Origin: Pontibacillus chungwhensis
Lineage (GTDB): Bacteria > Bacillota > Bacilli > Bacillales > BH030062
Length of the DNA stretch: 64,000 bases
NCBI RefSeq assembly: GCF_030166655.1
Contig: NZ_CP126446.1
Span: 248,001 to 312,000, forward strand
Direction: 5' to 3'
Part shown: positions 1 through 64,000 of the stretch, in pieces
Numbering within the stretch: position 1 is the stretch's first letter
How the letters are laid out: the number at the start of each line of letters is the position of its first letter
Notes under the pieces: model-generated
Told to the model about the DNA's origin: nothing
Databases searched by the model: none
The model's input: only the letters and a program-made list of their open reading frames with translations
Position numbers and translations under genes: made by a program

Positions 1-281
1 GATGTATAGTTTAAAGACTCAAACCATAGGATAAAATGAAAAGCAAGGAAGACGCCGGCTGCTATCGAGAGAGTCCAATCTCGTTTTGTGATGGACCTAA
101 ATTCATGTCGGTGCTTGGTTAACACAAAGGGAGCCATAAGAAGTACGGCGAATAGTAAGCGATATTGAGCGATTATAGACGCTGGGGCTGCTGAGGCCAA
201 TTTGACGAAAACGGCTGCAGTAGAAACGGAGAGCACTCCGATGATGATGGCTATATAGGGGTTAAATGGTGGTTTGTTCAA
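1..281 (-). CDS. EamA/DMT-family transporter, N-terminal part (runs off the window)
   Basis: Only the first 93 codons are inside the window. Reading the minus strand from a TTG at 281 gives a protein beginning MNKPPFNPYIAIIIG, with hydrophobic helices (about residues 8-30, 36-53 and 70-85) and short basic loops between them. The phrase VSTAAVFVKLASAAP, followed by AQYRLLFAVLLMAP, is typical of the first EamA repeat of drug/metabolite transporters, which are ten-helix inner-membrane exporters. A strong ribosome site, GGAGGTG, lies nine bases before the TTG, which is why this start is chosen. It is divergent from cshA. The substrate cannot be judged from a fragment. Confidence 0.75.
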   Translation of the reverse strand, partial: MNKPPFNPYIAIIIGVLSVSTAAVFVKLASAAPASIIAQYRLLFAVLLMAPFVLTKHRHEFRSITKRDWTLSIAAGVFLAFHFILWFESLNYT

Positions 282-366
282 TTTTTAGCCCACCTCCATC
301 GAATTCGTTAGCGTTTATCTTATTTTACCATTGATCAAAAGGTAAGGATACTTTAAACTTGCATGA

Positions 367-400
367 ATTGCCGGATTGAAAACAGTGTGGTAGAATAAAG
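367..400 (+). promoter_or_regulatory. Candidate sigma-A promoter for the cshA leader
   Basis: TTGCCG and TAGAAT are separated by 17 bases and point at cshA. The predicted transcript would start about 100 bases before the gene and would contain the hairpin at 420-454. Confidence 0.4.
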
Positions 401-419
401 TATAAATCAACTCGTACCG

Positions 420-454
420 AAAGCCCTCTTCCAGCTGTGAGGATGGCTTTTTTT
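420..454 (+). terminator. Leader stem-loop with T-tract upstream of cshA (possible attenuator)
   Basis: AAAGCC-CTC pairs with GAG...GGCTTT and is followed by a run of seven T. No plus-strand gene lies upstream inside the window (the left neighbour is divergent), so the hairpin most likely sits in the cshA 5' leader and could attenuate it. Alternatively it ends a small untranslated RNA. Confidence 0.4.
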
Positions 455-507
455 ACGTGCTTCTCTTTGGCATACTAGAGAGAACAAAAAAGGAGTAGAA
501 AAACGAA

Positions 508-2037
508 GTGACAAATTTTTATTCATTAGGTTTATCCAAATCAGTTTTAAAATCCGTTCAAGAAATGGGTTTTGAGGAAGCTACGCCAGTCCAAGAGCAG
601 ACAATCCCTCTTGCGATGGATGGAAGAGACGTGATCGGACAAGCGCAAACAGGTACTGGTAAGACTGCAGCCTTCGGTATTCCCATGATCGAGAAGATCG
701 ATGAGAATATGAAGAAGATTCAAGGTCTTGTCATTGCGCCTACTCGCGAGCTAGCTATGCAGGTAGCAACAGAGTTAAATAAGTACGGACAATATAAAGG
801 CGTAAAAGTACTACCTGTTTACGGTGGTACAGATATGGGACGTCAGATTCGTTCCCTTAAACAACAACCACAAATTGTTGTCGCAACACCAGGTCGTCTA
901 TTAGACCATATTCGTCGTAAAACGATTCAGCTTTCAAACATTCACACAGCTGTACTAGACGAAGCAGATGAAATGCTTAACATGGGCTTCATTGAAGATA
1001 TTAAAGATATTCTTAAAGCTGTTCCTATGCAGCGCCAAACATTACTGTTCTCAGCAACAATGCCAAAAGAGATTCATGAAATTGCTACGAAAATGATGAA
1101 GAAGCCTGAAACAGTTAAGCTTAAAGCGAAACAAATGACGGTTGAGAAGATCGATCAGTACTTCATCGAGGTAAATGATGGCAAGAAATTCGATACACTA
1201 ACACGTCTTCTTGATATTCACACGCCTGACTTAGCGATCGTATTCGCTCGTACGAAGAAGCGTGTTGATGAAATTACAGAAGGATTAAGTGCTCGCGGAT
1301 TCCGTGCTGAAGGAATTCATGGTGACCTGACACAAGGTAAGCGTATGAGCGTTCTGAAGAAATTCAAACGTGGTGGGGTTGAAGTACTAGTAGCAACAGA
1401 CGTTGCAGCTCGTGGCCTGGATATCTCAGGAGTTACACACGTATACAACTTTGATATTCCTCAAGATCCTGAAAGCTATGTACACCGTATAGGTCGTACA
1501 GGTCGTGCTGGTAAGGAAGGGTACGCAGTTTCCTTCATCACACCAAGAGAAATGGCTCACCTTAACCTAATTGAGAAGACTACAGGTCGTAAGATTGATC
1601 GTCTTCCGATTCCATCAAATGATCAGGCTCTTAAAGGTCAACAGAACATTGCGATTGAGAAACTTGTTCAATCTATCGAATCTGACAACCTTGAGTCATA
1701 TGAGAGCACAGCAGCTGAATTACTAGAACAGCACGATTCTGTTTCTGTTATTGCAGCAGCTCTTAAGATGCTAACGAAAGAGCGTAAAGATGTACCAGTA
1801 CAACTAAGCTACCTTGCGCCAGTTAGTACGAAGCAAGCTCAAAAAGATAAACAAAAACGCGGTGGTGGCGGCAAACGCTATAACCGTAAAGGTAGCGGTG
1901 GTCCAAAAGGTAAAGGCGGATACAACCGTAATGGCAAATCTGGCGGTGGTTATAACAAATCCCGTTCAGGCAGCGGCCAAGGATACAAAGGTAACCGAAA
2001 CCGTAAATACCAAAACTCAAACCGCGACAATTCCTAA
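508..2037 (+). CDS. cshA: DEAD-box ATP-dependent RNA helicase CshA
   Basis: 509 residues. The Q motif lies near residues 21-31, Walker A is AQTGTGKT at 46-53, the DEAD box at 151-154, SAT at 182-184, and the arginine-finger motif HRIGRTGR at 326-333. Together these make the two RecA lobes. From about residue 445 the tail is rich in Gly, Lys, Arg and Asn, as in B. subtilis CshA (YdbR), which unwinds mRNA and rRNA duplexes and associates with the RNA degradosome. The start is GTG with AGGAG twelve bases upstream; the reading begins [10 protein letters not shown]. It is a single-gene unit with a leader hairpin before it and a strong terminator behind it. Family identity is certain; CshA rather than CshB rests on length and tail. 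Confidence 0.96.
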
Positions 2038-2042
2038 AGCCC

Positions 2043-2079
2043 AAAACTCCCTGCTCAAGCCGAGCAGGGAGTTTTTTTA
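2043..2079 (+). terminator. cshA rho-independent terminator
   Basis: ACTCCCTGCTC and GAGCAGGGAGT form an 11-bp stem with a short loop, followed by seven T. Confidence 0.92.
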
Positions 2080-2096
2080 TTTCTTTATCAGGTTAA

Positions 2097-2150
2097 AGGG
2101 TGTCAGACACGCGTTCTTGCACTAAAGGAGTGAAGGGTGTCAGACACCCG
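2097..2150. repeat. Two copies of a GGGTGTCAGACAC intergenic motif
   Basis: AAGGGTGTCAGACAC occurs at about 2096-2110 and again at about 2134-2148. The second copy is a complete palindrome, GGGTGTCAGACACCC. Short palindromes of this kind are scattered between genes in Bacillaceae; no function is known to me. Confidence 0.6.
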
Positions 2151-2235
2151 ATGTAAGGGGCGGTTTATTTGGGGTTAGGAAGGCTTTGTTATATAATGGA
2201 TGTCAGAATATTTGTATAGATAAGAGGAGCGTGTA

Positions 2236-3189
2236 ATGGTGGGGGAGAAGAGGAAGATCGATGTAGCCATTGATGAAATTGGCCGAGTGATTTATGGAAA
2301 GAGAGAAGTTGTGGAGTTATTGTTCGTTGGTATGATTGCGGATGGGCATGTTCTGTTAGAAAGCGTCCCTGGTTCAGGGAAGACCAAGCTTGCGAAAAGT
2401 TTCGCTAAAGTAATAGACGGTAGGTTCAGCCGTATTCAGTTTACTCCTGATGTATTGCCTTCAGATGTCACTGGCATCCAGTTCTTTAATCCAAAGACTC
2501 AAGAGTTTGAGCTGCGTAAAGGGCCAGTGATGACCAATGTATTACTAGCCGATGAAATCAACAGGGCGACGCCCAAGACCCAGTCGAGTCTATTAGAGGT
2601 TATGGAGGAGCATCAAACGACAATTGACGGAGAAACATTCTCGATCCAAAGTCCATTTATCGTAATTGCAACGCAAAACCCTGTTGAAAGCAATCACGGA
2701 ACATTTCCATTGCCTGAAGCACAGTTGGATCGGTTCTTATTTAAAGTGGATATGGGATATCCGAGTGAAGAGGAAGAACGAGCGATCATGAGAGCGTACT
2801 TAACTGAAGAGCCTCTTGATACGCTTCAACCAGCGTTAAGTCCTGAGGATTTAATAACGATGCAAGAAGAAGTGAGAAACGTACATATTTCAGATGTTGT
2901 GAATGATTATTTGTTGAACTTAGTTCGTCATTCAAGAGAACATACAGACATTGAATTAGGGATTAGTACTCGGGGAGCCCTGGCACTCATGAGAGCGAGT
3001 CAGGCAAGAGCCTACCTTCGTAACCGTTCTTACGTAAGTCCAGAAGATGTGAAGACGCTTGTTCCATACGTCTTTGAACACCGCCTCATTCTATCCATGC
3101 AGGCCTCCATTCAGAAATCTCCTGCTGATGTCGTTCGTGATGTGATCAGCAGTGTAGAAGTGCCTGTTGAATCAGGGGCGCGTACATAA
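2236..3189 (+). CDS. MoxR-family AAA+ ATPase (YeaC-like)
   Basis: 317 residues. Walker A is SVPGSGKT (43-50), Walker B is LLADEINR (103-110), and a conserved ATQNP sensor follows, all typical of MoxR ATPases, which act as chaperones in maturing partner proteins, often von Willebrand factor or membrane complexes. It is the first gene of a three-gene operon with DUF58 and DUF4129 membrane proteins, the same set as yeaC-yeaD-yebA in B. subtilis. Its stop overlaps the next start by one base (TAATG), so translation is probably coupled. The start ATG has GAGGAGCG six to seven bases upstream. The client protein is unknown. Confidence 0.92.
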   Translation: MVGEKRKIDVAIDEIGRVIYGKREVVELLFVGMIADGHVLLESVPGSGKTKLAKSFAKVIDGRFSRIQFTPDVLPSDVTGIQFFNPKTQEFELRKGPVMTNVLLADEINRATPKTQSSLLEVMEEHQTTIDGETFSIQSPFIVIATQNPVESNHGTFPLPEAQLDRFLFKVDMGYPSEEEERAIMRAYLTEEPLDTLQPALSPEDLITMQEEVRNVHISDVVNDYLLNLVRHSREHTDIELGISTRGALALMRASQARAYLRNRSYVSPEDVKTLVPYVFEHRLILSMQASIQKSPADVVRDVISSVEVPVESGART

Positions 3190-4406
3190 TGCAGTGGCGG
3201 AAGGAACTAGGATCAAGTTTGACTCAAAGTTATGATAAAGTACTTGCGTTTAGCCTGATCCTTTTATTTATCAGTTTATTCTTTAATCGTTCCGGCGCCT
3301 TTATTGTGATCGGTGGAATTACGGCTTTTATTACGTTTAGTATGATCTACGATCGATTTATAGGAAAAGGACTCACCTTTGAAAATCATAAGCACGTTTA
3401 TAAGATGTTCCCCGGTGATCGGATTGAAGTTCCACTATCCTTTCAGAATCAATCACGATTACCCATTATTAATGGCCGTTTTCGATTTAGGGTGGGCTCA
3501 GAAGTACAAGGGGAGAACTATGTAGTGAATGAAGGAGAAGAATGGATTCGATATGAGGTTCCTCTCACTGTTGTGGAAAAGGGGAAAACAGAGGTTCAAG
3601 TCCCTTTTGAGGCTAAACGCCGTGGCGTAACGATCTTTCGTGATATTCAATACACGTTTCCTCATCTCCTAAATTTTAACGAGATTTTTCTCTATTTTGT
3701 CCCATTTCATAAAGCGGAGTTTATTGTTTATCCAGAACCTTTGCCTGTGTATGGACTGAAAGAGCATAATCACATGACCCTTGGCTCCCAGCAGGCGCGC
3801 CTTTCTCCCTTTGAGGATCCAATAAGCCCTGTTGGAACGAGGGACTATACGAGTTCAGATCCCTTTCATCGTATTCACTGGAAGGCTTCAGCAAGGAAAC
3901 AAACGCTACAGACAAAAGTGCTTGAGAAGAACTGGGATCATACGTGGAGTATTGTCATCAACTTAACTTCACATAGGGGCGGCCCTTTCAGTGTGAACCC
4001 AGACATTGAATCGATTCTTTCTTATGCTGCTTATATGTGTCAATTAGCAACGAAGAAAGGATACCCCTTTGAACTATATATCAACGCGAGGAAAATGGGG
4101 AATCCTCCTTTTTACTATTTACCTGAAGGAAGCGGGAGGGAGCATTTACAGAAGGCTCTTGAGCTCATTGCGCGTATTAAATCAAGGGAGCTTGTCATGT
4201 CGTTTCAAATGCTCCTCCATCGGTTTGACCAACAACTTTATAAGCCTAAGACCATCTTCTTGTTAGGGGATCAAAACGATGAAATGAAGTATTATGCCCA
4301 TAAATGGCAGAATCAGAAATTAAAGGTATATGCTGTTGAAGGCCAGGGAGAGCATGCAACACTTGTAAACCTAGCAGAGAAGGAGGGTATCTATGGAACA
4401 CCGTAG
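3189..4406 (+). CDS. DUF58 domain membrane protein (YeaD-like)
   Basis: 405 residues. Two adjacent hydrophobic segments (about 18-34 and 36-54) anchor the N-terminus. The conserved DUF58 signature lies at about 215-245 and includes GTRDYTSSDPFHRIHWKASA. DUF58 proteins pair with MoxR ATPases and are thought to carry a vWA-like fold. It overlaps moxR by one base at its start and the next gene by 14 bases at its end. The cellular role is not established; homologous operons have been linked to envelope stress or cell-wall processes in other bacteria, which is only inference here. Confidence 0.88.
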   Translation: MQWRKELGSSLTQSYDKVLAFSLILLFISLFFNRSGAFIVIGGITAFITFSMIYDRFIGKGLTFENHKHVYKMFPGDRIEVPLSFQNQSRLPIINGRFRFRVGSEVQGENYVVNEGEEWIRYEVPLTVVEKGKTEVQVPFEAKRRGVTIFRDIQYTFPHLLNFNEIFLYFVPFHKAEFIVYPEPLPVYGLKEHNHMTLGSQQARLSPFEDPISPVGTRDYTSSDPFHRIHWKASARKQTLQTKVLEKNWDHTWSIVINLTSHRGGPFSVNPDIESILSYAAYMCQLATKKGYPFELYINARKMGNPPFYYLPEGSGREHLQKALELIARIKSRELVMSFQMLLHRFDQQLYKPKTIFLLGDQNDEMKYYAHKWQNQKLKVYAVEGQGEHATLVNLAEKEGIYGTP

Positions 4407-5592
4407 AACCTCTGTTGTGAAACTGTATTTATGGATAGCGGAGGCGATGGCCTTTTATCTACCGCTTGGTCTACTCTACTATTTGCTCCCCACTCAAACG
4501 CTGCCATTTTGGAGTTTTCTGTTGGGGGTTCTTGGTTCTTATGTTTTTTTATTCGTAGGATCCAAACTGACAGCCCGGTATATTCCTGTCCTCATCTATA
4601 TTCCGTTAGCGGTGTTTGCCTTTTCCTTTATAGGACCGTTTAACCTGATTATGGCTATTCTTCTCAGTGCGTATTTAGCTTGGCGCTTTATCGTCCATGA
4701 AAGAGATCCTGATTTAAGGAACGAGCAGACCCTGTTGATGATCTCGTTAGGTATACTGATTGTGAACGTCCTTTATTTTAACCAAGAAAAGGTGTACCTC
4801 ATGGCTGCACTTCAATTAGTCGTATTGGTATTTGGCTATATGGTGAGTCAGGTGGTCAGTGTTGACTCGAGAGCGAATCAAAAACGAGTGAATACCAGAA
4901 CCGCCACTGTTATGGGTTCTTTCATTGGGGTAATGGTTGGGATCTTCTTTATTTATGACGTCATCCGTGCTGGATTTACAGGCGGAGGCCTCATTATTGC
5001 CAAAGCATTTAGTGGGGTTGTGACCGGTATTTTCTTCATACTAGAGTGGCTAGGTGTTGGGGAGTTCTGGCAAGAGAGAGTGGATAAGCAAAACCCGCCT
5101 GATATGGAACTTGGAGAAAGCGTCGATCGAAGTCCTGATCCTACTGTAACATCGGATCTCTCTGACCTTCTGTATGGGGGAGTCATTTTACTCTTAATCG
5201 TCATAGGGGTTGTCATAGCCATTCGCTTAAGGAATAAAAGAATGGAGCAGTTCGTTGATGTTGCGGCGGAAGAGGATTCGGTTACGTATACAAGCCTCCT
5301 AAAGGAACGTGAATCTTCTTGGGGGTCCTCATTCAAACGTATCTTTCAGAGTGCGCCGACTGATGAAGCTCGGAAATTGTTCTTTAAATTTGAAGCATTC
5401 GCTGCTAAAAGAGGGAAGGGTCGTGCTCCATCTGAAACCATTGAAGAATGGTTTGAACGGTTAGGGGTGAAAGAGGGGGATGTTGATCTGTATCAGAAAG
5501 TACGCTACGGGGATCAACCTCTGTCCCAACAAGAACTGGATCTCTTCAAAAGAACGATTGAATCGTTAAGGGAAGCCATTCAAAACTCTTAG
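4393..5592 (+). CDS. Multi-pass membrane protein with C-terminal DUF4129-like domain (YebA-like, no transglutaminase core)
   Basis: 399 residues. About five hydrophobic segments fill residues 15-160, then come further segments near 175-195, 205-225 and 255-280, and a soluble C-terminal region (about 300-395) resembling DUF4129. B. subtilis YebA carries a periplasmic transglutaminase-like domain between the helices. I see no such core (no Cys-His-Asp region and no space for it), so this is a shortened relative. The gene starts inside the end of the DUF58 gene, with AGAAGGAGGG upstream of its ATG. It probably forms a membrane complex with the MoxR/DUF58 pair. Confidence 0.8.
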   Translation: MEHRRTSVVKLYLWIAEAMAFYLPLGLLYYLLPTQTLPFWSFLLGVLGSYVFLFVGSKLTARYIPVLIYIPLAVFAFSFIGPFNLIMAILLSAYLAWRFIVHERDPDLRNEQTLLMISLGILIVNVLYFNQEKVYLMAALQLVVLVFGYMVSQVVSVDSRANQKRVNTRTATVMGSFIGVMVGIFFIYDVIRAGFTGGGLIIAKAFSGVVTGIFFILEWLGVGEFWQERVDKQNPPDMELGESVDRSPDPTVTSDLSDLLYGGVILLLIVIGVVIAIRLRNKRMEQFVDVAAEEDSVTYTSLLKERESSWGSSFKRIFQSAPTDEARKLFFKFEAFAAKRGKGRAPSETIEEWFERLGVKEGDVDLYQKVRYGDQPLSQQELDLFKRTIESLREAIQNS

Positions 5593-5615
5593 AATACATT
5601 TTCTGTAAAAAGATC

Positions 5616-5654
5616 AGGCTCAGAAGCTAAAGGTAATAAGCTCTGAGCCTTTTT
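5616..5654. terminator. Terminator shared by convergent genes
   Basis: AGGCTCAGA pairs with TCTGAGCCT and is followed by TTTTT on the plus strand. The minus strand has a weaker T stretch, so it can serve both the MoxR operon and the rhomboid gene. Confidence 0.75.
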
Positions 5655-5667
5655 GTATGCCTTAGGG

Positions 5668-6432
5668 TTAGATGAAGCGCCCAAGTAATCCGGCAATGAT
5701 AAGAATGACGAAGAGACCCCATAATAATTTCGGTAAGAACTTTCTCCAAGGAACTCTGCGCTTGTTCCATCTGTTCGGGTCAAAACCAACGTCTGAATCT
5801 CTTCCCCGGCGTCTTGAACGGGCGGGATTCATTGAGAACCGATTCGCGCCAGTGGTGACGATTGGACCAAGGGCCAATCCACCAAGTAAACCGAAGATGT
5901 GCCCATAGATATTAATGTTAGGGCGAATGAACGTCATCACAAGTCCAATGACAGTAATGGTTAATACGATTTGAGCATTGGCCTGGTCAATTAAGTGTTT
6001 CTTAGCGTAGATCAGATAAAGGTAGACACCGAATAGGCCGAAGATTGCACCTGATGCTCCCACGTGCAGGTAGAAGTCTGGGCCAAGTAAAAAGGTGCCG
6101 ACATTACCAGCGAAGCCAGCTCCTAAATAAGCGAGCAGGAACTTTCCTTTTCCAAGCATTTGCTCAAGAGCCGGTCCGAATAATACAAGAGAGAACGAAT
6201 TAAAAACCATGTGAGCTAGCCCTGCATGGAAGAAAATCGGTGTAATGAGTCTCCAATATTCGCCATCCGCTGTAGCAAGGTTATTTCCGTTACCGAGACG
6301 TTCTAATTGAACGAAATAGGAGAGGTGAAGAAGGTCCCCTGTTAACCATAAGAAGATATGGATACCGATAATGGTCGCTACAACTGGGTAGAAACGAATA
6401 AAGTCTTGAAAGGATTCTGTTCGAAAAAACAT
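5668..6432 (-). CDS. Rhomboid-family intramembrane serine protease (YdcA-like)
   Basis: 254 residues with six or seven hydrophobic segments. The catalytic serine is S127 in GASGAIFG, the partner histidine is H178 in YGHIFGLLGG, and the oxyanion-side residues appear as H69 and H74-xxx-N78 in HAGLAHMVFNSF. Rhomboids cleave substrates inside the membrane. The C-terminus is a basic stretch (SRRRGRDSD) followed by a last helix. It occupies the ydcA position, divergent from acpS, as in B. subtilis. The physiological substrate is unknown. Confidence 0.92.
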   Translation of the reverse strand: MFFRTESFQDFIRFYPVVATIIGIHIFLWLTGDLLHLSYFVQLERLGNGNNLATADGEYWRLITPIFFHAGLAHMVFNSFSLVLFGPALEQMLGKGKFLLAYLGAGFAGNVGTFLLGPDFYLHVGASGAIFGLFGVYLYLIYAKKHLIDQANAQIVLTITVIGLVMTFIRPNINIYGHIFGLLGGLALGPIVTTGANRFSMNPARSRRRGRDSDVGFDPNRWNKRRVPWRKFLPKLLWGLFVILIIAGLLGRFI

Positions 6433-6569
6433 AATCAGTTCTCCTTACTTAAAAAAAGTTGATATCAGCTTATTTCATTATACAATGAAACCAGTTCATT
6501 CATGTTACAAACTGCATGTTCAAACCAGAAACGGTTATCATGAATACATAAAGGAAGATGGTGGTATGG

Positions 6570-6926
6570 ATGATTAAAGGAATCGGAGTTGATCTAGTAG
6601 AGATTGAACGCATCGAACAGAGTCTCAACTCGAATCAACGTTTTCTACAACGAATATTAACAGAAAAGGAACAACAATTACTAAAAAATATAACCGCACC
6701 CAAAAGACAAGCAGAATTTGTAGCCGGACGATTTGCGGCAAAAGAGGCTTTTGCTAAAGCGATGGGGACGGGGATTGGGAAGGAGTACGCCTTCTTAGAT
6801 ATCGCTGTGTTACGCACAGACAAAGGAGCTCCAATGATTGAAGTAAAGAATTTTCCCTATTCCATTTGGCTCTCTATTGCTCATAGTCAAAGCCATGCGA
6901 TTGCTCAAGTTGTCATTGAAGAATAA
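6570..6926 (+). CDS. acpS: Holo-[acyl-carrier-protein] synthase
   Basis: 118 residues. It transfers 4'-phosphopantetheine from coenzyme A to a serine of apo-acyl carrier protein, which is needed for fatty acid synthesis. The magnesium-binding residues are D8 in GIGVDLVEI and E59 in RFAAKEAFAKA, both in place. The start is taken at ATG 6570 because the family begins MIKGIGVDL and the purine-rich site AAGGAAGATGG is well spaced for it; an in-frame ATG at 6558 would sit directly on that site. It leads a run of house-keeping genes in the same order as ydcB onward in B. subtilis. Confidence 0.96.
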   Translation: MIKGIGVDLVEIERIEQSLNSNQRFLQRILTEKEQQLLKNITAPKRQAEFVAGRFAAKEAFAKAMGTGIGKEYAFLDIAVLRTDKGAPMIEVKNFPYSIWLSIAHSQSHAIAQVVIEE

Positions 6927-7000
6927 AAAGCTTGTCAGGCTAGTCTGCATAATCGCATACTTTGTCTCATATGATTTTAGTGCGGGTAGGAGGGAACGAT

Positions 7001-8515
7001 TTGCACATTGTCACCGCAAAAGAAATGTACGATACGGACCGTTATGCCATGGAAGAAATGGGGCTTCAAGGCCACCTGTTAATGGAAAACGCAGGGAGGG
7101 CTGTAGCTACAGCCATCAAAGATCAAGTATCTGAAGAAGACCAGATTCTTATACTCGTCGGGAAAGGCAATAACGGAGGAGATGGATTCGTTATTGCACG
7201 TACGCTGCTTCAACAAGGATATAGTGTAGAAGTATTGCAGATTCCGAATGATGAAGAGGTTCAGGGAGATGCCAGAACTCACCGTGAAATTTATGAAGCC
7301 TTTGGGTATGGATACCGTCGTTTTGACAGCGTTGATTCTCTAGCAACCCTCAGTTCTCGGAAAACGGTCATTATTGATTGCTTACTCGGGATCGGAGTAA
7401 AAGGACCTCTTCGTTCGCCGTATGATGAAATCGTTCCGCATGTAAATCAATTGGACGCAAAGGTCATATCGGTTGATCTACCTAGCGGGGTGCCCGCAGA
7501 TGAAGGTGTCTCATTTGAGGGGGCTATCCAAGCCGATTATACGGTAGTGATTCAGTACCCGAAGACGTCAGCTTTCTTACAACATACTGCTCCATACTAT
7601 GGAGATTGGAAGGCTGTCGATATTGGTCTCCCTGACCATCTTCTGCGAGGAAGAAACAAAGGGTGCAGCGTATGGACCAAATCAGACGTAGTAGCTAGTT
7701 TACCCGAACGAGAGCCCTTCAGTCATAAAGGCTCTCATGGGAAGGGGCTAGTCATTGGTGGTTCTATTCAGATGCCAGGTTCTGTAACGATGACCTCAAG
7801 AGCAGCGCTTCGAGCGGGGGCGGGGCTTCTGACAGTAGCGACTGTATCGAAAGTGATCTCGATTCTTGCATCGTCTGTAACGGAAGCTACTTTTATTCCG
7901 CTGGAAGAACAAGAAGGGCGAATCAGCTCTGTGGAAGGAATAGAATTTGGATATGATGGCGTAGCAATCGGTATGGGAATGGGGAGACATCGCGAAGGGA
8001 AAGAGCTCTTAGAGAAGGTGCTAAAGCTTTCAGAATCGCCAGTTCTGATTGATGCTGATGGCTTGTATGCTCTAAAAGGGTATTTATCTGAAGTGAAGTC
8101 TCGATCCTATCCAACTATTATTACGCCTCATCCAGGCGAAATGGCTCATTTGCTAGACGTGTCTATTCCTGAATTACTAGAGAAGCCCTTTCACTATTCC
8201 AGACAGTTTGCATCACGCTATGGCGTCCACGTAGTTCTAAAAGGGGCCTTTACTCTTGTGACTACTCCGGATGAGAAGCAGTGGGTGCATACTACAGGGA
8301 ACGTTGGTCTCGCAAAAGGCGGGAGCGGCGATGTCTTAGCCGGAATGCTTCTGGCCATGGTGATGCAACCGCAAACGGTAGAATTGGCGCTCAATAATGG
8401 GGTTTGGCTTCATGGATCAACAGCTGACCTTTTAACAGAACAGGCCCATTCCACATACGACCTGTTGGCTACTGATCTCATAGACGGTCTTTCAAAAACG
8501 TATCGTACGATCTAA
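7001..8515 (+). CDS. nnrD: Bifunctional NAD(P)HX epimerase / ADP-dependent NAD(P)HX dehydratase
   Basis: 504 residues. The N-terminal YjeF_N domain (about 1-215) contains GKGNNGGDG (54-62) and epimerises hydrated NAD(P)H. The C-terminal ribokinase-like domain (about 225-500) contains GGSGDVLAG (to residue 448) and dehydrates S-NAD(P)HX, so the protein repairs damaged cofactors. The TTG at 7001 is preferred because AGGAGGG lies seven to eight bases upstream and the protein then starts at the family's usual HIVTAKEM; ATG codons further 5' would overlap the ribosome site. It lies 74 bases behind acpS. Confidence 0.93.
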   Translation: MHIVTAKEMYDTDRYAMEEMGLQGHLLMENAGRAVATAIKDQVSEEDQILILVGKGNNGGDGFVIARTLLQQGYSVEVLQIPNDEEVQGDARTHREIYEAFGYGYRRFDSVDSLATLSSRKTVIIDCLLGIGVKGPLRSPYDEIVPHVNQLDAKVISVDLPSGVPADEGVSFEGAIQADYTVVIQYPKTSAFLQHTAPYYGDWKAVDIGLPDHLLRGRNKGCSVWTKSDVVASLPEREPFSHKGSHGKGLVIGGSIQMPGSVTMTSRAALRAGAGLLTVATVSKVISILASSVTEATFIPLEEQEGRISSVEGIEFGYDGVAIGMGMGRHREGKELLEKVLKLSESPVLIDADGLYALKGYLSEVKSRSYPTIITPHPGEMAHLLDVSIPELLEKPFHYSRQFASRYGVHVVLKGAFTLVTTPDEKQWVHTTGNVGLAKGGSGDVLAGMLLAMVMQPQTVELALNNGVWLHGSTADLLTEQAHSTYDLLATDLIDGLSKTYRTI

Positions 8516-8569
8516 GTAAGGTGAGTGCGTTCCCTTTGTCCATTCAAATGAGACAAAGGAGTTGTCATT

Positions 8570-9595
8570 ATGAAGAAAAGATATTGGCTCTGGATCGTCG
8601 CCTCGCTGATGCTCGTACTATCAGCGTGTGGGGAAAAATCAAAAGAAGACGTTGTCCAGTCCTTACAGAAGAAGCTAGAAGAAATGACTGGCTATAAAAC
8701 GGAAGCAACCATGAGCCTTAAAACAGGTGATGAAGAACAAAAATACAAAATTGATGTATGGCATAAGAAAAAGGATTATTACCGTGTGTTGCTTAATAAC
8801 GAACAAGACGAGAAGAACAGCCAAATCATTCTGAAGAATGAAGATGGCGTCTATGTGTTAACGCCTGCTTTGAATAAAAGCTTTAAATTCCAGAGCGATT
8901 GGCCTAACAACAGTAGCCAGCCTTATCTATACAATTCATTAGTAGCTGATGTGGTTAAGGATAAAGATGCAACCTTTGAAACTACAGAAACGTATTATGT
9001 CTTTGAAACCAAGACAAACTATCAAAATAGCAAGAACCTTCCTTACCAGGAAATCTATTTTGATAAGAAGAGTCTGACTCCTGTAATGGTAAAAGTATTG
9101 GATAAAGACCGTAAGCCGCTGGTTGAGGTTAAATTCTCATCTTTCGAACTTAACCCTAAATTTAGCGACGATGCCTTCACGACGGAAAAAAATATGACAA
9201 GTGGAGCTCTTGGCATTCCGGTAATGGCTGATGGAGAACCGAATGAGCCGGCAGCATTTACCGTTTTGTACCCAGAAGCAGTAATTGGAAATACAGAGCT
9301 TGATGAGCAAAAAGAAATTGATATGGAAAACGGTAAACGCGTCATCTTGAGCTTTAAAGGGGAAAAGTCCTACACTCTTATTCAAGAATCATGGACTTCC
9401 TATCCAGCTAGTGCGACTGTCCCTGTAGAAGTTTCTGGAGAGATGGTAGACCTTGGCTATACAATGGGAGCTCTATCAGGATCTACTCTTGAATGGAGCC
9501 ATGAAGGGATGAACTTCTATCTTGCTAGTGAAGATTTGACGAAAGAAGAAATGATTGAAGTTGCCCAATCCGTTCAGGGAACAGTAGTGAAATAA
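8570..9595 (+). CDS. ydcC: LolA-like outer-membrane-lipoprotein-carrier fold lipoprotein (YdcC-like)
   Basis: 341 residues with a lipoprotein signal peptide: basic KKR, a hydrophobic core, and lipobox LSAC with Cys20 as the predicted lipidation site. The mature part resembles LolA/GerS-type proteins, which Gram-positives use at the membrane surface. B. subtilis ydcC occupies the same place between acpS and alr and is expressed during sporulation. A role in spore envelope formation is therefore likely but not proven here. It has AAAGGAG upstream of the ATG and its own terminator. Confidence 0.85.
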   Translation: MKKRYWLWIVASLMLVLSACGEKSKEDVVQSLQKKLEEMTGYKTEATMSLKTGDEEQKYKIDVWHKKKDYYRVLLNNEQDEKNSQIILKNEDGVYVLTPALNKSFKFQSDWPNNSSQPYLYNSLVADVVKDKDATFETTETYYVFETKTNYQNSKNLPYQEIYFDKKSLTPVMVKVLDKDRKPLVEVKFSSFELNPKFSDDAFTTEKNMTSGALGIPVMADGEPNEPAAFTVLYPEAVIGNTELDEQKEIDMENGKRVILSFKGEKSYTLIQESWTSYPASATVPVEVSGEMVDLGYTMGALSGSTLEWSHEGMNFYLASEDLTKEEMIEVAQSVQGTVVK

Positions 9596-9611
9596 TGTTT
9601 TTATATTTAGC

Positions 9612-9657
9612 AGCAGACTCAGTTCATTCCTATCATGAGTCTGCTTTTATTTTTTTG
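9612..9657 (+). terminator. Terminator after ydcC
   Basis: AGCAGACTCA pairs with TGAGTCTGCT, followed by TTTATTTTTTT. Confidence 0.88.
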
Positions 9658-9686
9658 ATAGAAGCCCTTTCTTATTGCATTCTAGT

Positions 9687-9715
9687 TTGACAGTCAGGAA
9701 GGAACAATTAATAAT
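9687..9715 (+). promoter_or_regulatory. Candidate sigma-A promoter for alr
   Basis: A perfect -35 box TTGACA at 9687-9692, then 17 bases, then AATAAT at 9710-9715. Confidence 0.5.
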
Positions 9716-9747
9716 AAGGCTAAACAATTGCGAGAGGGGAATCTTTG

Positions 9748-10917
9748 GTGACGCACTATTATAGGGATTCCTGGGTAGAGGTTCAGCTTGATGCCATTCA
9801 AGAGAATATCCAGAATGTTAAACGACAATTACCGACACAGACGAAAGTGTATGCCGTTGTAAAAGCAAATGCATATGGTCACGGGGATGTACAAGTCGCG
9901 AAAGCAGCTTTAGATGGAGGGGCAAGTGGTTTGGCCGTTGCCTTATTAGATGAGGCTATCCGTTTAAGAGAAGCTGGTTTCACAGCACCGATTCTTGTAA
10001 TGGGTTGGGTGAGACCGGAAGATGCACACGTGGCAGCCCAAAAGGATATTACCGTTACCGTATTTCAAGCCGATTGGTTGCGTAGGGTAAAAAGCATGAG
10101 TCTTCATGGAAATCTGAGTTTCCATATTAAGCTCGATACAGGAATGGGGCGCATAGGGGTTCGTGACGAAGAGGAATTAACAGAGCTGCTGCATGAGTGT
10201 GAAGCTGAAGGTCTTCGGTTGAAAGGTGTGTTTACCCATTTCGCAACGGCTGATGAAGAAGAGACTCGCTATGTAAAAGAGCAGGAACAACGATTTGAAA
10301 GGTTAATGGAAACATTCACTTCAGTGTGGAAGGGCCCTGTTGAAGTTCATACAGGAAACAGTGCGCTCTCTATGCGATTTCCAGAAAAGATGAATCACAT
10401 CGTTCGATTCGGCATAAGTATGTATGGGTTATACCCCTCCAAAGAAGTAAAGGCTTTAAAGCCAATTGAATTATCCCCATCTTTTTCTCTCCATAGTAAA
10501 CTGGTACACATTAAGAAGGTCTCTCCTGGAGAGTCCATTAGTTATGGTGCGACCTACACGACTTCAGAGGAGGAGTGGATTGGAACGATCCCGATCGGTT
10601 ATGCTGATGGATGGATTCGAAAACTTCAAGGTATGGAAGTGCTTATAAATGGGAAGCGTATGCCTATTATAGGTCGTATTTGTATGGACCAATGCATGGT
10701 GAAGCTTGATGATGCTTATGAAGTGGGGACGCAGGTGACGTTAATTGGGAAACAAAGGGAAGAAGAAATTGAGGTTGATGAGGTAGCCGATTACCTTGAT
10801 ACGATTAATTATGAAATACCTTGTATGATTAGTGAACGTGTCCCGAGGATTTACTATCAAAAAGGGGAAGTAAAAGCCGTCTGGAATGGGATAGCGTTTT
10901 CACATGAGAAGGGATGA
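9748..10917 (+). CDS. alr: Alanine racemase
   Basis: 389 residues. This PLP enzyme converts L-alanine to D-alanine for peptidoglycan. The PLP lysine is in AVVKANAYGHG (residue 39), and the catalytic tyrosine region is SYGATYTT in the C-terminal barrel domain. GTG 9748 is chosen because GAGAGGGG ends eight bases before it; TTG 9745, three bases earlier, is equally open. It has its own promoter and lies just before the EndoAI/EndoA pair, as in B. subtilis. Confidence 0.96.
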   Translation: MTHYYRDSWVEVQLDAIQENIQNVKRQLPTQTKVYAVVKANAYGHGDVQVAKAALDGGASGLAVALLDEAIRLREAGFTAPILVMGWVRPEDAHVAAQKDITVTVFQADWLRRVKSMSLHGNLSFHIKLDTGMGRIGVRDEEELTELLHECEAEGLRLKGVFTHFATADEEETRYVKEQEQRFERLMETFTSVWKGPVEVHTGNSALSMRFPEKMNHIVRFGISMYGLYPSKEVKALKPIELSPSFSLHSKLVHIKKVSPGESISYGATYTTSEEEWIGTIPIGYADGWIRKLQGMEVLINGKRMPIIGRICMDQCMVKLDDAYEVGTQVTLIGKQREEEIEVDEVADYLDTINYEIPCMISERVPRIYYQKGEVKAVWNGIAFSHEKG

Positions 10918-10996
10918 AGTCCTGTAAAATATCGACGCACATCTGTGAAATTTGACAGAAAAAAGCGTAAATTAGGTAAAAATCGTCAATGAGCCT

Positions 10997-11025
10997 TTGC
11001 AATGCCCGCGTTCTGGTGGTATGAT
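10997..11025 (+). promoter_or_regulatory. Candidate sigma-A promoter for ndoAI-ndoA
   Basis: TTGCAA, 17 bases, TATGAT; the -10 box lies 55 bases before the ndoAI start. Confidence 0.55.
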
Positions 11026-11079
11026 TGAGAAAGAAATGAACCGATTATGGTGCTTAGTTGATGGTGGAGGTGCATTTTA

Positions 11080-11355
11080 GTGTCCGATAGTTCACAAGAA
11101 ATTGTAGTGAAATTACCACAGCATTTATTAAATGAACTTGATGGTATGGTACAACTCGAAAATGGTGATCGGAGCGATTTTATTTACCAGGCAACGAAAA
11201 TGTATTTGCGGGAGCGTAAAAAACGCCACATTCGTGAGTCGATGCGTCAGGGCTACATGGAAATGGCAAAGATCAATCTAAACATTGCTTCAGAAGCTTT
11301 TCAAGCTGAAGAGGAGGCAGAAACTACCTGCGAACGCCTAGTGAGCGGGGTGTAA
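11080..11355 (+). CDS. ndoAI: Antitoxin EndoAI (MazE-type, ribbon-helix-helix)
   Basis: 91 residues. The N-terminal half (about 5-55) is a ribbon-helix-helix DNA-binding domain, and the acidic C-terminal half should wrap the toxin. It neutralises EndoA and usually represses its own operon. The start is GTG with GGTGGAGGTG seven bases upstream. The toxin gene follows after four bases. Confidence 0.93.
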
Positions 11356-11359
11356 GGAT

Positions 11360-11710
11360 TTGATCGTAAAAAGAGGCGACGTTTACTTTGCTGACCTTTC
11401 CCCGGTCGTTGGCTCAGAACAGGGAGGCGTCCGCCCAGTCCTCATCCTTCAAAATGATATTGGTAATCGCTTCAGCCCCACAGTCATTGTGGCGGCTATT
11501 ACTGCGCAAATACAAAAAGCAAAATTACCCACACACGTAGAAATTGATGCTGAACGATATGGATTCGAGCGAGACTCTGTCATATTGTTAGAGCAGATCC
11601 GTACAATTGATAAGCAAAGACTTACAGACAAAATTACCCATCTAGATGAAGCTATGATGAGCAGGGTTGATGAAGCATTACAAATCAGTTTAGGGCTCAT
11701 TGACTTTTAA
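11360..11710 (+). CDS. ndoA: mRNA interferase EndoA (MazF/PemK toxin)
   Basis: 116 residues, the exact length of B. subtilis EndoA, with the diagnostic opening [21 protein letters not shown] and RPVLILQND. EndoA cleaves single-stranded mRNA at UACAU-type sites. The start is TTG with the antitoxin's tail supplying TAAGGA. In B. subtilis this operon precedes the sigma-B operon, and the same is true here. Confidence 0.96.
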
Positions 11711-11745
11711 AAATAAGCTACTCGAAATCGAGTAGCTTATTTTAT
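11709..11745 (+). terminator. Terminator after ndoA
   Basis: AAAATAAGCTACTCG pairs with CGAGTAGCTTATTTT across a four-base loop. Confidence 0.88.
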
Positions 11746-11865
11746 TATCTGTAAAAATTCTTCAAAAAGACAGAGTGTTGAGAGTAGCCGATTCTAACCG
11801 TTGGTGTTACAGTATAAGGGATAAATGCTTTTTAAGAATAACAATGAATAGACGAGCATATATGT

Positions 11866-11894
11866 TTGCGTAGCTTATACAAAAGTGTGACAAT
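11866..11894 (+). promoter_or_regulatory. Candidate sigma-A promoter of the rsb/sigB operon
   Basis: TTGCGT, 17 bases, GACAAT, ending 48 bases before rsbRA. The match to consensus is moderate. Confidence 0.35.
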
Positions 11895-11942
11895 GGATGT
11901 AATTCTGACTTAAATGGAACAGGAATCATAGGGGGTCCCGAG

Positions 11943-12812
11943 ATGGAAGCGAATTTGAAGGAAATAGTACTTAACAATAGTAATGATATTGTTAAAATGT
12001 GGCTTGATGAGGTGGAGAAACACCGGAAACACGACTACACCTCAACGATCTCAGATGAATTATTTGAGAGTACAAATAGAGAGTTTGTAAACGTTATTTT
12101 TACAAGTCTTGAGAAACAGGGCGCAACAAATGACATAGAAGGTTTTGCAGAACGCTTAATCAATCTTGGCTGGCCCTTGAGTTATTTAACAGATGGAATG
12201 CAAGCCTTTAGGCGTGTAACCATTAACTATATTCTAGGACAATCTACGAAAGTTGATACTCAATACTTCTCTGAGGTGTTGGCGAAAGTGGATGAGTGGG
12301 TCGACCCCGTTATTAACCAACTCGTGAACGAATACTCTGGTAGTTGGGAAAACATTGTCTCCCTACAAAAAGTTGCTCTTCAAGAATTATCAGCTCCGCT
12401 AATCCCCGTTATGGAAAATATCACAGTCATGCCCCTAATTGGGACGATCGATACGGAACGAGCTAAATTAATTATGGAGAACCTATTAGATGGTGTGATC
12501 AAGCATCATGCTGATGTGGTGTTAATTGATATCACGGGTGTTCCAGTAGTGGATACAATGGTTGCCCATCATATTATACAAGCAGCTGAAGCGGTTCGTT
12601 TAATCGGTTCCACTTGTATATTAGTTGGGATCCGGCCTGAGATTGCTCAAACGATCGTGAACCTGGGTATCGATCTGAGTAAGTTTCCGACGAAGAGTTC
12701 CTTGAAGAAAGGATTCGAATCAGCATTAGAGCTAACAAACAGACGAATAGAAGATATTCAAAGCAAGAACAACGAAATAGAAGAGTTAGTAGACTCTTTG
12801 GATAGGGAGTGA
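11943..12812 (+). CDS. rsbRA: Stressosome co-antagonist RsbRA
   Basis: 289 residues. The N-terminal non-haem globin-like sensor (about 1-140) is followed by a STAS domain (about 150-265). The two threonines phosphorylated by RsbT in B. subtilis RsbRA, T171 and T205, are present at the same numbers (GTIDT171E and VVDT205M). With RsbS it builds the cytoplasmic stressosome that holds RsbT. AGGGGGTCCCGAG precedes the ATG. It is first in the eight-gene stress operon. Confidence 0.95.
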
Positions 12813-12817
12813 TGAAC

Positions 12818-13174
12818 ATGAGAATACCCATCTTAAAACTTCACAATTATTTGCTAATTTCTATCCAGATTGATTTAGACGATCAAACCGCAATTCAGTT
12901 TCAAGAGGATCTTCTAAGTAAGATTCATGAAAGCGGGGCAACAGGTGTCGTTATTGACCTTACGTCTGTAGATATTATCGACTCGTTCATCGCGAAAGTA
13001 TTGGGCGATGTTGTATCAATGTCTGATCTAATGGGTGCTAAAGTTGTGCTGACAGGAATACAGCCTGCTGTTGCAATGACCTTAATTGATTTAGGAATTC
13101 ACCTACAAGACGTTCCGACTGCTCTGGATCTTGAACAAGGGTTGATCAAACTTCGACAGGAATTGGAGGAGTGA
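12818..13174 (+). CDS. rsbS: Stressosome scaffold / RsbT antagonist RsbS
   Basis: 119 residues, a single STAS domain. The serine phosphorylated by RsbT is S56 in DIIDSFIAK. The start at 12818 gives the family beginning [13 protein letters not shown] and proper spacing from AGGGAG; in-frame GTG/ATG codons at 12809 and 12812 are too close. It follows rsbRA by five bases. Confidence 0.95.
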
Positions 13175-13178
13175 GTGA

Positions 13179-13580
13179 ATGGACTTTCAATCCTGTGTGA
13201 ACATTAAAAAGGAATGGGACATTGTAGGCGCCCGGCAACTTGGGCGAGATATTGCCAAGAAGATCGGCTTTGGTACAGTGGATCAGGCTCGCATAGCGAC
13301 TGCTATATCCGAGCTTGCCCGTAATATTTATTTATATGCTGGAACAGGTAAGGTTTGTTTTGAAGCAATTGAAGATATTAATGAACGTGGTCTAAGAATT
13401 GTGGCCATGGACGAAGGACCGGGTATTCGCGATGTCAGTCAGGTTATGGAAGATGGTTTCTCTACTTCTGGCGGACTAGGCGCGGGATTGCCAGGTGTTA
13501 AACGCTTAATGGATGATTTTGATGTAATATCAAGGCAGGGGGAAGGGACTGAAGTGAGAGTTGTGAAATGGCTCCGCTAA
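13179..13580 (+). CDS. rsbT: Switch kinase RsbT
   Basis: 133 residues, a GHKL-fold serine kinase. The N box is ISELARNIYLYAG and the G1 box is MDEGPGI; GGLGAGLPGVKRLMD closes the ATP lid. Under stress it phosphorylates RsbR/RsbS, leaves the stressosome and activates RsbU. Four bases separate it from rsbS. Confidence 0.96.
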   Translation: MDFQSCVNIKKEWDIVGARQLGRDIAKKIGFGTVDQARIATAISELARNIYLYAGTGKVCFEAIEDINERGLRIVAMDEGPGIRDVSQVMEDGFSTSGGLGAGLPGVKRLMDDFDVISRQGEGTEVRVVKWLR

Positions 13581-13594
13581 AGGAGGAAATCAAG

Positions 13595-14605
13595 ATGAGT
13601 ACCTTAAAAATGGATCTTAGTAGCTATAAGGACTTGCTGAAGCAATATATTGAAACACAAAACGAGCAGGCTCTTTACCGTGCTGAACAATTCAGTAAGC
13701 ATTCAATCCAGCAGAATATATCACCTGATGAAATTGTAGATGTGCACCTCCAAGCCTTATTGGAACTCTATCCTGACATCCCTGAGAACATCATGAATTC
13801 AATGAATTTTCTTTTAGAAACAATGATCTCATACGGCCTGGCTTACCAAGAGTACCAGGCATTGCGTGAGAAACAATTTGAACTGCAATCTGAAATCTCT
13901 GTAGCCGCTAATATGCAGGATACGCTTTTGTCTACGACCAAACCGGACGTTGAAGGCTTGGATATTGGTGTAACCAGTCATCCGGCCAGACAAATGAGCG
14001 GAGATTATTATCACTTTGTACAAGACCAAAAAGGGTCAGTGGGGATTGCGGTAGCGGATGTAATTGGTAAAGGGATCCCGGCAGCGTTATGCATGTCCAT
14101 GATTAAGTACTCAATGGATAGTTTTCCTGATGAACAGATGTACCCTAGCTCCATATTAGAAGGTATGAACCGTGTTGTTGAACGAAACGTGGATCCAAGC
14201 ATGTTTATCACCATGTTCTATGGATTGTATGATCAAGCTACGAATTATTTCTATTATTCCTCAGCTGGTCATGAACCAGGTTTTTACTATTCTGCCAAGG
14301 ATGATGCCTTCTCGGAAATTGAGGCTAAGGGTCTTGTGTTAGGGGTAGACCGTAGTGCTACTTATAAACAGTATGAAACGCTTGTCGCACCAGGCGATAT
14401 GATTGTTCTGTTAACAGATGGCGTAACCGAGTGTCGGGCTGGTGAACGTTTTATTGAACGTGAAGAAATTTCAGATGTTATCCATCAGTACAAGCATTTA
14501 CCAGCTCAGGAGATCACTGAGCAAGTTTATCAGCATTTCGAGAGACTGCAGGATTTTCAGTTGCGCGATGATTTTACGATGGTGATTATAAGACGCGACG
14601 TTTAA
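13595..14605 (+). CDS. rsbU: Environmental PP2C phosphatase RsbU
   Basis: 336 residues, the family's usual length. The N-terminal helical RsbT-binding domain covers about 1-85 and the PP2C (SpoIIE) domain about 110-336, with metal residues in MSGDYYHF, VADVIGKG and LLTDGVTE. It dephosphorylates RsbV. The start at 13595 has AGGAGG eight bases upstream; an in-frame ATG at 13568 lies inside rsbT and has no site. Its last codon and stop, GTTTAA, are also the -35 box of the internal sigma-B promoter. Confidence 0.95.
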   Translation: MSTLKMDLSSYKDLLKQYIETQNEQALYRAEQFSKHSIQQNISPDEIVDVHLQALLELYPDIPENIMNSMNFLLETMISYGLAYQEYQALREKQFELQSEISVAANMQDTLLSTTKPDVEGLDIGVTSHPARQMSGDYYHFVQDQKGSVGIAVADVIGKGIPAALCMSMIKYSMDSFPDEQMYPSSILEGMNRVVERNVDPSMFITMFYGLYDQATNYFYYSSAGHEPGFYYSAKDDAFSEIEAKGLVLGVDRSATYKQYETLVAPGDMIVLLTDGVTECRAGERFIEREEISDVIHQYKHLPAQEITEQVYQHFERLQDFQLRDDFTMVIIRRDV

Positions 14606-14625
14606 TCAAAAAAAAGAACGGGTAA
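14600..14625 (+). promoter_or_regulatory. Internal sigma-B promoter before rsbV
   Basis: GTTTAA (14600-14605), 14 bases, GGGTAA (14620-14625), close to the B. subtilis sigma-B consensus GTTTAA/GGGTAT. It allows sigma B to amplify rsbV-rsbW-sigB-rsbX. The -35 box coincides with the end of rsbU. Confidence 0.88.
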
Positions 14626-14670
14626 ATTCTTAAAGGATGGTACAGAAAAAAGAAACGGAGGCTTAAGAAT

Positions 14671-15006
14671 ATGAATTTAACCATTAACGTGGATCATAAT
14701 GATAAATTAAAAACCGTAACCTTAAGCGGTGAAATTGATGCATATACAGCGCCAAAGTTAAAAGAAACATTACTTCCTTTGACGCAAGAGAATGAAGTTG
14801 TTGTAAAAGTGGACCTTGAAGGAGTTTCCTATATGGACAGTACAGGGCTGGGTGTTTTCATTAGCGCTCTGAAGTCTACGAAGGAATACGATAGCCAATT
14901 AACGTTGGTCAAAATGAATGATCGTGTTTACCGCCTGTTTGAAATTACAGGGTTAACAGACATTATTGATATTGAAACAGATTCTACGGTACGAGGTGGA
15001 ATGTAA
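14671..15006 (+). CDS. rsbV: Anti-anti-sigma factor RsbV
   Basis: 111 residues, STAS fold. S57 in YMDSTGLGVF is the serine phosphorylated by RsbW. Unphosphorylated RsbV captures RsbW and frees sigma B. AAACGGAGG lies upstream. Its stop overlaps the rsbW start by one base. Confidence 0.96.
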   Translation: MNLTINVDHNDKLKTVTLSGEIDAYTAPKLKETLLPLTQENEVVVKVDLEGVSYMDSTGLGVFISALKSTKEYDSQLTLVKMNDRVYRLFEITGLTDIIDIETDSTVRGGM

Positions 15007-15485
15007 TGACAGAGACATTTGACTTTATTGAAATCAAGATACCTGCCAAGGCAGAATACGTTGGAGTTGTTCGTTTAAGCATTTCTGGCATCGCTAATCG
15101 TATGGGGTTTGCTTATGACGATATTGAAGATCTTAAAGTAGCGATCTCTGAGGCCATCACAAATGCTGTGAAACACGCCTACAATGAAACAGGCGAGGGC
15201 GAAATTACTCTTGGCTTTGGTGTTTACGAAAATCGTTTAGAAGTAATGGTAGCTGATCACGGTGGTAGCTTTGATCTGAAGAAGGTGAAAGAAGATACAG
15301 GCCCTTATCAGGAAGAAGACTCAATTGAAGAATTGAGAGAAGGTGGCTTTGGACTCTTCTTAATCGACGCTTTAATGGATAAGGTCGAAATCAATAATAA
15401 ATATGGAGTTATCGTTTTAATGACGAAATATCTTCATGAAAATGAGGTGGGGTTTAATGACGACCAAATCTCAACCACACAATAA
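15006..15485 (+). CDS. rsbW: Anti-sigma-B factor and serine kinase RsbW
   Basis: 159 residues, GHKL kinase fold, with N box EAITNAVKHAY, G1 box ADHGGSFD and G2 box GGFGLFL. It binds either sigma B or RsbV and phosphorylates RsbV. The gene overlaps the sigB start by 29 bases. Confidence 0.96.
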   Translation: MTETFDFIEIKIPAKAEYVGVVRLSISGIANRMGFAYDDIEDLKVAISEAITNAVKHAYNETGEGEITLGFGVYENRLEVMVADHGGSFDLKKVKEDTGPYQEEDSIEELREGGFGLFLIDALMDKVEINNKYGVIVLMTKYLHENEVGFNDDQISTTQ

Positions 15486-16248
15486 ACGTGATGGTGAGGT
15501 TTACGAATGGATCAAACACTTACAGGAAACCCCTGAAGATGAAGTAGTACAAGAGAAAATTGTACTTCAATATGAGGATCTCGTTCAATCCATCGCGAAA
15601 AAGTACTCTAAAAACAGTTCCATTCATGAAGATCTTGTACAAGTCGGTATGCTGGGACTCTTGGCAGCAATCCGCAGGTATGATCCTTCGTTTGGGAAAT
15701 CATTCGAGTCTTTCGCCATCCCTACAATTATTGGCGAAATTAAACGATTCATCAGAGATAAAACGTGGAGTGTACACGTTCCACGTCGTATCAAGGAACT
15801 AGGTCCTAAGATTAAAAAGGCAGCAGAAGAGCTTACGACAGACCTTCAACGCTCTCCTTCGGTCATTGAAATTGCCGATTACATCGGGGTTTCAGAAGAA
15901 GAAGTGCTAGAGACAATGGAGATGGGTAAAAGTTATAAAGCTCTATCTGTGGACAGAAAGATTGAAGCTGACTCAGATGGTAGTACCGTTACGATCTTAG
16001 ATTTAATCGGTAACTCTGAAAAAGGCTTTGATCAAATTGACCAACAAATGCTACTGGAGAAAGTTCTGCCGATCTTAACGGAAAGAGAACAAGAAATCCT
16101 AAGGTGTACTTACTTTGACAATATGAGTCAAAAAGACACCGGTGAGCAGTTGGGTATTTCTCAAATGCACGTATCCAGACTTCAACGACGCGCTCTTCGT
16201 AAGTTGAAAGAAGCCTTGCAAACAGATGAGGCGGAGTCTTACTATTGA
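15457..16248 (+). CDS. sigB: General stress sigma factor SigB
   Basis: 263 residues with regions 2 (EDLVQVGMLGLLAAIRRYDP, the core-binding part; then GEIKRFIRDKTWSVHVPRR, the -10 recognition part), 3 and 4 (a C-terminal helix-turn-helix around LGISQMHVSRLQRRA). Region 2.4 matches that of B. subtilis SigB closely, in keeping with the GTTTAA/GGGTAA promoter in the same operon. The start at 15457 has GAGGTGGGG upstream; ATG 15436 lacks one. It overlaps both rsbW and rsbX. Confidence 0.96.
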   Translation: MTTKSQPHNKRDGEVYEWIKHLQETPEDEVVQEKIVLQYEDLVQSIAKKYSKNSSIHEDLVQVGMLGLLAAIRRYDPSFGKSFESFAIPTIIGEIKRFIRDKTWSVHVPRRIKELGPKIKKAAEELTTDLQRSPSVIEIADYIGVSEEEVLETMEMGKSYKALSVDRKIEADSDGSTVTILDLIGNSEKGFDQIDQQMLLEKVLPILTEREQEILRCTYFDNMSQKDTGEQLGISQMHVSRLQRRALRKLKEALQTDEAESYY

Positions 16249-16838
16249 CGACAGAACCGAAAGTTGATTTAAAAGTCTTTCAGCAGCCTAAAAAGGGTAA
16301 TTATTATTGCGGTGACAGCTATTTTTATCAGAAGACAGAAGAAGGGTTCATTTGTGCATTAGCAGATGGACTCGGTAGCGGCGAATATGCTCGTGAGTCT
16401 TCTAAAGCTGTAATGGAAGTCATCGAAAATAATGTAGATGGATCTATTGATTCCATTATTACCAAGGCTAATGAGACACTAAAAGACAAACGTGGAGCGG
16501 TGCTTGGTATACTCAGAATGGATTTCTCTCAAGGAACGTACTCTTTTACATCGATCGGAAACATAGGTATTGTCGTTGTGCCTGCACATGGAAAGAAGCA
16601 GCGCAACATCCCAGTAGCAGGTTATTTGTCAGGCTACCCAAGGCCTTATAATGTTAAGCGAGACTCGTTACATCCGGGCATGCTTTTCTTTATGTTTTCT
16701 GATGGAGTAAATGAACGAACATTATCCTCAAATACATTCGTATCCAAAAATCTAGAATTAATTATGGAATCATTCAAGCAACAACAACCAATTAAATACG
16801 ATGATGATACAACTTTTATTGCGATGAAATATGGGTGA
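16245..16838 (+). CDS. rsbX: Negative-feedback phosphatase RsbX
   Basis: 197 residues, a small PP2C-type domain with ALADGLGSGEYA and FSDGVNE metal motifs. It dephosphorylates RsbR and RsbS and resets the stressosome. Its TTG start overlaps the sigB TGA (TTGA), so it is probably translated by coupling. It is the last gene of the operon and is followed by a terminator. Confidence 0.94.
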   Translation: MTTEPKVDLKVFQQPKKGNYYCGDSYFYQKTEEGFICALADGLGSGEYARESSKAVMEVIENNVDGSIDSIITKANETLKDKRGAVLGILRMDFSQGTYSFTSIGNIGIVVVPAHGKKQRNIPVAGYLSGYPRPYNVKRDSLHPGMLFFMFSDGVNERTLSSNTFVSKNLELIMESFKQQQPIKYDDDTTFIAMKYG

Positions 16839-16881
16839 AAAACCTTGTCCTTACAAACTGTATAGGGGCAAGGTTTTTTTT
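16838..16881 (+). terminator. Terminator of the sigB operon
   Basis: AAAACCTTG pairs with CAAGGTTTT, followed by further T. Confidence 0.88.
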
Positions 16882-16970
16882 AGATCAAACAACTGGGAAG
16901 TCAAATAGGAATTACCGGGTGAGTTTGGTAAAATGGAAGAATAGGATGAACCAGGATAGGAGGAACTCAG

Positions 16971-19133
16971 ATGAACGATGAAGCACAAATCATACAATGG
17001 GTAGCAAAGGAAACATCCATAAAATCCTCATTGATTCAAGAAGTGATATCGCTTTTAAATGAAGGGAACACGGTCCCTTTTATTGCGCGTTACAGAAAGG
17101 AACAAACTAGTGGGTTAGATGAGGTTCAAATCAATACCATACAAGAGAAATGGGAGTATGGGCAGAACCTATCGAAGAGAAAAGAAGAAGTAGTTCGTTT
17201 AATTGAAGAGCAGGGGAAACTGACAGAAGAATTGCGTTCTGAAATCCTTAAAGCTCAACAGCTTCAAAAAGTGGAAGACCTATACAGACCATACAAACAA
17301 AAGCGACGTACAAAAGCCACGGTGGCAAAAGAAAAGGGGTTAGAACCTCTGGCGCTCGCGGTTTGGGATCACAGTATTCAAGATCTACAAAGCGAAGCAA
17401 AAACGTATCAATCTGAAGAAAATGAATTACATACAATAGAAGATGTACTCGCTGGAGTAAATGATATCCTAGCCGAATGGATATCGGACGAGCCAGTATA
17501 CAGAGACTATATTCGAACGAAGACCTTTGAAAAAGGATCAATTGAATCCGTAGATAAAAATAAAGAGCATGATGAGAAGTCGATTTTTGAAATGTACTAC
17601 GACTATTCAGAGCCAATACGCTCCATTGCGTCTCACCGGGTTCTTGCGCTTAACCGGGGAGAGAAAGAAGGGGTTCTAAAGGTAGCGATCCAGCCACCTG
17701 TAGAGATGATCCTCGATTATTTACACCGAAAGCTTATCCCGAAGCAGTCAGGTGAAACCATTCAAATTTGGAAAGACGCCATCGAGGATTCTTATAAACG
17801 TTTAATTCAGCCTTCCGTAGAAAGGGAAGTACGCACTTCTCTTTCTGAACGAGCAGAAGAGCAGGCGATCGATGTTTTCTCTAAGAACTTAAAGAACTTA
17901 CTTCTGCAGCCGCCTTTAAAAGGACGAGCTGTATTAGGAGTGGACCCGGCTTATCGGACAGGGTGTAAACTATCTGTAGTAGATGAAACGGGAAAAGTGC
18001 AGGCCATTAAAGTGGTTTATCCAACACCTCCGAAAAATGATAAAGCTGGTGCTGAGAAAGTCATCCTCCAACTTATGAAGCAATACCCAATTGAGCTTGT
18101 CGCAATAGGAAACGGAACGGCATCGAGGGAAACGGAGCAGTTTATTGCGGACATGATCCAGAATAATAATCTGGACATTGCGTATATGATTGTAAATGAA
18201 GCGGGGGCAAGTGTATATTCGGCTTCTGCCTTAGCAAGGGAGGAGTTTCCTGACTTACAGGTTGAAGAACGAAGTGCGGTATCTATTGCCCGTCGAGTGC
18301 AAGATCCGTTAGCAGAACTGGTTAAGATCGATCCAAAGTCAATTGGAGTCGGTCAGTACCAACACGATGTCTCTCAGAAAAAGTTAAATCAGTCCTTAAC
18401 GTTTGTGGTCGAAACCACTGTAAACCAAGTAGGTGTGAATGCAAATACAGCTTCCTCTTCTTTATTGCAATATGTATCAGGACTTAGCAAAACAGTTGCA
18501 AATAATATCGTGAAAGTAAGGGAAGAGCAAGGGAAGTTTACAAACCGGAACCAATTAAAGAAAATCCCTCGTCTTGGGGCCAAGACTTATGAACAAAGTA
18601 TTGGGTTCTTAAGATTGCCTGAGGGAGAAGAACCATTAGATCGCACACCGATCCACCCTGAAACGTATAAAGCTACGAAGCAATTGTTGAGTAGGATGGG
18701 GTGCTCTGTAGAAGACCTCGGATCAGAGAAGTTAAACCAACAAGTTAAAGAGCTTGAGGTGCAACAGGCTGCTGAAGAATTAGATATTGGTGTTCCTACA
18801 CTGCAGGACATTTTAGAAGCGCTTGTGCAACCAGGCCGTGACCCACGTGATGACTTGCCGACTCCGTTGCTCAAAAAGGATGTTCTTTCAATGGAAGATC
18901 TTAGGCAGGGAATGGAATTACAAGGAACGGTGCGAAATGTTGTAGATTTTGGAGTGTTTGTAGATATAGGAGTTAAACAAGATGGGTTGGTCCACATTTC
19001 TAAATTAGCCAAGCGCTTCGTTAAGCATCCTTTAGACGTAGTAGCGGTAGGGGATGTAGTTACAGTTTGGGTAGAAGATGTAGATACAAAGAAGGAACGA
19101 ATTGCGCTTTCTATGCTAGGGCCATCTGAATAA
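16971..19133 (+). CDS. tex: Tex RNA-binding transcription accessory protein (YdcI-like)
   Basis: 720 residues. Layout: N-terminal helical Tex domain, a YqgF/RNase H-like domain starting near RAVLGVDPAYRTGCK (about 320), tandem helix-hairpin-helix motifs (GLSKTVANNIVKVRE and KKIPRLGAKTYEQ), and a C-terminal S1 RNA-binding domain (about 645-716, VDFGVFVDIGVKQDGLVHISK). Tex binds RNA and is thought to act in transcription and stress fitness. AGGAGGAACTCAG precedes the ATG. It follows rsbX as in B. subtilis. Confidence 0.96.
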   Translation: MNDEAQIIQWVAKETSIKSSLIQEVISLLNEGNTVPFIARYRKEQTSGLDEVQINTIQEKWEYGQNLSKRKEEVVRLIEEQGKLTEELRSEILKAQQLQKVEDLYRPYKQKRRTKATVAKEKGLEPLALAVWDHSIQDLQSEAKTYQSEENELHTIEDVLAGVNDILAEWISDEPVYRDYIRTKTFEKGSIESVDKNKEHDEKSIFEMYYDYSEPIRSIASHRVLALNRGEKEGVLKVAIQPPVEMILDYLHRKLIPKQSGETIQIWKDAIEDSYKRLIQPSVEREVRTSLSERAEEQAIDVFSKNLKNLLLQPPLKGRAVLGVDPAYRTGCKLSVVDETGKVQAIKVVYPTPPKNDKAGAEKVILQLMKQYPIELVAIGNGTASRETEQFIADMIQNNNLDIAYMIVNEAGASVYSASALAREEFPDLQVEERSAVSIARRVQDPLAELVKIDPKSIGVGQYQHDVSQKKLNQSLTFVVETTVNQVGVNANTASSSLLQYVSGLSKTVANNIVKVREEQGKFTNRNQLKKIPRLGAKTYEQSIGFLRLPEGEEPLDRTPIHPETYKATKQLLSRMGCSVEDLGSEKLNQQVKELEVQQAAEELDIGVPTLQDILEALVQPGRDPRDDLPTPLLKKDVLSMEDLRQGMELQGTVRNVVDFGVFVDIGVKQDGLVHISKLAKRFVKHPLDVVAVGDVVTVWVEDVDTKKERIALSMLGPSE

Positions 19134-19152
19134 TGAAATATATAGAAAGAAG

Positions 19153-19177
19153 CACTGCTTACGAGCAGTGTTTTTTT
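19153..19177 (+). terminator. tex terminator, overlapping the 3' end of cmpA
   Basis: CACTGCT pairs with AGCAGTG, then seven T. On the other strand the same bases encode the last residues of CmpA. Confidence 0.88.
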
Positions 19178-19272
19178 CTATAGAAATACCAGCACTGATT
19201 AAGCATCTTTATTTGATATGAGTTTTTTTCCTGGTATGCTTTCATCAGTTGTCGCTGTAACCAACTCGGCAT
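19159..19272 (-). CDS. cmpA: Cortex morphogenetic protein CmpA
   Basis: 37 residues, beginning MPSWLQRQLMKAYQ and ending NQCWYFYRKKHCS, a pattern I recognise from the 37-residue CmpA family. CmpA is a sporulation quality-control peptide that, with the ClpXP protease, removes SpoIVA from cells that build the envelope wrongly. AGGTGGTG lies seven bases before the ATG. The gene lies antisense between tex and the SprT-like gene. Longer in-frame extensions (to 19404) would overlap the SprT start and lack the family's N-terminus. Confidence 0.9.
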   Translation of the reverse strand: MPSWLQRQLMKAYQEKNSYQIKMLNQCWYFYRKKHCS

Positions 19273-19385
19273 ATGGGACACCACCTTTCTGGTTGTATGT
19301 AAATCGTGTTGCTGTTGAGAAAGGTTTTGCGTTACTTTTATGGTATGCATATAAACGCCCATATGTGATAAAGGAGGGAAAAACG

Positions 19386-19835
19386 ATGGATAAGGAAAAG
19401 ACATTACATGAGTGGGTGGATCAAATCTCGAGAGAATGGTTCAAAAAGCCTTATGTAGATGAGGTCACAATGAACAATCGTCTACGCACAACAGGTGGTC
19501 GTTATTTACCTGCTTACCGGAGGATTGAGCTAAATCCTAAATACCTGAGGGAATTAGGAGAGGAAGAGTTCGAAGGAATTATCAAACATGAATTATGCCA
19601 TTACCACCTTCATATAGAAGGGAAAGGGTATCAACATAGAGATCCAGAGTTTAAAGCATTGTTGAAAGACACGAAGTCACCGAGGTTTTGCAAAGCTCTC
19701 CCTTCTCAATATAAGAAACCCAATCATATTTACCAATGTGAAGATTGTCTAGAGCGTTACAATAGGATAAAGAGGGTGAATACAACCAAATACCGTTGCG
19801 GGAAATGTAAGGGGAAGTTAAAAAAGATAGAATAA
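19386..19835 (+). CDS. SprT-like zinc-dependent protein (YdcK)
   Basis: 149 residues. The zinc protease motif is HELCHYHLH (HExxH), and a C-terminal zinc ribbon has two pairs, CEDC and CGKC. SprT-like proteins resemble the SPRTN domain that digests DNA-protein cross-links, but the bacterial role is unproven. The ATG at 19386 has AAGGAGGGAAAA upstream; earlier in-frame codons would read through cmpA and have no site. Confidence 0.93.
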   Translation: MDKEKTLHEWVDQISREWFKKPYVDEVTMNNRLRTTGGRYLPAYRRIELNPKYLRELGEEEFEGIIKHELCHYHLHIEGKGYQHRDPEFKALLKDTKSPRFCKALPSQYKKPNHIYQCEDCLERYNRIKRVNTTKYRCGKCKGKLKKIE

Positions 19836-19934
19836 TGTATTGACCTTGGACGAGCCACGTGTTAAATTATTATAGCCGTCATCGATACGGCGCATTAACC
19901 GAATCAAATGATTTCATTTTTTTCGAGAATGTAA

Positions 19935-19963
19935 TTGACACTTTTAATAAATTAATGTAATAT
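19935..19963 (+). promoter_or_regulatory. Promoter P1 of the tRNA cluster
   Basis: TTGACA, 17 bases, TAATAT: a near-consensus stable-RNA promoter 155 bases before tRNA-Asn. Confidence 0.75.
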
Positions 19964-20032
19964 ATTAAAAGTCGCAACGGAAAACAAAAAAAGAGATAAA
20001 GTCAAATGAGATTAATTTCTTTAAAAAATTCC

Positions 20033-20061
20033 TTGCAAACAGCAAAAAAACATGATAAAGT
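20033..20061 (+). promoter_or_regulatory. Promoter P2 of the tRNA cluster
   Basis: TTGCAA, 17 bases, TAAAGT. Its spacer ends ACATGA, as does the spacer of the promoter at 20894. Confidence 0.6.
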
Positions 20062-20117
20062 ATTTAATTGTCGGCGAAAGAAAACAAGCCGCAAACAAAA
20101 TACAATTTGATTCCTAT

Positions 20118-20192
20118 TCCAACGTAGCTCAGTGGTAGAGCTATCGGCTGTTAACCGATCGGTCGCAGGTTCGAATCCTGCCGTTGGAGCCA
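20118..20192 (+). tRNA. tRNA-Asn(GTT)
   Basis: 75 nt with encoded CCA. Acceptor TCCAACG/CGTTGGA; anticodon GTT in CTGTTAACC; T arm GCAGG-TTCGAAT-CCTGC. Confidence 0.97.
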
Positions 20193-20194
20193 GT

Positions 20195-20285
20195 GGAGAA
20201 GTACTCAAGTGGCTGAAGAGGCGCCCCTGCTAAGGGTGTAGGTCGCGTAAGCGGCGCGAGGGTTCAAATCCCTCCTTCTCCGCCA
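20195..20285 (+). tRNA. tRNA-Ser(GCT)
   Basis: 91 nt with a long variable arm and encoded CCA. Acceptor GGAGAAG/CTTCTCC; anticodon GCT. Only two bases separate it from tRNA-Asn. Confidence 0.97.
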
Positions 20286-20295
20286 TTTCCTATCT

Positions 20296-20370
20296 GGCCC
20301 GTTGGTCAAGCGGTTAAGACACCGCCCTTTCACGGCGGTAACACGGGTTCGAGTCCCGTACGGGTCACCA
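20296..20370 (+). tRNA. tRNA-Glu(TTC)
   Basis: 75 nt. Acceptor GGCCCGT/ACGGGTC; anticodon TTC in CCTTTCACG; CCA encoded. Confidence 0.97.
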
Positions 20371-20379
20371 TTACATATT

Positions 20380-20456
20380 GGTCCGGTAGTTCAGTTGGTT
20401 AGAATGCCTGCCTGTCACGCAGGAGGTCGCGGGTTCGAGTCCCGTCCGGACCGCCA
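20380..20456 (+). tRNA. tRNA-Asp(GTC), copy 1
   Basis: 77 nt. Acceptor GGTCCGG/CCGGACC; anticodon GTC. Identical to the copy at 26524-26600. Confidence 0.97.
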
Positions 20457-20462
20457 CTTAAT

Positions 20463-20537
20463 TGGCCCATAGCCAAGCGGTAAGGCAACGGTTTTTGGTA
20501 CCGTCATGCGCTGGTTCGAATCCAGCTGGGCCAGCCA
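20463..20537 (+). tRNA. tRNA-Gln(TTG)
   Basis: 75 nt. Acceptor TGGCCCA/TGGGCCA; anticodon TTG in TTTTTGGTA; CCA encoded. Confidence 0.96.
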
Positions 20538-20546
20538 TTATACGAA

Positions 20547-20622
20547 GAGCCATTAGCTCAGTTGGTAGAGCATCTGACTTTTAATCAGAGGGTCGGAGGT
20601 TCGAATCCTCCATGGCTCACCA
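20547..20622 (+). tRNA. tRNA-Lys(TTT)
   Basis: 76 nt. Acceptor GAGCCAT/ATGGCTC; anticodon TTT in ACTTTTAAT; CCA encoded. Confidence 0.97.
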
Positions 20623-20636
20623 TTTATACACACCGT

Positions 20637-20721
20637 GCGGGTGTGGCGGAATTGGCAGACGCGCTAGACTTAGGATCTAGTGTCTCTCGACGTGGGGGTT
20701 CAAGTCCCTCCACCCGCACCA
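20637..20721 (+). tRNA. tRNA-Leu(TAG)
   Basis: 85 nt with a long variable arm. Acceptor GCGGGTG/CACCCGC; anticodon TAG in ACTTAGGAT; CCA encoded. Confidence 0.96.
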
Positions 20722-20775
20722 TCATTATTGCAAGCGATCTTCGCTGTAAAGCGTTAAATAGCTCAAGTTGATTGA

Positions 20776-20862
<87 letters not shown>

Positions 20863-20893
20863 TTGAAGTCACAAAGAAATTTAAAAAAAGTAC

Positions 20894-20922
20894 TTGCATT
20901 AATAAAACAGACATGATACAAT
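20894..20922 (+). promoter_or_regulatory. Promoter of the second tRNA group and probably the rRNA operon
   Basis: TTGCAT, 17 bases, TACAAT; 28 bases before tRNA-Arg. Confidence 0.75.
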
Positions 20923-20949
20923 AAATCTTGTCGCTTCAAAAAAAGACAT

Positions 20950-21026
20950 GCGCCCGTAGCTCAATTGGATAGAGCGTTTGACTACGGATCAAGAGGTTAG
21001 GGGTTCGACTCCTCTCGGGCGCGCCA
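20950..21026 (+). tRNA. tRNA-Arg(ACG)
   Basis: 77 nt. Acceptor GCGCCCG/CGGGCGC; anticodon ACG in GACTACGGA (A34 is normally edited to inosine); CCA encoded. Confidence 0.97.
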
Positions 21027-21032
21027 TTTCAA

Positions 21033-21109
21033 CGGGAAGTAGCTCAGCTTGGTAGAGCACATGGTTTGGGACCATGGGGTCGCAGGTTCGAATCCTGTCT
21101 TCCCGACCA
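21033..21109 (+). tRNA. tRNA-Pro(TGG)
   Basis: 77 nt. Acceptor CGGGAAG/CTTCCCG; anticodon TGG in GTTTGGGAC; CCA encoded. Confidence 0.97.
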
Positions 21110-21125
21110 TCGGAAAACTTGATAT

Positions 21126-21199
21126 GCGGGTGTAGTTTAGTGGTAAAACCTCAGCCTTCCAAGCTGATGTCGTGGGTTCGATTCCCATCACCCGCTCCA
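21126..21199 (+). tRNA. tRNA-Gly(TCC)
   Basis: 74 nt. Acceptor GCGGGTG/CACCCGC; anticodon TCC in CCTTCCAAG; CCA encoded. Confidence 0.97.
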
Positions 21200-21209
21200 T
21201 ATATAACAT

Positions 21210-21286
<77 letters not shown>

Positions 21287-21396
21287 GAGAAACATTTGAT
21301 CTTTGAAAACTGAACGAAACAACATGTATCGTCAATGTCTTTAAATTGATTTTTTAAAGCCAGTAATCATTTATTTTGATGCTAGGCAGACTCACA

Positions 21397-26088
<4,692 letters not shown>

Positions 26089-26273
26089 CAAAAGCGCAAG
26101 CGACCGCCTAGACCCGTACGGATAAGACAGATTTTCGAAAAAGGCTTTAGCCTTTGTAGAAAAGATGACTTATACGCTAGGGTCTGGGAGCTGGAGCTAG
26201 ACGTAAAAACGTAAAAGGCACGATGTCATAATTCTTATCTAGTTTTGAAGGTACTCCTTCAACAAAACAATAG

Positions 26274-26389
26274 TATGGCGGTTTTGGCGAAGAGGTCACA
26301 CCTGTTCCCATGCCGAACACAGAAGTTAAGCTCTTCAGCGCCGATGGTAGTCGGGGTTTCACCCCCGCAAGAGTAGGACGCCGCCATGC
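26274..26389 (+). rRNA. 5S ribosomal RNA
   Basis: About 116 nt. Closing helix TATGGCGG/CCGCCATG; contains CCGAACACAGAAGTTAAG and GAGTAGGACG, typical of Bacillaceae 5S. It follows 23S after about 185 bases. Confidence 0.96.
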
Positions 26390-26410
26390 TTTGTTTATAT
26401 TATTTATCGT

Positions 26411-26487
<77 letters not shown>

Positions 26488-26523
26488 ATTTATATTTGTT
26501 GCTTTTTTGATTAATCAAAAATT

Positions 26524-26600
26524 GGTCCGGTAGTTCAGTTGGTTAGAATGCCTGCCTGTCACGCAGGAGGTCGCGGGTTCGAGTCCCGTCCGGACCGCCA
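26524..26600 (+). tRNA. tRNA-Asp(GTC), copy 2
   Basis: 77 nt, identical base for base to 20380-20456. Confidence 0.97.
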
Positions 26601-26632
26601 TTTTATTTTTGATTACATATGATTGTTTATCC

Positions 26633-26663
26633 AAGCCTTAGGAAAACCTCCTAAGGCTTTTCT
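26633..26663 (+). terminator. Terminator of the rRNA/tRNA operon
   Basis: AAGCCTTAGG pairs with CCTAAGGCTT, followed by TTCT. Confidence 0.85.
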
Positions 26664-26810
26664 AATGCACTTTTTTAACGTAACTAAAGTGCTACCGCCT
26701 CGTAATCTCTTACGGTAATTACGTTTTTTTCTTTTTGCCTTTGTTTTTGCTATGATGGTGGTTAGATACAATTCGATTCGCTAGACTGGAATAGGAAGAA
26801 GGTGTTTCGT

Positions 26811-27269
26811 ATGAGTGAAAGCTATACGATCGATACACACTCAGCTGAAGAAACAAAAAAGGTTGCTGAACGCCTGGGTGCCCTTTTGGAACCAAATGAC
26901 CTTCTCACGCTTGAAGGAGACCTTGGTGCCGGAAAGACCACTTTCACAAAAGGACTTGGTACTGGTCTTGGGGTGACTCGTACGATTAGTAGTCCAACCT
27001 TTACGATTGTTAAAGAATACGAAGGCCGGATGCCTCTTTATCACTTAGATGTATACAGACTAGAGGATAGTGATGAAGACATCGGTTTTGATGAATATTT
27101 CGATGGAGGAGGCGTTTGTGTTGTAGAGTGGGCTCAGTTTATTGAAGACTATCTACCTGACAATAGGTTAGATATAGAACTCTTTTATAACAATGAAGAC
27201 GAACGCTCTATCCATTTAAAGCCTCGTGGAGAACGATATGAACGAATATGTAAGGAGTTAGTCAAATGA
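26811..27269 (+). CDS. tsaE: tRNA threonylcarbamoyladenosine ATPase TsaE
   Basis: 152 residues, P-loop GDLGAGKTT at 36-44. It powers the TsaBD complex that installs t6A37 on ANN-reading tRNAs. The ATG at 26811 has AAGAAGG eight bases upstream; an in-frame GTG at 26802 overlaps that site. It overlaps tsaB by four bases (ATGA). B. subtilis has thiL just before this gene, but here there is none. Confidence 0.95.
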   Translation: MSESYTIDTHSAEETKKVAERLGALLEPNDLLTLEGDLGAGKTTFTKGLGTGLGVTRTISSPTFTIVKEYEGRMPLYHLDVYRLEDSDEDIGFDEYFDGGGVCVVEWAQFIEDYLPDNRLDIELFYNNEDERSIHLKPRGERYERICKELVK

Positions 27270-27976
27270 ATGTGTTAGCTATCGATACATCGAATCAACC
27301 CATGACGATCGCCGTCATGCAAGATGAACAGCTTATAGCCGAGTACACAACAGATATAAAGAAAAATCATTCAGTGCAGCTCATGCCAGCTATCAACCAA
27401 ATGTTAGTGGACTGTAAGATGACCCCGCAAGATCTGAATCTGATTGCCGTGGGGCATGGGCCAGGATCCTTCACGGGAGTTCGTATTGGACTTACAACAG
27501 CTAAAACGTTAGCCTGGTCGTTATCTATTCCGATTGTAGCTGTCTCTAGCCTAGAGGTCTTAGCTTACAATGGAATCTTATTTAATGGTCTTGTGTGTCC
27601 TTTCTTTGATGCTAGAAGGGGACAAGTTTATACGGGGCTGTATCAAGCTGAGGGGTTCGAGGAAATGGCTCCTGTGAAAGATGAAGTCAACATTCTTCTC
27701 ACAGATTGGCTGGAAGAGCTTCGTGCGTCAGGGGAACCTATTTTATTTATTAGTTCACAGCTTTCGATCCATCAAGAGAAGATTCGAGAAGTATTAGGAG
27801 AACAGGCTGTTTTCTCTTCCTTGCCTGTTCATTTACCAAGTGCAGGAATGTTGGCTCATATCGCTCTGAAGAAGGAGACGACGCCTATTCATGCCTTAAC
27901 CCCAAATTATCTTCGTTTAGCAGAAGCTGAGTCCAAATGGCTTGAGAGCCAAAAGGGGCATCAGCCAAGTGACTAA
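27266..27976 (+). CDS. tsaB: t6A dimerisation protein TsaB
   Basis: 236 residues, ASKHA fold, with AIDTSNQPMTIAV at the N-terminus and GHGPGSFTGVRIGL. It forms a heterodimer with TsaD. Overlaps of four bases upstream and eight downstream indicate one operon: tsaE-tsaB-rimI-tsaD. Confidence 0.95.
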   Translation: MNVLAIDTSNQPMTIAVMQDEQLIAEYTTDIKKNHSVQLMPAINQMLVDCKMTPQDLNLIAVGHGPGSFTGVRIGLTTAKTLAWSLSIPIVAVSSLEVLAYNGILFNGLVCPFFDARRGQVYTGLYQAEGFEEMAPVKDEVNILLTDWLEELRASGEPILFISSQLSIHQEKIREVLGEQAVFSSLPVHLPSAGMLAHIALKKETTPIHALTPNYLRLAEAESKWLESQKGHQPSD

Positions 27977-28415
27977 AGTGATTGTTCGTCAAATGACTGA
28001 AGAAGATATCGATACGGTTCTTGAATTAGAGAAAGCGTGCTTTGCCACTCCTTGGACTCGTGATGCGTTTGAGCATGAGCTTCAGGATAATCCATACGCT
28101 ACGTATTTCGTGCTAGAATTCGATGGCGAACTCGTTGGCTATTGTGGCTTGTGGGTTATTATAGATGAAGCTCATATTACGAATATTGCGATCTTGCCTG
28201 AATACAGAGGGAAAAAGTTAGGGGAATCCTTGTTTCAGGTTGTCATGGAAAAGGCGCGTTTAGTTGGAGCCATGCAGCTTTCTCTCGAGGTAAGAGTTTC
28301 GAATATCGTGGCTCAACGATTGTACCGTAAGTTTGGTCTTGTCCCTGGAGGGATTCGGAAAAATTATTATACAGATAATCAAGAGGATGCTGTAGTTATG
28401 TGGGTGAAATTATAA
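27969..28415 (+). CDS. rimI: Ribosomal protein S18-alanine N-acetyltransferase RimI
   Basis: 148 residues, GNAT fold. The acetyl-CoA loop is [13 protein letters not shown]. RimI acetylates the N-terminus of S18 in E. coli; the Bacillus target is assumed. GTG 27969 has AAAAGGGG eight bases upstream; an earlier in-frame ATG lies well inside tsaB. Confidence 0.93.
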
Positions 28416-29449
28416 TGGATCAATACATTTTAGGAATTGAGACAAGCTGTGATGAGACAGCTGTGGCGATTGTGAAGAATGGGACTGAGCTGATTGCTAA
28501 TGTCGTTGCTTCCCAAATTGAGAGTCATAAGCGCTTTGGTGGTGTTGTGCCTGAAATTGCATCTCGTCACCACGTAGAACAAGTGACCCTTGTATTAGAA
28601 GAGGCTCTGGAGAAAGCCGATATGCGTATGGAAGACATCGACGCGATTGCCGTTACAGAAGGACCTGGCTTAGTCGGTGCTTTATTAGTGGGTGTAAACG
28701 CAGCTAAGGCGTTAGCCTTTGCGTATCAAAAGCCTCTTGTTGGGGTTCAGCATATCGCAGGTCATATCTATGCGAATCGTCTTATGAAAGAGTTTCAGTT
28801 TCCGCTCCTTTCTTTAGTTGTTTCAGGCGGACATACTGAACTTATTCTAATGAAAGAACATGGGTCGTTTGAAGTCATTGGAGAAACACGGGATGATGCT
28901 GCAGGGGAGGCCTATGATAAAGTAGCCCGAACGCTAAAGCTACCTTATCCAGGAGGACCTCATATTGACCGACTCGCACACGAGGGAGAAGTGACGATCG
29001 ACTTCCCACGTGCTTGGCTTGAGAACGATTCTTTTGACTTTAGCTTCAGTGGACTCAAGTCATCGGTTATTAACACGTTGCACAATGCGAAACAAAAGGG
29101 AATAGAACTAAAGCAAGAAGATATTGCTGCAAGCTTTCAGGAAAGCGTCGTTGATGTGTTATCCACAAAAGCCTATAAAGCAGCTAAGCAATATGGTGTG
29201 AAGCAAGTTATTGTGGCTGGCGGAGTTGCTGCCAATAAAGGACTGCGTGCTCGCCTTGAAGAGAAGTTTGGCGAGGAGGAAGAACTGGAATTGTTAATTC
29301 CGCCTCTTCACTTATGTACCGATAATGCAGCTATGATCGCCGCTGCCGGAACGGTTGCTTTTAATCAAGGTCACCGCGCCGGATGGGATTTAAACGGCAA
29401 TCCATCTTTATCGTTAGAGCGATATGCGAAACGTTCTATTACAAAGTAA
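28415..29449 (+). CDS. tsaD: tRNA N6-threonylcarbamoyltransferase TsaD (Gcp)
   Basis: 344 residues. The ASKHA-fold catalytic subunit of t6A synthesis; iron/zinc ligands lie in [10 protein letters not shown], with further conserved stretches SGGHTELI and [11 protein letters not shown]. The start overlaps the rimI stop by one base (TAATG). A DnaA-box cluster follows its terminator. Confidence 0.96.
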
Positions 29450-29459
29450 TACACAAGGT

Positions 29460-29490
29460 AAAAGCGAAACCAAGTATCGGTTTCGCTTTT
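29460..29490 (+). terminator. Terminator of the tsa operon
   Basis: AAAAGCGAAACC pairs perfectly with GGTTTCGCTTTT across a seven-base loop. Confidence 0.9.
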
Positions 29491-29523
29491 GTTGTGGAGA
29501 AAAGGTCTGAAAGTTTAAATAAA

Positions 29524-29701
29524 TGTGCATAAGTAAACGTTTTCCACAGGTTAAAAACAAGCTGTGCATAAAATTTGTAGAACGCTGTCATAGTAAATAT
29601 TGGTATGTGCATAACAACTGTGGATAACTCGTTGTAATTCTGTGGATTATGTGTATAAATCTGTGAAAAACTGTATTTGTAAGGAAAAAGGCTGTGGATA
29701 T
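29524..29701. promoter_or_regulatory. DnaA-box cluster
   Basis: Nine-mers matching or close to the DnaA box (TTATCCACA, reverse TGTGGATAA) lie at 29524 (TGTGCATAA), 29540 (TTTTCCACA), 29563 (TGTGCATAA), 29606 (TGTGCATAA), 29619 (TGTGGATAA, perfect), 29641 (TGTGGATTA), 29650 (TGTGTATAA), 29662 (TGTGAAAAA) and 29693 (TGTGGATAT), almost all in one orientation. In B. subtilis a DnaA-binding cluster lies near gcp (tsaD) and restrains initiation at oriC; this appears to be its counterpart. Confidence 0.8.
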
Positions 29702-29751
29702 AAATGGGGATAGTCGCGTGATTCGACAAATGGTATGAAAGCGCTCCAAAA

Positions 29752-29780
29752 AGAGAGGATATCCTGTGGATATCCTCTCT
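29752..29780 (-). terminator. Terminator of the ABC-F gene
   Basis: A 13-bp perfect stem, AGAGAGGATATCC/GGATATCCTCTCT, with a three-base loop; on the minus strand it is followed by TTTTTGG. The loop region also reads TGTGGATAT, a further DnaA-box-like word. Confidence 0.9.
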
Positions 29781-29783
29781 TAG

Positions 29784-31718
29784 TTATTCTTCATCATGGA
29801 GTTGTTCCCATTCTTCCATTAACGATTCAATCTTTGATTTTGAGTTCGAATTGGATTCAGTTAGTTCGAGTGATTTCTCATGATCCTGATAGATCTCTGG
29901 TTCGCAGAGTAAGGCATCATTTTGTTCAATCACTTCTTCTAATTCTACGATTTCTTGTTCAATTTCCTCAATTCGGCGTTTGCGCTTTCTGGCTTCTCGC
30001 TGTTCAGCCTTATTCTGTTGGAATTGATTCTTAGAGTCTTTAGCTTCTTTCTCTTGTGTAGGGTTTTGCTGTGCTTCATATTCAGCGATGTCCCTGGCTT
30101 CTTGCTTTTTATCTAAATAGTAATCGTAGTCTCCAAGGTAAAGCTTTGTATCTGTTCCGTTTAGCTCTAACACTTGTGTAGCGATACGGTTAATAAAGTA
30201 ACGGTCGTGGGAGACAAATAGAATCGTTCCTGGGTAATCCATTAGAGCCGCTTCAAGCACTTCTTTACTATCTAAATCTAAGTGGTTCGTTGGCTCATCC
30301 AATACAAGGAAGTTTGATTTCTCAAGCATCAACTTCGCCAGTGCGATTCTCGCTTTTTCTCCGCCACTTAATGAGTTAACGGTCTTTAAAACGTCGTCTC
30401 CTGTGAAGAGGAAGTTTCCAAGCACGGTACGGATATCCTTCTCATCCATTAACGGGTATTCATCCCATAGTTCATGAAGGACAGTCTTGGTAGAATTGAG
30501 CTGCGCCTGTTCCTGGTCATAATAGCCAATCTGCAAGTTCGTTCCGTATTGAATCGTACCACCTGTAGGGGAGAACTTCTCAATAATGTTCTTTAGAAGC
30601 GTTGTTTTACCAACACCGTTTGGTCCGACAAGGGCAAGACGCTCTGTCCGGTTTACGTCAAAGGATACATGTTCAAAGACAGGCTTTTGACTTTCCTCGT
30701 ATTGGAAAGAAAGGTCACGGACTTTCAATACATCATTACCGCTTCTTCTGTTGATGTCGAAGGAGAACTTAGCTGACTTTTGATCGCCTTTAGGCTTATC
30801 CACCTTTTCCATCTTCTCGAGTTGTTTCTGTTTGCTTTGGGCTCGTTTGCTTGTGGAAGCTCGGGCCATATTTTTTTGGATGAAATCTTCCATCCGTTTC
30901 ATTTCCGTTTGTTGTTTCTCAAACTGTTTCAGATCGCGTTCATAATTGGCAGCTTTCGCATCAAGGTACTTGCTGTAGTTGCCGTGGAATTTCTCAGAAG
31001 ATTGATAGGAGATCTCATACACGACATTGACCACTTTATCAAGGAAGTAGCGGTCGTGGGAGACGATGACAACGGCACCTGGATAGCCCTGCAAATACTG
31101 CTCTAACCAATTCAACGTATCGATGTCTAAGTGGTTCGTTGGCTCGTCCAGCACGAGGATATCAGGTTTTGATAGTAAGAGTTTACCTAACGCAAGCCTT
31201 GTCTTCTGACCACCACTAAGCGTTGCGATTGGTGTGGATAAATCGAAATCTCCAAAGTTCAGCCCATTCAGGACAGCTTTTACGTCAGCCTCATATCGGT
31301 AGCCTCCGTCCGTTTTAAATCGGAGCTGGAGTTCGTCATAGTCTTTTAAAAGCTTCTGGTATTGTTCATGATCATTGATCAAATCTGGATTCGCCATTTG
31401 TTCTTCCATTTGGCGGAGCTGTTTCTCCATGGCTTTCAGATGATCGAACACGGCGATCATTTCATCCCATATGCTTTTGTCGGATTCGAGTCCGGTGTGC
31501 TGCTCTAAATACCCCAGTGTTGCTTCTTTCGGTTTATGGAGCTCACCTTCTTCATATGAAAGCTCTCCTGCCATAATTTTGAGCAAGGTCGATTTTCCTG
31601 CTCCATTACGGCCAACAATGGCAATTCTGTCATTGGTGTGTACTTCTAATTTAATATTCGATAGAATAAGATCAGCGCCGAAGCGTTTTGTAATATTATT
31701 CATTTGCATAAGAATCAT
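29784..31718 (-). CDS. ydiF: ABC-F family ATPase (YdiF-like)
   Basis: 644 residues with two ABC domains and no membrane segments. Walker A motifs are GRNGAGKST (first) and GPNGVGKTT (second), signatures LSGGQK and LSGGEKARIALAK, Walker B LVLDEPTNHLD twice. The charged inter-domain linker (about 240-320) and the charged coiled C-terminus (about 545-640) are typical of ABC-F translation factors, which act on the ribosomal E site. GAGGTG lies seven bases before the ATG. It is convergent with the tsa operon, as ydiF is not always; the family is certain, its exact ribosomal role is not. Confidence 0.94.
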   Translation of the reverse strand: MILMQMNNITKRFGADLILSNIKLEVHTNDRIAIVGRNGAGKSTLLKIMAGELSYEEGELHKPKEATLGYLEQHTGLESDKSIWDEMIAVFDHLKAMEKQLRQMEEQMANPDLINDHEQYQKLLKDYDELQLRFKTDGGYRYEADVKAVLNGLNFGDFDLSTPIATLSGGQKTRLALGKLLLSKPDILVLDEPTNHLDIDTLNWLEQYLQGYPGAVVIVSHDRYFLDKVVNVVYEISYQSSEKFHGNYSKYLDAKAANYERDLKQFEKQQTEMKRMEDFIQKNMARASTSKRAQSKQKQLEKMEKVDKPKGDQKSAKFSFDINRRSGNDVLKVRDLSFQYEESQKPVFEHVSFDVNRTERLALVGPNGVGKTTLLKNIIEKFSPTGGTIQYGTNLQIGYYDQEQAQLNSTKTVLHELWDEYPLMDEKDIRTVLGNFLFTGDDVLKTVNSLSGGEKARIALAKLMLEKSNFLVLDEPTNHLDLDSKEVLEAALMDYPGTILFVSHDRYFINRIATQVLELNGTDTKLYLGDYDYYLDKKQEARDIAEYEAQQNPTQEKEAKDSKNQFQQNKAEQREARKRKRRIEEIEQEIVELEEVIEQNDALLCEPEIYQDHEKSLELTESNSNSKSKIESLMEEWEQLHDEE

Positions 31719-32015
31719 GATCGTTCACCTCAATGAGTTAAGTGTATCTTACGGAACGCGTGTGAAGCAAGGTTCGTACGTTGAGGGGATAAGGGTTATT
31801 GGTTGTGGTCGGGATGTTTGTGAAATTAGAAACATTTCTTTACAATTAATAAGGACAATCCATCAGAGAAACAAGAAATAAAATACGCGAGATTTTTATA
31901 ACAAGGATGATTCCACATGATCCTGCAGTAGTGGTTATAGAAAATGGAAGCGTTAACGGTGTGGCCTATATGGAATAGCTACACTTGTTACGGTATGAAA
32001 TGAGGGGGATAAGAG
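31719..32015. other. Divergent intergenic region between ydiF and rex
   Basis: About 297 bases without a recognisable gene; B. subtilis has moaC here. A partial Rex-like half-site, TTGTGAAA (31818-31825), followed 18 bases on by TTTACAA, is seen, but it is not a convincing operator. A 24-codon open stretch at 31907-31978 has no ribosome site. Confidence 0.5.
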
Positions 32016-32693
32016 ATGGAGCTAGACCAGGCAAAAATACCACAAGCGACAGCTAAGCGACTGCCCTTATATTATCGCTTTATTAATAACCTTCACAGTC
32101 AAGGTAAACAAAGAGTATCATCTAAAGAGTTGAGTGAAGCCGTTAAGGTTGATTCGGCTACTATTCGCCGTGACTTTTCGTACTTCGGGGCATTAGGGAA
32201 GAAAGGATACGGCTATAATGTGAACTACTTACTTACATTCTTCCGTAAGACCCTGGACCAAGACGAGGTGACACGAGTCGCCTTAATTGGTGTTGGGAAT
32301 TTAGGGACCGCCTTTTTACATTATAATTTCACTAAGAACAACAATACAAAGATTGAGATGGCTTTTGATGCGCAGGAAGAGAAAGTCGGGAACGATATAG
32401 GTGGTGTACCGGTCTACCATATTGATCAACTAGAAGAGCACCTCTCAGATGGGATCTCTGTTGCGATCTTAACTGTTCCGGCCAACGAAGCCCAAAGAAT
32501 TGCTGATCGCCTTGTTGAGGCGGGGATCATTGGTGTCTTAAACTTCACACCAGCGCGTATATCCGTTCCAGAGGGAATACGTGTCCACCACATAGATCTG
32601 GCTGTAGAGTTGCAGGCACTAGCATACTTTCTAAAACATTATCCTCTCGATCATGAAGAGGCATCAGAAGAGGAACCAAAAGGGGCTGAATAA
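32016..32693 (+). CDS. rex: Redox-sensing transcriptional repressor Rex
   Basis: 225 residues. The N-terminal winged helix (about 1-80, with [25 protein letters not shown]) is followed by a Rossmann domain with GVGNLG at 92-97. Rex leaves its operators when NADH rises, switching on fermentative and respiratory genes. Clear operators of its class are present before adhE at 57950 and 58285 in this window. ATG has GAGGGGGAT upstream. Confidence 0.97.
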
Positions 32694-32705
32694 GCCTCTT
32701 TTTTT
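32681..32705 (+). terminator. rex terminator overlapping its stop codon
   Basis: AGGGGCTgaatAAGCCTCT with one G-T pair, followed by seven T; the TAA lies in the loop. Confidence 0.75.
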
Positions 32706-32835
32706 GTGCTTGTTTTCCTATTTAATTGTAGTCTGCTTTCAATAAGGTCGAATTGGTTTTGAGGATCGGGATATGTGATATAGTAGAAAATAGTTCGAAC
32801 ATCGAAAGAATCTGAAATGAAAGAAGGGACGCAGC

Positions 32836-34248
32836 ATGAGCAAATTATCAAGTAAATGGCTCGTCGTTGTATCCGTCTTATTTGGAACATTTACAGTCAT
32901 TTTAAACAACAGCATGCTGAATCCGACGCTTCCGCGCTTTATGGAGATATTCGATGCTGATGCTGTAAGTGTAGGGTGGATGCTCACGATCTTTATGGTA
33001 GCCATGGGGATGACGATGCCGTTAACCGGTTTTCTTGGGGACCGTTTCGGAAAGAAGAAAGTGTATGTAACAGGTCTTGTGATCTTCTTAATCGGTTCTG
33101 TATCGGGGTCTTTATCGCCTACCCTGAGCCTCGTTATTCTATCACGGGCTGTACAAGGGGTTGCCGGTGGTTTAATGATGCCTATTGCCATGGCGCTGAT
33201 CTTTAATGCCTTTCCAAAGCACGAGCGAGGACTGGCTGTTGGTGTATATGGGGTTGCTGCGATGGTTGCACCTGCCATAGGTCCAACGGTAGGTGGCGTC
33301 ATTATTCAGTTTTTTGATTGGCCTTTTTTATTCTTATTTAATATTCCTTTTGGACTGATTGGTATTATTTTATCTTCTAAATATTTAGTCGAAACGGAAA
33401 AAAATCCTTCTCTTAAATTCGACACCATTGGCTTTATTTTGGTGACGATTGGTGTCGGAGGAATTCTCTTTGCACTTGGAAGAGGGAAGGAATTAGAGAC
33501 GTTACTAACGGCTAGTAACATAAGCCTGATCGTTGTTGGGATTCTTTCTGTTGTGGCGTTTGTTCTGGTGGAGAACCGAAAGAAACAACCGCTGCTCAAC
33601 TTATCTGTCTTTAAAGTTCCGACCTATGCCGTGTCTGTTGTCGTGACAGGAGCGGCTTCGATTGGGCTATTCTCAGGAATCTTCTTATTGCCGCTTCTCA
33701 TTCAGAACGTATACGGCTTAAGTGAGATTATGACCGGACTTCTCTTTCTCCCGGCTGCAGCGCTAAGCGGTGTATCCATGTCCATTGGTGGACGGATCCT
33801 TGATAAGAGAGGACCGAAATCGGTTATTCCGATTGGGTTATTCGTAATGGCTTCGGCTACAACAGCGCTCGGATTCCTGGAGCTGTCGACGCCTTACTGG
33901 CTCATTCTTCTATTAAACGCGGTTCGCGGAGCCGGTATGGGACTCAGCAATATGCCGGCCACAACGGCTGGTATGAATGCTATACCAGATGAGCTTGTCG
34001 CACAGGGGTCCGCGATGAACAACGTACTAAGACAGATGACGTCTTCTTTCGGTATCGTATTCTTCTCGATCTACTACGAAACAAGACGTGCGGTCATTGC
34101 AGCGGGTGAAGCTAATATGACAGAAGCCACGCTACAGACGCTGAATGAAGCCTTTCTAGTATCAGCTGTCGTGATTGCGTTAGCTATCCCATTCTCCTTT
34201 ATTATGAAAGGAGCAGACAGTTCTTCTGAAGAGGAAGGCGAATCCTGA
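32836..34248 (+). CDS. MFS drug transporter, DHA2-type (EmrB/QacA-like)
   Basis: 470 residues, about 14 hydrophobic segments. The motif between helices 2 and 3 is GFLGDRFGKKK; motif C (antiporter signature) region reads GVAAMVAPAIGPTVGG, and SRAVQGVAGGLMMP precedes it. Such pumps expel drugs or toxic compounds in exchange for protons. It is a single gene between rex and the ydiK-ydiL genes, where B. subtilis has tatAY-tatCY. Substrate unknown. Confidence 0.9.
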   Translation: MSKLSSKWLVVVSVLFGTFTVILNNSMLNPTLPRFMEIFDADAVSVGWMLTIFMVAMGMTMPLTGFLGDRFGKKKVYVTGLVIFLIGSVSGSLSPTLSLVILSRAVQGVAGGLMMPIAMALIFNAFPKHERGLAVGVYGVAAMVAPAIGPTVGGVIIQFFDWPFLFLFNIPFGLIGIILSSKYLVETEKNPSLKFDTIGFILVTIGVGGILFALGRGKELETLLTASNISLIVVGILSVVAFVLVENRKKQPLLNLSVFKVPTYAVSVVVTGAASIGLFSGIFLLPLLIQNVYGLSEIMTGLLFLPAAALSGVSMSIGGRILDKRGPKSVIPIGLFVMASATTALGFLELSTPYWLILLLNAVRGAGMGLSNMPATTAGMNAIPDELVAQGSAMNNVLRQMTSSFGIVFFSIYYETRRAVIAAGEANMTEATLQTLNEAFLVSAVVIALAIPFSFIMKGADSSSEEEGES

Positions 34249-34258
34249 TTGGATTAAG

Positions 34259-34290
34259 AAAGGGCCATCACTGGATGGCCCTTTCTTTTT
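34259..34290. terminator. Bidirectional terminator
   Basis: AAAGGGCCATC pairs with GATGGCCCTTT across ACTG, with T runs on both strands; it serves the MFS gene and the convergent membrane protein gene. Confidence 0.88.
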
Positions 34291-34708
34291 GTGAGGCGAT
34301 CGATTTTCTCCAATTGGCGATAAACAGATAAATGCCTGCTGCTGAAAGGAAACAAGCATGTAGGACAGGGGCTAGTTGTAAAAGAGCGACGCCTACTTTG
34401 TCTCCTGGTAGGTTTGTTGGTAAAAGGAGAAGATTTAACGGAATGGTTAGGATGAGTGAACCTGTTATCATTCCCCTTCCTGCGTTGCTGGGTAAGGTGG
34501 AGAGAGAAATGCATATAAGGGCTGTTGCGATTAAGAACAATACATGAGCGAAAAGAGCTTCAGAGACTGTAAAGGATATGGGGATGTCTGACATGATTAA
34601 TGTCTTGTAAGCAAACGCAATGAACCCCATACAGAAGCCAGTTGCTAAAAGAAACATACTGAGGATGCCTTGTAATAAAGTATTGATGAAACCACCACCT
34701 ATTAACAA
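34268..34708 (-). CDS. Small multi-pass membrane protein of unknown function
   Basis: 146 residues when begun at TTG 34708, which has AAAAGGA five bases upstream; an ATG at 34762 would add 18 polar residues but lies against the preceding terminator and lacks a site. Four hydrophobic segments are visible (about 2-30, 45-65, 75-97, 105-127), ending in a basic tail. I do not recognise the family. The 3' end overlaps the terminator stem. It follows the ydiK gene but is separated from it by a terminator. Confidence 0.6.
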   Translation of the reverse strand: MLIGGGFINTLLQGILSMFLLATGFCMGFIAFAYKTLIMSDIPISFTVSEALFAHVLFLIATALICISLSTLPSNAGRGMITGSLILTIPLNLLLLPTNLPGDKVGVALLQLAPVLHACFLSAAGIYLFIANWRKSIASQKERAIQ

Positions 34709-34762
34709 AATATTCCTTTTACCTATAGTAGCAAATGATGGGTGAGATGAACATGGCTCCAT

Positions 34763-34806
34763 TAAAATAAGCGGCTTCCCCGCATGGGGAGACCGCTTAT
34801 TTTTTG
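34763..34806. terminator. Terminator between ydiK and the next membrane protein gene
   Basis: AAGCGG...CCCC GCAT GGGG...CCGCTT with T-rich flanks on both strands. Confidence 0.75.
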
Positions 34807-34997
34807 TTGCTTTTATTCATCTTTAAATAGAGCATAAAAAGTCGAATTGCGACGGCGAAATTTACTGTCGCAACGAAAGAGCAAATGAGCGTAATTAAGT
34901 TCCAAATTGTCTCTTCTACACTAAGTATGGCGATATACGTAAACAAAATCCCCATAATAAAATAGAGGAATGCCATAAAGAATGGCGAAGTTTTCAT
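34797..34997 (-). CDS. DUF4305 membrane protein (YdiK-like)
   Basis: 66 residues, two hydrophobic helices (about 8-28 and 31-54), and a basic C-terminus (KMNKSNKK). Same position and size as B. subtilis ydiK before ydiL. ATG 34997 has GGAGG eleven bases upstream. Function unknown. Confidence 0.8.
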   Translation of the reverse strand: MKTSPFFMAFLYFIMGILFTYIAILSVEETIWNLITLICSFVATVNFAVAIRLFMLYLKMNKSNKK

Positions 34998-35004
34998 AAT
35001 AGGA

Positions 35005-35703
35005 TTAACCTCCAAACAGGATTGTTTGCACGTTTTGCTCTAGTTGTTCCATGTCTACTGTCATCTGCGCAATAATGACGAGGGAGTTCATGGTAGCGTG
35101 CGTAATAATCGGCACGATAATACGCTGTGTCTTTTCATAAAGAAAGGCAAAGACCAGTCCCATGGCTGCATATTTCAGCAGGTGTTCTGGCTCACCGTGT
35201 ACAATTCCGAAGATCCCGCCTGATACAAGAGCTGAAATAAGGAAGTTCGCATATTTACGTAATGTGCCAAATAGAATCTTTCGGAAGATGATTTCTTCAA
35301 GAATCGGAGCCACAATCGCAATAATGAGAATAAAGATCGGTGCTGCTTTGGCGATCGCCGATAGGTTTTGCGTGTTCTCTGAAATAGGATCTACACCAAA
35401 CACAAGCGATTCAATCACAGTAGCCAGGTATTGACTAAAGAAAGCAAGCAGAATCCCGATGAGTCCCCATTTAATATAAGAACCAATTCCCATCTCATAA
35501 TCCTGGCGTAAATCATTTTTAATATCTGGTTTTAGGATCAATGTAATGATGAGAAGCCCGATTACAAAGGAAAAGATCGTCCAACCGATCAGCCAGTTTT
35601 GAGGATTGGCCAGGTCGAGAGAAATGATGAAGTCCCCGACAGGTTTCCCGGATAACTGGACAAGGATATATGTTAAGATGACATACCAATAGCGCCTTGG
35701 CAT
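35005..35703 (-). CDS. CPBP-family intramembrane metalloprotease (YdiL-like)
   Basis: 232 residues, about seven helices. The CPBP motif EEIIFR (in APILEEIIFRKILFG) supplies the glutamates, and the histidines lie in GGIFGIVHG and PIITHATMNS. These proteins resemble Rce1 CAAX protease and often act in processing or immunity of peptides. AAAGGAG lies ten bases before ATG. It is co-directional with ydiK after seven bases and divergent from groESL, as in B. subtilis. Confidence 0.92.
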   Translation of the reverse strand: MPRRYWYVILTYILVQLSGKPVGDFIISLDLANPQNWLIGWTIFSFVIGLLIITLILKPDIKNDLRQDYEMGIGSYIKWGLIGILLAFFSQYLATVIESLVFGVDPISENTQNLSAIAKAAPIFILIIAIVAPILEEIIFRKILFGTLRKYANFLISALVSGGIFGIVHGEPEHLLKYAAMGLVFAFLYEKTQRIIVPIITHATMNSLVIIAQMTVDMEQLEQNVQTILFGG

Positions 35704-35867
35704 TCGGCAACGACTCCTTTATGAATTTTATACCTTTATCTTACGTATTGTAACACATTTAAAGAAGTGGAAAGAAACGTTTAAATCGCAAAAGATGAGT
35801 CATAATGGGTTGGGGGAGTAGGAATGGGACACGAGGAAATTTTTATGAAGAAAATGAATGTTTTCGC

Positions 35868-35896
35868 TTGCAAAATAGTTAGAGATTCATTATTAT
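35868..35896 (+). promoter_or_regulatory. groESL sigma-A promoter
   Basis: TTGCAA, 17 bases, TATTAT, directly before the CIRCE element. Confidence 0.85.
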
Positions 35897-35906
35897 AATA
35901 ATTGTG

Positions 35907-35933
35907 TTAGCACTCATCTAATGAGAGTGCTAA
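35907..35933 (+). promoter_or_regulatory. CIRCE operator (HrcA binding site)
   Basis: Perfect TTAGCACTC-N9-GAGTGCTAA. HrcA bound here represses groESL until heat shock. Confidence 0.98.
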
Positions 35934-35982
35934 TAAAATCAAAACAAGCATAGGTTCAAACCATTTGAGGAGGGTGTCTGAT

Positions 35983-36267
35983 TTGTTAAAGCCATTAGGT
36001 GATCGTATTGTAATTGAGGTAGTACAACAAGAAGAAAAGACCGCGAGCGGTATTGTTCTTCCTGACTCTGCGAAGGAGAAGCCTCAAGAAGGTAAAGTTG
36101 TTGCGGTAGGTTCTGGTCGTTTGGCGGATAATGGTGAAAAGGTTGCACTAGAGGTAGCCACTGGCGACCACATCATCTTCTCAAAATTTGCAGGTACTGA
36201 AGTGAGTTACGAAGGTACTGAATACTTAATTTTACGTGAAAATGACATTTTAGCAGTCATTAACTAA
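35983..36267 (+). CDS. groES: Co-chaperonin GroES
   Basis: 94 residues, beginning [12 protein letters not shown], with the mobile loop (about 17-32) and GGIV-like [12 protein letters not shown] 35983 has GAGGAGGGTG upstream and gives the exact family length; the in-frame upstream codons would cover the ribosome site. It caps the GroEL ring. Confidence 0.97.
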
Positions 36268-37962
<1,695 letters not shown>

Positions 37963-38038
37963 GGTTTTCCTTACACATTACCCTAGCTCATTGTGAGACT
38001 TTTTCATAAATAACTCTCATAATAATTTGAGTAATAGG

Positions 38039-38086
38039 AGAGGCTTCTTAGTAGTTAAATACGCTACTGAGAAGCCTCTTTTTTTT
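38039..38086 (+). terminator. groESL terminator, member of a repeated stem-loop family
   Basis: AGAGGCTTCTTAGTAG pairs with CTACTGAGAAGCCTCT (one G-T pair), then eight T. Closely related to the element at 48007-48050. Confidence 0.92.
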
Positions 38087-38089
38087 ACT

Positions 38090-38660
38090 CGGATATATTT
38101 CTAGTTGTCTCCTTATAAATTCGTACAGAGTAAATATTGCTAATTACTTATTAACCCATAAATATCTATATAATGAGGGCGGGGAGTCTGTATATAAGAG
38201 AGGCTATTAAGGGGAACGCCATGAATATTTCTACAAAAACACATAAAGATGGTTACTGTTGTTCGATAGTGCCCACCTTTCATAATCGTTTGGATTCGAT
38301 TTATAACAAGATGAGGAGGAGGTGATGTACTGAATCTTAAAAATTTCGCTATTATGATGGCTGGTTAGTGTGAATTTAAGACTTTAGGGGAGGGCAGAAA
38401 GGGGTCCGTGGTATAAAATGAGGTGAGATTGAAGAGACTCCAGGGCGTTAGAAGAATGTTAAATCACCTATTAACTACTAGAGATATGGCAATTGAAAAG
38501 GCAAAGACTATCAATATTTTATCAAATACGACTATAATAAAATGGTAATGATAGAATTTTGAAATTAAATAGTATAGATTAAACAAAGGTAGTTTTAGTT
38601 TAGGAAAAAGGTGGATAACATATAATGGAAGAATGTATAATTTATCTAACCAAATTTTTT
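38090..38660. other. AT-rich left flank of the accessory island
   Basis: About 570 bases with no confident gene. Two short readings have plausible ribosome sites: 38221-38325 (34 residues, MNISTKTHKDGYCCSIVP...) behind AAGGGG, and 38429-38548 (39 residues, from TTG) behind GAGGTGAGA. Neither resembles a family I know; they may be gene remnants left by insertion events. Confidence 0.4.
38599..38626 (+). promoter_or_regulatory. Candidate promoter of the thymidylate-type island
   Basis: TTTAGG, 16 bases, TATAAT, 51 bases before the phosphoesterase gene. The -10 box is perfect, the -35 weak. Confidence 0.4.
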
Positions 38661-38676
38661 TAGGGAGGGATTGGTT

Positions 38677-39516
38677 ATGGTAAATATTCTACATATATCT
38701 GATATTCATTTTCCTAGTGAACATATGGTTGTAACTGAAAGAGAGCTAAAACAAGGAATAGTGAATTTTTTAGACAATACTGATGATGAAAACATTTATT
38801 TGCTTATTAGCGGTGATATTACATTTCAGGGTAAACCTCAAGGGTATAAGGAAGCAACACTATTTTTTAAGGAAGTAATTGAAAAATCTAAAGGTAAAAT
38901 AGATCCTAAGAATATCCTTTTATGTCCTGGAAACCACGATATTGTAGAGGGAAGTAATTTTGAACTTTTTGATAAATTTTCATATACTCTTAGGGGTGAC
39001 AGTAACTTTTCATACAACAATGGGCCTTCATATGTTATTAAAAGGATGGAGAACGCTCTTTTTCTAGGCATTAATTCTGTATACCATCTAGATCATCAAT
39101 TTGGATTTGTAAATATAGAAGAACTAGGAGAGAAACTCAAAAGTATGAGCATTAATGAAGGTGTAAGGAGAATAGCATTTACTCACCATCATCTAGTTAA
39201 CCAGTTTCAAAGAGATACTTCATCAATAAGAAATGCCAGTCAATTAATTTCGCTATTAGATCACTATGGCTTTGAAACTATATTTCATGGTCATCAGCAT
39301 ACTAATTCAAATCTTATTCTCGGGAAATCACAGATGTTTACGATTGGAGTAAGTACACCAGGATTTGAAATGCAGGGTTATACAAATGGGATAAATTATT
39401 ATAAGATCAATCAAGAAGGGTTAGAGTCGAATAGGTACGTTTATTCCAGAGATAATGAATCGGGCGGCCTTTTGGGAAGTTTTAAAGTACTAGACTCAAA
39501 ATATTATACAAGGTGA
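38677..39516 (+). CDS. Calcineurin-like metallophosphoesterase
   Basis: 279 residues. All metal-binding blocks of the family are present in order: D9-x-H11 (HISDIHF), D47 (ISGDITFQG), N86-H87 (PGNHD), H170/H171 (FTHHH) and H206-x-H208 (HGHQHT). The pattern is that of Icc/CpdA-type phosphodiesterases, which can act on cyclic nucleotides, dinucleotides or nucleotides. No signal peptide; cytoplasmic. ATG 38677 has GGGAGGG seven bases upstream. First gene of a tight run with the thymidylate-kinase-like and synthase-like genes, so a nucleotide substrate is likely (inference). Base use is much more AT-rich than groEL. Confidence 0.88.
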   Translation: MVNILHISDIHFPSEHMVVTERELKQGIVNFLDNTDDENIYLLISGDITFQGKPQGYKEATLFFKEVIEKSKGKIDPKNILLCPGNHDIVEGSNFELFDKFSYTLRGDSNFSYNNGPSYVIKRMENALFLGINSVYHLDHQFGFVNIEELGEKLKSMSINEGVRRIAFTHHHLVNQFQRDTSSIRNASQLISLLDHYGFETIFHGHQHTNSNLILGKSQMFTIGVSTPGFEMQGYTNGINYYKINQEGLESNRYVYSRDNESGGLLGSFKVLDSKYYTR

Positions 39517-39524
39517 GTTGAATA

Positions 39525-40151
39525 ATGAAAAGTTTATTTATTGTATTTGAAGGTATTGATGGATCAGGAACTTCTACACAAGCAAATTTACTCAAGAATT
39601 ACTTTTTAAATAATTCAATAAAATCTATAGTCACTTCAGAGCCATCAGAAGGACCTATTGGCAATATAATTAGGCAAGGGATGAAGCAAAGAATATTTTT
39701 CACTAATAACAAAAGACATTTTGATCAACAAATGGCGTATTTATTTGCTGCAGATAGGCATGACCATTTGTATAACCAAATAGATGGGGTATTTAAAAAA
39801 GTAGAAGAAGGTTTCCAGGTAATTAGTACAAGGTATTTTTTCTCTTCATTTGCTTATCATTGTGATGATGAAGAAGATTTAGAATTAGTTACTAATTTAA
39901 ACAATAAATTCCCAAATCCGGACATAGTAATTTATATAGATAACCCAATTGAAGTATCTTTAGAAAGAATCAGTCAACGTTCGGTCCAAGATGTTTATGA
40001 AAACAAAGAAAAGCTTGTGAAAGTGAAAAATAATTATGAAGAGATATTCTCAAAATATAGTGGGAACTTAATTAAAGTCAAAGGAAATAATGATCCGATG
40101 GTTATACATAACCAAATTATAAATTATATTGAGGAGGTTTATAATGGATGA
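39525..40151 (+). CDS. Thymidylate-kinase-like P-loop protein with altered nucleotide-binding loop
   Basis: 208 residues, near the length of dTMP kinase (about 205-215). FEGIDGSGTSTQ occupies the P-loop (8-19), but the usual lysine is T16. ADRHDH (76-81) matches the substrate-binding block; the DR[YH] motif reads T102-R103-Y104 with Asp lost. The LID region keeps arginines (SQRSVQDVYENKEK). TMP kinases phosphorylate dTMP; relatives act on modified dUMP in phages. The substitutions suggest a changed substrate, or loss of classical catalysis. It starts nine bases after the phosphoesterase stop, with AGGTGAG upstream, and overlaps the ribosome site of the next gene. Confidence 0.85.
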   Translation: MKSLFIVFEGIDGSGTSTQANLLKNYFLNNSIKSIVTSEPSEGPIGNIIRQGMKQRIFFTNNKRHFDQQMAYLFAADRHDHLYNQIDGVFKKVEEGFQVISTRYFFSSFAYHCDDEEDLELVTNLNNKFPNPDIVIYIDNPIEVSLERISQRSVQDVYENKEKLVKVKNNYEEIFSKYSGNLIKVKGNNDPMVIHNQIINYIEEVYNG

Positions 40152-41070
40152 ACATGAATTTATACAGGTAGAAAATTTCGAAGACGTAATTTCATTTGCA
40201 AAAGAAACAGTAAACCAGAATCATTCAGATGGTTACTACCTCAATTTTAGTCTTAAAGTACAATTCGATATTAATCTAATTAACAAGCCACAACTATTGG
40301 ATGTAGCTACAGAAGCTGAAGATTGGCAAAATCCTAAACAGCCAGAGCACTTGCATATTAATCATGGAGAATATATCACAGAAAAGGGTGTTAGATACAT
40401 AATAGAGGAATTAAAACGCAAGAGCCATTCTAATAGGGCGCTTATGTCATTGATAAATCAGGGTGATATAATAGAAAGTGGTGATAACCCAATTCCTTCA
40501 TTTATGGTATTGCAATTTAGTCTAGAAGGTACAGAGTTATATATTACTACGTATTTTAGGGCGCTGGAAGTATCAAGATTCCTTCGAATAAATATAGAAG
40601 AAATTAGGTTAATTGCCAAAGAAATTTATGATGAAATCACGAACCTATCTAAAGTTAAATTAAATATTTTTGCGTTTCGTGCTTATGTAAAAGAAAATCA
40701 AAGTACATTAAAAAGGCAAGAGATAGACTTATTACAAGAGCGTCATATCTTAACGTTTATGCAAAACGAACCAAACAAACTTATTGCATTGCTTAAAGAA
40801 AAGAAAGAAGAAAGTACTGTAATTGAAAATAATTCATTGCACCATATATATGAAATAATGAATGATTCATACGTAAATGAATCTATACACTATTGTTTTA
40901 AAGGGAAATTAGTTAACCATTTATTAGAAAAATGTCTAGCATCAAGTCAGGAGCTTATAAATTTACGTGAAAAAACTTCCCACAGTGATCGAATTGAAGA
41001 AATTAATTTAACTTATTTAAGATTACTTGAAAATTTTATAGGGGAAATCGAAAAATGTTTTTATCAATAA
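40144..41070 (+). CDS. Divergent thymidylate-synthase-fold protein lacking the catalytic cysteine
   Basis: 308 residues, not recognised as a known named family. Residues 83-185 align by eye with the ThyA-type protein encoded two genes on: IIEELKRKSHSNRALMS with AIEGLRNKPESRRIVLT, PIPSFMVLQFSLEGTELYITTYFRA with DLPCNISIMLKVRNEKLDITIINRS, then FL and an amphipathic helix. At the catalytic cysteine there is S119, one of the paired arginines is missing (N97-R98), and the HxY motif is not kept. A catalytically dead or repurposed paralogue is inferred. The C-terminal 120 residues are charged and helical. ATG 40144 has GAGGAGG upstream. Confidence 0.65.
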   Translation: MDEHEFIQVENFEDVISFAKETVNQNHSDGYYLNFSLKVQFDINLINKPQLLDVATEAEDWQNPKQPEHLHINHGEYITEKGVRYIIEELKRKSHSNRALMSLINQGDIIESGDNPIPSFMVLQFSLEGTELYITTYFRALEVSRFLRINIEEIRLIAKEIYDEITNLSKVKLNIFAFRAYVKENQSTLKRQEIDLLQERHILTFMQNEPNKLIALLKEKKEESTVIENNSLHHIYEIMNDSYVNESIHYCFKGKLVNHLLEKCLASSQELINLREKTSHSDRIEEINLTYLRLLENFIGEIEKCFYQ

Positions 41071-41200
41071 ATGAAAAATGGATGAATTAATTAACAACTG
41101 GCAGACATGTAATAAAAATTTCTAGCAAAACCAACATATATTAAGGAACTTATTTCATATAAAATGGAAAATAAATACATATTTGCGAGGTGTAAGCTTA

Positions 41201-42541
41201 ATGAATGTATTTAAAGGTGATAATTTCTCTGTTATTTATTATGAAATGTTGAAGTATGGTTTTCATAGTTTAAATTCTTATAAGGAATCAAGAGTTGGAG
41301 AAGTGAAAGATCTTGGTCCGGTTTATTTTGAGATAAAAAGTGATAAATTTAGATTTCCATATCTAAATAAAAGAGCAATAAATCCTTTTTTCGCTTTAGC
41401 TGAATTCTCCTGGTTAATTACGGGTTCTAATCAAGTAAAACCCTTGCAATTTTTTATAAAAGGTTATGATAAATATTCTGATGATGGTGAAACGTTAAAC
41501 GGTGCTTATGGACATAGATTGCGATATAAGTTTGATGTAGATCAATTAGAAAAAGCAATTGAAGGATTAAGAAATAAACCTGAATCTCGAAGAATCGTAC
41601 TAACGATGTGGTCAGTCGAGGACTTGCTTGCTGATTCAAATGATTTACCATGTAACATTTCTATTATGTTAAAAGTCAGAAATGAAAAGCTGGATATAAC
41701 TATTATAAATAGGTCAAATGATTTGTTTCTTGGTGTACCTTATAATGTTTATGTATTCTATCTACTACAGATTTATATATCAGAGAAAATAGGATGCGGT
41801 TTAGGGGTGCAACGCCACTTTACTGATTCGTTACATATTTATAGAAGGGATATGGATAGAATAGGCGAGATAATTCAATCAAATAGCAAGAGATCAATTA
41901 TCGCTACTTCTGAACAATTTCCTTTATTTGATAGCGCTTCATACGTTGAAGTTGACCATAAAAAAATAATTGATCAAGATTATGATGGGATATCTAATGA
42001 AGATATCATTAATTTTTTCAAATCCTATATTGAATATAAAAAAACTTCAGACTTTGATAGAGCAATTGAATTGTTGCCAAAAAATCAGCTTGGTTATGTC
42101 GCATATCTTTGGTATCGTGAGAAAAGAGATTATGATGTATCTAATAGTTTTTTTGATGAAGTAAGACAGGGGATCGGTTACATGAAGAATGACTTTGAGA
42201 AAATATATACAATTAAATATGAATCAGAAGATAGTATTAAAGAATTTATTTTAAACATCTCAAAGGAACACCATCATTTATATGAATGTTTCTTGGAAAT
42301 AATTAATACTAAATCAGATTTCTATTCAATAAAAGAAGAAAATATTGATAAAGGTAGGTTAGTACAGGCAGTCTTTCTATCGATTGTAATGTCTAGTGTG
42401 GCATCAACTATAGCTCCTGACATTAATCGACTATTTTCTGTAAGAATAGAAAATGTGGCTAAAAGCTTGGGACTAGAAGTTAAAGATATAATACATTTCA
42501 CGCAGTTTGAGACGAAATTTACAACACTAATTAATTCATAA
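41201..42541 (+). CDS. ThyA-type thymidylate synthase / nucleotide methylase with C-terminal extension
   Basis: 446 residues against about 264 for ordinary ThyA. The N-terminal ThyA domain (about 1-230) keeps catalytic C151 (DLPCNIS), paired R130-R131 (PESRR), the phosphate/nucleotide block R171-S172-N-D174 (NRSNDLFLG), N182 (GVPYN) and H212-x-Y214 (LHIY). Asn182 (where dCMP hydroxymethylases have Asp) favours a uracil base. His after Cys, usual in ThyA, is Asn152. Residues 230-446 form an unrecognised, mainly helical region. GAGGTG lies nine bases before ATG 41201. AT-rich like its neighbours; 130 bases separate it from the preceding gene. Confidence 0.85.
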   Translation: MNVFKGDNFSVIYYEMLKYGFHSLNSYKESRVGEVKDLGPVYFEIKSDKFRFPYLNKRAINPFFALAEFSWLITGSNQVKPLQFFIKGYDKYSDDGETLNGAYGHRLRYKFDVDQLEKAIEGLRNKPESRRIVLTMWSVEDLLADSNDLPCNISIMLKVRNEKLDITIINRSNDLFLGVPYNVYVFYLLQIYISEKIGCGLGVQRHFTDSLHIYRRDMDRIGEIIQSNSKRSIIATSEQFPLFDSASYVEVDHKKIIDQDYDGISNEDIINFFKSYIEYKKTSDFDRAIELLPKNQLGYVAYLWYREKRDYDVSNSFFDEVRQGIGYMKNDFEKIYTIKYESEDSIKEFILNISKEHHHLYECFLEIINTKSDFYSIKEENIDKGRLVQAVFLSIVMSSVASTIAPDINRLFSVRIENVAKSLGLEVKDIIHFTQFETKFTTLINS

Positions 42542-42585
42542 AAAGGGTAACGCAATACAATAAAATTCGGTTAAACGCAGTTTAA

Positions 42586-42689
42586 GATGTTACGTATAGG
42601 ATTAAAGCCCCCTCGTTGTACGGCGCTTTTCGCTTACCACATGTAAGATATTACACACTATCACCAAAGGGGCATTATGATGTAACATC
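42586..42689 (+). other. Nested inverted repeats behind the ThyA-type gene (possible structured RNA)
   Basis: Outer arms GATGTTAC (42586) and GTAACATC (42682); inner arms GCCCC (42608) and GGGGC (42668). About 55 bases lie between the inner arms. It is neither a terminator nor an encoded protein, and may be a structured RNA or the edge of a mobile piece. Confidence 0.35.
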
Positions 42690-42760
42690 GTCTTAGGAAC
42701 ACTATAATGTCCAAGGTTTTAGATTAAATGTTAGAAAAACGCTAACATTCTGATAGGAAA

Positions 42761-42807
42761 AGAGGCTTTTCACTAATTTACACAACTAGTGAGTAGCCTC
42801 TTTTTTG
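42761..42807 (+). terminator. Terminator-like stem-loop at the right edge of the island
   Basis: AGAGGCTTTTCACTA pairs with TAGTGAGTAGCCTCT with a small internal mismatch, then TTTTTT. Resembles the groESL terminator at the island's left edge. Confidence 0.8.
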
Positions 42808-43060
42808 TACTTATGGATCCGGGTTATCCCCTAAGCTAAAAGTGTTTCGTTTAGAGTATTTCTTGCAGAAGAAGCGATGGTCCTTATGTGAAAAGGAGGC
42901 GCTAGAGCTAGACCCGCCCTTTAAGTACCACGGGGACGGGCCCCTTGACACATGATTAGAAGTGCCAGTGAACCCGCCCCCGCGCTTCTACAATAGCCCA
43001 GGGGTAGACTTCCAGTATGAATGAAGGTTAAAATCATAGTTCAACAACCAGAAGAAGAAG
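42808..43060. repeat. Intergenic segment with degenerate GCGCTAGA/CCCGCCCC repeat
   Basis: No gene seen. The stretch 42898-42990 carries GGCGCTAGAGCTAGACCCGCC and AACCCGCCCCCGCGCTTCT, variants of the element seen at 44467-44496 and 51164-51194. Confidence 0.5.
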
Positions 43061-44284
43061 GTGTTCATCATTTTACATAATCCAACAGGGAAAGAAAGAA
43101 TAGGGTTAGCGTTTTTACTAGGAATGCTTGGAATACTAGGACCACTCAACATCGATATGTATCTCCCCAGCTTTCCGGGGATTGCATCCGATTTAGAAAC
43201 GAGTGCGTCACTCGTGCAGCTCAGCTTAACGACCTGTCTGATCGGACTAGCTGTCGGTCAGATTGTCGTTGGACCCATCAGTGATTCGCAAGGGAGAAAG
43301 AAACCGTTAATCATCTTCCTATCCCTCTTCGCGGTGGCGTCCTTTGCTTGTGCGCTTGCGCCGAATATCTATGTACTCGTCATCGCTCGATTTATCCAAG
43401 GGTTTACGGCTTCTGCTGGTGTCGTCCTTTCCAAGGCGGTCGTGCGAGACGTATTTATAGGAAGGGAATTGACGAAGTTCTTCGCCTTACTGATGGTGAT
43501 CAATGCGACGGCTCCGATGATTGCGCCGATCACAGGTGGGGCGATTTTGCTGTTACCGTTCGCCACATGGGAGACGATCTTCCTCTTCCTAAGTATCGTA
43601 GGGTTCGCCATCGTGTTCACCGTAGCAGGCAAATTACCTGAGACGCTTCCGGTAGAAAACAGGATCCCGAGCTCCGTGAAGGAATCGGTTCGGACCATTG
43701 GCCGTCTGTTGAAGGACCGATCTTTCATCGGATACGCCTTAACGATCGGGTTTGTCCACGGCGGGAGTTTCGCTTACGTTTCTGGAACGCCATTTGTTTA
43801 TCAGGGAATCTATGACGTATCTCCTCAGGCGTTCAGTTTCTTGTTCGGAGTGAACGGCCTTGCGATCATTACGGGTAGTTTTCTAGTCGGCCGTCTTGGC
43901 GGCATTTTTCACGAGAGAAGCTTGCTGAGAAGTGCTGTACTGATTGCGGTTAGTGCGACGGGGGTTCTATTAGTGATGACGCTTCTCGAAGGACCACTGT
44001 ATTCCATCGTCGTGCCGATCTTCATCTATATGACAGCGATGGGGATGGTGTTGACCAGTACGTTCACTTTAGCGATGGAGCATCAAGGCCACAGAGCAGG
44101 GAGTGCCAGTGCTGTGCTCGGCATGCTGCCCCTATTGTTTGGCGCGGTTGTTTCGCCACTGGTCGGTCTTGATGAGACGACGGCTGTCCCAATGGGAGCT
44201 ATTCTATTTACGACGGCATCGATCGGTGCTACGTTCTTCTTCACGTTGACGAAGAAAGACGCAAGAAAAACATATGCGGGATAA
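43061..44284 (+). CDS. Bcr/CflA-family MFS drug efflux transporter
   Basis: 407 residues, 12 hydrophobic segments. Near the N-terminus GPLNIDMYLPSFPGI is the family's mark, followed by GPISDSQGRKK between helices 2 and 3 and RFIQGFTASAGVVLSKAVVRD. Members export chloramphenicol, bicyclomycin or related compounds. The start GTG 43061 has only a weak purine-rich site (GAAGAAGAAG) directly before it, so the exact start is uncertain. Single-gene unit with the terminator at 44363. Confidence 0.9.
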   Translation: MFIILHNPTGKERIGLAFLLGMLGILGPLNIDMYLPSFPGIASDLETSASLVQLSLTTCLIGLAVGQIVVGPISDSQGRKKPLIIFLSLFAVASFACALAPNIYVLVIARFIQGFTASAGVVLSKAVVRDVFIGRELTKFFALLMVINATAPMIAPITGGAILLLPFATWETIFLFLSIVGFAIVFTVAGKLPETLPVENRIPSSVKESVRTIGRLLKDRSFIGYALTIGFVHGGSFAYVSGTPFVYQGIYDVSPQAFSFLFGVNGLAIITGSFLVGRLGGIFHERSLLRSAVLIAVSATGVLLVMTLLEGPLYSIVVPIFIYMTAMGMVLTSTFTLAMEHQGHRAGSASAVLGMLPLLFGAVVSPLVGLDETTAVPMGAILFTTASIGATFFFTLTKKDARKTYAG

Positions 44285-44362
44285 CATGAAAGCTCTTTTC
44301 GTCCTGGGAAGCATAGTTACGGTTCCTGTGCTTCCTTTAAAATTCTAACAATATGAGTCATA

Positions 44363-44409
44363 AAAGAGAGTTCTCAATAGTTGGACAAACTATTAAGAAC
44401 TCTCTTTTT
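44363..44409 (+). terminator. Terminator stem-loop, repeated family
   Basis: AGAGAGTTCTCAATAGTT pairs with ACTATTAAGAACTCTCT, then TTTTC. Shares CTCAATAG-TG and the loop word ACAA with 51051 and 53036. Confidence 0.88.
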
Positions 44410-44466
44410 CTTTACTAGTAGACTTATGTTGATTTTTTAGTTATAAGGTAGAGTCGCTTTTGTAAA

Positions 44467-44496
44467 TAGAAAGCACTAGAACCGTCCCTGCTCTTT
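44467..44496. repeat. Short intergenic repeat (GAAGCGCTAGAACCGTCCC family)
   Basis: AAGCACTAGAACCGTCCCTG; compare 51164-51194. Confidence 0.55.
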
Positions 44497-44497
44497 C

Positions 44498-46018
44498 TCA
44501 ATGCCTTACAATATAATAAGGACGCATCATTTCATAATCTTCATGCTCAAGAATATGGCAGTGCCATACAAAAAGGCCGGAGTAGGGACCAAATGTCATA
44601 ATGATCCTTGTGATCTCATGTGGGTTGGCGCGTACGGTGTCTTTCCATCCTCGCTCGTTTAAATCAGGGAGGGTGCGTGGGCCGGTAGTGACTATTCTTC
44701 CTTCTTTATTATAGATGTCAGCATCGAATGGCTGGCGATCGACGATTTGAAATTGTACGAGATGCAAATGGATGGGGTGGGTGGCGTTGGAAACATTGAT
44801 GAGTGTCCATAATTCTGTGCTGCCTAAAGAAGGTATCTCTGAAATCGGATCTGCCCACACCCGATTATCTAACAAGTGGATCTCACGTCCATAAGGGTCA
44901 GGTCTCATATTGAGAAGTAAGTTCCGATTTCTCTGGTAGGTTAGTAGCTTCGGGATAACGGATAATTGAGCTGGGATTGAACTTGTGTCCGGGCATGTAA
45001 GAGGTTTGATTACTCGGAATTCCATCACGGGCCCTTCTGGATTAGGGTCTACAGGAGGGAAAGGAGGCTTGGGATTATTCTCGATCACGATAGATTGTTG
45101 AAAACTCCCGGAAAAATCAATGATCACATCTGCCCGCTCAGCGGGGGCGAGAAGGAGTTCAGGAACGAGAATGGGCTGCTCTAACAATCCTTGATCCGTA
45201 CCTATTTGAATAAAGGGTAGTTCGTTTGAGAGGGACAATCGATAGATTCGAGCATTCGATCCATTTAGAATGCGGAACCGGTACCGTCTAGGTTCGACAT
45301 TCATAAAAGGCCACACTTTCCCGTTCACCAAAATGGTATCCCCTAAAAACTCTGGTACGACGGAAGGATCCACATCAGGAACAGGTGGCTTAGGTTGAGG
45401 TGGGTAGTAAAGGCTGCCATCAGAGTTAAAAGAACGGTCTTGAATGAGTAAGGGTAGATCATAAGGGGCTTTTGGCAGATTTAGACAAGCTTCTGCTGGA
45501 TCATGAATGATGTACATTCCCGCTAGACCGGCGTATATATTGAGGCGGGTAATCCCGACGGCATGATCGTGATACCACAAAGAGGTGCCTTGTTGACGAT
45601 TGGGATACGTGTACAATTGGTTTGTGAAAAAGGGGCCGACTTCTTGAAAGCCATTCGTAAACCAGGCTTCAGGATAACCGTCACTTGTGTCCGGTGTGAT
45701 CCCTCCGTGAAGATGGACGACTGTGCGGACCTCGGGTACATCTTTTCCTGCTCCGTGAACAGTGGTATCAATAGGGAGAAAATGTTTCTCGGGCAGTTCA
45801 TTTTTCCATAATACATGAACCGTTTGATTTCTTTCTACATGGAAGGTAGGGCCTGGATATTGGCCGTTATATCCCCAAACCTTTGTTGGAGGAAGGTCGC
45901 GGTGTAGCTTTTGATAGGTTTCCTTCATCGTTACTTCATAATAGGGGGCTTGGTTATAAGAACAAATAGGGTGAATCGCGTTCATTATTGGGAGTTCATC
46001 TACAAACTTTTCAAGCAT
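44498..46018 (-). CDS. cotA: CotA-type multicopper oxidase (spore coat laccase-like)
   Basis: 506 residues, near B. subtilis CotA (513). All four copper blocks are present: HLHGG (102-106), WYHDHA (148-153), HPIHLH (414-419) and HCHILEHEDYEMM (486-498), the last with the Cys-His-Met ligands of type 1 copper. The N-terminus MLEKFVDELP is the coat-protein form without signal peptide. CotA oxidises phenolics and makes brown pigment in the spore coat, or oxidises bilirubin and manganese. AGGAGAG lies before ATG. Monocistronic. Confidence 0.93.
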   Translation of the reverse strand: MLEKFVDELPIMNAIHPICSYNQAPYYEVTMKETYQKLHRDLPPTKVWGYNGQYPGPTFHVERNQTVHVLWKNELPEKHFLPIDTTVHGAGKDVPEVRTVVHLHGGITPDTSDGYPEAWFTNGFQEVGPFFTNQLYTYPNRQQGTSLWYHDHAVGITRLNIYAGLAGMYIIHDPAEACLNLPKAPYDLPLLIQDRSFNSDGSLYYPPQPKPPVPDVDPSVVPEFLGDTILVNGKVWPFMNVEPRRYRFRILNGSNARIYRLSLSNELPFIQIGTDQGLLEQPILVPELLLAPAERADVIIDFSGSFQQSIVIENNPKPPFPPVDPNPEGPVMEFRVIKPLTCPDTSSIPAQLSVIPKLLTYQRNRNLLLNMRPDPYGREIHLLDNRVWADPISEIPSLGSTELWTLINVSNATHPIHLHLVQFQIVDRQPFDADIYNKEGRIVTTGPRTLPDLNERGWKDTVRANPHEITRIIMTFGPYSGLFVWHCHILEHEDYEMMRPYYIVRH

Positions 46019-46100
46019 TCGTATCTCTCCTAACGTACATGACGTTCTTCTTCTAACGTATTAAGGGGAGAGGTGAATTAAAACAAGTTTTGATATAAAA

Positions 46101-46138
46101 GTATCCCCCCAGAACTTGTGTCTGAGGGGGGACTTTTA
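46101..46138 (-). terminator. Terminator of czcD
   Basis: AGTCCCCCC...GGGGGGATACTTTTAT on the minus strand, right after the czcD stop. Confidence 0.8.
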
Positions 46139-47077
46139 ATGGGAATGATCGTGATGATCATTCTTATTATCATTACAGAGAATTGAATTGTCATGAGGAT
46201 GGTCACTTGATTCTAGTTGTATAGTGATGTGACCGATTCCCTTTTCACGAAGATCATCTTCTATTCGTTTTAATAAACTTTGACACTCTTCAATTGTAAG
46301 GTTTTGGATAACGACAGCGTGGCAGGAAAGTGCATTTTGATCACTGGTAATGCTCCAAACATGCAAGTCATGAATATCTTTGATTTCACCCGTGCTTTGA
46401 ATGGTTTCTGCAATCTCCTCAAAATCTATATCTTTAGGTGTTCCTTCCATAAGGACATGGACAGACTCTTTGGCTACCCGCCAGCCACTAATGAGAACTA
46501 ATACCGCCACAATCACGCTGGCTAATGGATCCGCCCATCCCCAATTAAAGAACATGATAAGAAGGGAAGCAACAATAGCTCCAATTGATCCTAACAGGTC
46601 ACCGAGCACATGCAGAAATGCAGCTCTCAAATTTAAATTATGTTCGGTATCTCCTCGCATTAACATCCACGCAACAACGATATTTACGATCAAACCAATG
46701 ATACCTATGATTAACATCCCAATAGATGCTACCTCAGGAGGTTCAATAAAACGTTTATACGCTTCATAGAAAATGTAAAGAGAAATCAACACCAGGGTAA
46801 CCCCATTAAATAAAGCAGCAAGAATTTCAAATCGTTTGTACCCATAGGTTTTACTGTAATTGGCTGCTTTTTCTCCCATAATAAAGGCTAATACTCCGAC
46901 ACCGAGGGATACAGAATCACTCAACATATGTCCTGCGTCAGATAGCAAGGCTAAACTATTGGTTAAGAAACCTCCTATTGCCTCGATGATCATATAAACG
47001 GTTGTAATGATAAAACTGATCAATAAAGCTTTTTTGTTTGCTCCATGTGAATGGTCGTGTCCATGGTCATGTCCCAT
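46136..47077 (-). CDS. czcD: Cation diffusion facilitator (CzcD-type Zn/Co/Cd efflux)
   Basis: 313 residues with six helices. Histidine-rich ends (MGHDHGHDHSHG at the start, HHDHSH at the end) capture metal; the HxxxD metal sites are in ALLSDAGHMLSD (helix 2) and AFLHVLGDLLGS (helix 5). A cytoplasmic ferredoxin-like domain follows from about 205. Exports divalent metal in exchange for K+/H+. AGGAGG lies eight bases before ATG. Divergent from a ZIP-family importer gene. Confidence 0.93.
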   Translation of the reverse strand: MGHDHGHDHSHGANKKALLISFIITTVYMIIEAIGGFLTNSLALLSDAGHMLSDSVSLGVGVLAFIMGEKAANYSKTYGYKRFEILAALFNGVTLVLISLYIFYEAYKRFIEPPEVASIGMLIIGIIGLIVNIVVAWMLMRGDTEHNLNLRAAFLHVLGDLLGSIGAIVASLLIMFFNWGWADPLASVIVAVLVLISGWRVAKESVHVLMEGTPKDIDFEEIAETIQSTGEIKDIHDLHVWSITSDQNALSCHAVVIQNLTIEECQSLLKRIEDDLREKGIGHITIQLESSDHPHDNSILCNDNKNDHHDHSH

Positions 47078-47116
47078 GTTTTATGCCTCCTTTGGGAACT
47101 ATTTTTTCATTTCAAT

Positions 47117-47141
47117 ATATGCACACTTAATCATATGTACA
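47117..47141. promoter_or_regulatory. Direct repeats between czcD and the ZIP gene (candidate metal-regulator site)
   Basis: ATATGCACA (47117-47125) and ATATGTACA (47133-47141) are spaced 16 bases apart in the shared upstream region. Binding by an ArsR-type repressor is a guess. Confidence 0.3.
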
Positions 47142-47229
47142 TGTTACAAGCATGAAGGAGCAACGTCAAACATAAGTCAGTAATATGGGGAATGGGTATA
47201 GAAGTTAAACTAGTAATGGAGAGATGATA

Positions 47230-47949
47230 ATGGGATCTTCTTGGATGTTAGGGGCTATCGCTTCTGGAATCGGCATAGGGATAGGAGGCGCTATTGCTTG
47301 GATTTTAAAAGGGCTGAGAATTAACTTTATTTATGCACTATCCGCAGGAATCATACTGGGTCTGCTGTTGTTTGAAATGATTCCTGAAAGCATTGGGTTA
47401 GGTGGATGGTGGGTATTTCTGTTAGGCGCCACAATTGGCATAGCTATTTTTCAATACATTCACCGGTCCTTAGACAGGATTACAATTATTACTAGTAGCC
47501 CTCAGAAAGATATTCTAGTTCATACAGGAATCCTTTTAACCGTTAGCATATCTATTCATAACTTTCCGATGGGATTTGTACTGGGGTCAAATATTAAGCC
47601 AGAGTTAGCCGGAGCTATGTTGTTGACTCTGCTACTACACAATATTCCTGAAGGCATAATAATTTTTACTCCCTTATTTCTATCTGGGTTTGGAATATTA
47701 ACTTGGATGATAGGTACAGTTATGGTTACGCTCCCTATATTAGTAGGTTCTCTTCTTGGGAAGTTAATCGGCATTGGCTATCCATATTTATTATCTTTTA
47801 TTATAAGCGCCACGATTTCGGTTATTTTTATGGTAGCAACCCAGGAACTATTTAAAGAGTCTGTGCGCCATTCTTCTCTGCGCTTCAGTTTAATAGTAGG
47901 TACAGCAGGTTTGGTTAGTGTTTACTTGTTCATATTGGCGGTAAGCTGA
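47230..47949 (+). CDS. ZIP-family metal transporter
   Basis: 239 residues, eight hydrophobic segments. Helix 4 has SIHNFPMGF and helix 5 has LHNIPEG, the paired ZIP metal-binding signatures (the glutamate expected after HNFP is Met here). ZIP proteins normally bring Zn2+ or other divalent ions into the cytoplasm. ATG 47230 is chosen since GGAGAG ends six bases upstream; ATG 47224 abuts it. Its pairing with czcD suggests metal balance. The missing acidic residue might alter metal choice. Confidence 0.88.
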   Translation: MGSSWMLGAIASGIGIGIGGAIAWILKGLRINFIYALSAGIILGLLLFEMIPESIGLGGWWVFLLGATIGIAIFQYIHRSLDRITIITSSPQKDILVHTGILLTVSISIHNFPMGFVLGSNIKPELAGAMLLTLLLHNIPEGIIIFTPLFLSGFGILTWMIGTVMVTLPILVGSLLGKLIGIGYPYLLSFIISATISVIFMVATQELFKESVRHSSLRFSLIVGTAGLVSVYLFILAVS

Positions 47950-48291
47950 ATCTGTGCCTCTGCAAAACTGTGTCATAAACAAAACTCAACAATTTGAATA
48001 ACAGTAGGGGCTTCTCAGTAGTTAATAAATTATTGAGGAGCTTCTTTTTTGTGTTGGGTTTTAATTATAGATACCAAATTTTTATGTGTACCCCTTCTCC
48101 TGCATATTCACTATGCAGAGGTGGTTCTCTGATAAATAGAGCGTGATAGAATTGTTCGCGCACTTCAAGCGGTTGAATATACAACTATTGAATCTATTCT
48201 AGGAGAAGGATGTCATTTATAATAGAATCACATAACAGAATTTGTGCTGAACGACCAGTACTCGAAGAAGAATGAAGGGGGATTGGGTAAT
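47950..48291. other. Intergenic region with repeat-family terminator and a possible gene remnant
   Basis: 48007-48050 is a terminator of the groESL-type family. The 27 codons ending at 48222 read ERDRIVRALQAVEYTTIESILGE, protein-like but with no start or ribosome site, so possibly the tail of a lost gene. Nothing else is recognised. Confidence 0.4.
48007..48050 (+). terminator. Terminator stem-loop, repeated family
   Basis: GGGGCTTCTCAGTAGTT, short loop, ATTATTGAGGAGCTTC, then TTTTTT. The 40 bases before it also match those before the groESL terminator. Confidence 0.8.
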
Positions 48292-50223
48292 TTGGATTCG
48301 AAACTATTAGATTTATTAGCTCAACGATATGATAGTGAGGAAGAAATCGTAACGGCGATTACGAACCGGGAAGCGATTTTACACCTGCCAAAGGGTACCG
48401 AGCATTTTGTTAGTGACTTGCACGGGGAATACCACGCCTTTCAGCATGTGCTGCGGAATGGTGCTGGAAAGGTAAAAGAAAAGATCATGGATATGTTCGG
48501 GGATGAATTATCGGATCAAGAACTGAATGAATTTGCCTCATTGGTGTATTATCCGGAAGATAAAGTGAAGTTAATCAAGGTTCGGATGAACAATGCACAA
48601 GAGTTGAATCAATGGTACACCGAAATCATTGACTATATGATTCGACTGCTCCCTTACGTTTCCTCGAAGTACACTCGTACGAAATTACATAATGCATTGC
48701 CGAAACAATTTGCCTTTATTATTGAAGAGCTATTGTATAAAACGGGGGATCATTTCAATAAGGAACAATACTATACGAAGATGGTTCAACAGATTATTTC
48801 TCTTGGACAAGCGGAGAAGTTGATCGTCGGCCTTGCGTATACGGTCCAAAGACTCGTTGTGGACCACCTGCATGTCGTAGGGGATATTTATGATCGTGGT
48901 CCTGAGCCGGATAAAATTATGGATACCCTTATCGATAATCATTCCGTTGATATTCAGTGGGGGAACCACGATGTACTGTGGATTGGTGCTTTCGCCGGGT
49001 CAAAGGTTTGCCTTGCCAATATTATTCGTATTTGTGCACGTTATGCTAACCTGGATATTATTGAGGATGCGTACGGCATCAATCTTAGACCCCTTGTGAA
49101 TCTGGCAGAGAAATATTACGAGGATAATCCGGCGTTTAGACCTAAACTACAACAAGACGAAGAAATGTCTGATTTTGAACAAATCCAAATTGCAAAGATT
49201 CATCAAGCCATTGCGATCATTCAATTTAAACTAGAAAGCCCGATTATTAAGAGACGACCTGATTTTCATATGGAAGACAGGCTTTTGCTTGAGAAGGTTG
49301 ATTATGATGCTGATGAAATTACGCTCCGTGGGGAGACGTATCCTCTCGAGAATACGTGTTTTGCAACGGTCGATCCAAAACAGCCTACAGCCTTATTAGA
49401 GGAAGAGATCGAAGTGATTGATAAGCTTCTATTCTCTGTCCAGCATTCAGAGAAGTTAGCTAGGCATATGAATTTCCTCATGAAGAAAGGCAGTCTGTAT
49501 TTGAAGTATAATGGGAATTTACTCATACATGGCTGCATTCCGTTAGATGAGGAAGGCAATATGGCCGAAATGACAATAGGGGATCAAACCTATGCGGGCC
49601 GAGAGTTATTAGATGTCTTTGAGTGGTATGTCAGGTATGCGTTCGCCCATGTTGAAGAAACAGACGATCTGGCAACCGATATTATCTGGTATCTGTGGGC
49701 CGGGAAGTATTCATCCCTCTTCGGGAAGAAAGAAATGACCACCTTTGAAAGGTATTTTATTAAGGATAAACAAACGCATAAGGAGATTAAGAATCCTTAC
49801 TATTATTTACGTGAGAAGCAAGAGGTTTGCCGTGACATCTTAACAGACTTCGGTTTAGACCCTGATCAGGGACACATCATTAATGGTCATACTCCTGTTA
49901 AGGAAATCGAAGGGGAGAACCCTGTGAAGGCAGATGGGAAAATGATTGTCATTGATGGTGGGTTCTCCAAGGCTTATCAGTCCACGACAGGAATCGCCGG
50001 GTACACGTTACTCTTTAATTCATACGGTATGCAGATTGTGGCTCATAAACAATTTACCTCCAAAGAAGCTGTCTTGGAAAATGGGACAGATGTATTGTCT
50101 GTAAGACGGTTAGTCGATAAAGAACTAGAACGAAAAAAGGTACTCGAAACAAATGTTGGGGAAGAGTTACAGCAGGAAATTTCGATTTTAAAAAGTCTTT
50201 TGGAGTATCGTTATATGAATTGA
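48292..50223 (+). CDS. fbp: Class III fructose-1,6-bisphosphatase
   Basis: 643 residues from TTG 48292. Gluconeogenic enzyme, Mn-dependent, of the Firmicutes-specific class III. Metal motifs: [20 protein letters not shown], and NGHTPV with [10 protein letters not shown] near the end. TTG is preceded by AAGGGGG; a GTG at 48244 is also in frame but lacks a site, and the N-terminus is variable in the family. Monocistronic. Confidence 0.93.
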
Positions 50224-50305
50224 TGTTCTCAAGATATGCTAGGGTCATGGTGACGAGCACATCCCATTAGCTCTTTGGATTGTTATTAGAAAGGAGGATA
50301 CCTGT

Positions 50306-50521
50306 ATTTGTGCTTTATCTTTAAAGAAAAATTTAATAATTGGATTAGTTGGGCTAGCTATCTTAATTGCGCTATCTTTATTCGCAACTCAATCATATTT
50401 CAATAAAAAAGAAATAACTGCTGCAAATGAAAAGTGTCATGAGGTTAATGGCAGTCCTGTAGTACATACATCGAAATTTAATTTGAGCTATTCTTTCGAG
50501 TGTGAAAATCCGGGTAAGTAA
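50306..50521 (+). CDS. Small membrane-anchored protein with no standard start codon
   Basis: 71 codons from an ATT eight bases after GGAGG. The reading has a basic start (LKKN), one hydrophobic helix (about 9-26) and an exterior part NKKEITAANEKCHEVNGSPVV...ECENPGK with two cysteines, which resembles small Bacillus exported hypotheticals. No ATG, GTG or TTG occurs in this frame before the helix. Either ATT serves as start, or the start was lost by mutation or a sequencing error and this is a pseudogene. Confidence 0.5.
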   Translation: MCALSLKKNLIIGLVGLAILIALSLFATQSYFNKKEITAANEKCHEVNGSPVVHTSKFNLSYSFECENPGK

Positions 50522-50646
50522 CTTAATGAACGTTAAATTAAAGACGCTCCTCATCTAGACCTGCTGTTTGTTCAAGGTTAAGAGAGGGGAAATAGGTAGT
50601 AGACGATCATAATCTATTCTCAAAACTTAAAGCAGAGGTGATGGGG

Positions 50647-51000
50647 ATGTCTGTAGTATTGAGAAGGATCTATGAAGAGGACAAAATCTTAGGTGGCCAT
50701 CGGGTACTCATCGATCGAGTATGGCCGAGAGGAATATCTAAAGAAGATGCGCATTTGGATGAATGGATCAAAGAGATCGCGCCTAGTTCTTCTTTACGCA
50801 AATGGTTTGATCATGATCCTGATAAGTTTGAATCCTTTAAAGAATCCTATCAAAGAGAACTTAATGAGAATTCCGAGGCGAGCCATAAGCTGAATGAGCT
50901 AAAGGAAATAGCCTCTGATAATAGGGTCGTTTTACTCTTCGGTGCTAAAGATAAAGAGCACAATCACGCAGTAGTTTTGAAAGAAATGATCGAGAAGTAA
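50647..51000 (+). CDS. DUF488 family protein (YeaO-like)
   Basis: 117 residues, with the family's VLRRIYEEDK, GHRVLIDRVWPRGISKED, WIKEIAPSS.LRKWF and VVLLFGAKDKEHNHA blocks. The fold is known, but the biochemical role is not. ATG 50647 has AGAGGTG seven bases upstream. Monocistronic. Confidence 0.88.
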   Translation: MSVVLRRIYEEDKILGGHRVLIDRVWPRGISKEDAHLDEWIKEIAPSSSLRKWFDHDPDKFESFKESYQRELNENSEASHKLNELKEIASDNRVVLLFGAKDKEHNHAVVLKEMIEK

Positions 51001-51050
51001 AGAAATCGGAGCTTGTTCTTCTACTAAACGTTTAACAATAGGAGTCCTAA

Positions 51051-51096
51051 AAGAGGGGTCTCAATAGGTGAACAACCTGTTGAGGGTCCTCTTTTT
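51051..51096 (+). terminator. Terminator stem-loop, repeated family
   Basis: AGAGGGGTCTCAATAGGTG, loop AACAA, CCTGTTGAGGGTCCTCT, then TTTTT. Confidence 0.88.
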
Positions 51097-51163
51097 GTTT
51101 TTTTTTGACCCAGGTGATTAAAAACGTGTACGCATGCGAGCGTTTCCTGCATCACGTTACGAA

Positions 51164-51194
51164 TAGGAAGCGCTAGAACCGTCCCCGCGCTTCG
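51164..51194. repeat. Short intergenic repeat (GAAGCGCTAGAACCGTCCCC)
   Basis: GGAAGCGCTAGAACCGTCCC followed by CGCGCTTCGG; an imperfect palindrome (GAAGCGC...GCGCTTC). Confidence 0.6.
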
Positions 51195-51293
51195 GCTTTT
51201 TCCATCATTTTAGTGGGACTGATTGACTCTTGGAGAATGATAGTATCGAGGTTTATAATTTAGGGACAACTTAAATAGAAAGGTGCCTATGCG

Positions 51294-51743
51294 ATGTTCA
51301 AATACACAGTTTGCTTTGTGAAGAGGAAAGATAGAATCCTGATGCTTAATCGAGAAAAAGCGCCTATTATGGGCGTATGGAATGGAGTAGGCGGTAAGGT
51401 GGAGGAAAATGAATCACCTGATCAAGGTGCTTTGCGTGAGGTTTTTGAGGAAACAGGCATTAAAGTAGAAACGTTTTTCTCTAAAGGTACGGTAACCTGG
51501 GAAGATCACAACGGTGAACTGGATGGGATCTATGTTTACTTGTATGAGGTGGATGAACATTTTACATACGAAACCCCCTTAAAAACTCGTGAAGGTATTC
51601 TGGAATGGAAGTCTATTGATTGGATCCTACATCCCAAAAATCTTGGAATCGCAGAAATGGTTGCTCAATACTTATCGGTTCTATTGACGGAAAAAGGTAT
51701 CCATTCATTTACCTATAAAGGTGGTCATATCATTATTTCTTAG
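51294..51743 (+). CDS. Nudix hydrolase (8-oxo-dGTPase-like)
   Basis: 149 residues. Nudix box G-GKVEEN...GALREVFEETGI in residues about 37-58 carries the metal-binding REVFEE. The N-terminus TVCFVKRKDRILMLNREKAP resembles MutT/YtkD-type enzymes that clean the nucleotide pool. AGGTG lies eight bases before the ATG. Substrate not determinable. Confidence 0.9.
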   Translation: MFKYTVCFVKRKDRILMLNREKAPIMGVWNGVGGKVEENESPDQGALREVFEETGIKVETFFSKGTVTWEDHNGELDGIYVYLYEVDEHFTYETPLKTREGILEWKSIDWILHPKNLGIAEMVAQYLSVLLTEKGIHSFTYKGGHIIIS

Positions 51744-51865
51744 ATCACTCACTTCATTTTTCGAATATAACTGCAATCGTATTCATTCAAGGAGCATGGG
51801 GGCGGGCACTTTTGCATGAAGATTGGCGGGTTCAGTGAACCTGATTCTGTGATTGTCGAATTGTG

Positions 51866-51894
51866 TTGCCTCCGTTTACCCCCTATGCTAGAAT
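51866..51894 (+). promoter_or_regulatory. Promoter of the riboswitch-controlled nucleoside hydrolase
   Basis: TTGCCT, 17 bases, TAGAAT; transcription would begin about 15-20 bases before the aptamer. Confidence 0.65.
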
Positions 51895-51916
51895 GAAGGC
51901 AAATTAAATCAGCATT

Positions 51917-52044
51917 CCTTATATATATGTGGAAAGATGGCCCACACGTTTCTACCCAGCTGCCGAATAAAGCTGGACTATAAGGAGAGAATCGCGCGGT
52001 GCGACCTCTTTCCTTTTTTATTTATGGGAAAGAGGTCTTTTTTT
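51917..52044 (+). promoter_or_regulatory. Purine riboswitch (guanine-class) with terminator
   Basis: P1 is CCTTATA/TATAAGG; P2 is TGTGG/CCACA with GATGG in its loop; J2/3 holds the conserved TTTCTACC; P3 is CAGCT/AGCTG with CCGAATAA in the loop. The base at the specificity position (GAC-TATAAGG) is C, as in guanine or hypoxanthine binders. AAGGAGAGA (51982-51990) can pair with TCTTTCCTT (52007-52015), which is the 5' arm of the terminator GACCTCTTTCC/GGAAAGAGGTC. Ligand binding should therefore stabilise P1 and switch the gene off. Confidence 0.9.
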
Positions 52045-52073
52045 ATCGTGCATACAACGAGAGGTGGAGTTAG

Positions 52074-53012
52074 ATGATGAAGAATGTATATTTAAACCAT
52101 GATGGTGGAGTCGACGATCTTGTGTCGCTTTTCCTTTTATTACAGATGGATGATGTGAACCTGACAGGGGTGGGCGTTATTCCTGCCGATTGTTATTTGG
52201 AGCCTGCTGCTTATGCGAGCCGTAAGATCATCGACCGGTTCGGACATGGGAAGTCGGTTGAAGTTGCGGCATCGAACTCGCGCGGGGTTAACGCGTTTCC
52301 GAAGGACTGGCGCATGCATGCGTTTTATGTGGACGCGCTGCCGCTGTTGAATGAAAAAGGAAGCATCGATGCACCCCTTGCCTCCGTTCCGTCTCACGAG
52401 CATTTGATCAAGACGCTCCGTAAAACGGAGGACAAGACGACGCTCGTGTTCATCGGACCGCTTACGGATCTTGCCCGTGCACTGGATAAAGCGCCGGATA
52501 TTGAAGATAAGATCGAGAAGCTGATCTGGATGGGCGGAACATTCCTTGAGGTTGGAAACGTTGAAGAACCGGAGCACGACGGAACAGCGGAATGGAATGC
52601 ATTTTGGGATCCAGAAGCGGCGAAGCGTGTCTGGGACAGCTCTATTGTCATCGACCTGGTCGCTCTTGAGAGCACGAACATGGTTCCGTTAACGCTCGAC
52701 GTTCGCCAGAAATGGGCATCAGAGCGCGAAGATCTGGGAATTGATTTTCTTGGTCAGTGTTATGCGATGGTTCCACCGCTTGTCCATAATCAGACGAACT
52801 CGACTTACTTTTTGTGGGACGTGTTGACGACGACTACGGTCGGAAATGAAGGGCTTGTGAAGAAAAGAACAGTGAAGAGCATCGTCCATGACTCTGGGGT
52901 CAGCCAGGGAAGAACGGAGTTGTCTGAGAACGGCCGCGAGGTGAATCTTGTGTATGAAGTGGAACGTGATGCGTTCTTTGAATATGTGACAGAGTTATCA
53001 AGACAAGGATAA
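52074..53012 (+). CDS. Nucleoside hydrolase (IunH/RihA-type)
   Basis: 312 residues. The calcium-binding N-terminal motif is NHDGGVDD (first Asp replaced by Asn, as in one branch of the family), followed by FIGPLTDLA and GTAEWNAFWDPEAA. It splits purine or pyrimidine nucleosides to base and ribose. ATG 52074 (or 52077) has GAGGTGGAG upstream. Control by a purine riboswitch fits a role in purine salvage. Codon use is more GC-rich than the flanks. Confidence 0.92.
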   Translation: MMKNVYLNHDGGVDDLVSLFLLLQMDDVNLTGVGVIPADCYLEPAAYASRKIIDRFGHGKSVEVAASNSRGVNAFPKDWRMHAFYVDALPLLNEKGSIDAPLASVPSHEHLIKTLRKTEDKTTLVFIGPLTDLARALDKAPDIEDKIEKLIWMGGTFLEVGNVEEPEHDGTAEWNAFWDPEAAKRVWDSSIVIDLVALESTNMVPLTLDVRQKWASEREDLGIDFLGQCYAMVPPLVHNQTNSTYFLWDVLTTTTVGNEGLVKKRTVKSIVHDSGVSQGRTELSENGREVNLVYEVERDAFFEYVTELSRQG

Positions 53013-53035
53013 TGGAAGAAGACTACTCCCTTAAG

Positions 53036-53080
53036 AAAAGGGTCCTCAATAGGTGAACACACTGTTGAGGACCCTATTTT
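53036..53080 (+). terminator. Terminator stem-loop, repeated family
   Basis: AGGGTCCTCAATAGGTG, loop, ACTGTTGAGGACCCT, then ATTTT. Nearly the same as 51051. Confidence 0.88.
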
Positions 53081-53168
53081 CATGGCTTTTTCCTCAGGTT
53101 ATCTCGTGTATAATAAATACATAAAGTAGGAAGAGGGAACCAGTACTTTACTCCAAGGGGGACAAAGA

Positions 53169-54020
53169 ATGAGAAGGATCATCTTATCAACTGAAAGCGG
53201 TGCTGACTTACCAAGGGATTTAGCGGAGAAGTATGATGTTCAAGTAGTGCCTATGCACATCATCATGGATGGTGAAGATTATTTAGACGGTGAGCTTCCG
53301 GTCCGGGATATTTATGACTACTATGAACGCACGAAGAAGATCCCCTCTACGACCTCCACCAATGCTCACGAGTACGAAGAGTTCTTTACCAATATAAGAG
53401 AGAAATTCCCGGATTGCATCATTGTACATATTGGATATACATCAAAAGCGTCTTCTTCTTTTCAAAATGCTGTGATTGCAGCGGAGGAATTTGAAGACAT
53501 CTACCTCATTGATGCTCTGAACGTTACGGGAGGATTAGCTGCGATTGTATTGTACGCCGCTAATGTATTAGAAGAAGAACCTGACATTAAACCGGAACAG
53601 TTAGTTGAAAAAATAAAGGCCATCGTTCCTAACTCAAGGCTTTCTTTCATACCAGGCAGCCTTGAGTTTCTTAAAGCGGGAGGACGAGTCAGCAATATGG
53701 CTTCTTTGATTGGAACGTTGTTGAAAATAAAGCCATGCATAGAATTGAAGGATGGAAAGCTAATGTCTACAAAGAAGTACCGTGGGAAAATGAGTGGAGC
53801 TACGGAAAAACTCTTTCATGATTACGTAAAGGAATTCAATATTGATCGGAAGCAACTGTATTTTATCTACTCAATAGGTCTTGATGAACAGATCAAGCAG
53901 CGGATGGAGGAGGTTGCTAAAGAAGAAGGATTCGACAATATAAGATGGATCCAAGCGGGCGGTATGATCTCGACCCATTCTGGACCCGGGGGATTTGGTG
54001 TAGCGGGGTTAGAGCAATAG
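53169..54020 (+). CDS. DegV family fatty-acid-binding protein
   Basis: 283 residues. Opening STESGADLPRDLAEKY, then PSTTSTNAHEYEEFF and GYTSKASSSFQNA form the fatty-acid pocket of DegV/FakB proteins, which present fatty acids to the kinase FakA. GGGGGACAAAG precedes the ATG. Confidence 0.93.
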   Translation: MRRIILSTESGADLPRDLAEKYDVQVVPMHIIMDGEDYLDGELPVRDIYDYYERTKKIPSTTSTNAHEYEEFFTNIREKFPDCIIVHIGYTSKASSSFQNAVIAAEEFEDIYLIDALNVTGGLAAIVLYAANVLEEEPDIKPEQLVEKIKAIVPNSRLSFIPGSLEFLKAGGRVSNMASLIGTLLKIKPCIELKDGKLMSTKKYRGKMSGATEKLFHDYVKEFNIDRKQLYFIYSIGLDEQIKQRMEEVAKEEGFDNIRWIQAGGMISTHSGPGGFGVAGLEQ

Positions 54021-54053
54021 CTCGGTGAAAGCTATTGATCGTAAGTCGTATAA

Positions 54054-54080
54054 AAAGGAGGGGAGCTATCCTCCTTTATA
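54054..54080 (+). terminator. Weak terminator-like hairpin after degV
   Basis: AAAGGAGG pairs with CCTCCTTT; the T-tract is short. Confidence 0.45.
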
Positions 54081-54093
54081 TTGGAGGGTTATG

Positions 54094-54462
54094 ATGAAGC
54101 TAATCGTAGGTAGTCTCCTTATTGTTATGAGTATTGTCCACGTCATTTATGGTGAAAAAATGCAAGTGGATGAAATAAAGAAACTTCATGCTAGCAACAT
54201 ATTAATGGGATCGTTTAGAGTAATGTCTTTACAGGGCGGGATGCTTCTATTTGCAGTGGGGATCGTAGAGATCTTAACGTTTTACAATTTAATTGTATTA
54301 TCAGGGGTTGCAGCATATATCCCATTAGGCATTCTTTGTTTGAATGTAGTATCCCTTCTCACCGTTTCTCTCATTAAACACCCAGAATTGATCAAAGCTA
54401 CAATCCCTCAGCTTCTAATCTTTCTAATCATCATAATTCTTGAATTACTGAGTGTTCGTTAG
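54094..54462 (+). CDS. Small four-helix membrane protein of unknown function
   Basis: 122 residues from ATG 54094, which has GGAGGG five bases upstream (earlier in-frame ATG codons are too close to it or inside the hairpin). Hydrophobic segments at about 2-20, 45-66, 70-92 and 101-118. I do not recognise the family. Confidence 0.7.
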   Translation: MKLIVGSLLIVMSIVHVIYGEKMQVDEIKKLHASNILMGSFRVMSLQGGMLLFAVGIVEILTFYNLIVLSGVAAYIPLGILCLNVVSLLTVSLIKHPELIKATIPQLLIFLIIIILELLSVR

Positions 54463-54561
54463 CTTTCAAAGTGGCGCATGTTAGAGGTAGGGGGGAGATT
54501 TCTGGCGCCTATATGTTTTGCTTCATAAAGATTCTTTTACACGCGTTAATATTTCTGCTTT

Positions 54562-54592
54562 AAAAAGCCTTCCGAAGTGAGGAAGGCTTTTA
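54562..54592. terminator. Bidirectional terminator before aceA
   Basis: AAAAGCCTTCC pairs with GGAAGGCTTTT; T runs on both strands. Confidence 0.88.
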
Positions 54593-54602
54593 GTATACAT
54601 CT

Positions 54603-55898
54603 TTATTTCGAGTGAATGTTTTCATCTAGGAACTGCTCTTCCTCCGTAGACCCCTTCAAAGCCACGGTCGAAGACGTCCCGCCAGAGATCACTTGTGCCA
54701 CTTCATCAAAGTACCCTGTTCCAACCTCACGCTGGTGGCGCGTTGCGGAATAGCCGTCTTGCTCACTCGCAAATTCAGCCTGCTGTAATTCGGAATAAGC
54801 TTCCATGCCTCTTTCTTTGTACTGTCTCGATAGCTCGAACATGCTGTGATTGAGGGCGTGGAACCCAGCTAGTGTGACGAATTGGAACTTGTAGCCCATC
54901 TTGCTAAGCTCTTGTTGGAACTGAGCGATCGTTTCATCGCTCAATTTCTTCTTCCAGTTGAAAGAAGGGGAGCAGTTGTAGGCGAGTAATTTGCCTGGGT
55001 ACTTCTCATGAATGGCTTCTGCGAACTGTTTCGCTTCATCAAGATTTGGCTCAGAGGTTTCGCACCAGACCAAATCAGCATAAGGGGCATAAGAAAGCCC
55101 GCGCGCAATGGCCTGATCGAGGCCTGCCCGTGTTTTGTAAAACCCTTCAGCTGTTCGTTCACCGGTAAGGAAAGGAGCATCTTCTGGATCGATGTCGCTT
55201 GTGATTAAGTCAGCCGCATTGGCATCTGTACGGGCGATAATGATCGTCGGAACGCCCATGACATCAGCTGCGAAGCGTGCTGAAATTAAATTCCTGACAG
55301 CGGTTTGAGTAGGGAGCAATACTTTCCCGCCAAGATGGCCGCATTTCTTCTCTGATGAGAGCTGATCTTCGAAGTGGACAGCTGAAGCACCGGCTTCAAT
55401 CATGCTTTTCATCAGTTCAAACACGTTGAGCTGCCCACCGAAACCTGCTTCTGCATCCGCCACAATCGGAGCAAACCAATCGATTTCGTTATGTCCTTCC
55501 ATATGATGAATCTGATCGGCCCGCTGAAGCGCCTGGTTAATACGTTTCACCACTTGAGGGACGCTGTTGGCTGGGTACAGGCTTTGATCCGGGTACATAT
55601 GACCTGATAGATTTGCATCAGCGGCTACTTGCCAACCGCTTAAATAGATAGCTTTCAGCCCAGCTTTTACTTGCTGCATTGCCTGGTTACCCGTTAGCGC
55701 GCCAAGGGCATGCACATATGTTTCTTCATGAAGGAGGCGCCAAAGTTTTCTCGCCCCTTGATCAGCAAGCGTGTACTCGATATCAATCGAGCCTCTTAAC
55801 TTAATCACATCCTCTGCATCATAAGGACGCGTCACATGTCCATATCGGCTCTCATCGTTCCATGCTTTCAATAGTTTCTCTATACGTTCTTTCGTCAT
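54603..55898 (-). CDS. aceA: Isocitrate lyase
   Basis: 431 residues. Catalytic loop [17 protein letters not shown]-like [10 protein letters not shown] and the SPSFNWKK block are conserved. It cleaves isocitrate to glyoxylate and succinate, allowing growth on acetate or fatty acids. It lies 15 bases behind aceB, with GGGGGATGG as ribosome site, forming an aceBA operon. B. subtilis 168 lacks this shunt, so this is an addition relative to that genome. Confidence 0.97.
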
Positions 55899-55913
55899 CT
55901 TCTACCATCCCCC

Positions 55914-57506
55914 TTAAGATAAATGCTTATAGGCTTCGAGCGTTAAAAACTCAGCGAAATCGTCATCTTGAACCAACGTATCGAATAAAGCTTCAGCCTC
56001 TTCAAAAGATCCCTCCTGAAAGGCCTCAAGGCCAACTTCTTGTTCGATCGCGATCATTTCTTCCTTCTTCCATTGCGTCACTAATTCAAGAGTGACCTTC
56101 CTGCCATCATCCAAGATTCCCTTAGGATGACGAATCCACTGCCAGATTTGAGCACGGGAAATCTCAGCCGTTGCAGCGTCTTCCATCAGGTTATGGATCG
56201 GGGCTGCGCCTCTGCCGTCGAGCCAGGAGGCCAAGTATTGAATTCCAACATTGATATTCATCCTGACGCCACTTTCAGTTATAGATCCTTCTGGTATCTC
56301 AAGTAAATTCGCTTCTGTAATCTTGAAATCCGTTCGTAATCGACTGATCTGGTTCGGTGTACACATGTGCTCGTTAAAGACGTCCATTGCCGTTTCGACC
56401 ATGGCAGGGTGAGCGACCCATGTACCGTCATGGCCGTCCGTTACTTCTCTTTGTTTATCGGATTGGACTTTTAGAAATGCGTCTTTGTTTCGCTGTTCAT
56501 CGTTCTTTACAGGAATCTGAGCGGCCATTCCTCCAATCGCTGGCGCTCCTCTCCGATGGCAAGTTTGAATCGTGAGAAGAGAATAGGCTCTCATAAAAGG
56601 ACTAGTCATCGTTACTTCAGAGCGGTCAGGGAGAATGACATGTGGATCATGACGGAATTTCTTCAGATAGCTGAAGATGTAATCCCAACGCCCGCAATTT
56701 AAACCAGCCGAATGGTCTTTCAGTTCATACAGGATTTCATCCATTTCAAATGCGGCCAGGATCGTCTCTAGTAAAACCGTCGCCTTAATGGTTCCGGCCG
56801 GAATGTTTAAGGTTTTTTGAGAAAATAGGAAGACATCATTCCACAGCCTTGCCTCTAAATGGTTCTCAAGCTTCGGCAGGTAAAAGTAAGGCCCTGAGCC
56901 TTTCTCGATGAGCTGCTGCGCGTTATGAAAGAAATAAAGTCCAAAATCAACTAAGCTCGCAGAAGCGGTCTCGCCGTTTAAGTTCATATGCTTCTCCTCA
57001 AGGTGCCAGCCTCTCGGGCGAACCATTAGAGTAGCGGTGTCTTTCTTTAATGTATACACTTTGCCCTTGTCATTCTGGAAAGAAATCGTTCCCCTGATAG
57101 CATCTCTAAGATTGATCTGCCCTTGAATCGTATTGCCCCAGGTAGGGGAATTGGCATCTTCGAAATCCGCCATAAACACCTTAGCCCCTGAGTTCAGTCC
57201 ATTGATGACCATTTTTCGATCAACAGGCCCTGTTATTTCAACCCGCCGATCCTGCAAATCACGGGGGAGAGGAGCAACGCGCCACTCCGTCTCTCGAACA
57301 GAGGCAGAGTCTTTCGGGAAGGAAGGTTTCACTCCCGTGTTTAATTGGCTCTGGATTTCTCTCCGCTTTGCTAATAGCTCTAATCTTCTAGAGTTAAAAC
57401 GATGATGAAGTTGTTCTAAGAAAGCTAAAGCCTCCGGTGTCAATATCTCAGCAAAGGAAGGAGAAAGCTCTCCCTCCACCACCCAGTTGTTTGTTATCTT
57501 TTCCAC
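55914..57506 (-). CDS. aceB: Malate synthase A
   Basis: 530 residues. Conserved blocks include FMADFEDANSPTW, MVRPRGWHL and GTWVAHP. It condenses glyoxylate with acetyl-CoA to malate. The start is GTG with AAGGTGG seven bases upstream. First gene of the glyoxylate operon. Confidence 0.97.
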   Translation of the reverse strand: MEKITNNWVVEGELSPSFAEILTPEALAFLEQLHHRFNSRRLELLAKRREIQSQLNTGVKPSFPKDSASVRETEWRVAPLPRDLQDRRVEITGPVDRKMVINGLNSGAKVFMADFEDANSPTWGNTIQGQINLRDAIRGTISFQNDKGKVYTLKKDTATLMVRPRGWHLEEKHMNLNGETASASLVDFGLYFFHNAQQLIEKGSGPYFYLPKLENHLEARLWNDVFLFSQKTLNIPAGTIKATVLLETILAAFEMDEILYELKDHSAGLNCGRWDYIFSYLKKFRHDPHVILPDRSEVTMTSPFMRAYSLLTIQTCHRRGAPAIGGMAAQIPVKNDEQRNKDAFLKVQSDKQREVTDGHDGTWVAHPAMVETAMDVFNEHMCTPNQISRLRTDFKITEANLLEIPEGSITESGVRMNINVGIQYLASWLDGRGAAPIHNLMEDAATAEISRAQIWQWIRHPKGILDDGRKVTLELVTQWKKEEMIAIEQEVGLEAFQEGSFEEAEALFDTLVQDDDFAEFLTLEAYKHLS

Positions 57507-57563
57507 ACAAACGCCACCTTTTTAAAGGATTCAAAACCTTTTGTTGTTGCTATAAAACAGAAG

Positions 57564-57683
57564 CTACTCATCTTTCTTAGAAAGACAACGATCGCATTCC
57601 ATCATGTACGTATAAACCTGCGCCTTCGCCTCTGTACCACACTGAGGACAAGAAACCGTCCCTTTTTGATCTGAATGTTTCAT
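57564..57683 (-). CDS. Small zinc-ribbon protein (YhfH-like)
   Basis: 39 residues, too short for most gene finders: MKHSDQKGTVSCPQCG, then ECDRC, so two CxxC pairs 16 residues apart. AAAGGAGCGAATAATT lies directly before the ATG. It resembles the YhfH family of tiny Bacillus zinc-ribbon proteins; role unknown. It lies upstream of aceBA on the same strand, and could be read into it. Confidence 0.7.
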   Translation of the reverse strand: MKHSDQKGTVSCPQCGTEAKAQVYTYMMECDRCLSKKDE

Positions 57684-57834
57684 AATTATTCGCTCCTTTT
57701 ATATAACAAAATTTTAATTTTGCTAACTGTGATGGTACAGATTACGCAAGAGGGCTTGGATGTGTAACTGTTATTTTCATTATTTCGGAAACTCTTAGTT
57801 TAGAGAATGTTTCCGTTAGCTTTTATGGGATGTA

Positions 57835-57895
57835 AGGCGTGCCTGGAAACTACTCGCTTTCCTGTGGGGAGCTAGTGAGCCTCCTCAGACGCCCC
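57835..57895. repeat. Fragment of a dispersed Bacillaceae repeat
   Basis: CTCGCTTTCCTGTGGGGAGC and GAGCCTCCTCAGACGC match, from memory, a repeat (CTCGCTTTCCGCGGGGAGC...GAGCCTCCTC) common between genes of Bacillus and relatives. Confidence 0.5.
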
Positions 57896-57940
57896 CAGCT
57901 CATACAAACGTAACGGCCCTATACTCCAAAGATTCGATTG

Positions 57941-57967
57941 TTCACAAATTTGTGAAATGTTTCACAA
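57941..57967 (+). promoter_or_regulatory. Rex operator upstream of the small gene and adhE
   Basis: TTGTGAAATGTTTCACAA (57950-57967) is a perfect palindromic Rex site. It overlaps a second palindrome, TTCACAAATTTGTGAA (57941-57956), so three half-sites alternate. It lies just upstream of the extended -10 at 57989. Confidence 0.9.
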
Positions 57968-57985
57968 ACCGTAAGCACTCTCTGG

Positions 57986-57994
57986 TGATATGAT
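57986..57994 (+). promoter_or_regulatory. Extended -10 promoter element
   Basis: TGATATGAT: a TG-n motif with TATGAT; the -35 region is occupied by the Rex site. Confidence 0.5.
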
Positions 57995-58027
57995 ATAACC
58001 AACCAAAGAAAACAAGGAGTGATAACC

Positions 58028-58255
58028 ATGATCCTCTGCAAATGGCAAGACTTCACCACGGACACTGAAACCTACACACTTGAATTGTTTGAACAAAGTT
58101 TAGGCGATGAGTTTAAAGCAATGATGTTAGAGGATGGAGAAGAAATCCCATCATATATCTGGACGACCAATCATGTTGTGATGATTAAACAGAACGCACG
58201 GATGTATAAAGATATTTCCTTTGTTAAAATTCCGCGTAACCCAGTTTGTGCTTAA
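58028..58255 (+). CDS. Small acidic protein of unknown function, Rex-controlled
   Basis: 75 residues, acidic in the middle (EDGEEIP), no membrane segment or cysteine motif. AGGAG lies eight bases before ATG 58028; a GTG at 58019 is too close. It sits between two Rex operators, 66 bases before adhE, so it should be expressed when NADH is high. I do not recognise it. Confidence 0.75.
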   Translation: MILCKWQDFTTDTETYTLELFEQSLGDEFKAMMLEDGEEIPSYIWTTNHVVMIKQNARMYKDISFVKIPRNPVCA

Positions 58256-58284
58256 GGGATAAGAAGTGCTTTTTATAAATAATC

Positions 58285-58302
58285 ATGTGAAATAATTCAC
58301 AA
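58285..58302 (+). promoter_or_regulatory. Second Rex operator, before adhE
   Basis: ATGTGAAATAATTCACAA, 17 of 18 positions of the Rex palindrome, 20 bases before the adhE start; it overlaps a TATTAT that may be a -10 box. Confidence 0.85.
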
Positions 58303-58321
58303 TATTATGGGGGGTTTAAAA

Positions 58322-60925
58322 ATGGCTGTTGAGGAAAAGCAGTTAAAACTCGAAAAGGCTTCAAAAATGGTGGACGTACTGGTGGCAAATGGGAAAAAGG
58401 CTTTAGTGGGAATGAAGGAACTGAGCCAGGAGCAAATTGATTTCATAGTGAAGGAAATGGCTCTTGCTGGATTGGATCAACACATGCCCCTTGCGAAATT
58501 AGCAGTAGAAGAAACAAAACGCGGGGTTTATGAAGATAAAATTATTAAAAACTTGTTTTCAACGGAATACATTTATCACAACATTAAATACGATAAAACT
58601 GTCGGCGTCATCAACGATGTAAGGGAAGAGGGCATGGTAGAAATCGCAGAGCCGGTTGGTGTGATTGCTGGTGTGACACCTGTTACGAATCCAACTTCAA
58701 CGACTATGTTTAAAGCGATTACGTCGATTAAAACAGGAAATCCGATTATCTTTGCTTTCCATCCTTCTGCTCAGAGATGTAGTACAGAAGCAGCCAGAGT
58801 GTTAAGAGATGCAGCCGTTCGTGCTGGGGCACCGGAACACTGTATCCAATGGATCGAGGCTCCTTCTTTAGAAGCGACGCAGCAACTGATGAATCATGAT
58901 GGGATCTCTTTAATTCTGGCTACAGGTGGTGCTGGAATGGTGAAGTCAGCCTATAGCTCAGGGAAACCAGCCCTTGGAGTGGGGCCTGGTAACGTTCCTT
59001 GTTATATTGAGAAGACCGCGAATCTAAAACGATCCGTGAATGACCTGATCCTTTCCAAAACGTTTGATAATGGAATGATTTGTGCATCTGAGCAAGCAGT
59101 CATTATTGATCAAGAAATCTATGAGGACGTTAAACAGGAAATGATCGATAACAAATGCTATTTCTTAAATCCTTCCGAACGAGCCAAAGTCGAGAAGCTG
59201 GTTATAAATGAGCATTCCTGTGCCGTTAATGCAGATATTGTAGGGAAGCCAGCCTTTGAGATTGCCCAAATGGCAGGGATCACGGTTCCTGAAGATACAA
59301 AGATGTTAGTAGCAGAATTAAAAGGAGTAGGCCCTAAACACCCACTATCCCGCGAAAAGCTTAGCCCGGTTCTAGCCTGTTACCGAGTTCATTCAACAGA
59401 GGAAGGGTTCAAAAGAGCTGAAGAAATGCTAGAGTTTGGTGGGTTAGGTCACTCCGCTGTCATTCACTCAGAAGATCAAGGGGTCATCGATGCTTTCGGA
59501 TTAAGGATGAAAGCGGGCCGGCTTATTGTAAATGCTCCATCCTCACAAGGGGCTATTGGCGATATTTATAATGCTTACATGCCTTCATTGACACTCGGAT
59601 GCGGAACCTACGGAGGGAACTCTGTTTCAACGAATGTTGGTGCTGTTCACTTAATTAATGTCAAGAAAATGGCGAAACGAACCAATAACATGCAATGGTT
59701 TAAGATTCCTCCTAAAATTTACTTCGAGAAGAACTCTATTCAATATTTAGCGAAGATGCCGAAGATCTCAAGAGCCTTTATCGTGACAGACGAAGGTATG
59801 GTGAAACTGGGATATGTAGATAAAATCTTGCACTACTTACGGAAACGTCCAGATTATGTGCACTGTGAAATCTTCTCTGATGTTGAAACGGATCCATCTA
59901 GTGACACAGTGATGCGTGGGGCGGAAATGATGAAGCAATTCCAGCCAGACGTGATTATCGCATTAGGTGGAGGATCCGCGATGGATGCCGCCAAGGGAAT
60001 GTGGCTCTTCTACGAACAACCAGACACAGATTTCAACGGGTTAAAGCAGAAATTCTTAGACATTCGAAAACGTGTATTCAAATACCCTGAACTTGGATTA
60101 CAAGCCCAATTTGTAGCGATTCCTACCACATCAGGAACAGGTTCAGAGGTCACATCCTTCTCGGTTATTACCGATAAAGAAGAGAATGTGAAATACCCGT
60201 TAGCTGATTATGAGCTCACACCCGACGTTGCCATTATTGATCCGCAGTTTGTGATGACCGTACCAAAAGTCGTCACTGCCGATACAGGCATGGACGTCCT
60301 GACTCATGCGATTGAAGCGTACGTATCGAATATGGCAAACGATTATACAGACGGACTTGCGATGAAAGCAATCCAGCTTGTGTTTGAGTATCTGCCAAGA
60401 GCGTACCGGAATGGAGATAAGGATGAAGAAGCTCGTGAGAAGATGCATAATGCATCAACGATCGCTGGAATGGCTTTTGCCAATGCATTCTTAGGGATTA
60501 ACCATAGTTTGGCTCATAAACTAGGCGCTGAGTTCCATATTGCACACGGGCGGTCAAACGCCATTTTGATGCCACACGTCATCCGTTTCAATGCACTGAA
60601 ACCGACGAAGTTTACGGCCTTCCCTAAATATGAACACTTTAAAGCTGATGTCCGCTATGCTGAAATCGCTCGTATGCTCGGTTTACCAGCTCGTACGACC
60701 GAGGAAGGCGTTGAGAGTTTAGTGCAAGCCATTGTGAACTTGGCTAAGGAATTGAATATCCCAATGAGCATAGCTGAGAATGGGGTAGATGCAAAAGAGT
60801 TTGAAGCCAAGGTAGATCGATTAGCCGACCGTGCGTTTGAAGACCAATGCACAACGGCAAATCCTAAATTGCCGCTCGTAACAGAGCTAGCAGAAGTTTA
60901 TCGTCAAGCGTATAAAGGGGTCTAA
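58322..60925 (+). CDS. adhE: Bifunctional aldehyde-alcohol dehydrogenase AdhE
   Basis: 867 residues, full family length. The N-terminal aldehyde dehydrogenase half (to about 440) has its catalytic Cys in NGMICASEQA; the C-terminal iron alcohol dehydrogenase half has GGGSAMDAAK and the iron ligands in HSLAHKLGAEFHIAHGRSNA. It turns acetyl-CoA into ethanol and reoxidises two NADH. The start at 58322 has a G-rich site (GGGGGG). Two Rex operators precede it. Confidence 0.97.
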   Translation: MAVEEKQLKLEKASKMVDVLVANGKKALVGMKELSQEQIDFIVKEMALAGLDQHMPLAKLAVEETKRGVYEDKIIKNLFSTEYIYHNIKYDKTVGVINDVREEGMVEIAEPVGVIAGVTPVTNPTSTTMFKAITSIKTGNPIIFAFHPSAQRCSTEAARVLRDAAVRAGAPEHCIQWIEAPSLEATQQLMNHDGISLILATGGAGMVKSAYSSGKPALGVGPGNVPCYIEKTANLKRSVNDLILSKTFDNGMICASEQAVIIDQEIYEDVKQEMIDNKCYFLNPSERAKVEKLVINEHSCAVNADIVGKPAFEIAQMAGITVPEDTKMLVAELKGVGPKHPLSREKLSPVLACYRVHSTEEGFKRAEEMLEFGGLGHSAVIHSEDQGVIDAFGLRMKAGRLIVNAPSSQGAIGDIYNAYMPSLTLGCGTYGGNSVSTNVGAVHLINVKKMAKRTNNMQWFKIPPKIYFEKNSIQYLAKMPKISRAFIVTDEGMVKLGYVDKILHYLRKRPDYVHCEIFSDVETDPSSDTVMRGAEMMKQFQPDVIIALGGGSAMDAAKGMWLFYEQPDTDFNGLKQKFLDIRKRVFKYPELGLQAQFVAIPTTSGTGSEVTSFSVITDKEENVKYPLADYELTPDVAIIDPQFVMTVPKVVTADTGMDVLTHAIEAYVSNMANDYTDGLAMKAIQLVFEYLPRAYRNGDKDEEAREKMHNASTIAGMAFANAFLGINHSLAHKLGAEFHIAHGRSNAILMPHVIRFNALKPTKFTAFPKYEHFKADVRYAEIARMLGLPARTTEEGVESLVQAIVNLAKELNIPMSIAENGVDAKEFEAKVDRLADRAFEDQCTTANPKLPLVTELAEVYRQAYKGV

Positions 60926-60940
60926 CAAAGGACCGTTTTT

Positions 60941-60971
60941 AAGCCTTCTACACGTGTAGAAGGCTTTTTTT
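60941..60971 (+). terminator. adhE terminator
   Basis: AAGCCTTCTACACGTGTAGAAGGCTT, an almost unbroken palindrome, then TTTTT. Confidence 0.92.
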
Positions 60972-61004
60972 CATGGGGAGAAAACGGGTGCTGGTGTCTC
61001 TCTT

Positions 61005-61046
61005 CACCTTACAAAATGTAAACTATATGCAACATTTTGTAAGGTG
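61005..61046 (+). promoter_or_regulatory. 15-bp perfect inverted repeat upstream of the XRE regulator
   Basis: CACCTTACAAAATGT and ACATTTTGTAAGGTG with 12 bases between. Placed 30 bases before the regulator gene; likely its own operator. Confidence 0.65.
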
Positions 61047-61076
61047 CTGAATATGAATATAGAGGAGGTGGATGCA

Positions 61077-61271
61077 TTGAGAAACAAACAGATGAAGATC
61101 GCCCGGGTGGAGTCTGAATTATCTCAAGAGCAATTAGCCGAGATTGTCGGAGTCACGAGGCAAACCATTCATTTAATCGAAGCCGGAAACTATAATCCTA
61201 GTCTTAAATTGTGTTGTGCCATATGCAAAGCCTTAAATAGAACGTTAAATGATTTATTCTGGGAGGAATGA
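61077..61271 (+). CDS. XRE-family helix-turn-helix regulator (YozG/YvaO-like small form)
   Basis: 64 residues, a single HTH domain: LSQEQLAEIVGVTRQTIHLIEAGNYNPSLKLC. TTG 61077 has GAGGAGGTGG five bases upstream and gives the family start (RNKQMKIAR). The stop overlaps the ATG of the membrane protein by one base, so they are one unit; such pairs are common and the membrane partner often modulates the regulator. Confidence 0.9.
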   Translation: MRNKQMKIARVESELSQEQLAEIVGVTRQTIHLIEAGNYNPSLKLCCAICKALNRTLNDLFWEE

Positions 61272-61705
61272 TGAATATGGAAAAGGTAGTAAAAGAAACA
61301 AAGTGGGCGATCCTTATTTTGATCCTTGTTAGCATAGCCCTTCTTGGAACCTGGGGTGTTGTAAACGTTTATGATTATAACTTAGTTAATCAGAGTGCTC
61401 TTCTGGCGTTATCGCTTATTCCTTTGAGTGCAGCCCTCGCTTCTTACATGAAACTGACGAAAATAAAGAAGAATCCTAGTTTGATGGTATCCGAGACGGA
61501 TGAGAGGCTTGTCTCACAGAAAAACGAAGCCGCTGCCCAAACATTAAAGGTGCTTCAAGCTGTGTTGTTCTTCCTCTATTTGGGATACACGTTTATGATC
61601 CCGGAAGACGTCTTTACGTCCATTGTTTGGTGGCTTGCGTTAGGTCTTTTCTTCTTTTCGATATTTGCTCCCGTTATGTTTCGCCATATTGGAAAGAAGG
61701 ACTAA
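61271..61705 (+). CDS. Membrane protein partner of the XRE regulator (DUF2178-like)
   Basis: 144 residues. Four helices (about 12-32, 40-56, 88-106 and 115-135) with a charged loop SETDERLVSQKNEAA between 2 and 3, as in DUF2178 proteins. Start at ATG 61271 or 61277 behind GGGAGGA. Role unknown. Confidence 0.8.
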   Translation: MNMEKVVKETKWAILILILVSIALLGTWGVVNVYDYNLVNQSALLALSLIPLSAALASYMKLTKIKKNPSLMVSETDERLVSQKNEAAAQTLKVLQAVLFFLYLGYTFMIPEDVFTSIVWWLALGLFFFSIFAPVMFRHIGKKD

Positions 61706-61749
61706 TAAAGCTTGAGTAAGGATCTTTTTTCAAATAAAAGACTATGCAA

Positions 61750-61788
61750 AAGCACCCTAAGATATCTTATCTAAGGGTGCTTGCTTTC
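61750..61788. terminator. Terminator between convergent genes
   Basis: AAGCACCCT...AGGGTGCTT with a 15-base loop; T-rich on the plus side. Confidence 0.75.
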
Positions 61789-61823
61789 ATTATTCGCTAT
61801 TCTCTTTTAGAAAAAAGATACAG

Positions 61824-61973
61824 TTACCAAAATATCCCGATAATAGCCGTAATCGCAACGGCTGCGCCGGCGATAATGCTAGCCACTTCGGTCGTTGTAT
61901 TGCGATTGGGTTTTTTTAGGTCTTCGACTTCTCTTTTTAATTTCTCGAATTCTTCTCGTGTAGGATGATCCAA
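61824..61973 (-). CDS. Small coiled-coil / single-helix membrane protein
   Basis: 49 residues from TTG 61973, with GGAGG eight bases upstream. A charged amphipathic part (HPTREEFEKLKREVEDLKK) precedes a hydrophobic helix (VASIIAGAAVAITAIIGIFW). A reading frame on the other strand is only its shadow. It lies behind the ABC exporter genes on the same strand. I do not recognise it. Confidence 0.65.
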   Translation of the reverse strand: MDHPTREEFEKLKREVEDLKKPNRNTTTEVASIIAGAAVAITAIIGIFW

Positions 61974-61994
61974 TTGAATGGCCTCCGATCTAGA

Positions 61995-62774
61995 TTATAG
62001 GATGTCTTGCTTTTGGAATCTGTAGAAACCAATGACGGCTAATACGAGAGAGTATACAAAGATGATCGTCAGCGAAAACAGTAAACCTTCTCCAGCCCCC
62101 ATCACCATTTCCCCAGGGTTATTGATAAGCGTATTATCGCTATATACCTGGAGCGTAAGGTTTGGGTAAATAAAGTAACTTGTGTTCCAGTTTAGTAATT
62201 CGAGAATGCCTGTCACCATGCTACCTGCTGTATCGATGACAAAGAATAAGACAACCGCCACGACAGTGCTCTTAAACAAGGTTCCAACCAGAACAGAAAG
62301 GCAAAGGTAAAACACGTAGACAGGAATTTGATAGAGACAACTTAATACAGCTGTCATGAAAAGATTCTCAGATGCTTGTGATGCATCAAACATTAACACT
62401 GAGACAAGGAAGATCACAATGTTAAAGACGACCATTAGAAGTAATGTAGCCAGGAACCCACTTATAAGTTTGGACCCTAGAAGTGAAAGGCGTGAAATGG
62501 GTCGAATAGCCAGTTGCTTGATCGTCCCTTTATGAAATTCACTTGTAATGGAAGAGGTGGTTATAATGACGCCATAAAACAGCAGAAACAATCCGTTAAT
62601 GAAAGACTGGGAAAGCGTAAGGAATGTCCCGGCTGTCGGTAATGCATTTTCATCCAAGAAGATGCGAAGAGAAATGGATAGAATGAGGTACAAGCCAATT
62701 ACAATGATCAGGAACCATTTCACTCGGTTTCGATACCAGGTCTTTAACAGCTCATTATAAATTAAAGAACTCAT
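61995..62774 (-). CDS. ABC-2 type transporter permease
   Basis: 259 residues, six hydrophobic segments, with ITSEFHKGTIKQLAIRPISR, a phrase typical of BcrB/NatB-like ABC-2 permeases. It overlaps the ATPase gene by four bases. Exports an unknown compound, often a peptide antibiotic or lipid. Confidence 0.9.
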   Translation of the reverse strand: MSSLIYNELLKTWYRNRVKWFLIIVIGLYLILSISLRIFLDENALPTAGTFLTLSQSFINGLFLLFYGVIITTSSITSEFHKGTIKQLAIRPISRLSLLGSKLISGFLATLLLMVVFNIVIFLVSVLMFDASQASENLFMTAVLSCLYQIPVYVFYLCLSVLVGTLFKSTVVAVVLFFVIDTAGSMVTGILELLNWNTSYFIYPNLTLQVYSDNTLINNPGEMVMGAGEGLLFSLTIIFVYSLVLAVIGFYRFQKQDIL

Positions 62775-63688
62775 GCGTCTTCACCTCCTGTTAGTTCTAG
62801 GAATTGATCTTCAAGGGTATCTTTCAGGATGACTTCATATAACAAGATCCCACGGTCTGTAGCTGCTTTAATAATGGTTGGAATCTGATCTTGCTCAATT
62901 CCTGAGAGCGTTATGTACTTTTTATCTTCTTCGACTCTCCCGTATTCCTCGAGTATAGGGATAAGGTCCGCGTTAGAAGTAGCACGGAATAAAGCTTTCA
63001 CTTTCTGCTGTTCCGACTTAGAGGAATCAGTCATGGAGAACTGTTTTACAAATTTTCCATCCTGGATAATCAATACTTCATCGCACATCATCTCTGCTTC
63101 TGATAAGAGGTGAGTGGACACCAGTACTGTAACTCCTTCTTCGTCTGCTAAGGTTCTGAGGTAGCTACGCAATTCCCGAATTCCTTTTGGATCGAGCCCA
63201 TTGGTCGGCTCATCAAGGATAAGGATAGACGGTTTGTGAAGAAGTGCCTGTGCAATGCCGAGCCTTTGCTTCATACCTAAAGAATACGTCTTTACTTTAT
63301 CCGTAATGGCCTTTTCCAACTCTACGAAACTTACAAGCTCGTTGATTCGTTCTCGTGAAATCTTAGGCGTGTGCATACGGCTGAAGTGCTGCATGTTCTC
63401 GAGTCCTGACATGAGATTGTACATTTCAGGATTTTCAACGACAGCCCCGATGTTTGAAAGAGCTTTGTTTCGCTCTGTCTTCATGTTCGCTCCGTTTACG
63501 ATAATTTCTCCTTTGTCAGCGTGGAGAAGACTGACAAGCATACGAATCGTTGTTGTCTTCCCGGCTCCATTTGGCCCAAGGAATCCATAGATTTTCCCTT
63601 TATCGAGTTCGAAGGAAAGGTCATCAATAATCGTTTTTTTCTTAAACGACTTTGATAGATTTTTAACTATAAGTGGTTTAGATGACAA
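62771..63688 (-). CDS. ABC transporter ATP-binding protein (BcrA-like)
   Basis: 305 residues. Walker A GPNGAGKTT, signature SLGMKQRLGIAQ, Walker B ILILDEPTNGLDP, H-loop STHLLSEAE, and a C-terminal regulatory tail. TTG start with AAAGGGG upstream. Forms the exporter with the following permease gene. Confidence 0.95.
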   Translation of the reverse strand: MSSKPLIVKNLSKSFKKKTIIDDLSFELDKGKIYGFLGPNGAGKTTTIRMLVSLLHADKGEIIVNGANMKTERNKALSNIGAVVENPEMYNLMSGLENMQHFSRMHTPKISRERINELVSFVELEKAITDKVKTYSLGMKQRLGIAQALLHKPSILILDEPTNGLDPKGIRELRSYLRTLADEEGVTVLVSTHLLSEAEMMCDEVLIIQDGKFVKQFSMTDSSKSEQQKVKALFRATSNADLIPILEEYGRVEEDKKYITLSGIEQDQIPTIIKAATDRGILLYEVILKDTLEDQFLELTGGEDA

Positions 63689-63944
63689 ACAATCAGCCCC
63701 TTTTTATTTTCCTGTCTTCCTTTACGGTTGTGGTAAATAAAAGGTTTCAAACCAATTTAAGGAACACAACTCCAACCGTACCATAAACTTACATTTTGTG
63801 GAATGAAAATTGGTAGATCAAGAGGAAACAGTGGCTCGGAATGGAGGTTATATCCAAGGGGACTGGAGTTCTCACTCGTTTTACTGTTTGCTCCCTGTAG
63901 TATATAATGGAGTGTCAAAGAAGAAGAAAAGTTGGGAAGTGCCT
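63689..63944. other. Intergenic region with a promoter for the last gene
   Basis: TTTACT, 17 bases, TATAAT (-10 about 63902-63907) points to the gene at 63945. No other feature seen. Confidence 0.5.
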
Positions 63945-64000
63945 ATGAATAAACGAAAGAATAACGGATACAAGAAGTCTGGGAATAAACCTAGAAACAA
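63945..64000 (+). CDS. Start of a basic protein, cut by the window edge
   Basis: Eighteen codons, MNKRKNNGYKKSGNKPRN, very rich in Lys, Asn and Arg. GGGAAGTG lies before the ATG. Too short to identify. Confidence 0.5.
   Translation, partial: MNKRKNNGYKKSGNKPRN

Follow-up and report, generated by a model that had tools for sequence, protein, structure and literature searches.

Modified pyrimidine nucleotides are known to protect phages against their hosts. Portions of two reports attribute hmU DNA to phage SP8 (PMC5977210, PMC7653180), and a passage of one of them describes the loss of dTTP via a dTTPase and the presence of hmdUTP in phiW-14-infected cells (PMC5977210). Among bacterial systems, the locus described here comes closest to defence systems with a metallophosphatase or a thymidylate synthase that were validated recently. 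Excerpts of the DefensePredictor report place a thymidylate synthase (TS) domain in a validated E. coli anti-phage system, and the Fig. 3C legend adds abbreviations for dNMP kinase, 5hmdU kinase and NMAD, possibly from different systems (PMC13092281). In its section 7, the metallophosphatase residues of DS-8 and DS-9 are described as essential (PMC13092281).

The window analysed here is a stretch of 64,000 nts of Pontibacillus chungwhensis DNA, in which a sequence-only reading had pointed out four co-directional AT-rich genes. Four ORFs indeed lie on one strand at 38677-42541, and inspection by eye shows a Shine-Dalgarno-like sequence for all four. The GC content of their region (38090-42760) is 30.6%, compared with 43.7% in the remaining window. 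The features are:

37963..42988, no strand: accessory segment from groEL to the MFS gene (blastn breakpoints versus G006 and G005; GC drop)
38039..38089, + strand: 51-nt repeat, left copy, forming a terminator-like stem behind groEL (repeat and terminator search)
38677..39516, + strand: MPE, calcineurin-type metallophosphoesterase, 279 aa (Pfam PF00149, metal-site motifs)
39525..40151, + strand: TMK, dTMP-kinase-family protein, 208 aa (TIGR00041)
40144..41070, + strand: TSL, thymidylate-synthase-fold protein, 308 aa (profile, AlphaFold2 fold)
41071..41200, + strand: spacer directly 3′ of TSL, in which the MazG/dUTPase-like gene is absent (comparison with the other 19 loci)
41201..42541, + strand: ThyA-type, putative hydroxymethylase-like enzyme, 446 aa (PF00303, residues, tree)
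42761..42811, + strand: right copy of the 51-nt repeat, towards the far end of the segment (75% identical to the left copy)

In G006 and G005, the nearest relatives compared, blastn shows other DNA in place of this segment. One terminator-like site was found, against 2.0 expected from shuffles. The position behind groEL is a hotspot: PADLOC, run on the groEL sites of four of eight relatives, identified Pycsar and Qat in two congeners and gave no match among the three proteins searched at the sites of G005 and G008. Near other loci, neighbours chosen by eye for PADLOC and Pfam searches include a TrlF/Ppl-like ATPase, PDC-M02B, CARF6 and HsdR, and an integrase lies near five loci. The accessory or defence role proposed earlier is thus supported by its context, while phage protection and a modified nucleotide are the parts of the proposal that we infer. 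TMK-family models apart, no anti-phage model of PADLOC or NCBIfam reached its cut-off, or covered the larger part of a protein and its profile together. In keeping with the earlier remark that no named system with this gene set is known, none was found by PADLOC or NCBIfam or among the papers listed by component-name searches of 5.39 million open papers.

Co-occurrence of the genes elsewhere was checked in 20 independent loci, which were found via TSL, so that TSL is present by construction and the counts of modifier and TMK genes refer to the DNA seen. MPE belongs to the cluster in 20/20 loci, separated from TSL by no gene or by a single TMK gene, or fused to it, the two forming a single protein in six loci, which are six of the seven radical-SAM loci. 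A MazG/dUTPase-like gene lies directly behind TSL in 19 of the 20 loci, the window being the sole exception. The modifier is a ThyA-type protein in 13 loci and a radical-SAM protein in seven, with no overlap in the DNA seen. TMK was seen in 12 loci and not found in five whose surroundings were seen; because of these five loci and the absence of MazG in the window, no accessory is strictly required. The operon extends over several phyla (judged by record names), with a rare and patchy distribution (0/60 relatives; 5 out of 5,426 E. coli genomes). Since versions of the set recur in 19 further loci, its composition reflects more than chance. Our preferred reading, which we hold tentatively and at somewhat less than an even chance, is a horizontally spread operon acting on deoxyuridine/thymidine nucleotides, most likely anti-phage, with an MPE-TSL core.

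MPE had been described as a complete calcineurin-type phosphoesterase, which agrees with its match to Metallophos PF00149 (1.2e-12, Pfam) and with the presence of all metal-site motifs. The motifs DxH, GD, GNHD and HH are kept in 19/19 aligned MPE proteins and HGHxH in 18/19. The nearest folds are a YydD-YydB chain, GpdQ, SMPDL3A and Rv0805, and in the Geobacter locus a 5′-nucleotidase gene lies directly upstream of MPE. TSL, announced as a TS-fold protein without its cysteine, carries Ser119 where the catalytic Cys belongs and a helical C-terminal part; the Cys is missing in 19/19 aligned TSL proteins. Thymidylat_synt matches TSL at 0.016 (Pfam), under the curated cut-off, and the TSL profile search retrieved wild-type E. 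coli TS at 0.055 and variants of it at 0.0037-0.0045, with the Ser aligned to C146. The AlphaFold2 model (pLDDT 92.2, pTM 0.86) matches the structures of AfhB (Z 15.7, rmsd 3.1 over 176 aligned residues), MilA (15.4) and TS (14.2), although the AfhB sequence was not found by the TSL profile at E 10. By sequence, the homology between TSL and TS is weak; by predicted fold, it is firm. The MPE-TSL fusion, a TSL that retains its pocket residues but not its catalytic Cys, and an MPE domain resembling GpdQ, SMPDL3A and, lower down, the SbcD/Mre11 nucleases could also suit signalling, in which the modifier (with TMK) would make a messenger nucleotide and a TSL receptor would switch on MPE as a nuclease or phosphodiesterase effector, pool depletion not being the point. 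This is the best surviving alternative, although an unlikely one: the MazG-type pyrophosphohydrolase of 19/20 loci suits pool editing better, and no receptor-type domain was recognised besides TSL.

The dTMP-kinase-like P-loop protein proposed for the second gene is a member of the family (TIGR00041, 162.7 bits, above the NCBIfam cut-off of 83.25; Thymidylate_kin, 7.9e-40, Pfam), but its P-loop is not intact, as Lys is replaced by Thr (GSGTSTQ); the DRY motif reads TRY, without the Asp. Among the operon TMKs, 9/12 are without the P-loop Lys and 8/12 without the DRY Asp. As a control, 27 other Tmk loci were considered, of which 19 were parsed and eight without a parse left out; the Lys is present in 18/19 and the DRY Asp in 15/19 (3 Glu, 1 Ser). 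The P. chungwhensis genome also encodes a separate Tmk with an ordinary P-loop. With two motif residues gone, the TMK proteins of the window's clade may have no kinase activity; because some other Tmk proteins show the same losses, the loss of Lys or Asp need not mean a dead enzyme. Together with the Cys-less TSL proteins, the TMK losses would fit a guard or decoy, in which MPE would be the effector, while TSL, the altered TMK and the ThyA-type protein would imitate nucleotide enzymes of phage or host and sense inhibitors or nucleotides of the phage. This is improbable, given that the catalytic motifs are intact in MazG, MPE and the radical-SAM proteins, as is the Cys in the ThyA-type proteins, and that the 19 other Tmk proteins include one without the Lys and four with Glu or Ser for the DRY Asp.

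The fourth gene had been taken for a full ThyA-type enzyme with an extension. The catalytic Cys and a long C-terminal part are present (about 215 residues beyond the TS-like part), but hydroxymethylase features are found instead of those of a full TS. The protein matches PF00303 at 1.8e-33, ending at profile position 227 of 266, and phrog_5131 at 4.4e-62, and keeps the catalytic Cys and the Arg/Asn substrate residues (C151, R171, S172, D174, N182, H212, Y214). Asp148 lies three residues before Cys151, and 13/13 ThyA-type proteins of the system have Asp at -3, where TS has Leu; Asp or Glu at this position is a hydroxymethylase signature proposed in part of an earlier report (PMC6400193). All 13 have Trp80 and Trp83 of TS replaced, and all carry Asn and Ser at the uracil and sugar positions, respectively, the roles of which are described in sections of another report (PMC5175136). 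The signature Asp/Glu is also found in 6/6 phage proteins grouped with the system proteins, but it is not exclusive, as four of five plasmid TS-like proteins outside the system and phage group carry the Asp and the fifth did not parse for it. The Ser/Thr two residues before the catalytic Tyr, a T4 dCH signature, is absent (Gly in the window protein, Ala in SP8 phage) and may be specific to dCMP enzymes. The C-terminal tail closing the TS active site was not encountered in the five proteins scanned out of 13, in all of which TS profile matches stop early, at 269 of 279 at most (L055). In the tree, the ThyA-type proteins and the six phage proteins are separate from TS (support 97/93); the proven dCMP hydroxymethylase of T4, gp42, sits on a very long branch outside this group. 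The grouped phages include SP8 and M6, the latter presumably with hmU DNA. The fourth protein is hence classed by its residues as hydroxymethylase-like, of a predicted dUMP-hydroxymethylase type, and not as a normal thymidylate synthase; signature residues and tree back the earlier analogy to phage hydroxymethyl-dUMP synthesis. Its best solved relative, the CMP hydroxymethylase MilA of mildiomycin synthesis (1e-21), and other mobile TS-like clusters on plasmids with PqqD- and QueA-like genes might suggest a toxic or antibiotic nucleoside directed against competitors, as with mildiomycin or bacimethrin. This is less probable still: from the Ser and Asn, a deoxyuridine substrate is predicted, different from that of MilA; reading of the surroundings of 15 stretches by eye revealed no recurrent gene for transport, resistance or tailoring; and the setting is of the defence type.

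A MazG profile of 18 relatives has no match in the window, and the 130-bp spacer holds no recognisable relic of its gene. The ExxE..ExxD motif is present in 18/18 aligned MazG-like relatives; the L039 protein scores above the dUTPase_2 and MazG cut-offs and the E. coli one just below both. Two other dimeric-dUTPase genes of the P. chungwhensis genome could substitute for the missing pyrophosphohydrolase. The MazG and dUTPase families are house-cleaning enzymes and hmdU arises from oxidised thymine, which would fit the sanitation of damaged pyrimidine nucleotides with no defence role. This is very improbable, since a hydroxymethylase would produce hmdUMP, not remove it, and the operon is rare and mobile.

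That the locus is the remnant of a phage with modified DNA is scarcely credible, although the ThyA-type enzyme (3,168 phage matches on its own) and TMK have phage relatives: a search of 50,697 phage records at E 0.01 gave no TSL relative, inspection by eye of the listed ORFs of 33000-48000 showed no phage structural gene, and the same set occurs in unrelated bacteria amid different surroundings. In 2.9 million viral contigs, one TSL motif match was found, in no open frame of at least 60 aa, and no ORF there fits the TSL profile; the fused MPE-TSL protein gave one partial match in phage records, to the MPE part only. Neither of the two outcomes named as refuting the sequence-only reading, a lack of co-occurrence elsewhere and a prophage remnant with matching phage genes, was thus obtained.

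For the preferred anti-phage operon, we infer the defence role, along with what triggers the system, its reactions and their order, from residues, tree and context, which favour the earlier proposal that a modified thymidine nucleotide is made, sensed or destroyed. The core would be MPE and TSL, with a pyrophosphohydrolase, a modifier (hydroxymethylase-like or radical-SAM) and a TMK-family protein as accessories. During infection, the MazG/dUTPase-like pyrophosphohydrolase would turn dUTP and/or dTTP into monophosphates, and TSL would bind a dUMP-type nucleotide and guide MPE to its removal or cleavage. From the dUMP left over, the modifier would make a 5-substituted nucleotide (in the window version, 5-hydroxymethyl-dUMP), to be raised to the triphosphate by host kinases and the TMK relative. 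Hence, the phage would meet a thymidylate shortage and a wrong nucleotide, resembling the effect of hmU phages on the host pool. The radical-SAM protein, and not a hydroxymethylase, in the modifier slot of seven loci counts against this reading, as do the motif losses of TMK, the accessories missing from some loci, and a hydroxymethylase signature that is incomplete and not exclusive. With slightly more reserve than for the operon itself, we suggest a new immunity class, in which a phage-like thymine-replacement pathway on mobile islands is turned on phages, a TS-fold nucleotide recogniser steering a phosphoesterase and the non-standard thymidine nucleotide of an exchangeable modifier poisoning, starving or marking phage DNA synthesis. 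If true, bacteria over several phyla would have turned phage nucleotide chemistry against phages, and two unrelated enzymes, folate-dependent and radical-SAM, would occupy one slot of an immune operon. It would also offer a use for a TS-fold protein without cysteine and raises the testable question of whether hydroxymethyl-dUMP is made on purpose by a bacterium during infection.

Compared by description with the portions of the DefensePredictor report, its TS-containing systems share the TS domain with the operon, and kinship is possible; the 5hmdU kinase and NMAD were not recognised in the window's set, and the operon's E. coli copy has no match to any NCBIfam anti-phage TS model. DS-8 and DS-9 have a related MPE domain, far below the cut-offs (DS9_1_antiphage NF053862, 7.2e-23, 81.2 of 420 bits; DS8_antiphage NF053861, 4.2e-15, 54.6 of 790 bits), and the SMPDL3A-like fold reported for DS-8 in part of the same source (PMC13092281) was found for MPE as well. 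Pfam and NCBIfam scans of the four proteins gave no match to their NACHT or HAD partners; here, the partner is instead of the TS fold. As for the phage dCMP hydroxylase AfhB and T4 dCMP hydroxymethylase, TSL has AfhB as its highest-ranking structural match, at 12% identity and with MilA and TS only 0.3 to 1.5 Z lower. The CMP hydroxymethylases MilA and BcmA resemble the putative hydroxymethylase of the operon in their TS fold and, according to part of their description, in a helical C-terminal domain that replaces the TS tail (PMC5175136), whereas the ThyA-type protein has uracil and deoxyribose determinants and no antibiotic cluster was recognised around the operon. Finally, the operon differs from the hmU-phage pathway (SPO1/SP8, phiW-14) in being bacterial and mobile, in its MPE-TSL core, not found in phages, and in its radical-SAM alternative, but the dUMP hydroxymethylase, kinase and dTTPase of that pathway have a comparable set in its hydroxymethylase-type, kinase-family and pyrophosphohydrolase proteins.

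Four co-directional genes occupy 38677-42541 on the + strand of the window, where the sequence-only reading had placed them, and encode a calcineurin-type metallophosphoesterase (MPE) with a full set of metal motifs, a dTMP-kinase-like protein (TMK), a thymidylate-synthase-fold protein lacking the cysteine (TSL) and a ThyA-type protein. The genes are closely packed, with the exception of 130 bp preceding the ThyA-type gene. A short open stretch near 41080 in this spacer was considered as a MazG relic, but could not be aligned and is not claimed. The segment carrying the operon (37963-42988) is flanked by groEL and an MFS gene, and is indeed AT-rich, with a GC content of 30.6% over 38090-42760 against 43.7% for the rest of the window. 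Because a separate ThyA and a separate Tmk are encoded elsewhere in the genome, the island ThyA-type and TMK genes are extra copies. No Rfam match at the gathering threshold was found within 37900-43060, promoter- and terminator-like matches were not commoner than in shuffled sequence, and the small downstream genes have no Pfam match. Towards both island ends lie two copies, 75% identical, of a terminator-like 51-nt repeat:

38039-38089, first copy of the repeat
42761-42811, second copy of the repeat

This pair is perhaps a trace of the insertion of the segment.

The gene set recurs far from the window, which removes the objection that the genes might not co-occur elsewhere. Twenty independent TSL loci were compared, with E. 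coli counted once: the window, E. coli, a genome of the phylum sample (G107, locus L008), L010, L024, L029, L039, L040-L051 (12 loci) and a genome added by the class sample (G1099, locus L055). MPE is present in the cluster in all 20, where it adjoins TSL, is separated from it by a TMK gene or is fused to it. In E. coli, a protein related to TSL (37% identity over 96%) is carried by two IncHI1B plasmids in the order metallophosphoesterase, TSL, MazG-domain gene and 'thymidylate synthase'; the same set is found on 5 of 5,426 E. coli chromosomes, and the one chromosomal island opened has two integrases at its end. The ThyA-type gene is split in two frames on plasmid pEC2-4 (L002 16210-17144) and annotated as intact in L003, L005, L006, L007 and L094, the five further E. 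coli copies examined. The motif RALEVxxFLxIN (Ile relaxed), common to the first three TSLs, was scanned over an 84,980-species genome collection and returned 30 stretches, 16 of which encode a TSL by profile while 14 do not. By record title, the carriers belong to Geobacter, Pseudomonas (2), Aliarcobacter, Pedobacter, Saprospiraceae, Gordonia, Clostridiales, Lachnospiraceae, Oscillospiraceae, Peptostreptococcaceae, Fusibacter, Oceanirhabdus, Desulfosporosinus and Bacillus sp. Scanning genome contigs with a single TSL protein gave chance patterns only.

The composition of the loci is regular. A MazG/dUTPase-like gene (MazG-like) directly follows TSL in 19 of the 20, the window being the sole exception; two dimeric-dUTPase genes outside the island in the same genome (C1:3014354-3014839 and C1:660103-660627) could replace the missing function. 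Each locus has one modifier, either a ThyA-type enzyme (13) or a radical-SAM protein (7), with both or neither in none, although a second modifier may lie farther out where contigs end nearby (L010, L024, L029 and L044). TMK is encoded in 12 loci and was not found in five (E. coli, L008, L042, L043 and L046), the contigs of L010, L024 and L029 being too short to tell. The commonest order is MPE-TMK-TSL-MazG-ThyA, and G107 has MPE-TSL-MazG-radical SAM. All five genes are present in L048 (Bacillus sp. FJAT-27264), and L042 is another radical-SAM locus. MPE and TSL form a single polypeptide in six of the seven radical-SAM loci, including L010, whose contig cuts the MPE part. Reading the sequences of the two Pseudomonas loci suggests that a separate small gene encodes the C-terminal portion of the ThyA-type protein there. 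In the related loci L041 (12804-13286) and L050 (4468-4926), TMK is followed by a small protein, of 161 and 153 aa respectively, that has no match in Pfam and is a possible extra component. That this is a real, mobile and conserved system is, in our view, virtually certain.

Its distribution is rare and patchy, like that of accessory genes. Besides the window, TSL was found in none of 60 relatives; it occurs in at least 1 of 397 others of the phylum sample, at least 1 of 397 others of the class sample and at least 0 of 397 others of a sample around a Pseudomonas seed (no match in the rows scored), these three being lower bounds, since no more than five first-look candidates were scored for each genome. 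The alternative of a prophage remnant with matching phage genes finds no echo for TSL, which had no match in 50,697 phage records. Among 2.9 million viral contigs, the single motif match lies in no open frame of at least 60 aa and lacks a TSL profile match, and viral-contig scans with TSL peptides gave chance patterns only. A fused MPE-TSL query against phages recovered one partial, MPE-only stretch at 30.9% identity (MT838439.1, 1-468); the 5.3-kb record that holds it is unannotated and labelled as a phage.

TSL alone matches thymidylate synthase (TS) models weakly (Pfam 0.016; TIGR03283 3.5e-5). A profile of 19 relatives reaches variants of E. coli TS at 0.0037 to 0.0045 (in two of them Ser has replaced the Cys) and the wild-type enzyme at 0.055. 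In this alignment a TSL Ser lies over the catalytic Cys of TS, and the Arg that binds phosphate and the Asn that binds uracil are aligned as well. Pro118, Ser119, Gln124, Arg139, Glu142 and Asn150 are invariant in the 19 TSL rows. For the window TSL, an AlphaFold2 model built from 19 sequences (pLDDT 92.2, pTM 0.86) resembles the phage dCMP hydroxylase AfhB (Z 15.7, rmsd 3.1, 176 aligned), the CMP 5-hydroxymethylase MilA (Z 15.4, rmsd 2.7, 174 aligned) and TS (Z 14.2, rmsd 2.8, 171 aligned); since the first two scores are tied, either may be the nearest relative. The model of a fused MPE-TSL protein (582 aa; pLDDT 89.7, pTM 0.75), like the first predicted as a single chain, matches a YydD-YydB chain (Z 23.2), GpdQ (22.7), SMPDL3A (21.6) and Rv0805 (21.6) in its MPE part, and AfhB (Z 17.7) in its TSL part. 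A TS superfamily fold is well supported by prediction for TSL between residues 7 and about 186, the remainder, which is helical, being barely tested. The sequence-only reading described the protein as a dead TS-like one: the catalytic Cys is indeed absent and replaced by Ser, but deadness is unproven, because AfhB, the nearest fold, is flavin-dependent and shows that folate-independent chemistry is possible on a TS fold, so that TSL might still catalyse something. The safer inference is a protein of nucleotide-binding type that is not a thymidylate synthase.

The ThyA-type protein has a TS core (Pfam, 1.8e-33) followed by about 215 further residues, the last 166 of which have no Pfam match. 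Its closest solved structure is MilA (1e-21), the first TS following at 1.3e-19. Across all 13 ThyA-type proteins of the system, the alignment places Asp at the position of E. coli TS Leu143, and Trp80 and Trp83 are absent; Asn replaces His147 in 12 and Ala does so in Gordonia. In the five proteins scanned, the TS profile match ends short of the C-terminus. According to extracts of the MilA paper, a helical C-terminal domain replaces the TS tail in that enzyme, Asn marks a uracil substrate, and Ser and Arg mark deoxyribose (PMC5175136). The uracil-type Asn and the deoxyribose-type Ser are present in 13/13 system proteins, Arg126 in 13/13 and Arg127 in 12/13, either of which may correspond to the MilA Arg. 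Extracts of the T4 dCH work propose as a hydroxymethylase signature an Asp at -3 from the Cys and a Ser/Thr at -2 from a Tyr (PMC6400193). The Asp is found in all 13 system proteins; the second position holds Gly in the window protein and Ala in phage SP8.

A maximum-likelihood tree was built from 29 proteins (13 system, 6 phage, 4 TS, five plasmid TS-like and T4 gp42); several of its placements are unsure owing to long branches, those of T4 gp42 and Gordonia among them. The system and phage proteins (SP8, M6 and relatives) fall on one side (support 97/93), three system proteins being nearer the phage ones (81/78), and the TS form a 100/100 clade. T4 gp42 and the plasmid proteins lie outside the system and phage group, and the signature Asp is shared by all but one of the five plasmid proteins. 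On plasmids of S. salivarius (L095) and Geobacillus (L097), TS-like proteins with DIPCT around the Cys are accompanied by PqqD, QueA-like and CYTH genes, in other mobile clusters that look like nucleoside-modifying or antibiotic clusters. The label of a full ThyA-type enzyme fits the core, but less well the hydroxymethylase-like residues and the early end of the TS profile matches; the analogy with phage hydroxymethyl-dUMP synthesis draws on these residues and on the grouping with phage proteins, but is weakened by the position of T4 gp42 and the missing Ser/Thr. Judging from its residues and its place in the tree, the enzyme would make 5-hydroxymethyl-dUMP (hmdUMP). We regard hydroxymethylase activity as reasonably likely, and hold our confidence slightly down since proteins outside the group share the signature Asp.

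The window TMK matches TIGR00041 (162.7 bits), with GSGTSTQ as P-loop and TRY in place of the DRY motif. The P-loop Lys is missing from 9 of 12 system TMKs and the DRY Asp from 8, both being kept in L041, L044 and L050 only. As a control, ordinary Tmk was parsed in 19 of 27 other loci, with Lys in 18 (one Val) and Asp in 15 (three Glu, one Ser). In L091 (genome G061), the sole Tmk match found has a GSGVTTQ P-loop and an intact DRY, hence the Lys may be absent from an apparently ordinary Tmk. With this Val and the variable DRY Asp of ordinary Tmk, TMK as a certain pseudokinase was rejected. The MazG-like proteins have ExxE..ExxD in 18/18 aligned; that of L039 is above the dUTPase_2 and MazG cut-offs and the E. 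coli one slightly under both. CxxxCxxC and additional C-terminal Cys are found in 6/6 aligned radical-SAM proteins, and the best named match of the G107 protein is a distant one (TIGR03977, 8e-23, 80.7 bits of 267.9).

The site behind groEL is variable, with defence systems in at least two of the eight relatives examined. In the two relatives closest by groEL (98%), homology stops at the end of groEL and returns at about 42989, with the same MFS gene beyond the breakpoint and different cargo between. In one of these two, G006 (L102), the cargo includes a Pycsar cyclase (PycC, 3.8e-122); a third relative, G002 (L105), has an integrase with QatA (split over two frames), QatB, QatC and QatD behind it. 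G003 likewise has an integrase; by eye, G004 has integrase-like ORFs, and G001 and G007 have ordinary-looking genes. PADLOC was run on 10 eye-picked proteins from four of these relatives, five of them the Qat genes of one site, and gave no match among the three proteins searched at two further sites. The spot is a defence hotspot in the genus, and the accessory role suggested from context is strengthened accordingly.

Elsewhere, an integrase lies within about 6 kb of L045, L049, L051, L046 and L008, and HsdR is near L042. Upstream of L008 are a TrlF-family ATPase (above the NCBIfam cut-off) and PDC-M02B, and the E. coli island has a SEC-C ATPase in which one stretch resembles Cap4, slightly under cut-off. 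CARF6 and an ORC-CDC6-like ATPase lie upstream of the Pedobacter operon (L041), where they and a second phosphoesterase (4848-8748, directly upstream) look like a separate system. In Geobacter, the gene immediately upstream of MPE on the same strand (L040 12724-13653) encodes a 5'-nucleotidase (candidate PDC-S08, 1.2e-133) and may belong to that operon. PADLOC on 10 operon neighbours gave four strong matches, three weak and three none; as the neighbours were picked by eye, this context is an association and not a rate. Taken as a whole, we consider a defence role of the system likely.

A mechanism can be proposed from the genes. The MazG-like protein would convert dUTP and dTTP to monophosphates, which MPE, guided by TSL, would remove, or it would cleave a nucleotide; MPE-TSL would be the acting or sensing part. 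The ThyA-type enzyme would turn dUMP into hmdUMP and TMK would phosphorylate it, so that the phage would meet a thymidylate shortage and a wrong nucleotide. The radical-SAM version might, purely by extension, give a different 5-substituted product. This chemistry resembles the effect of 5-hydroxymethyluracil (hmU) phages on the host pool. SPO1-type infections show dTTPase and dTMP-nucleotidase activities of this kind. In cells infected by phiW-14, dTTP is lost through a dTTPase and hmdUTP is present, according to extracts of one report (PMC5977210). By this analogy the operon may turn hmU-phage-like chemistry against phages, a tentative reading that we hold at somewhat under even chances.

In agreement with the sequence-only reading, no named system with this gene set was found among the open-literature papers listed for its component names. 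The PADLOC check of the four window proteins gave partial or weak matches only: MPE best matched PDC-S60 (8.6e-14, 95 of 1027 positions), TMK matched PDC-M51B (4.2e-15) and VakA (3.5e-13), and the ThyA-type protein had none among the models. No NCBIfam anti-phage model was above cut-off for the system proteins scanned. The work of Burroughs et al. 2015 on nucleotide-centric systems may describe related neighbourhoods. The closest precedent is provided by DefensePredictor, extracts of which describe two metallophosphatase systems, DS-8 and DS-9, as well as validated systems with thymidylate synthase and 5-hydroxymethyluracil kinase components, which may or may not share one system; its legend abbreviations also name a dNMP kinase and NMAD (PMC13092281). 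The comparison is by description only, hence overlap with the present system is possible, and the operon is therefore filed as a new variant of nucleotide-directed defence, a 'new class' being the bold reading.
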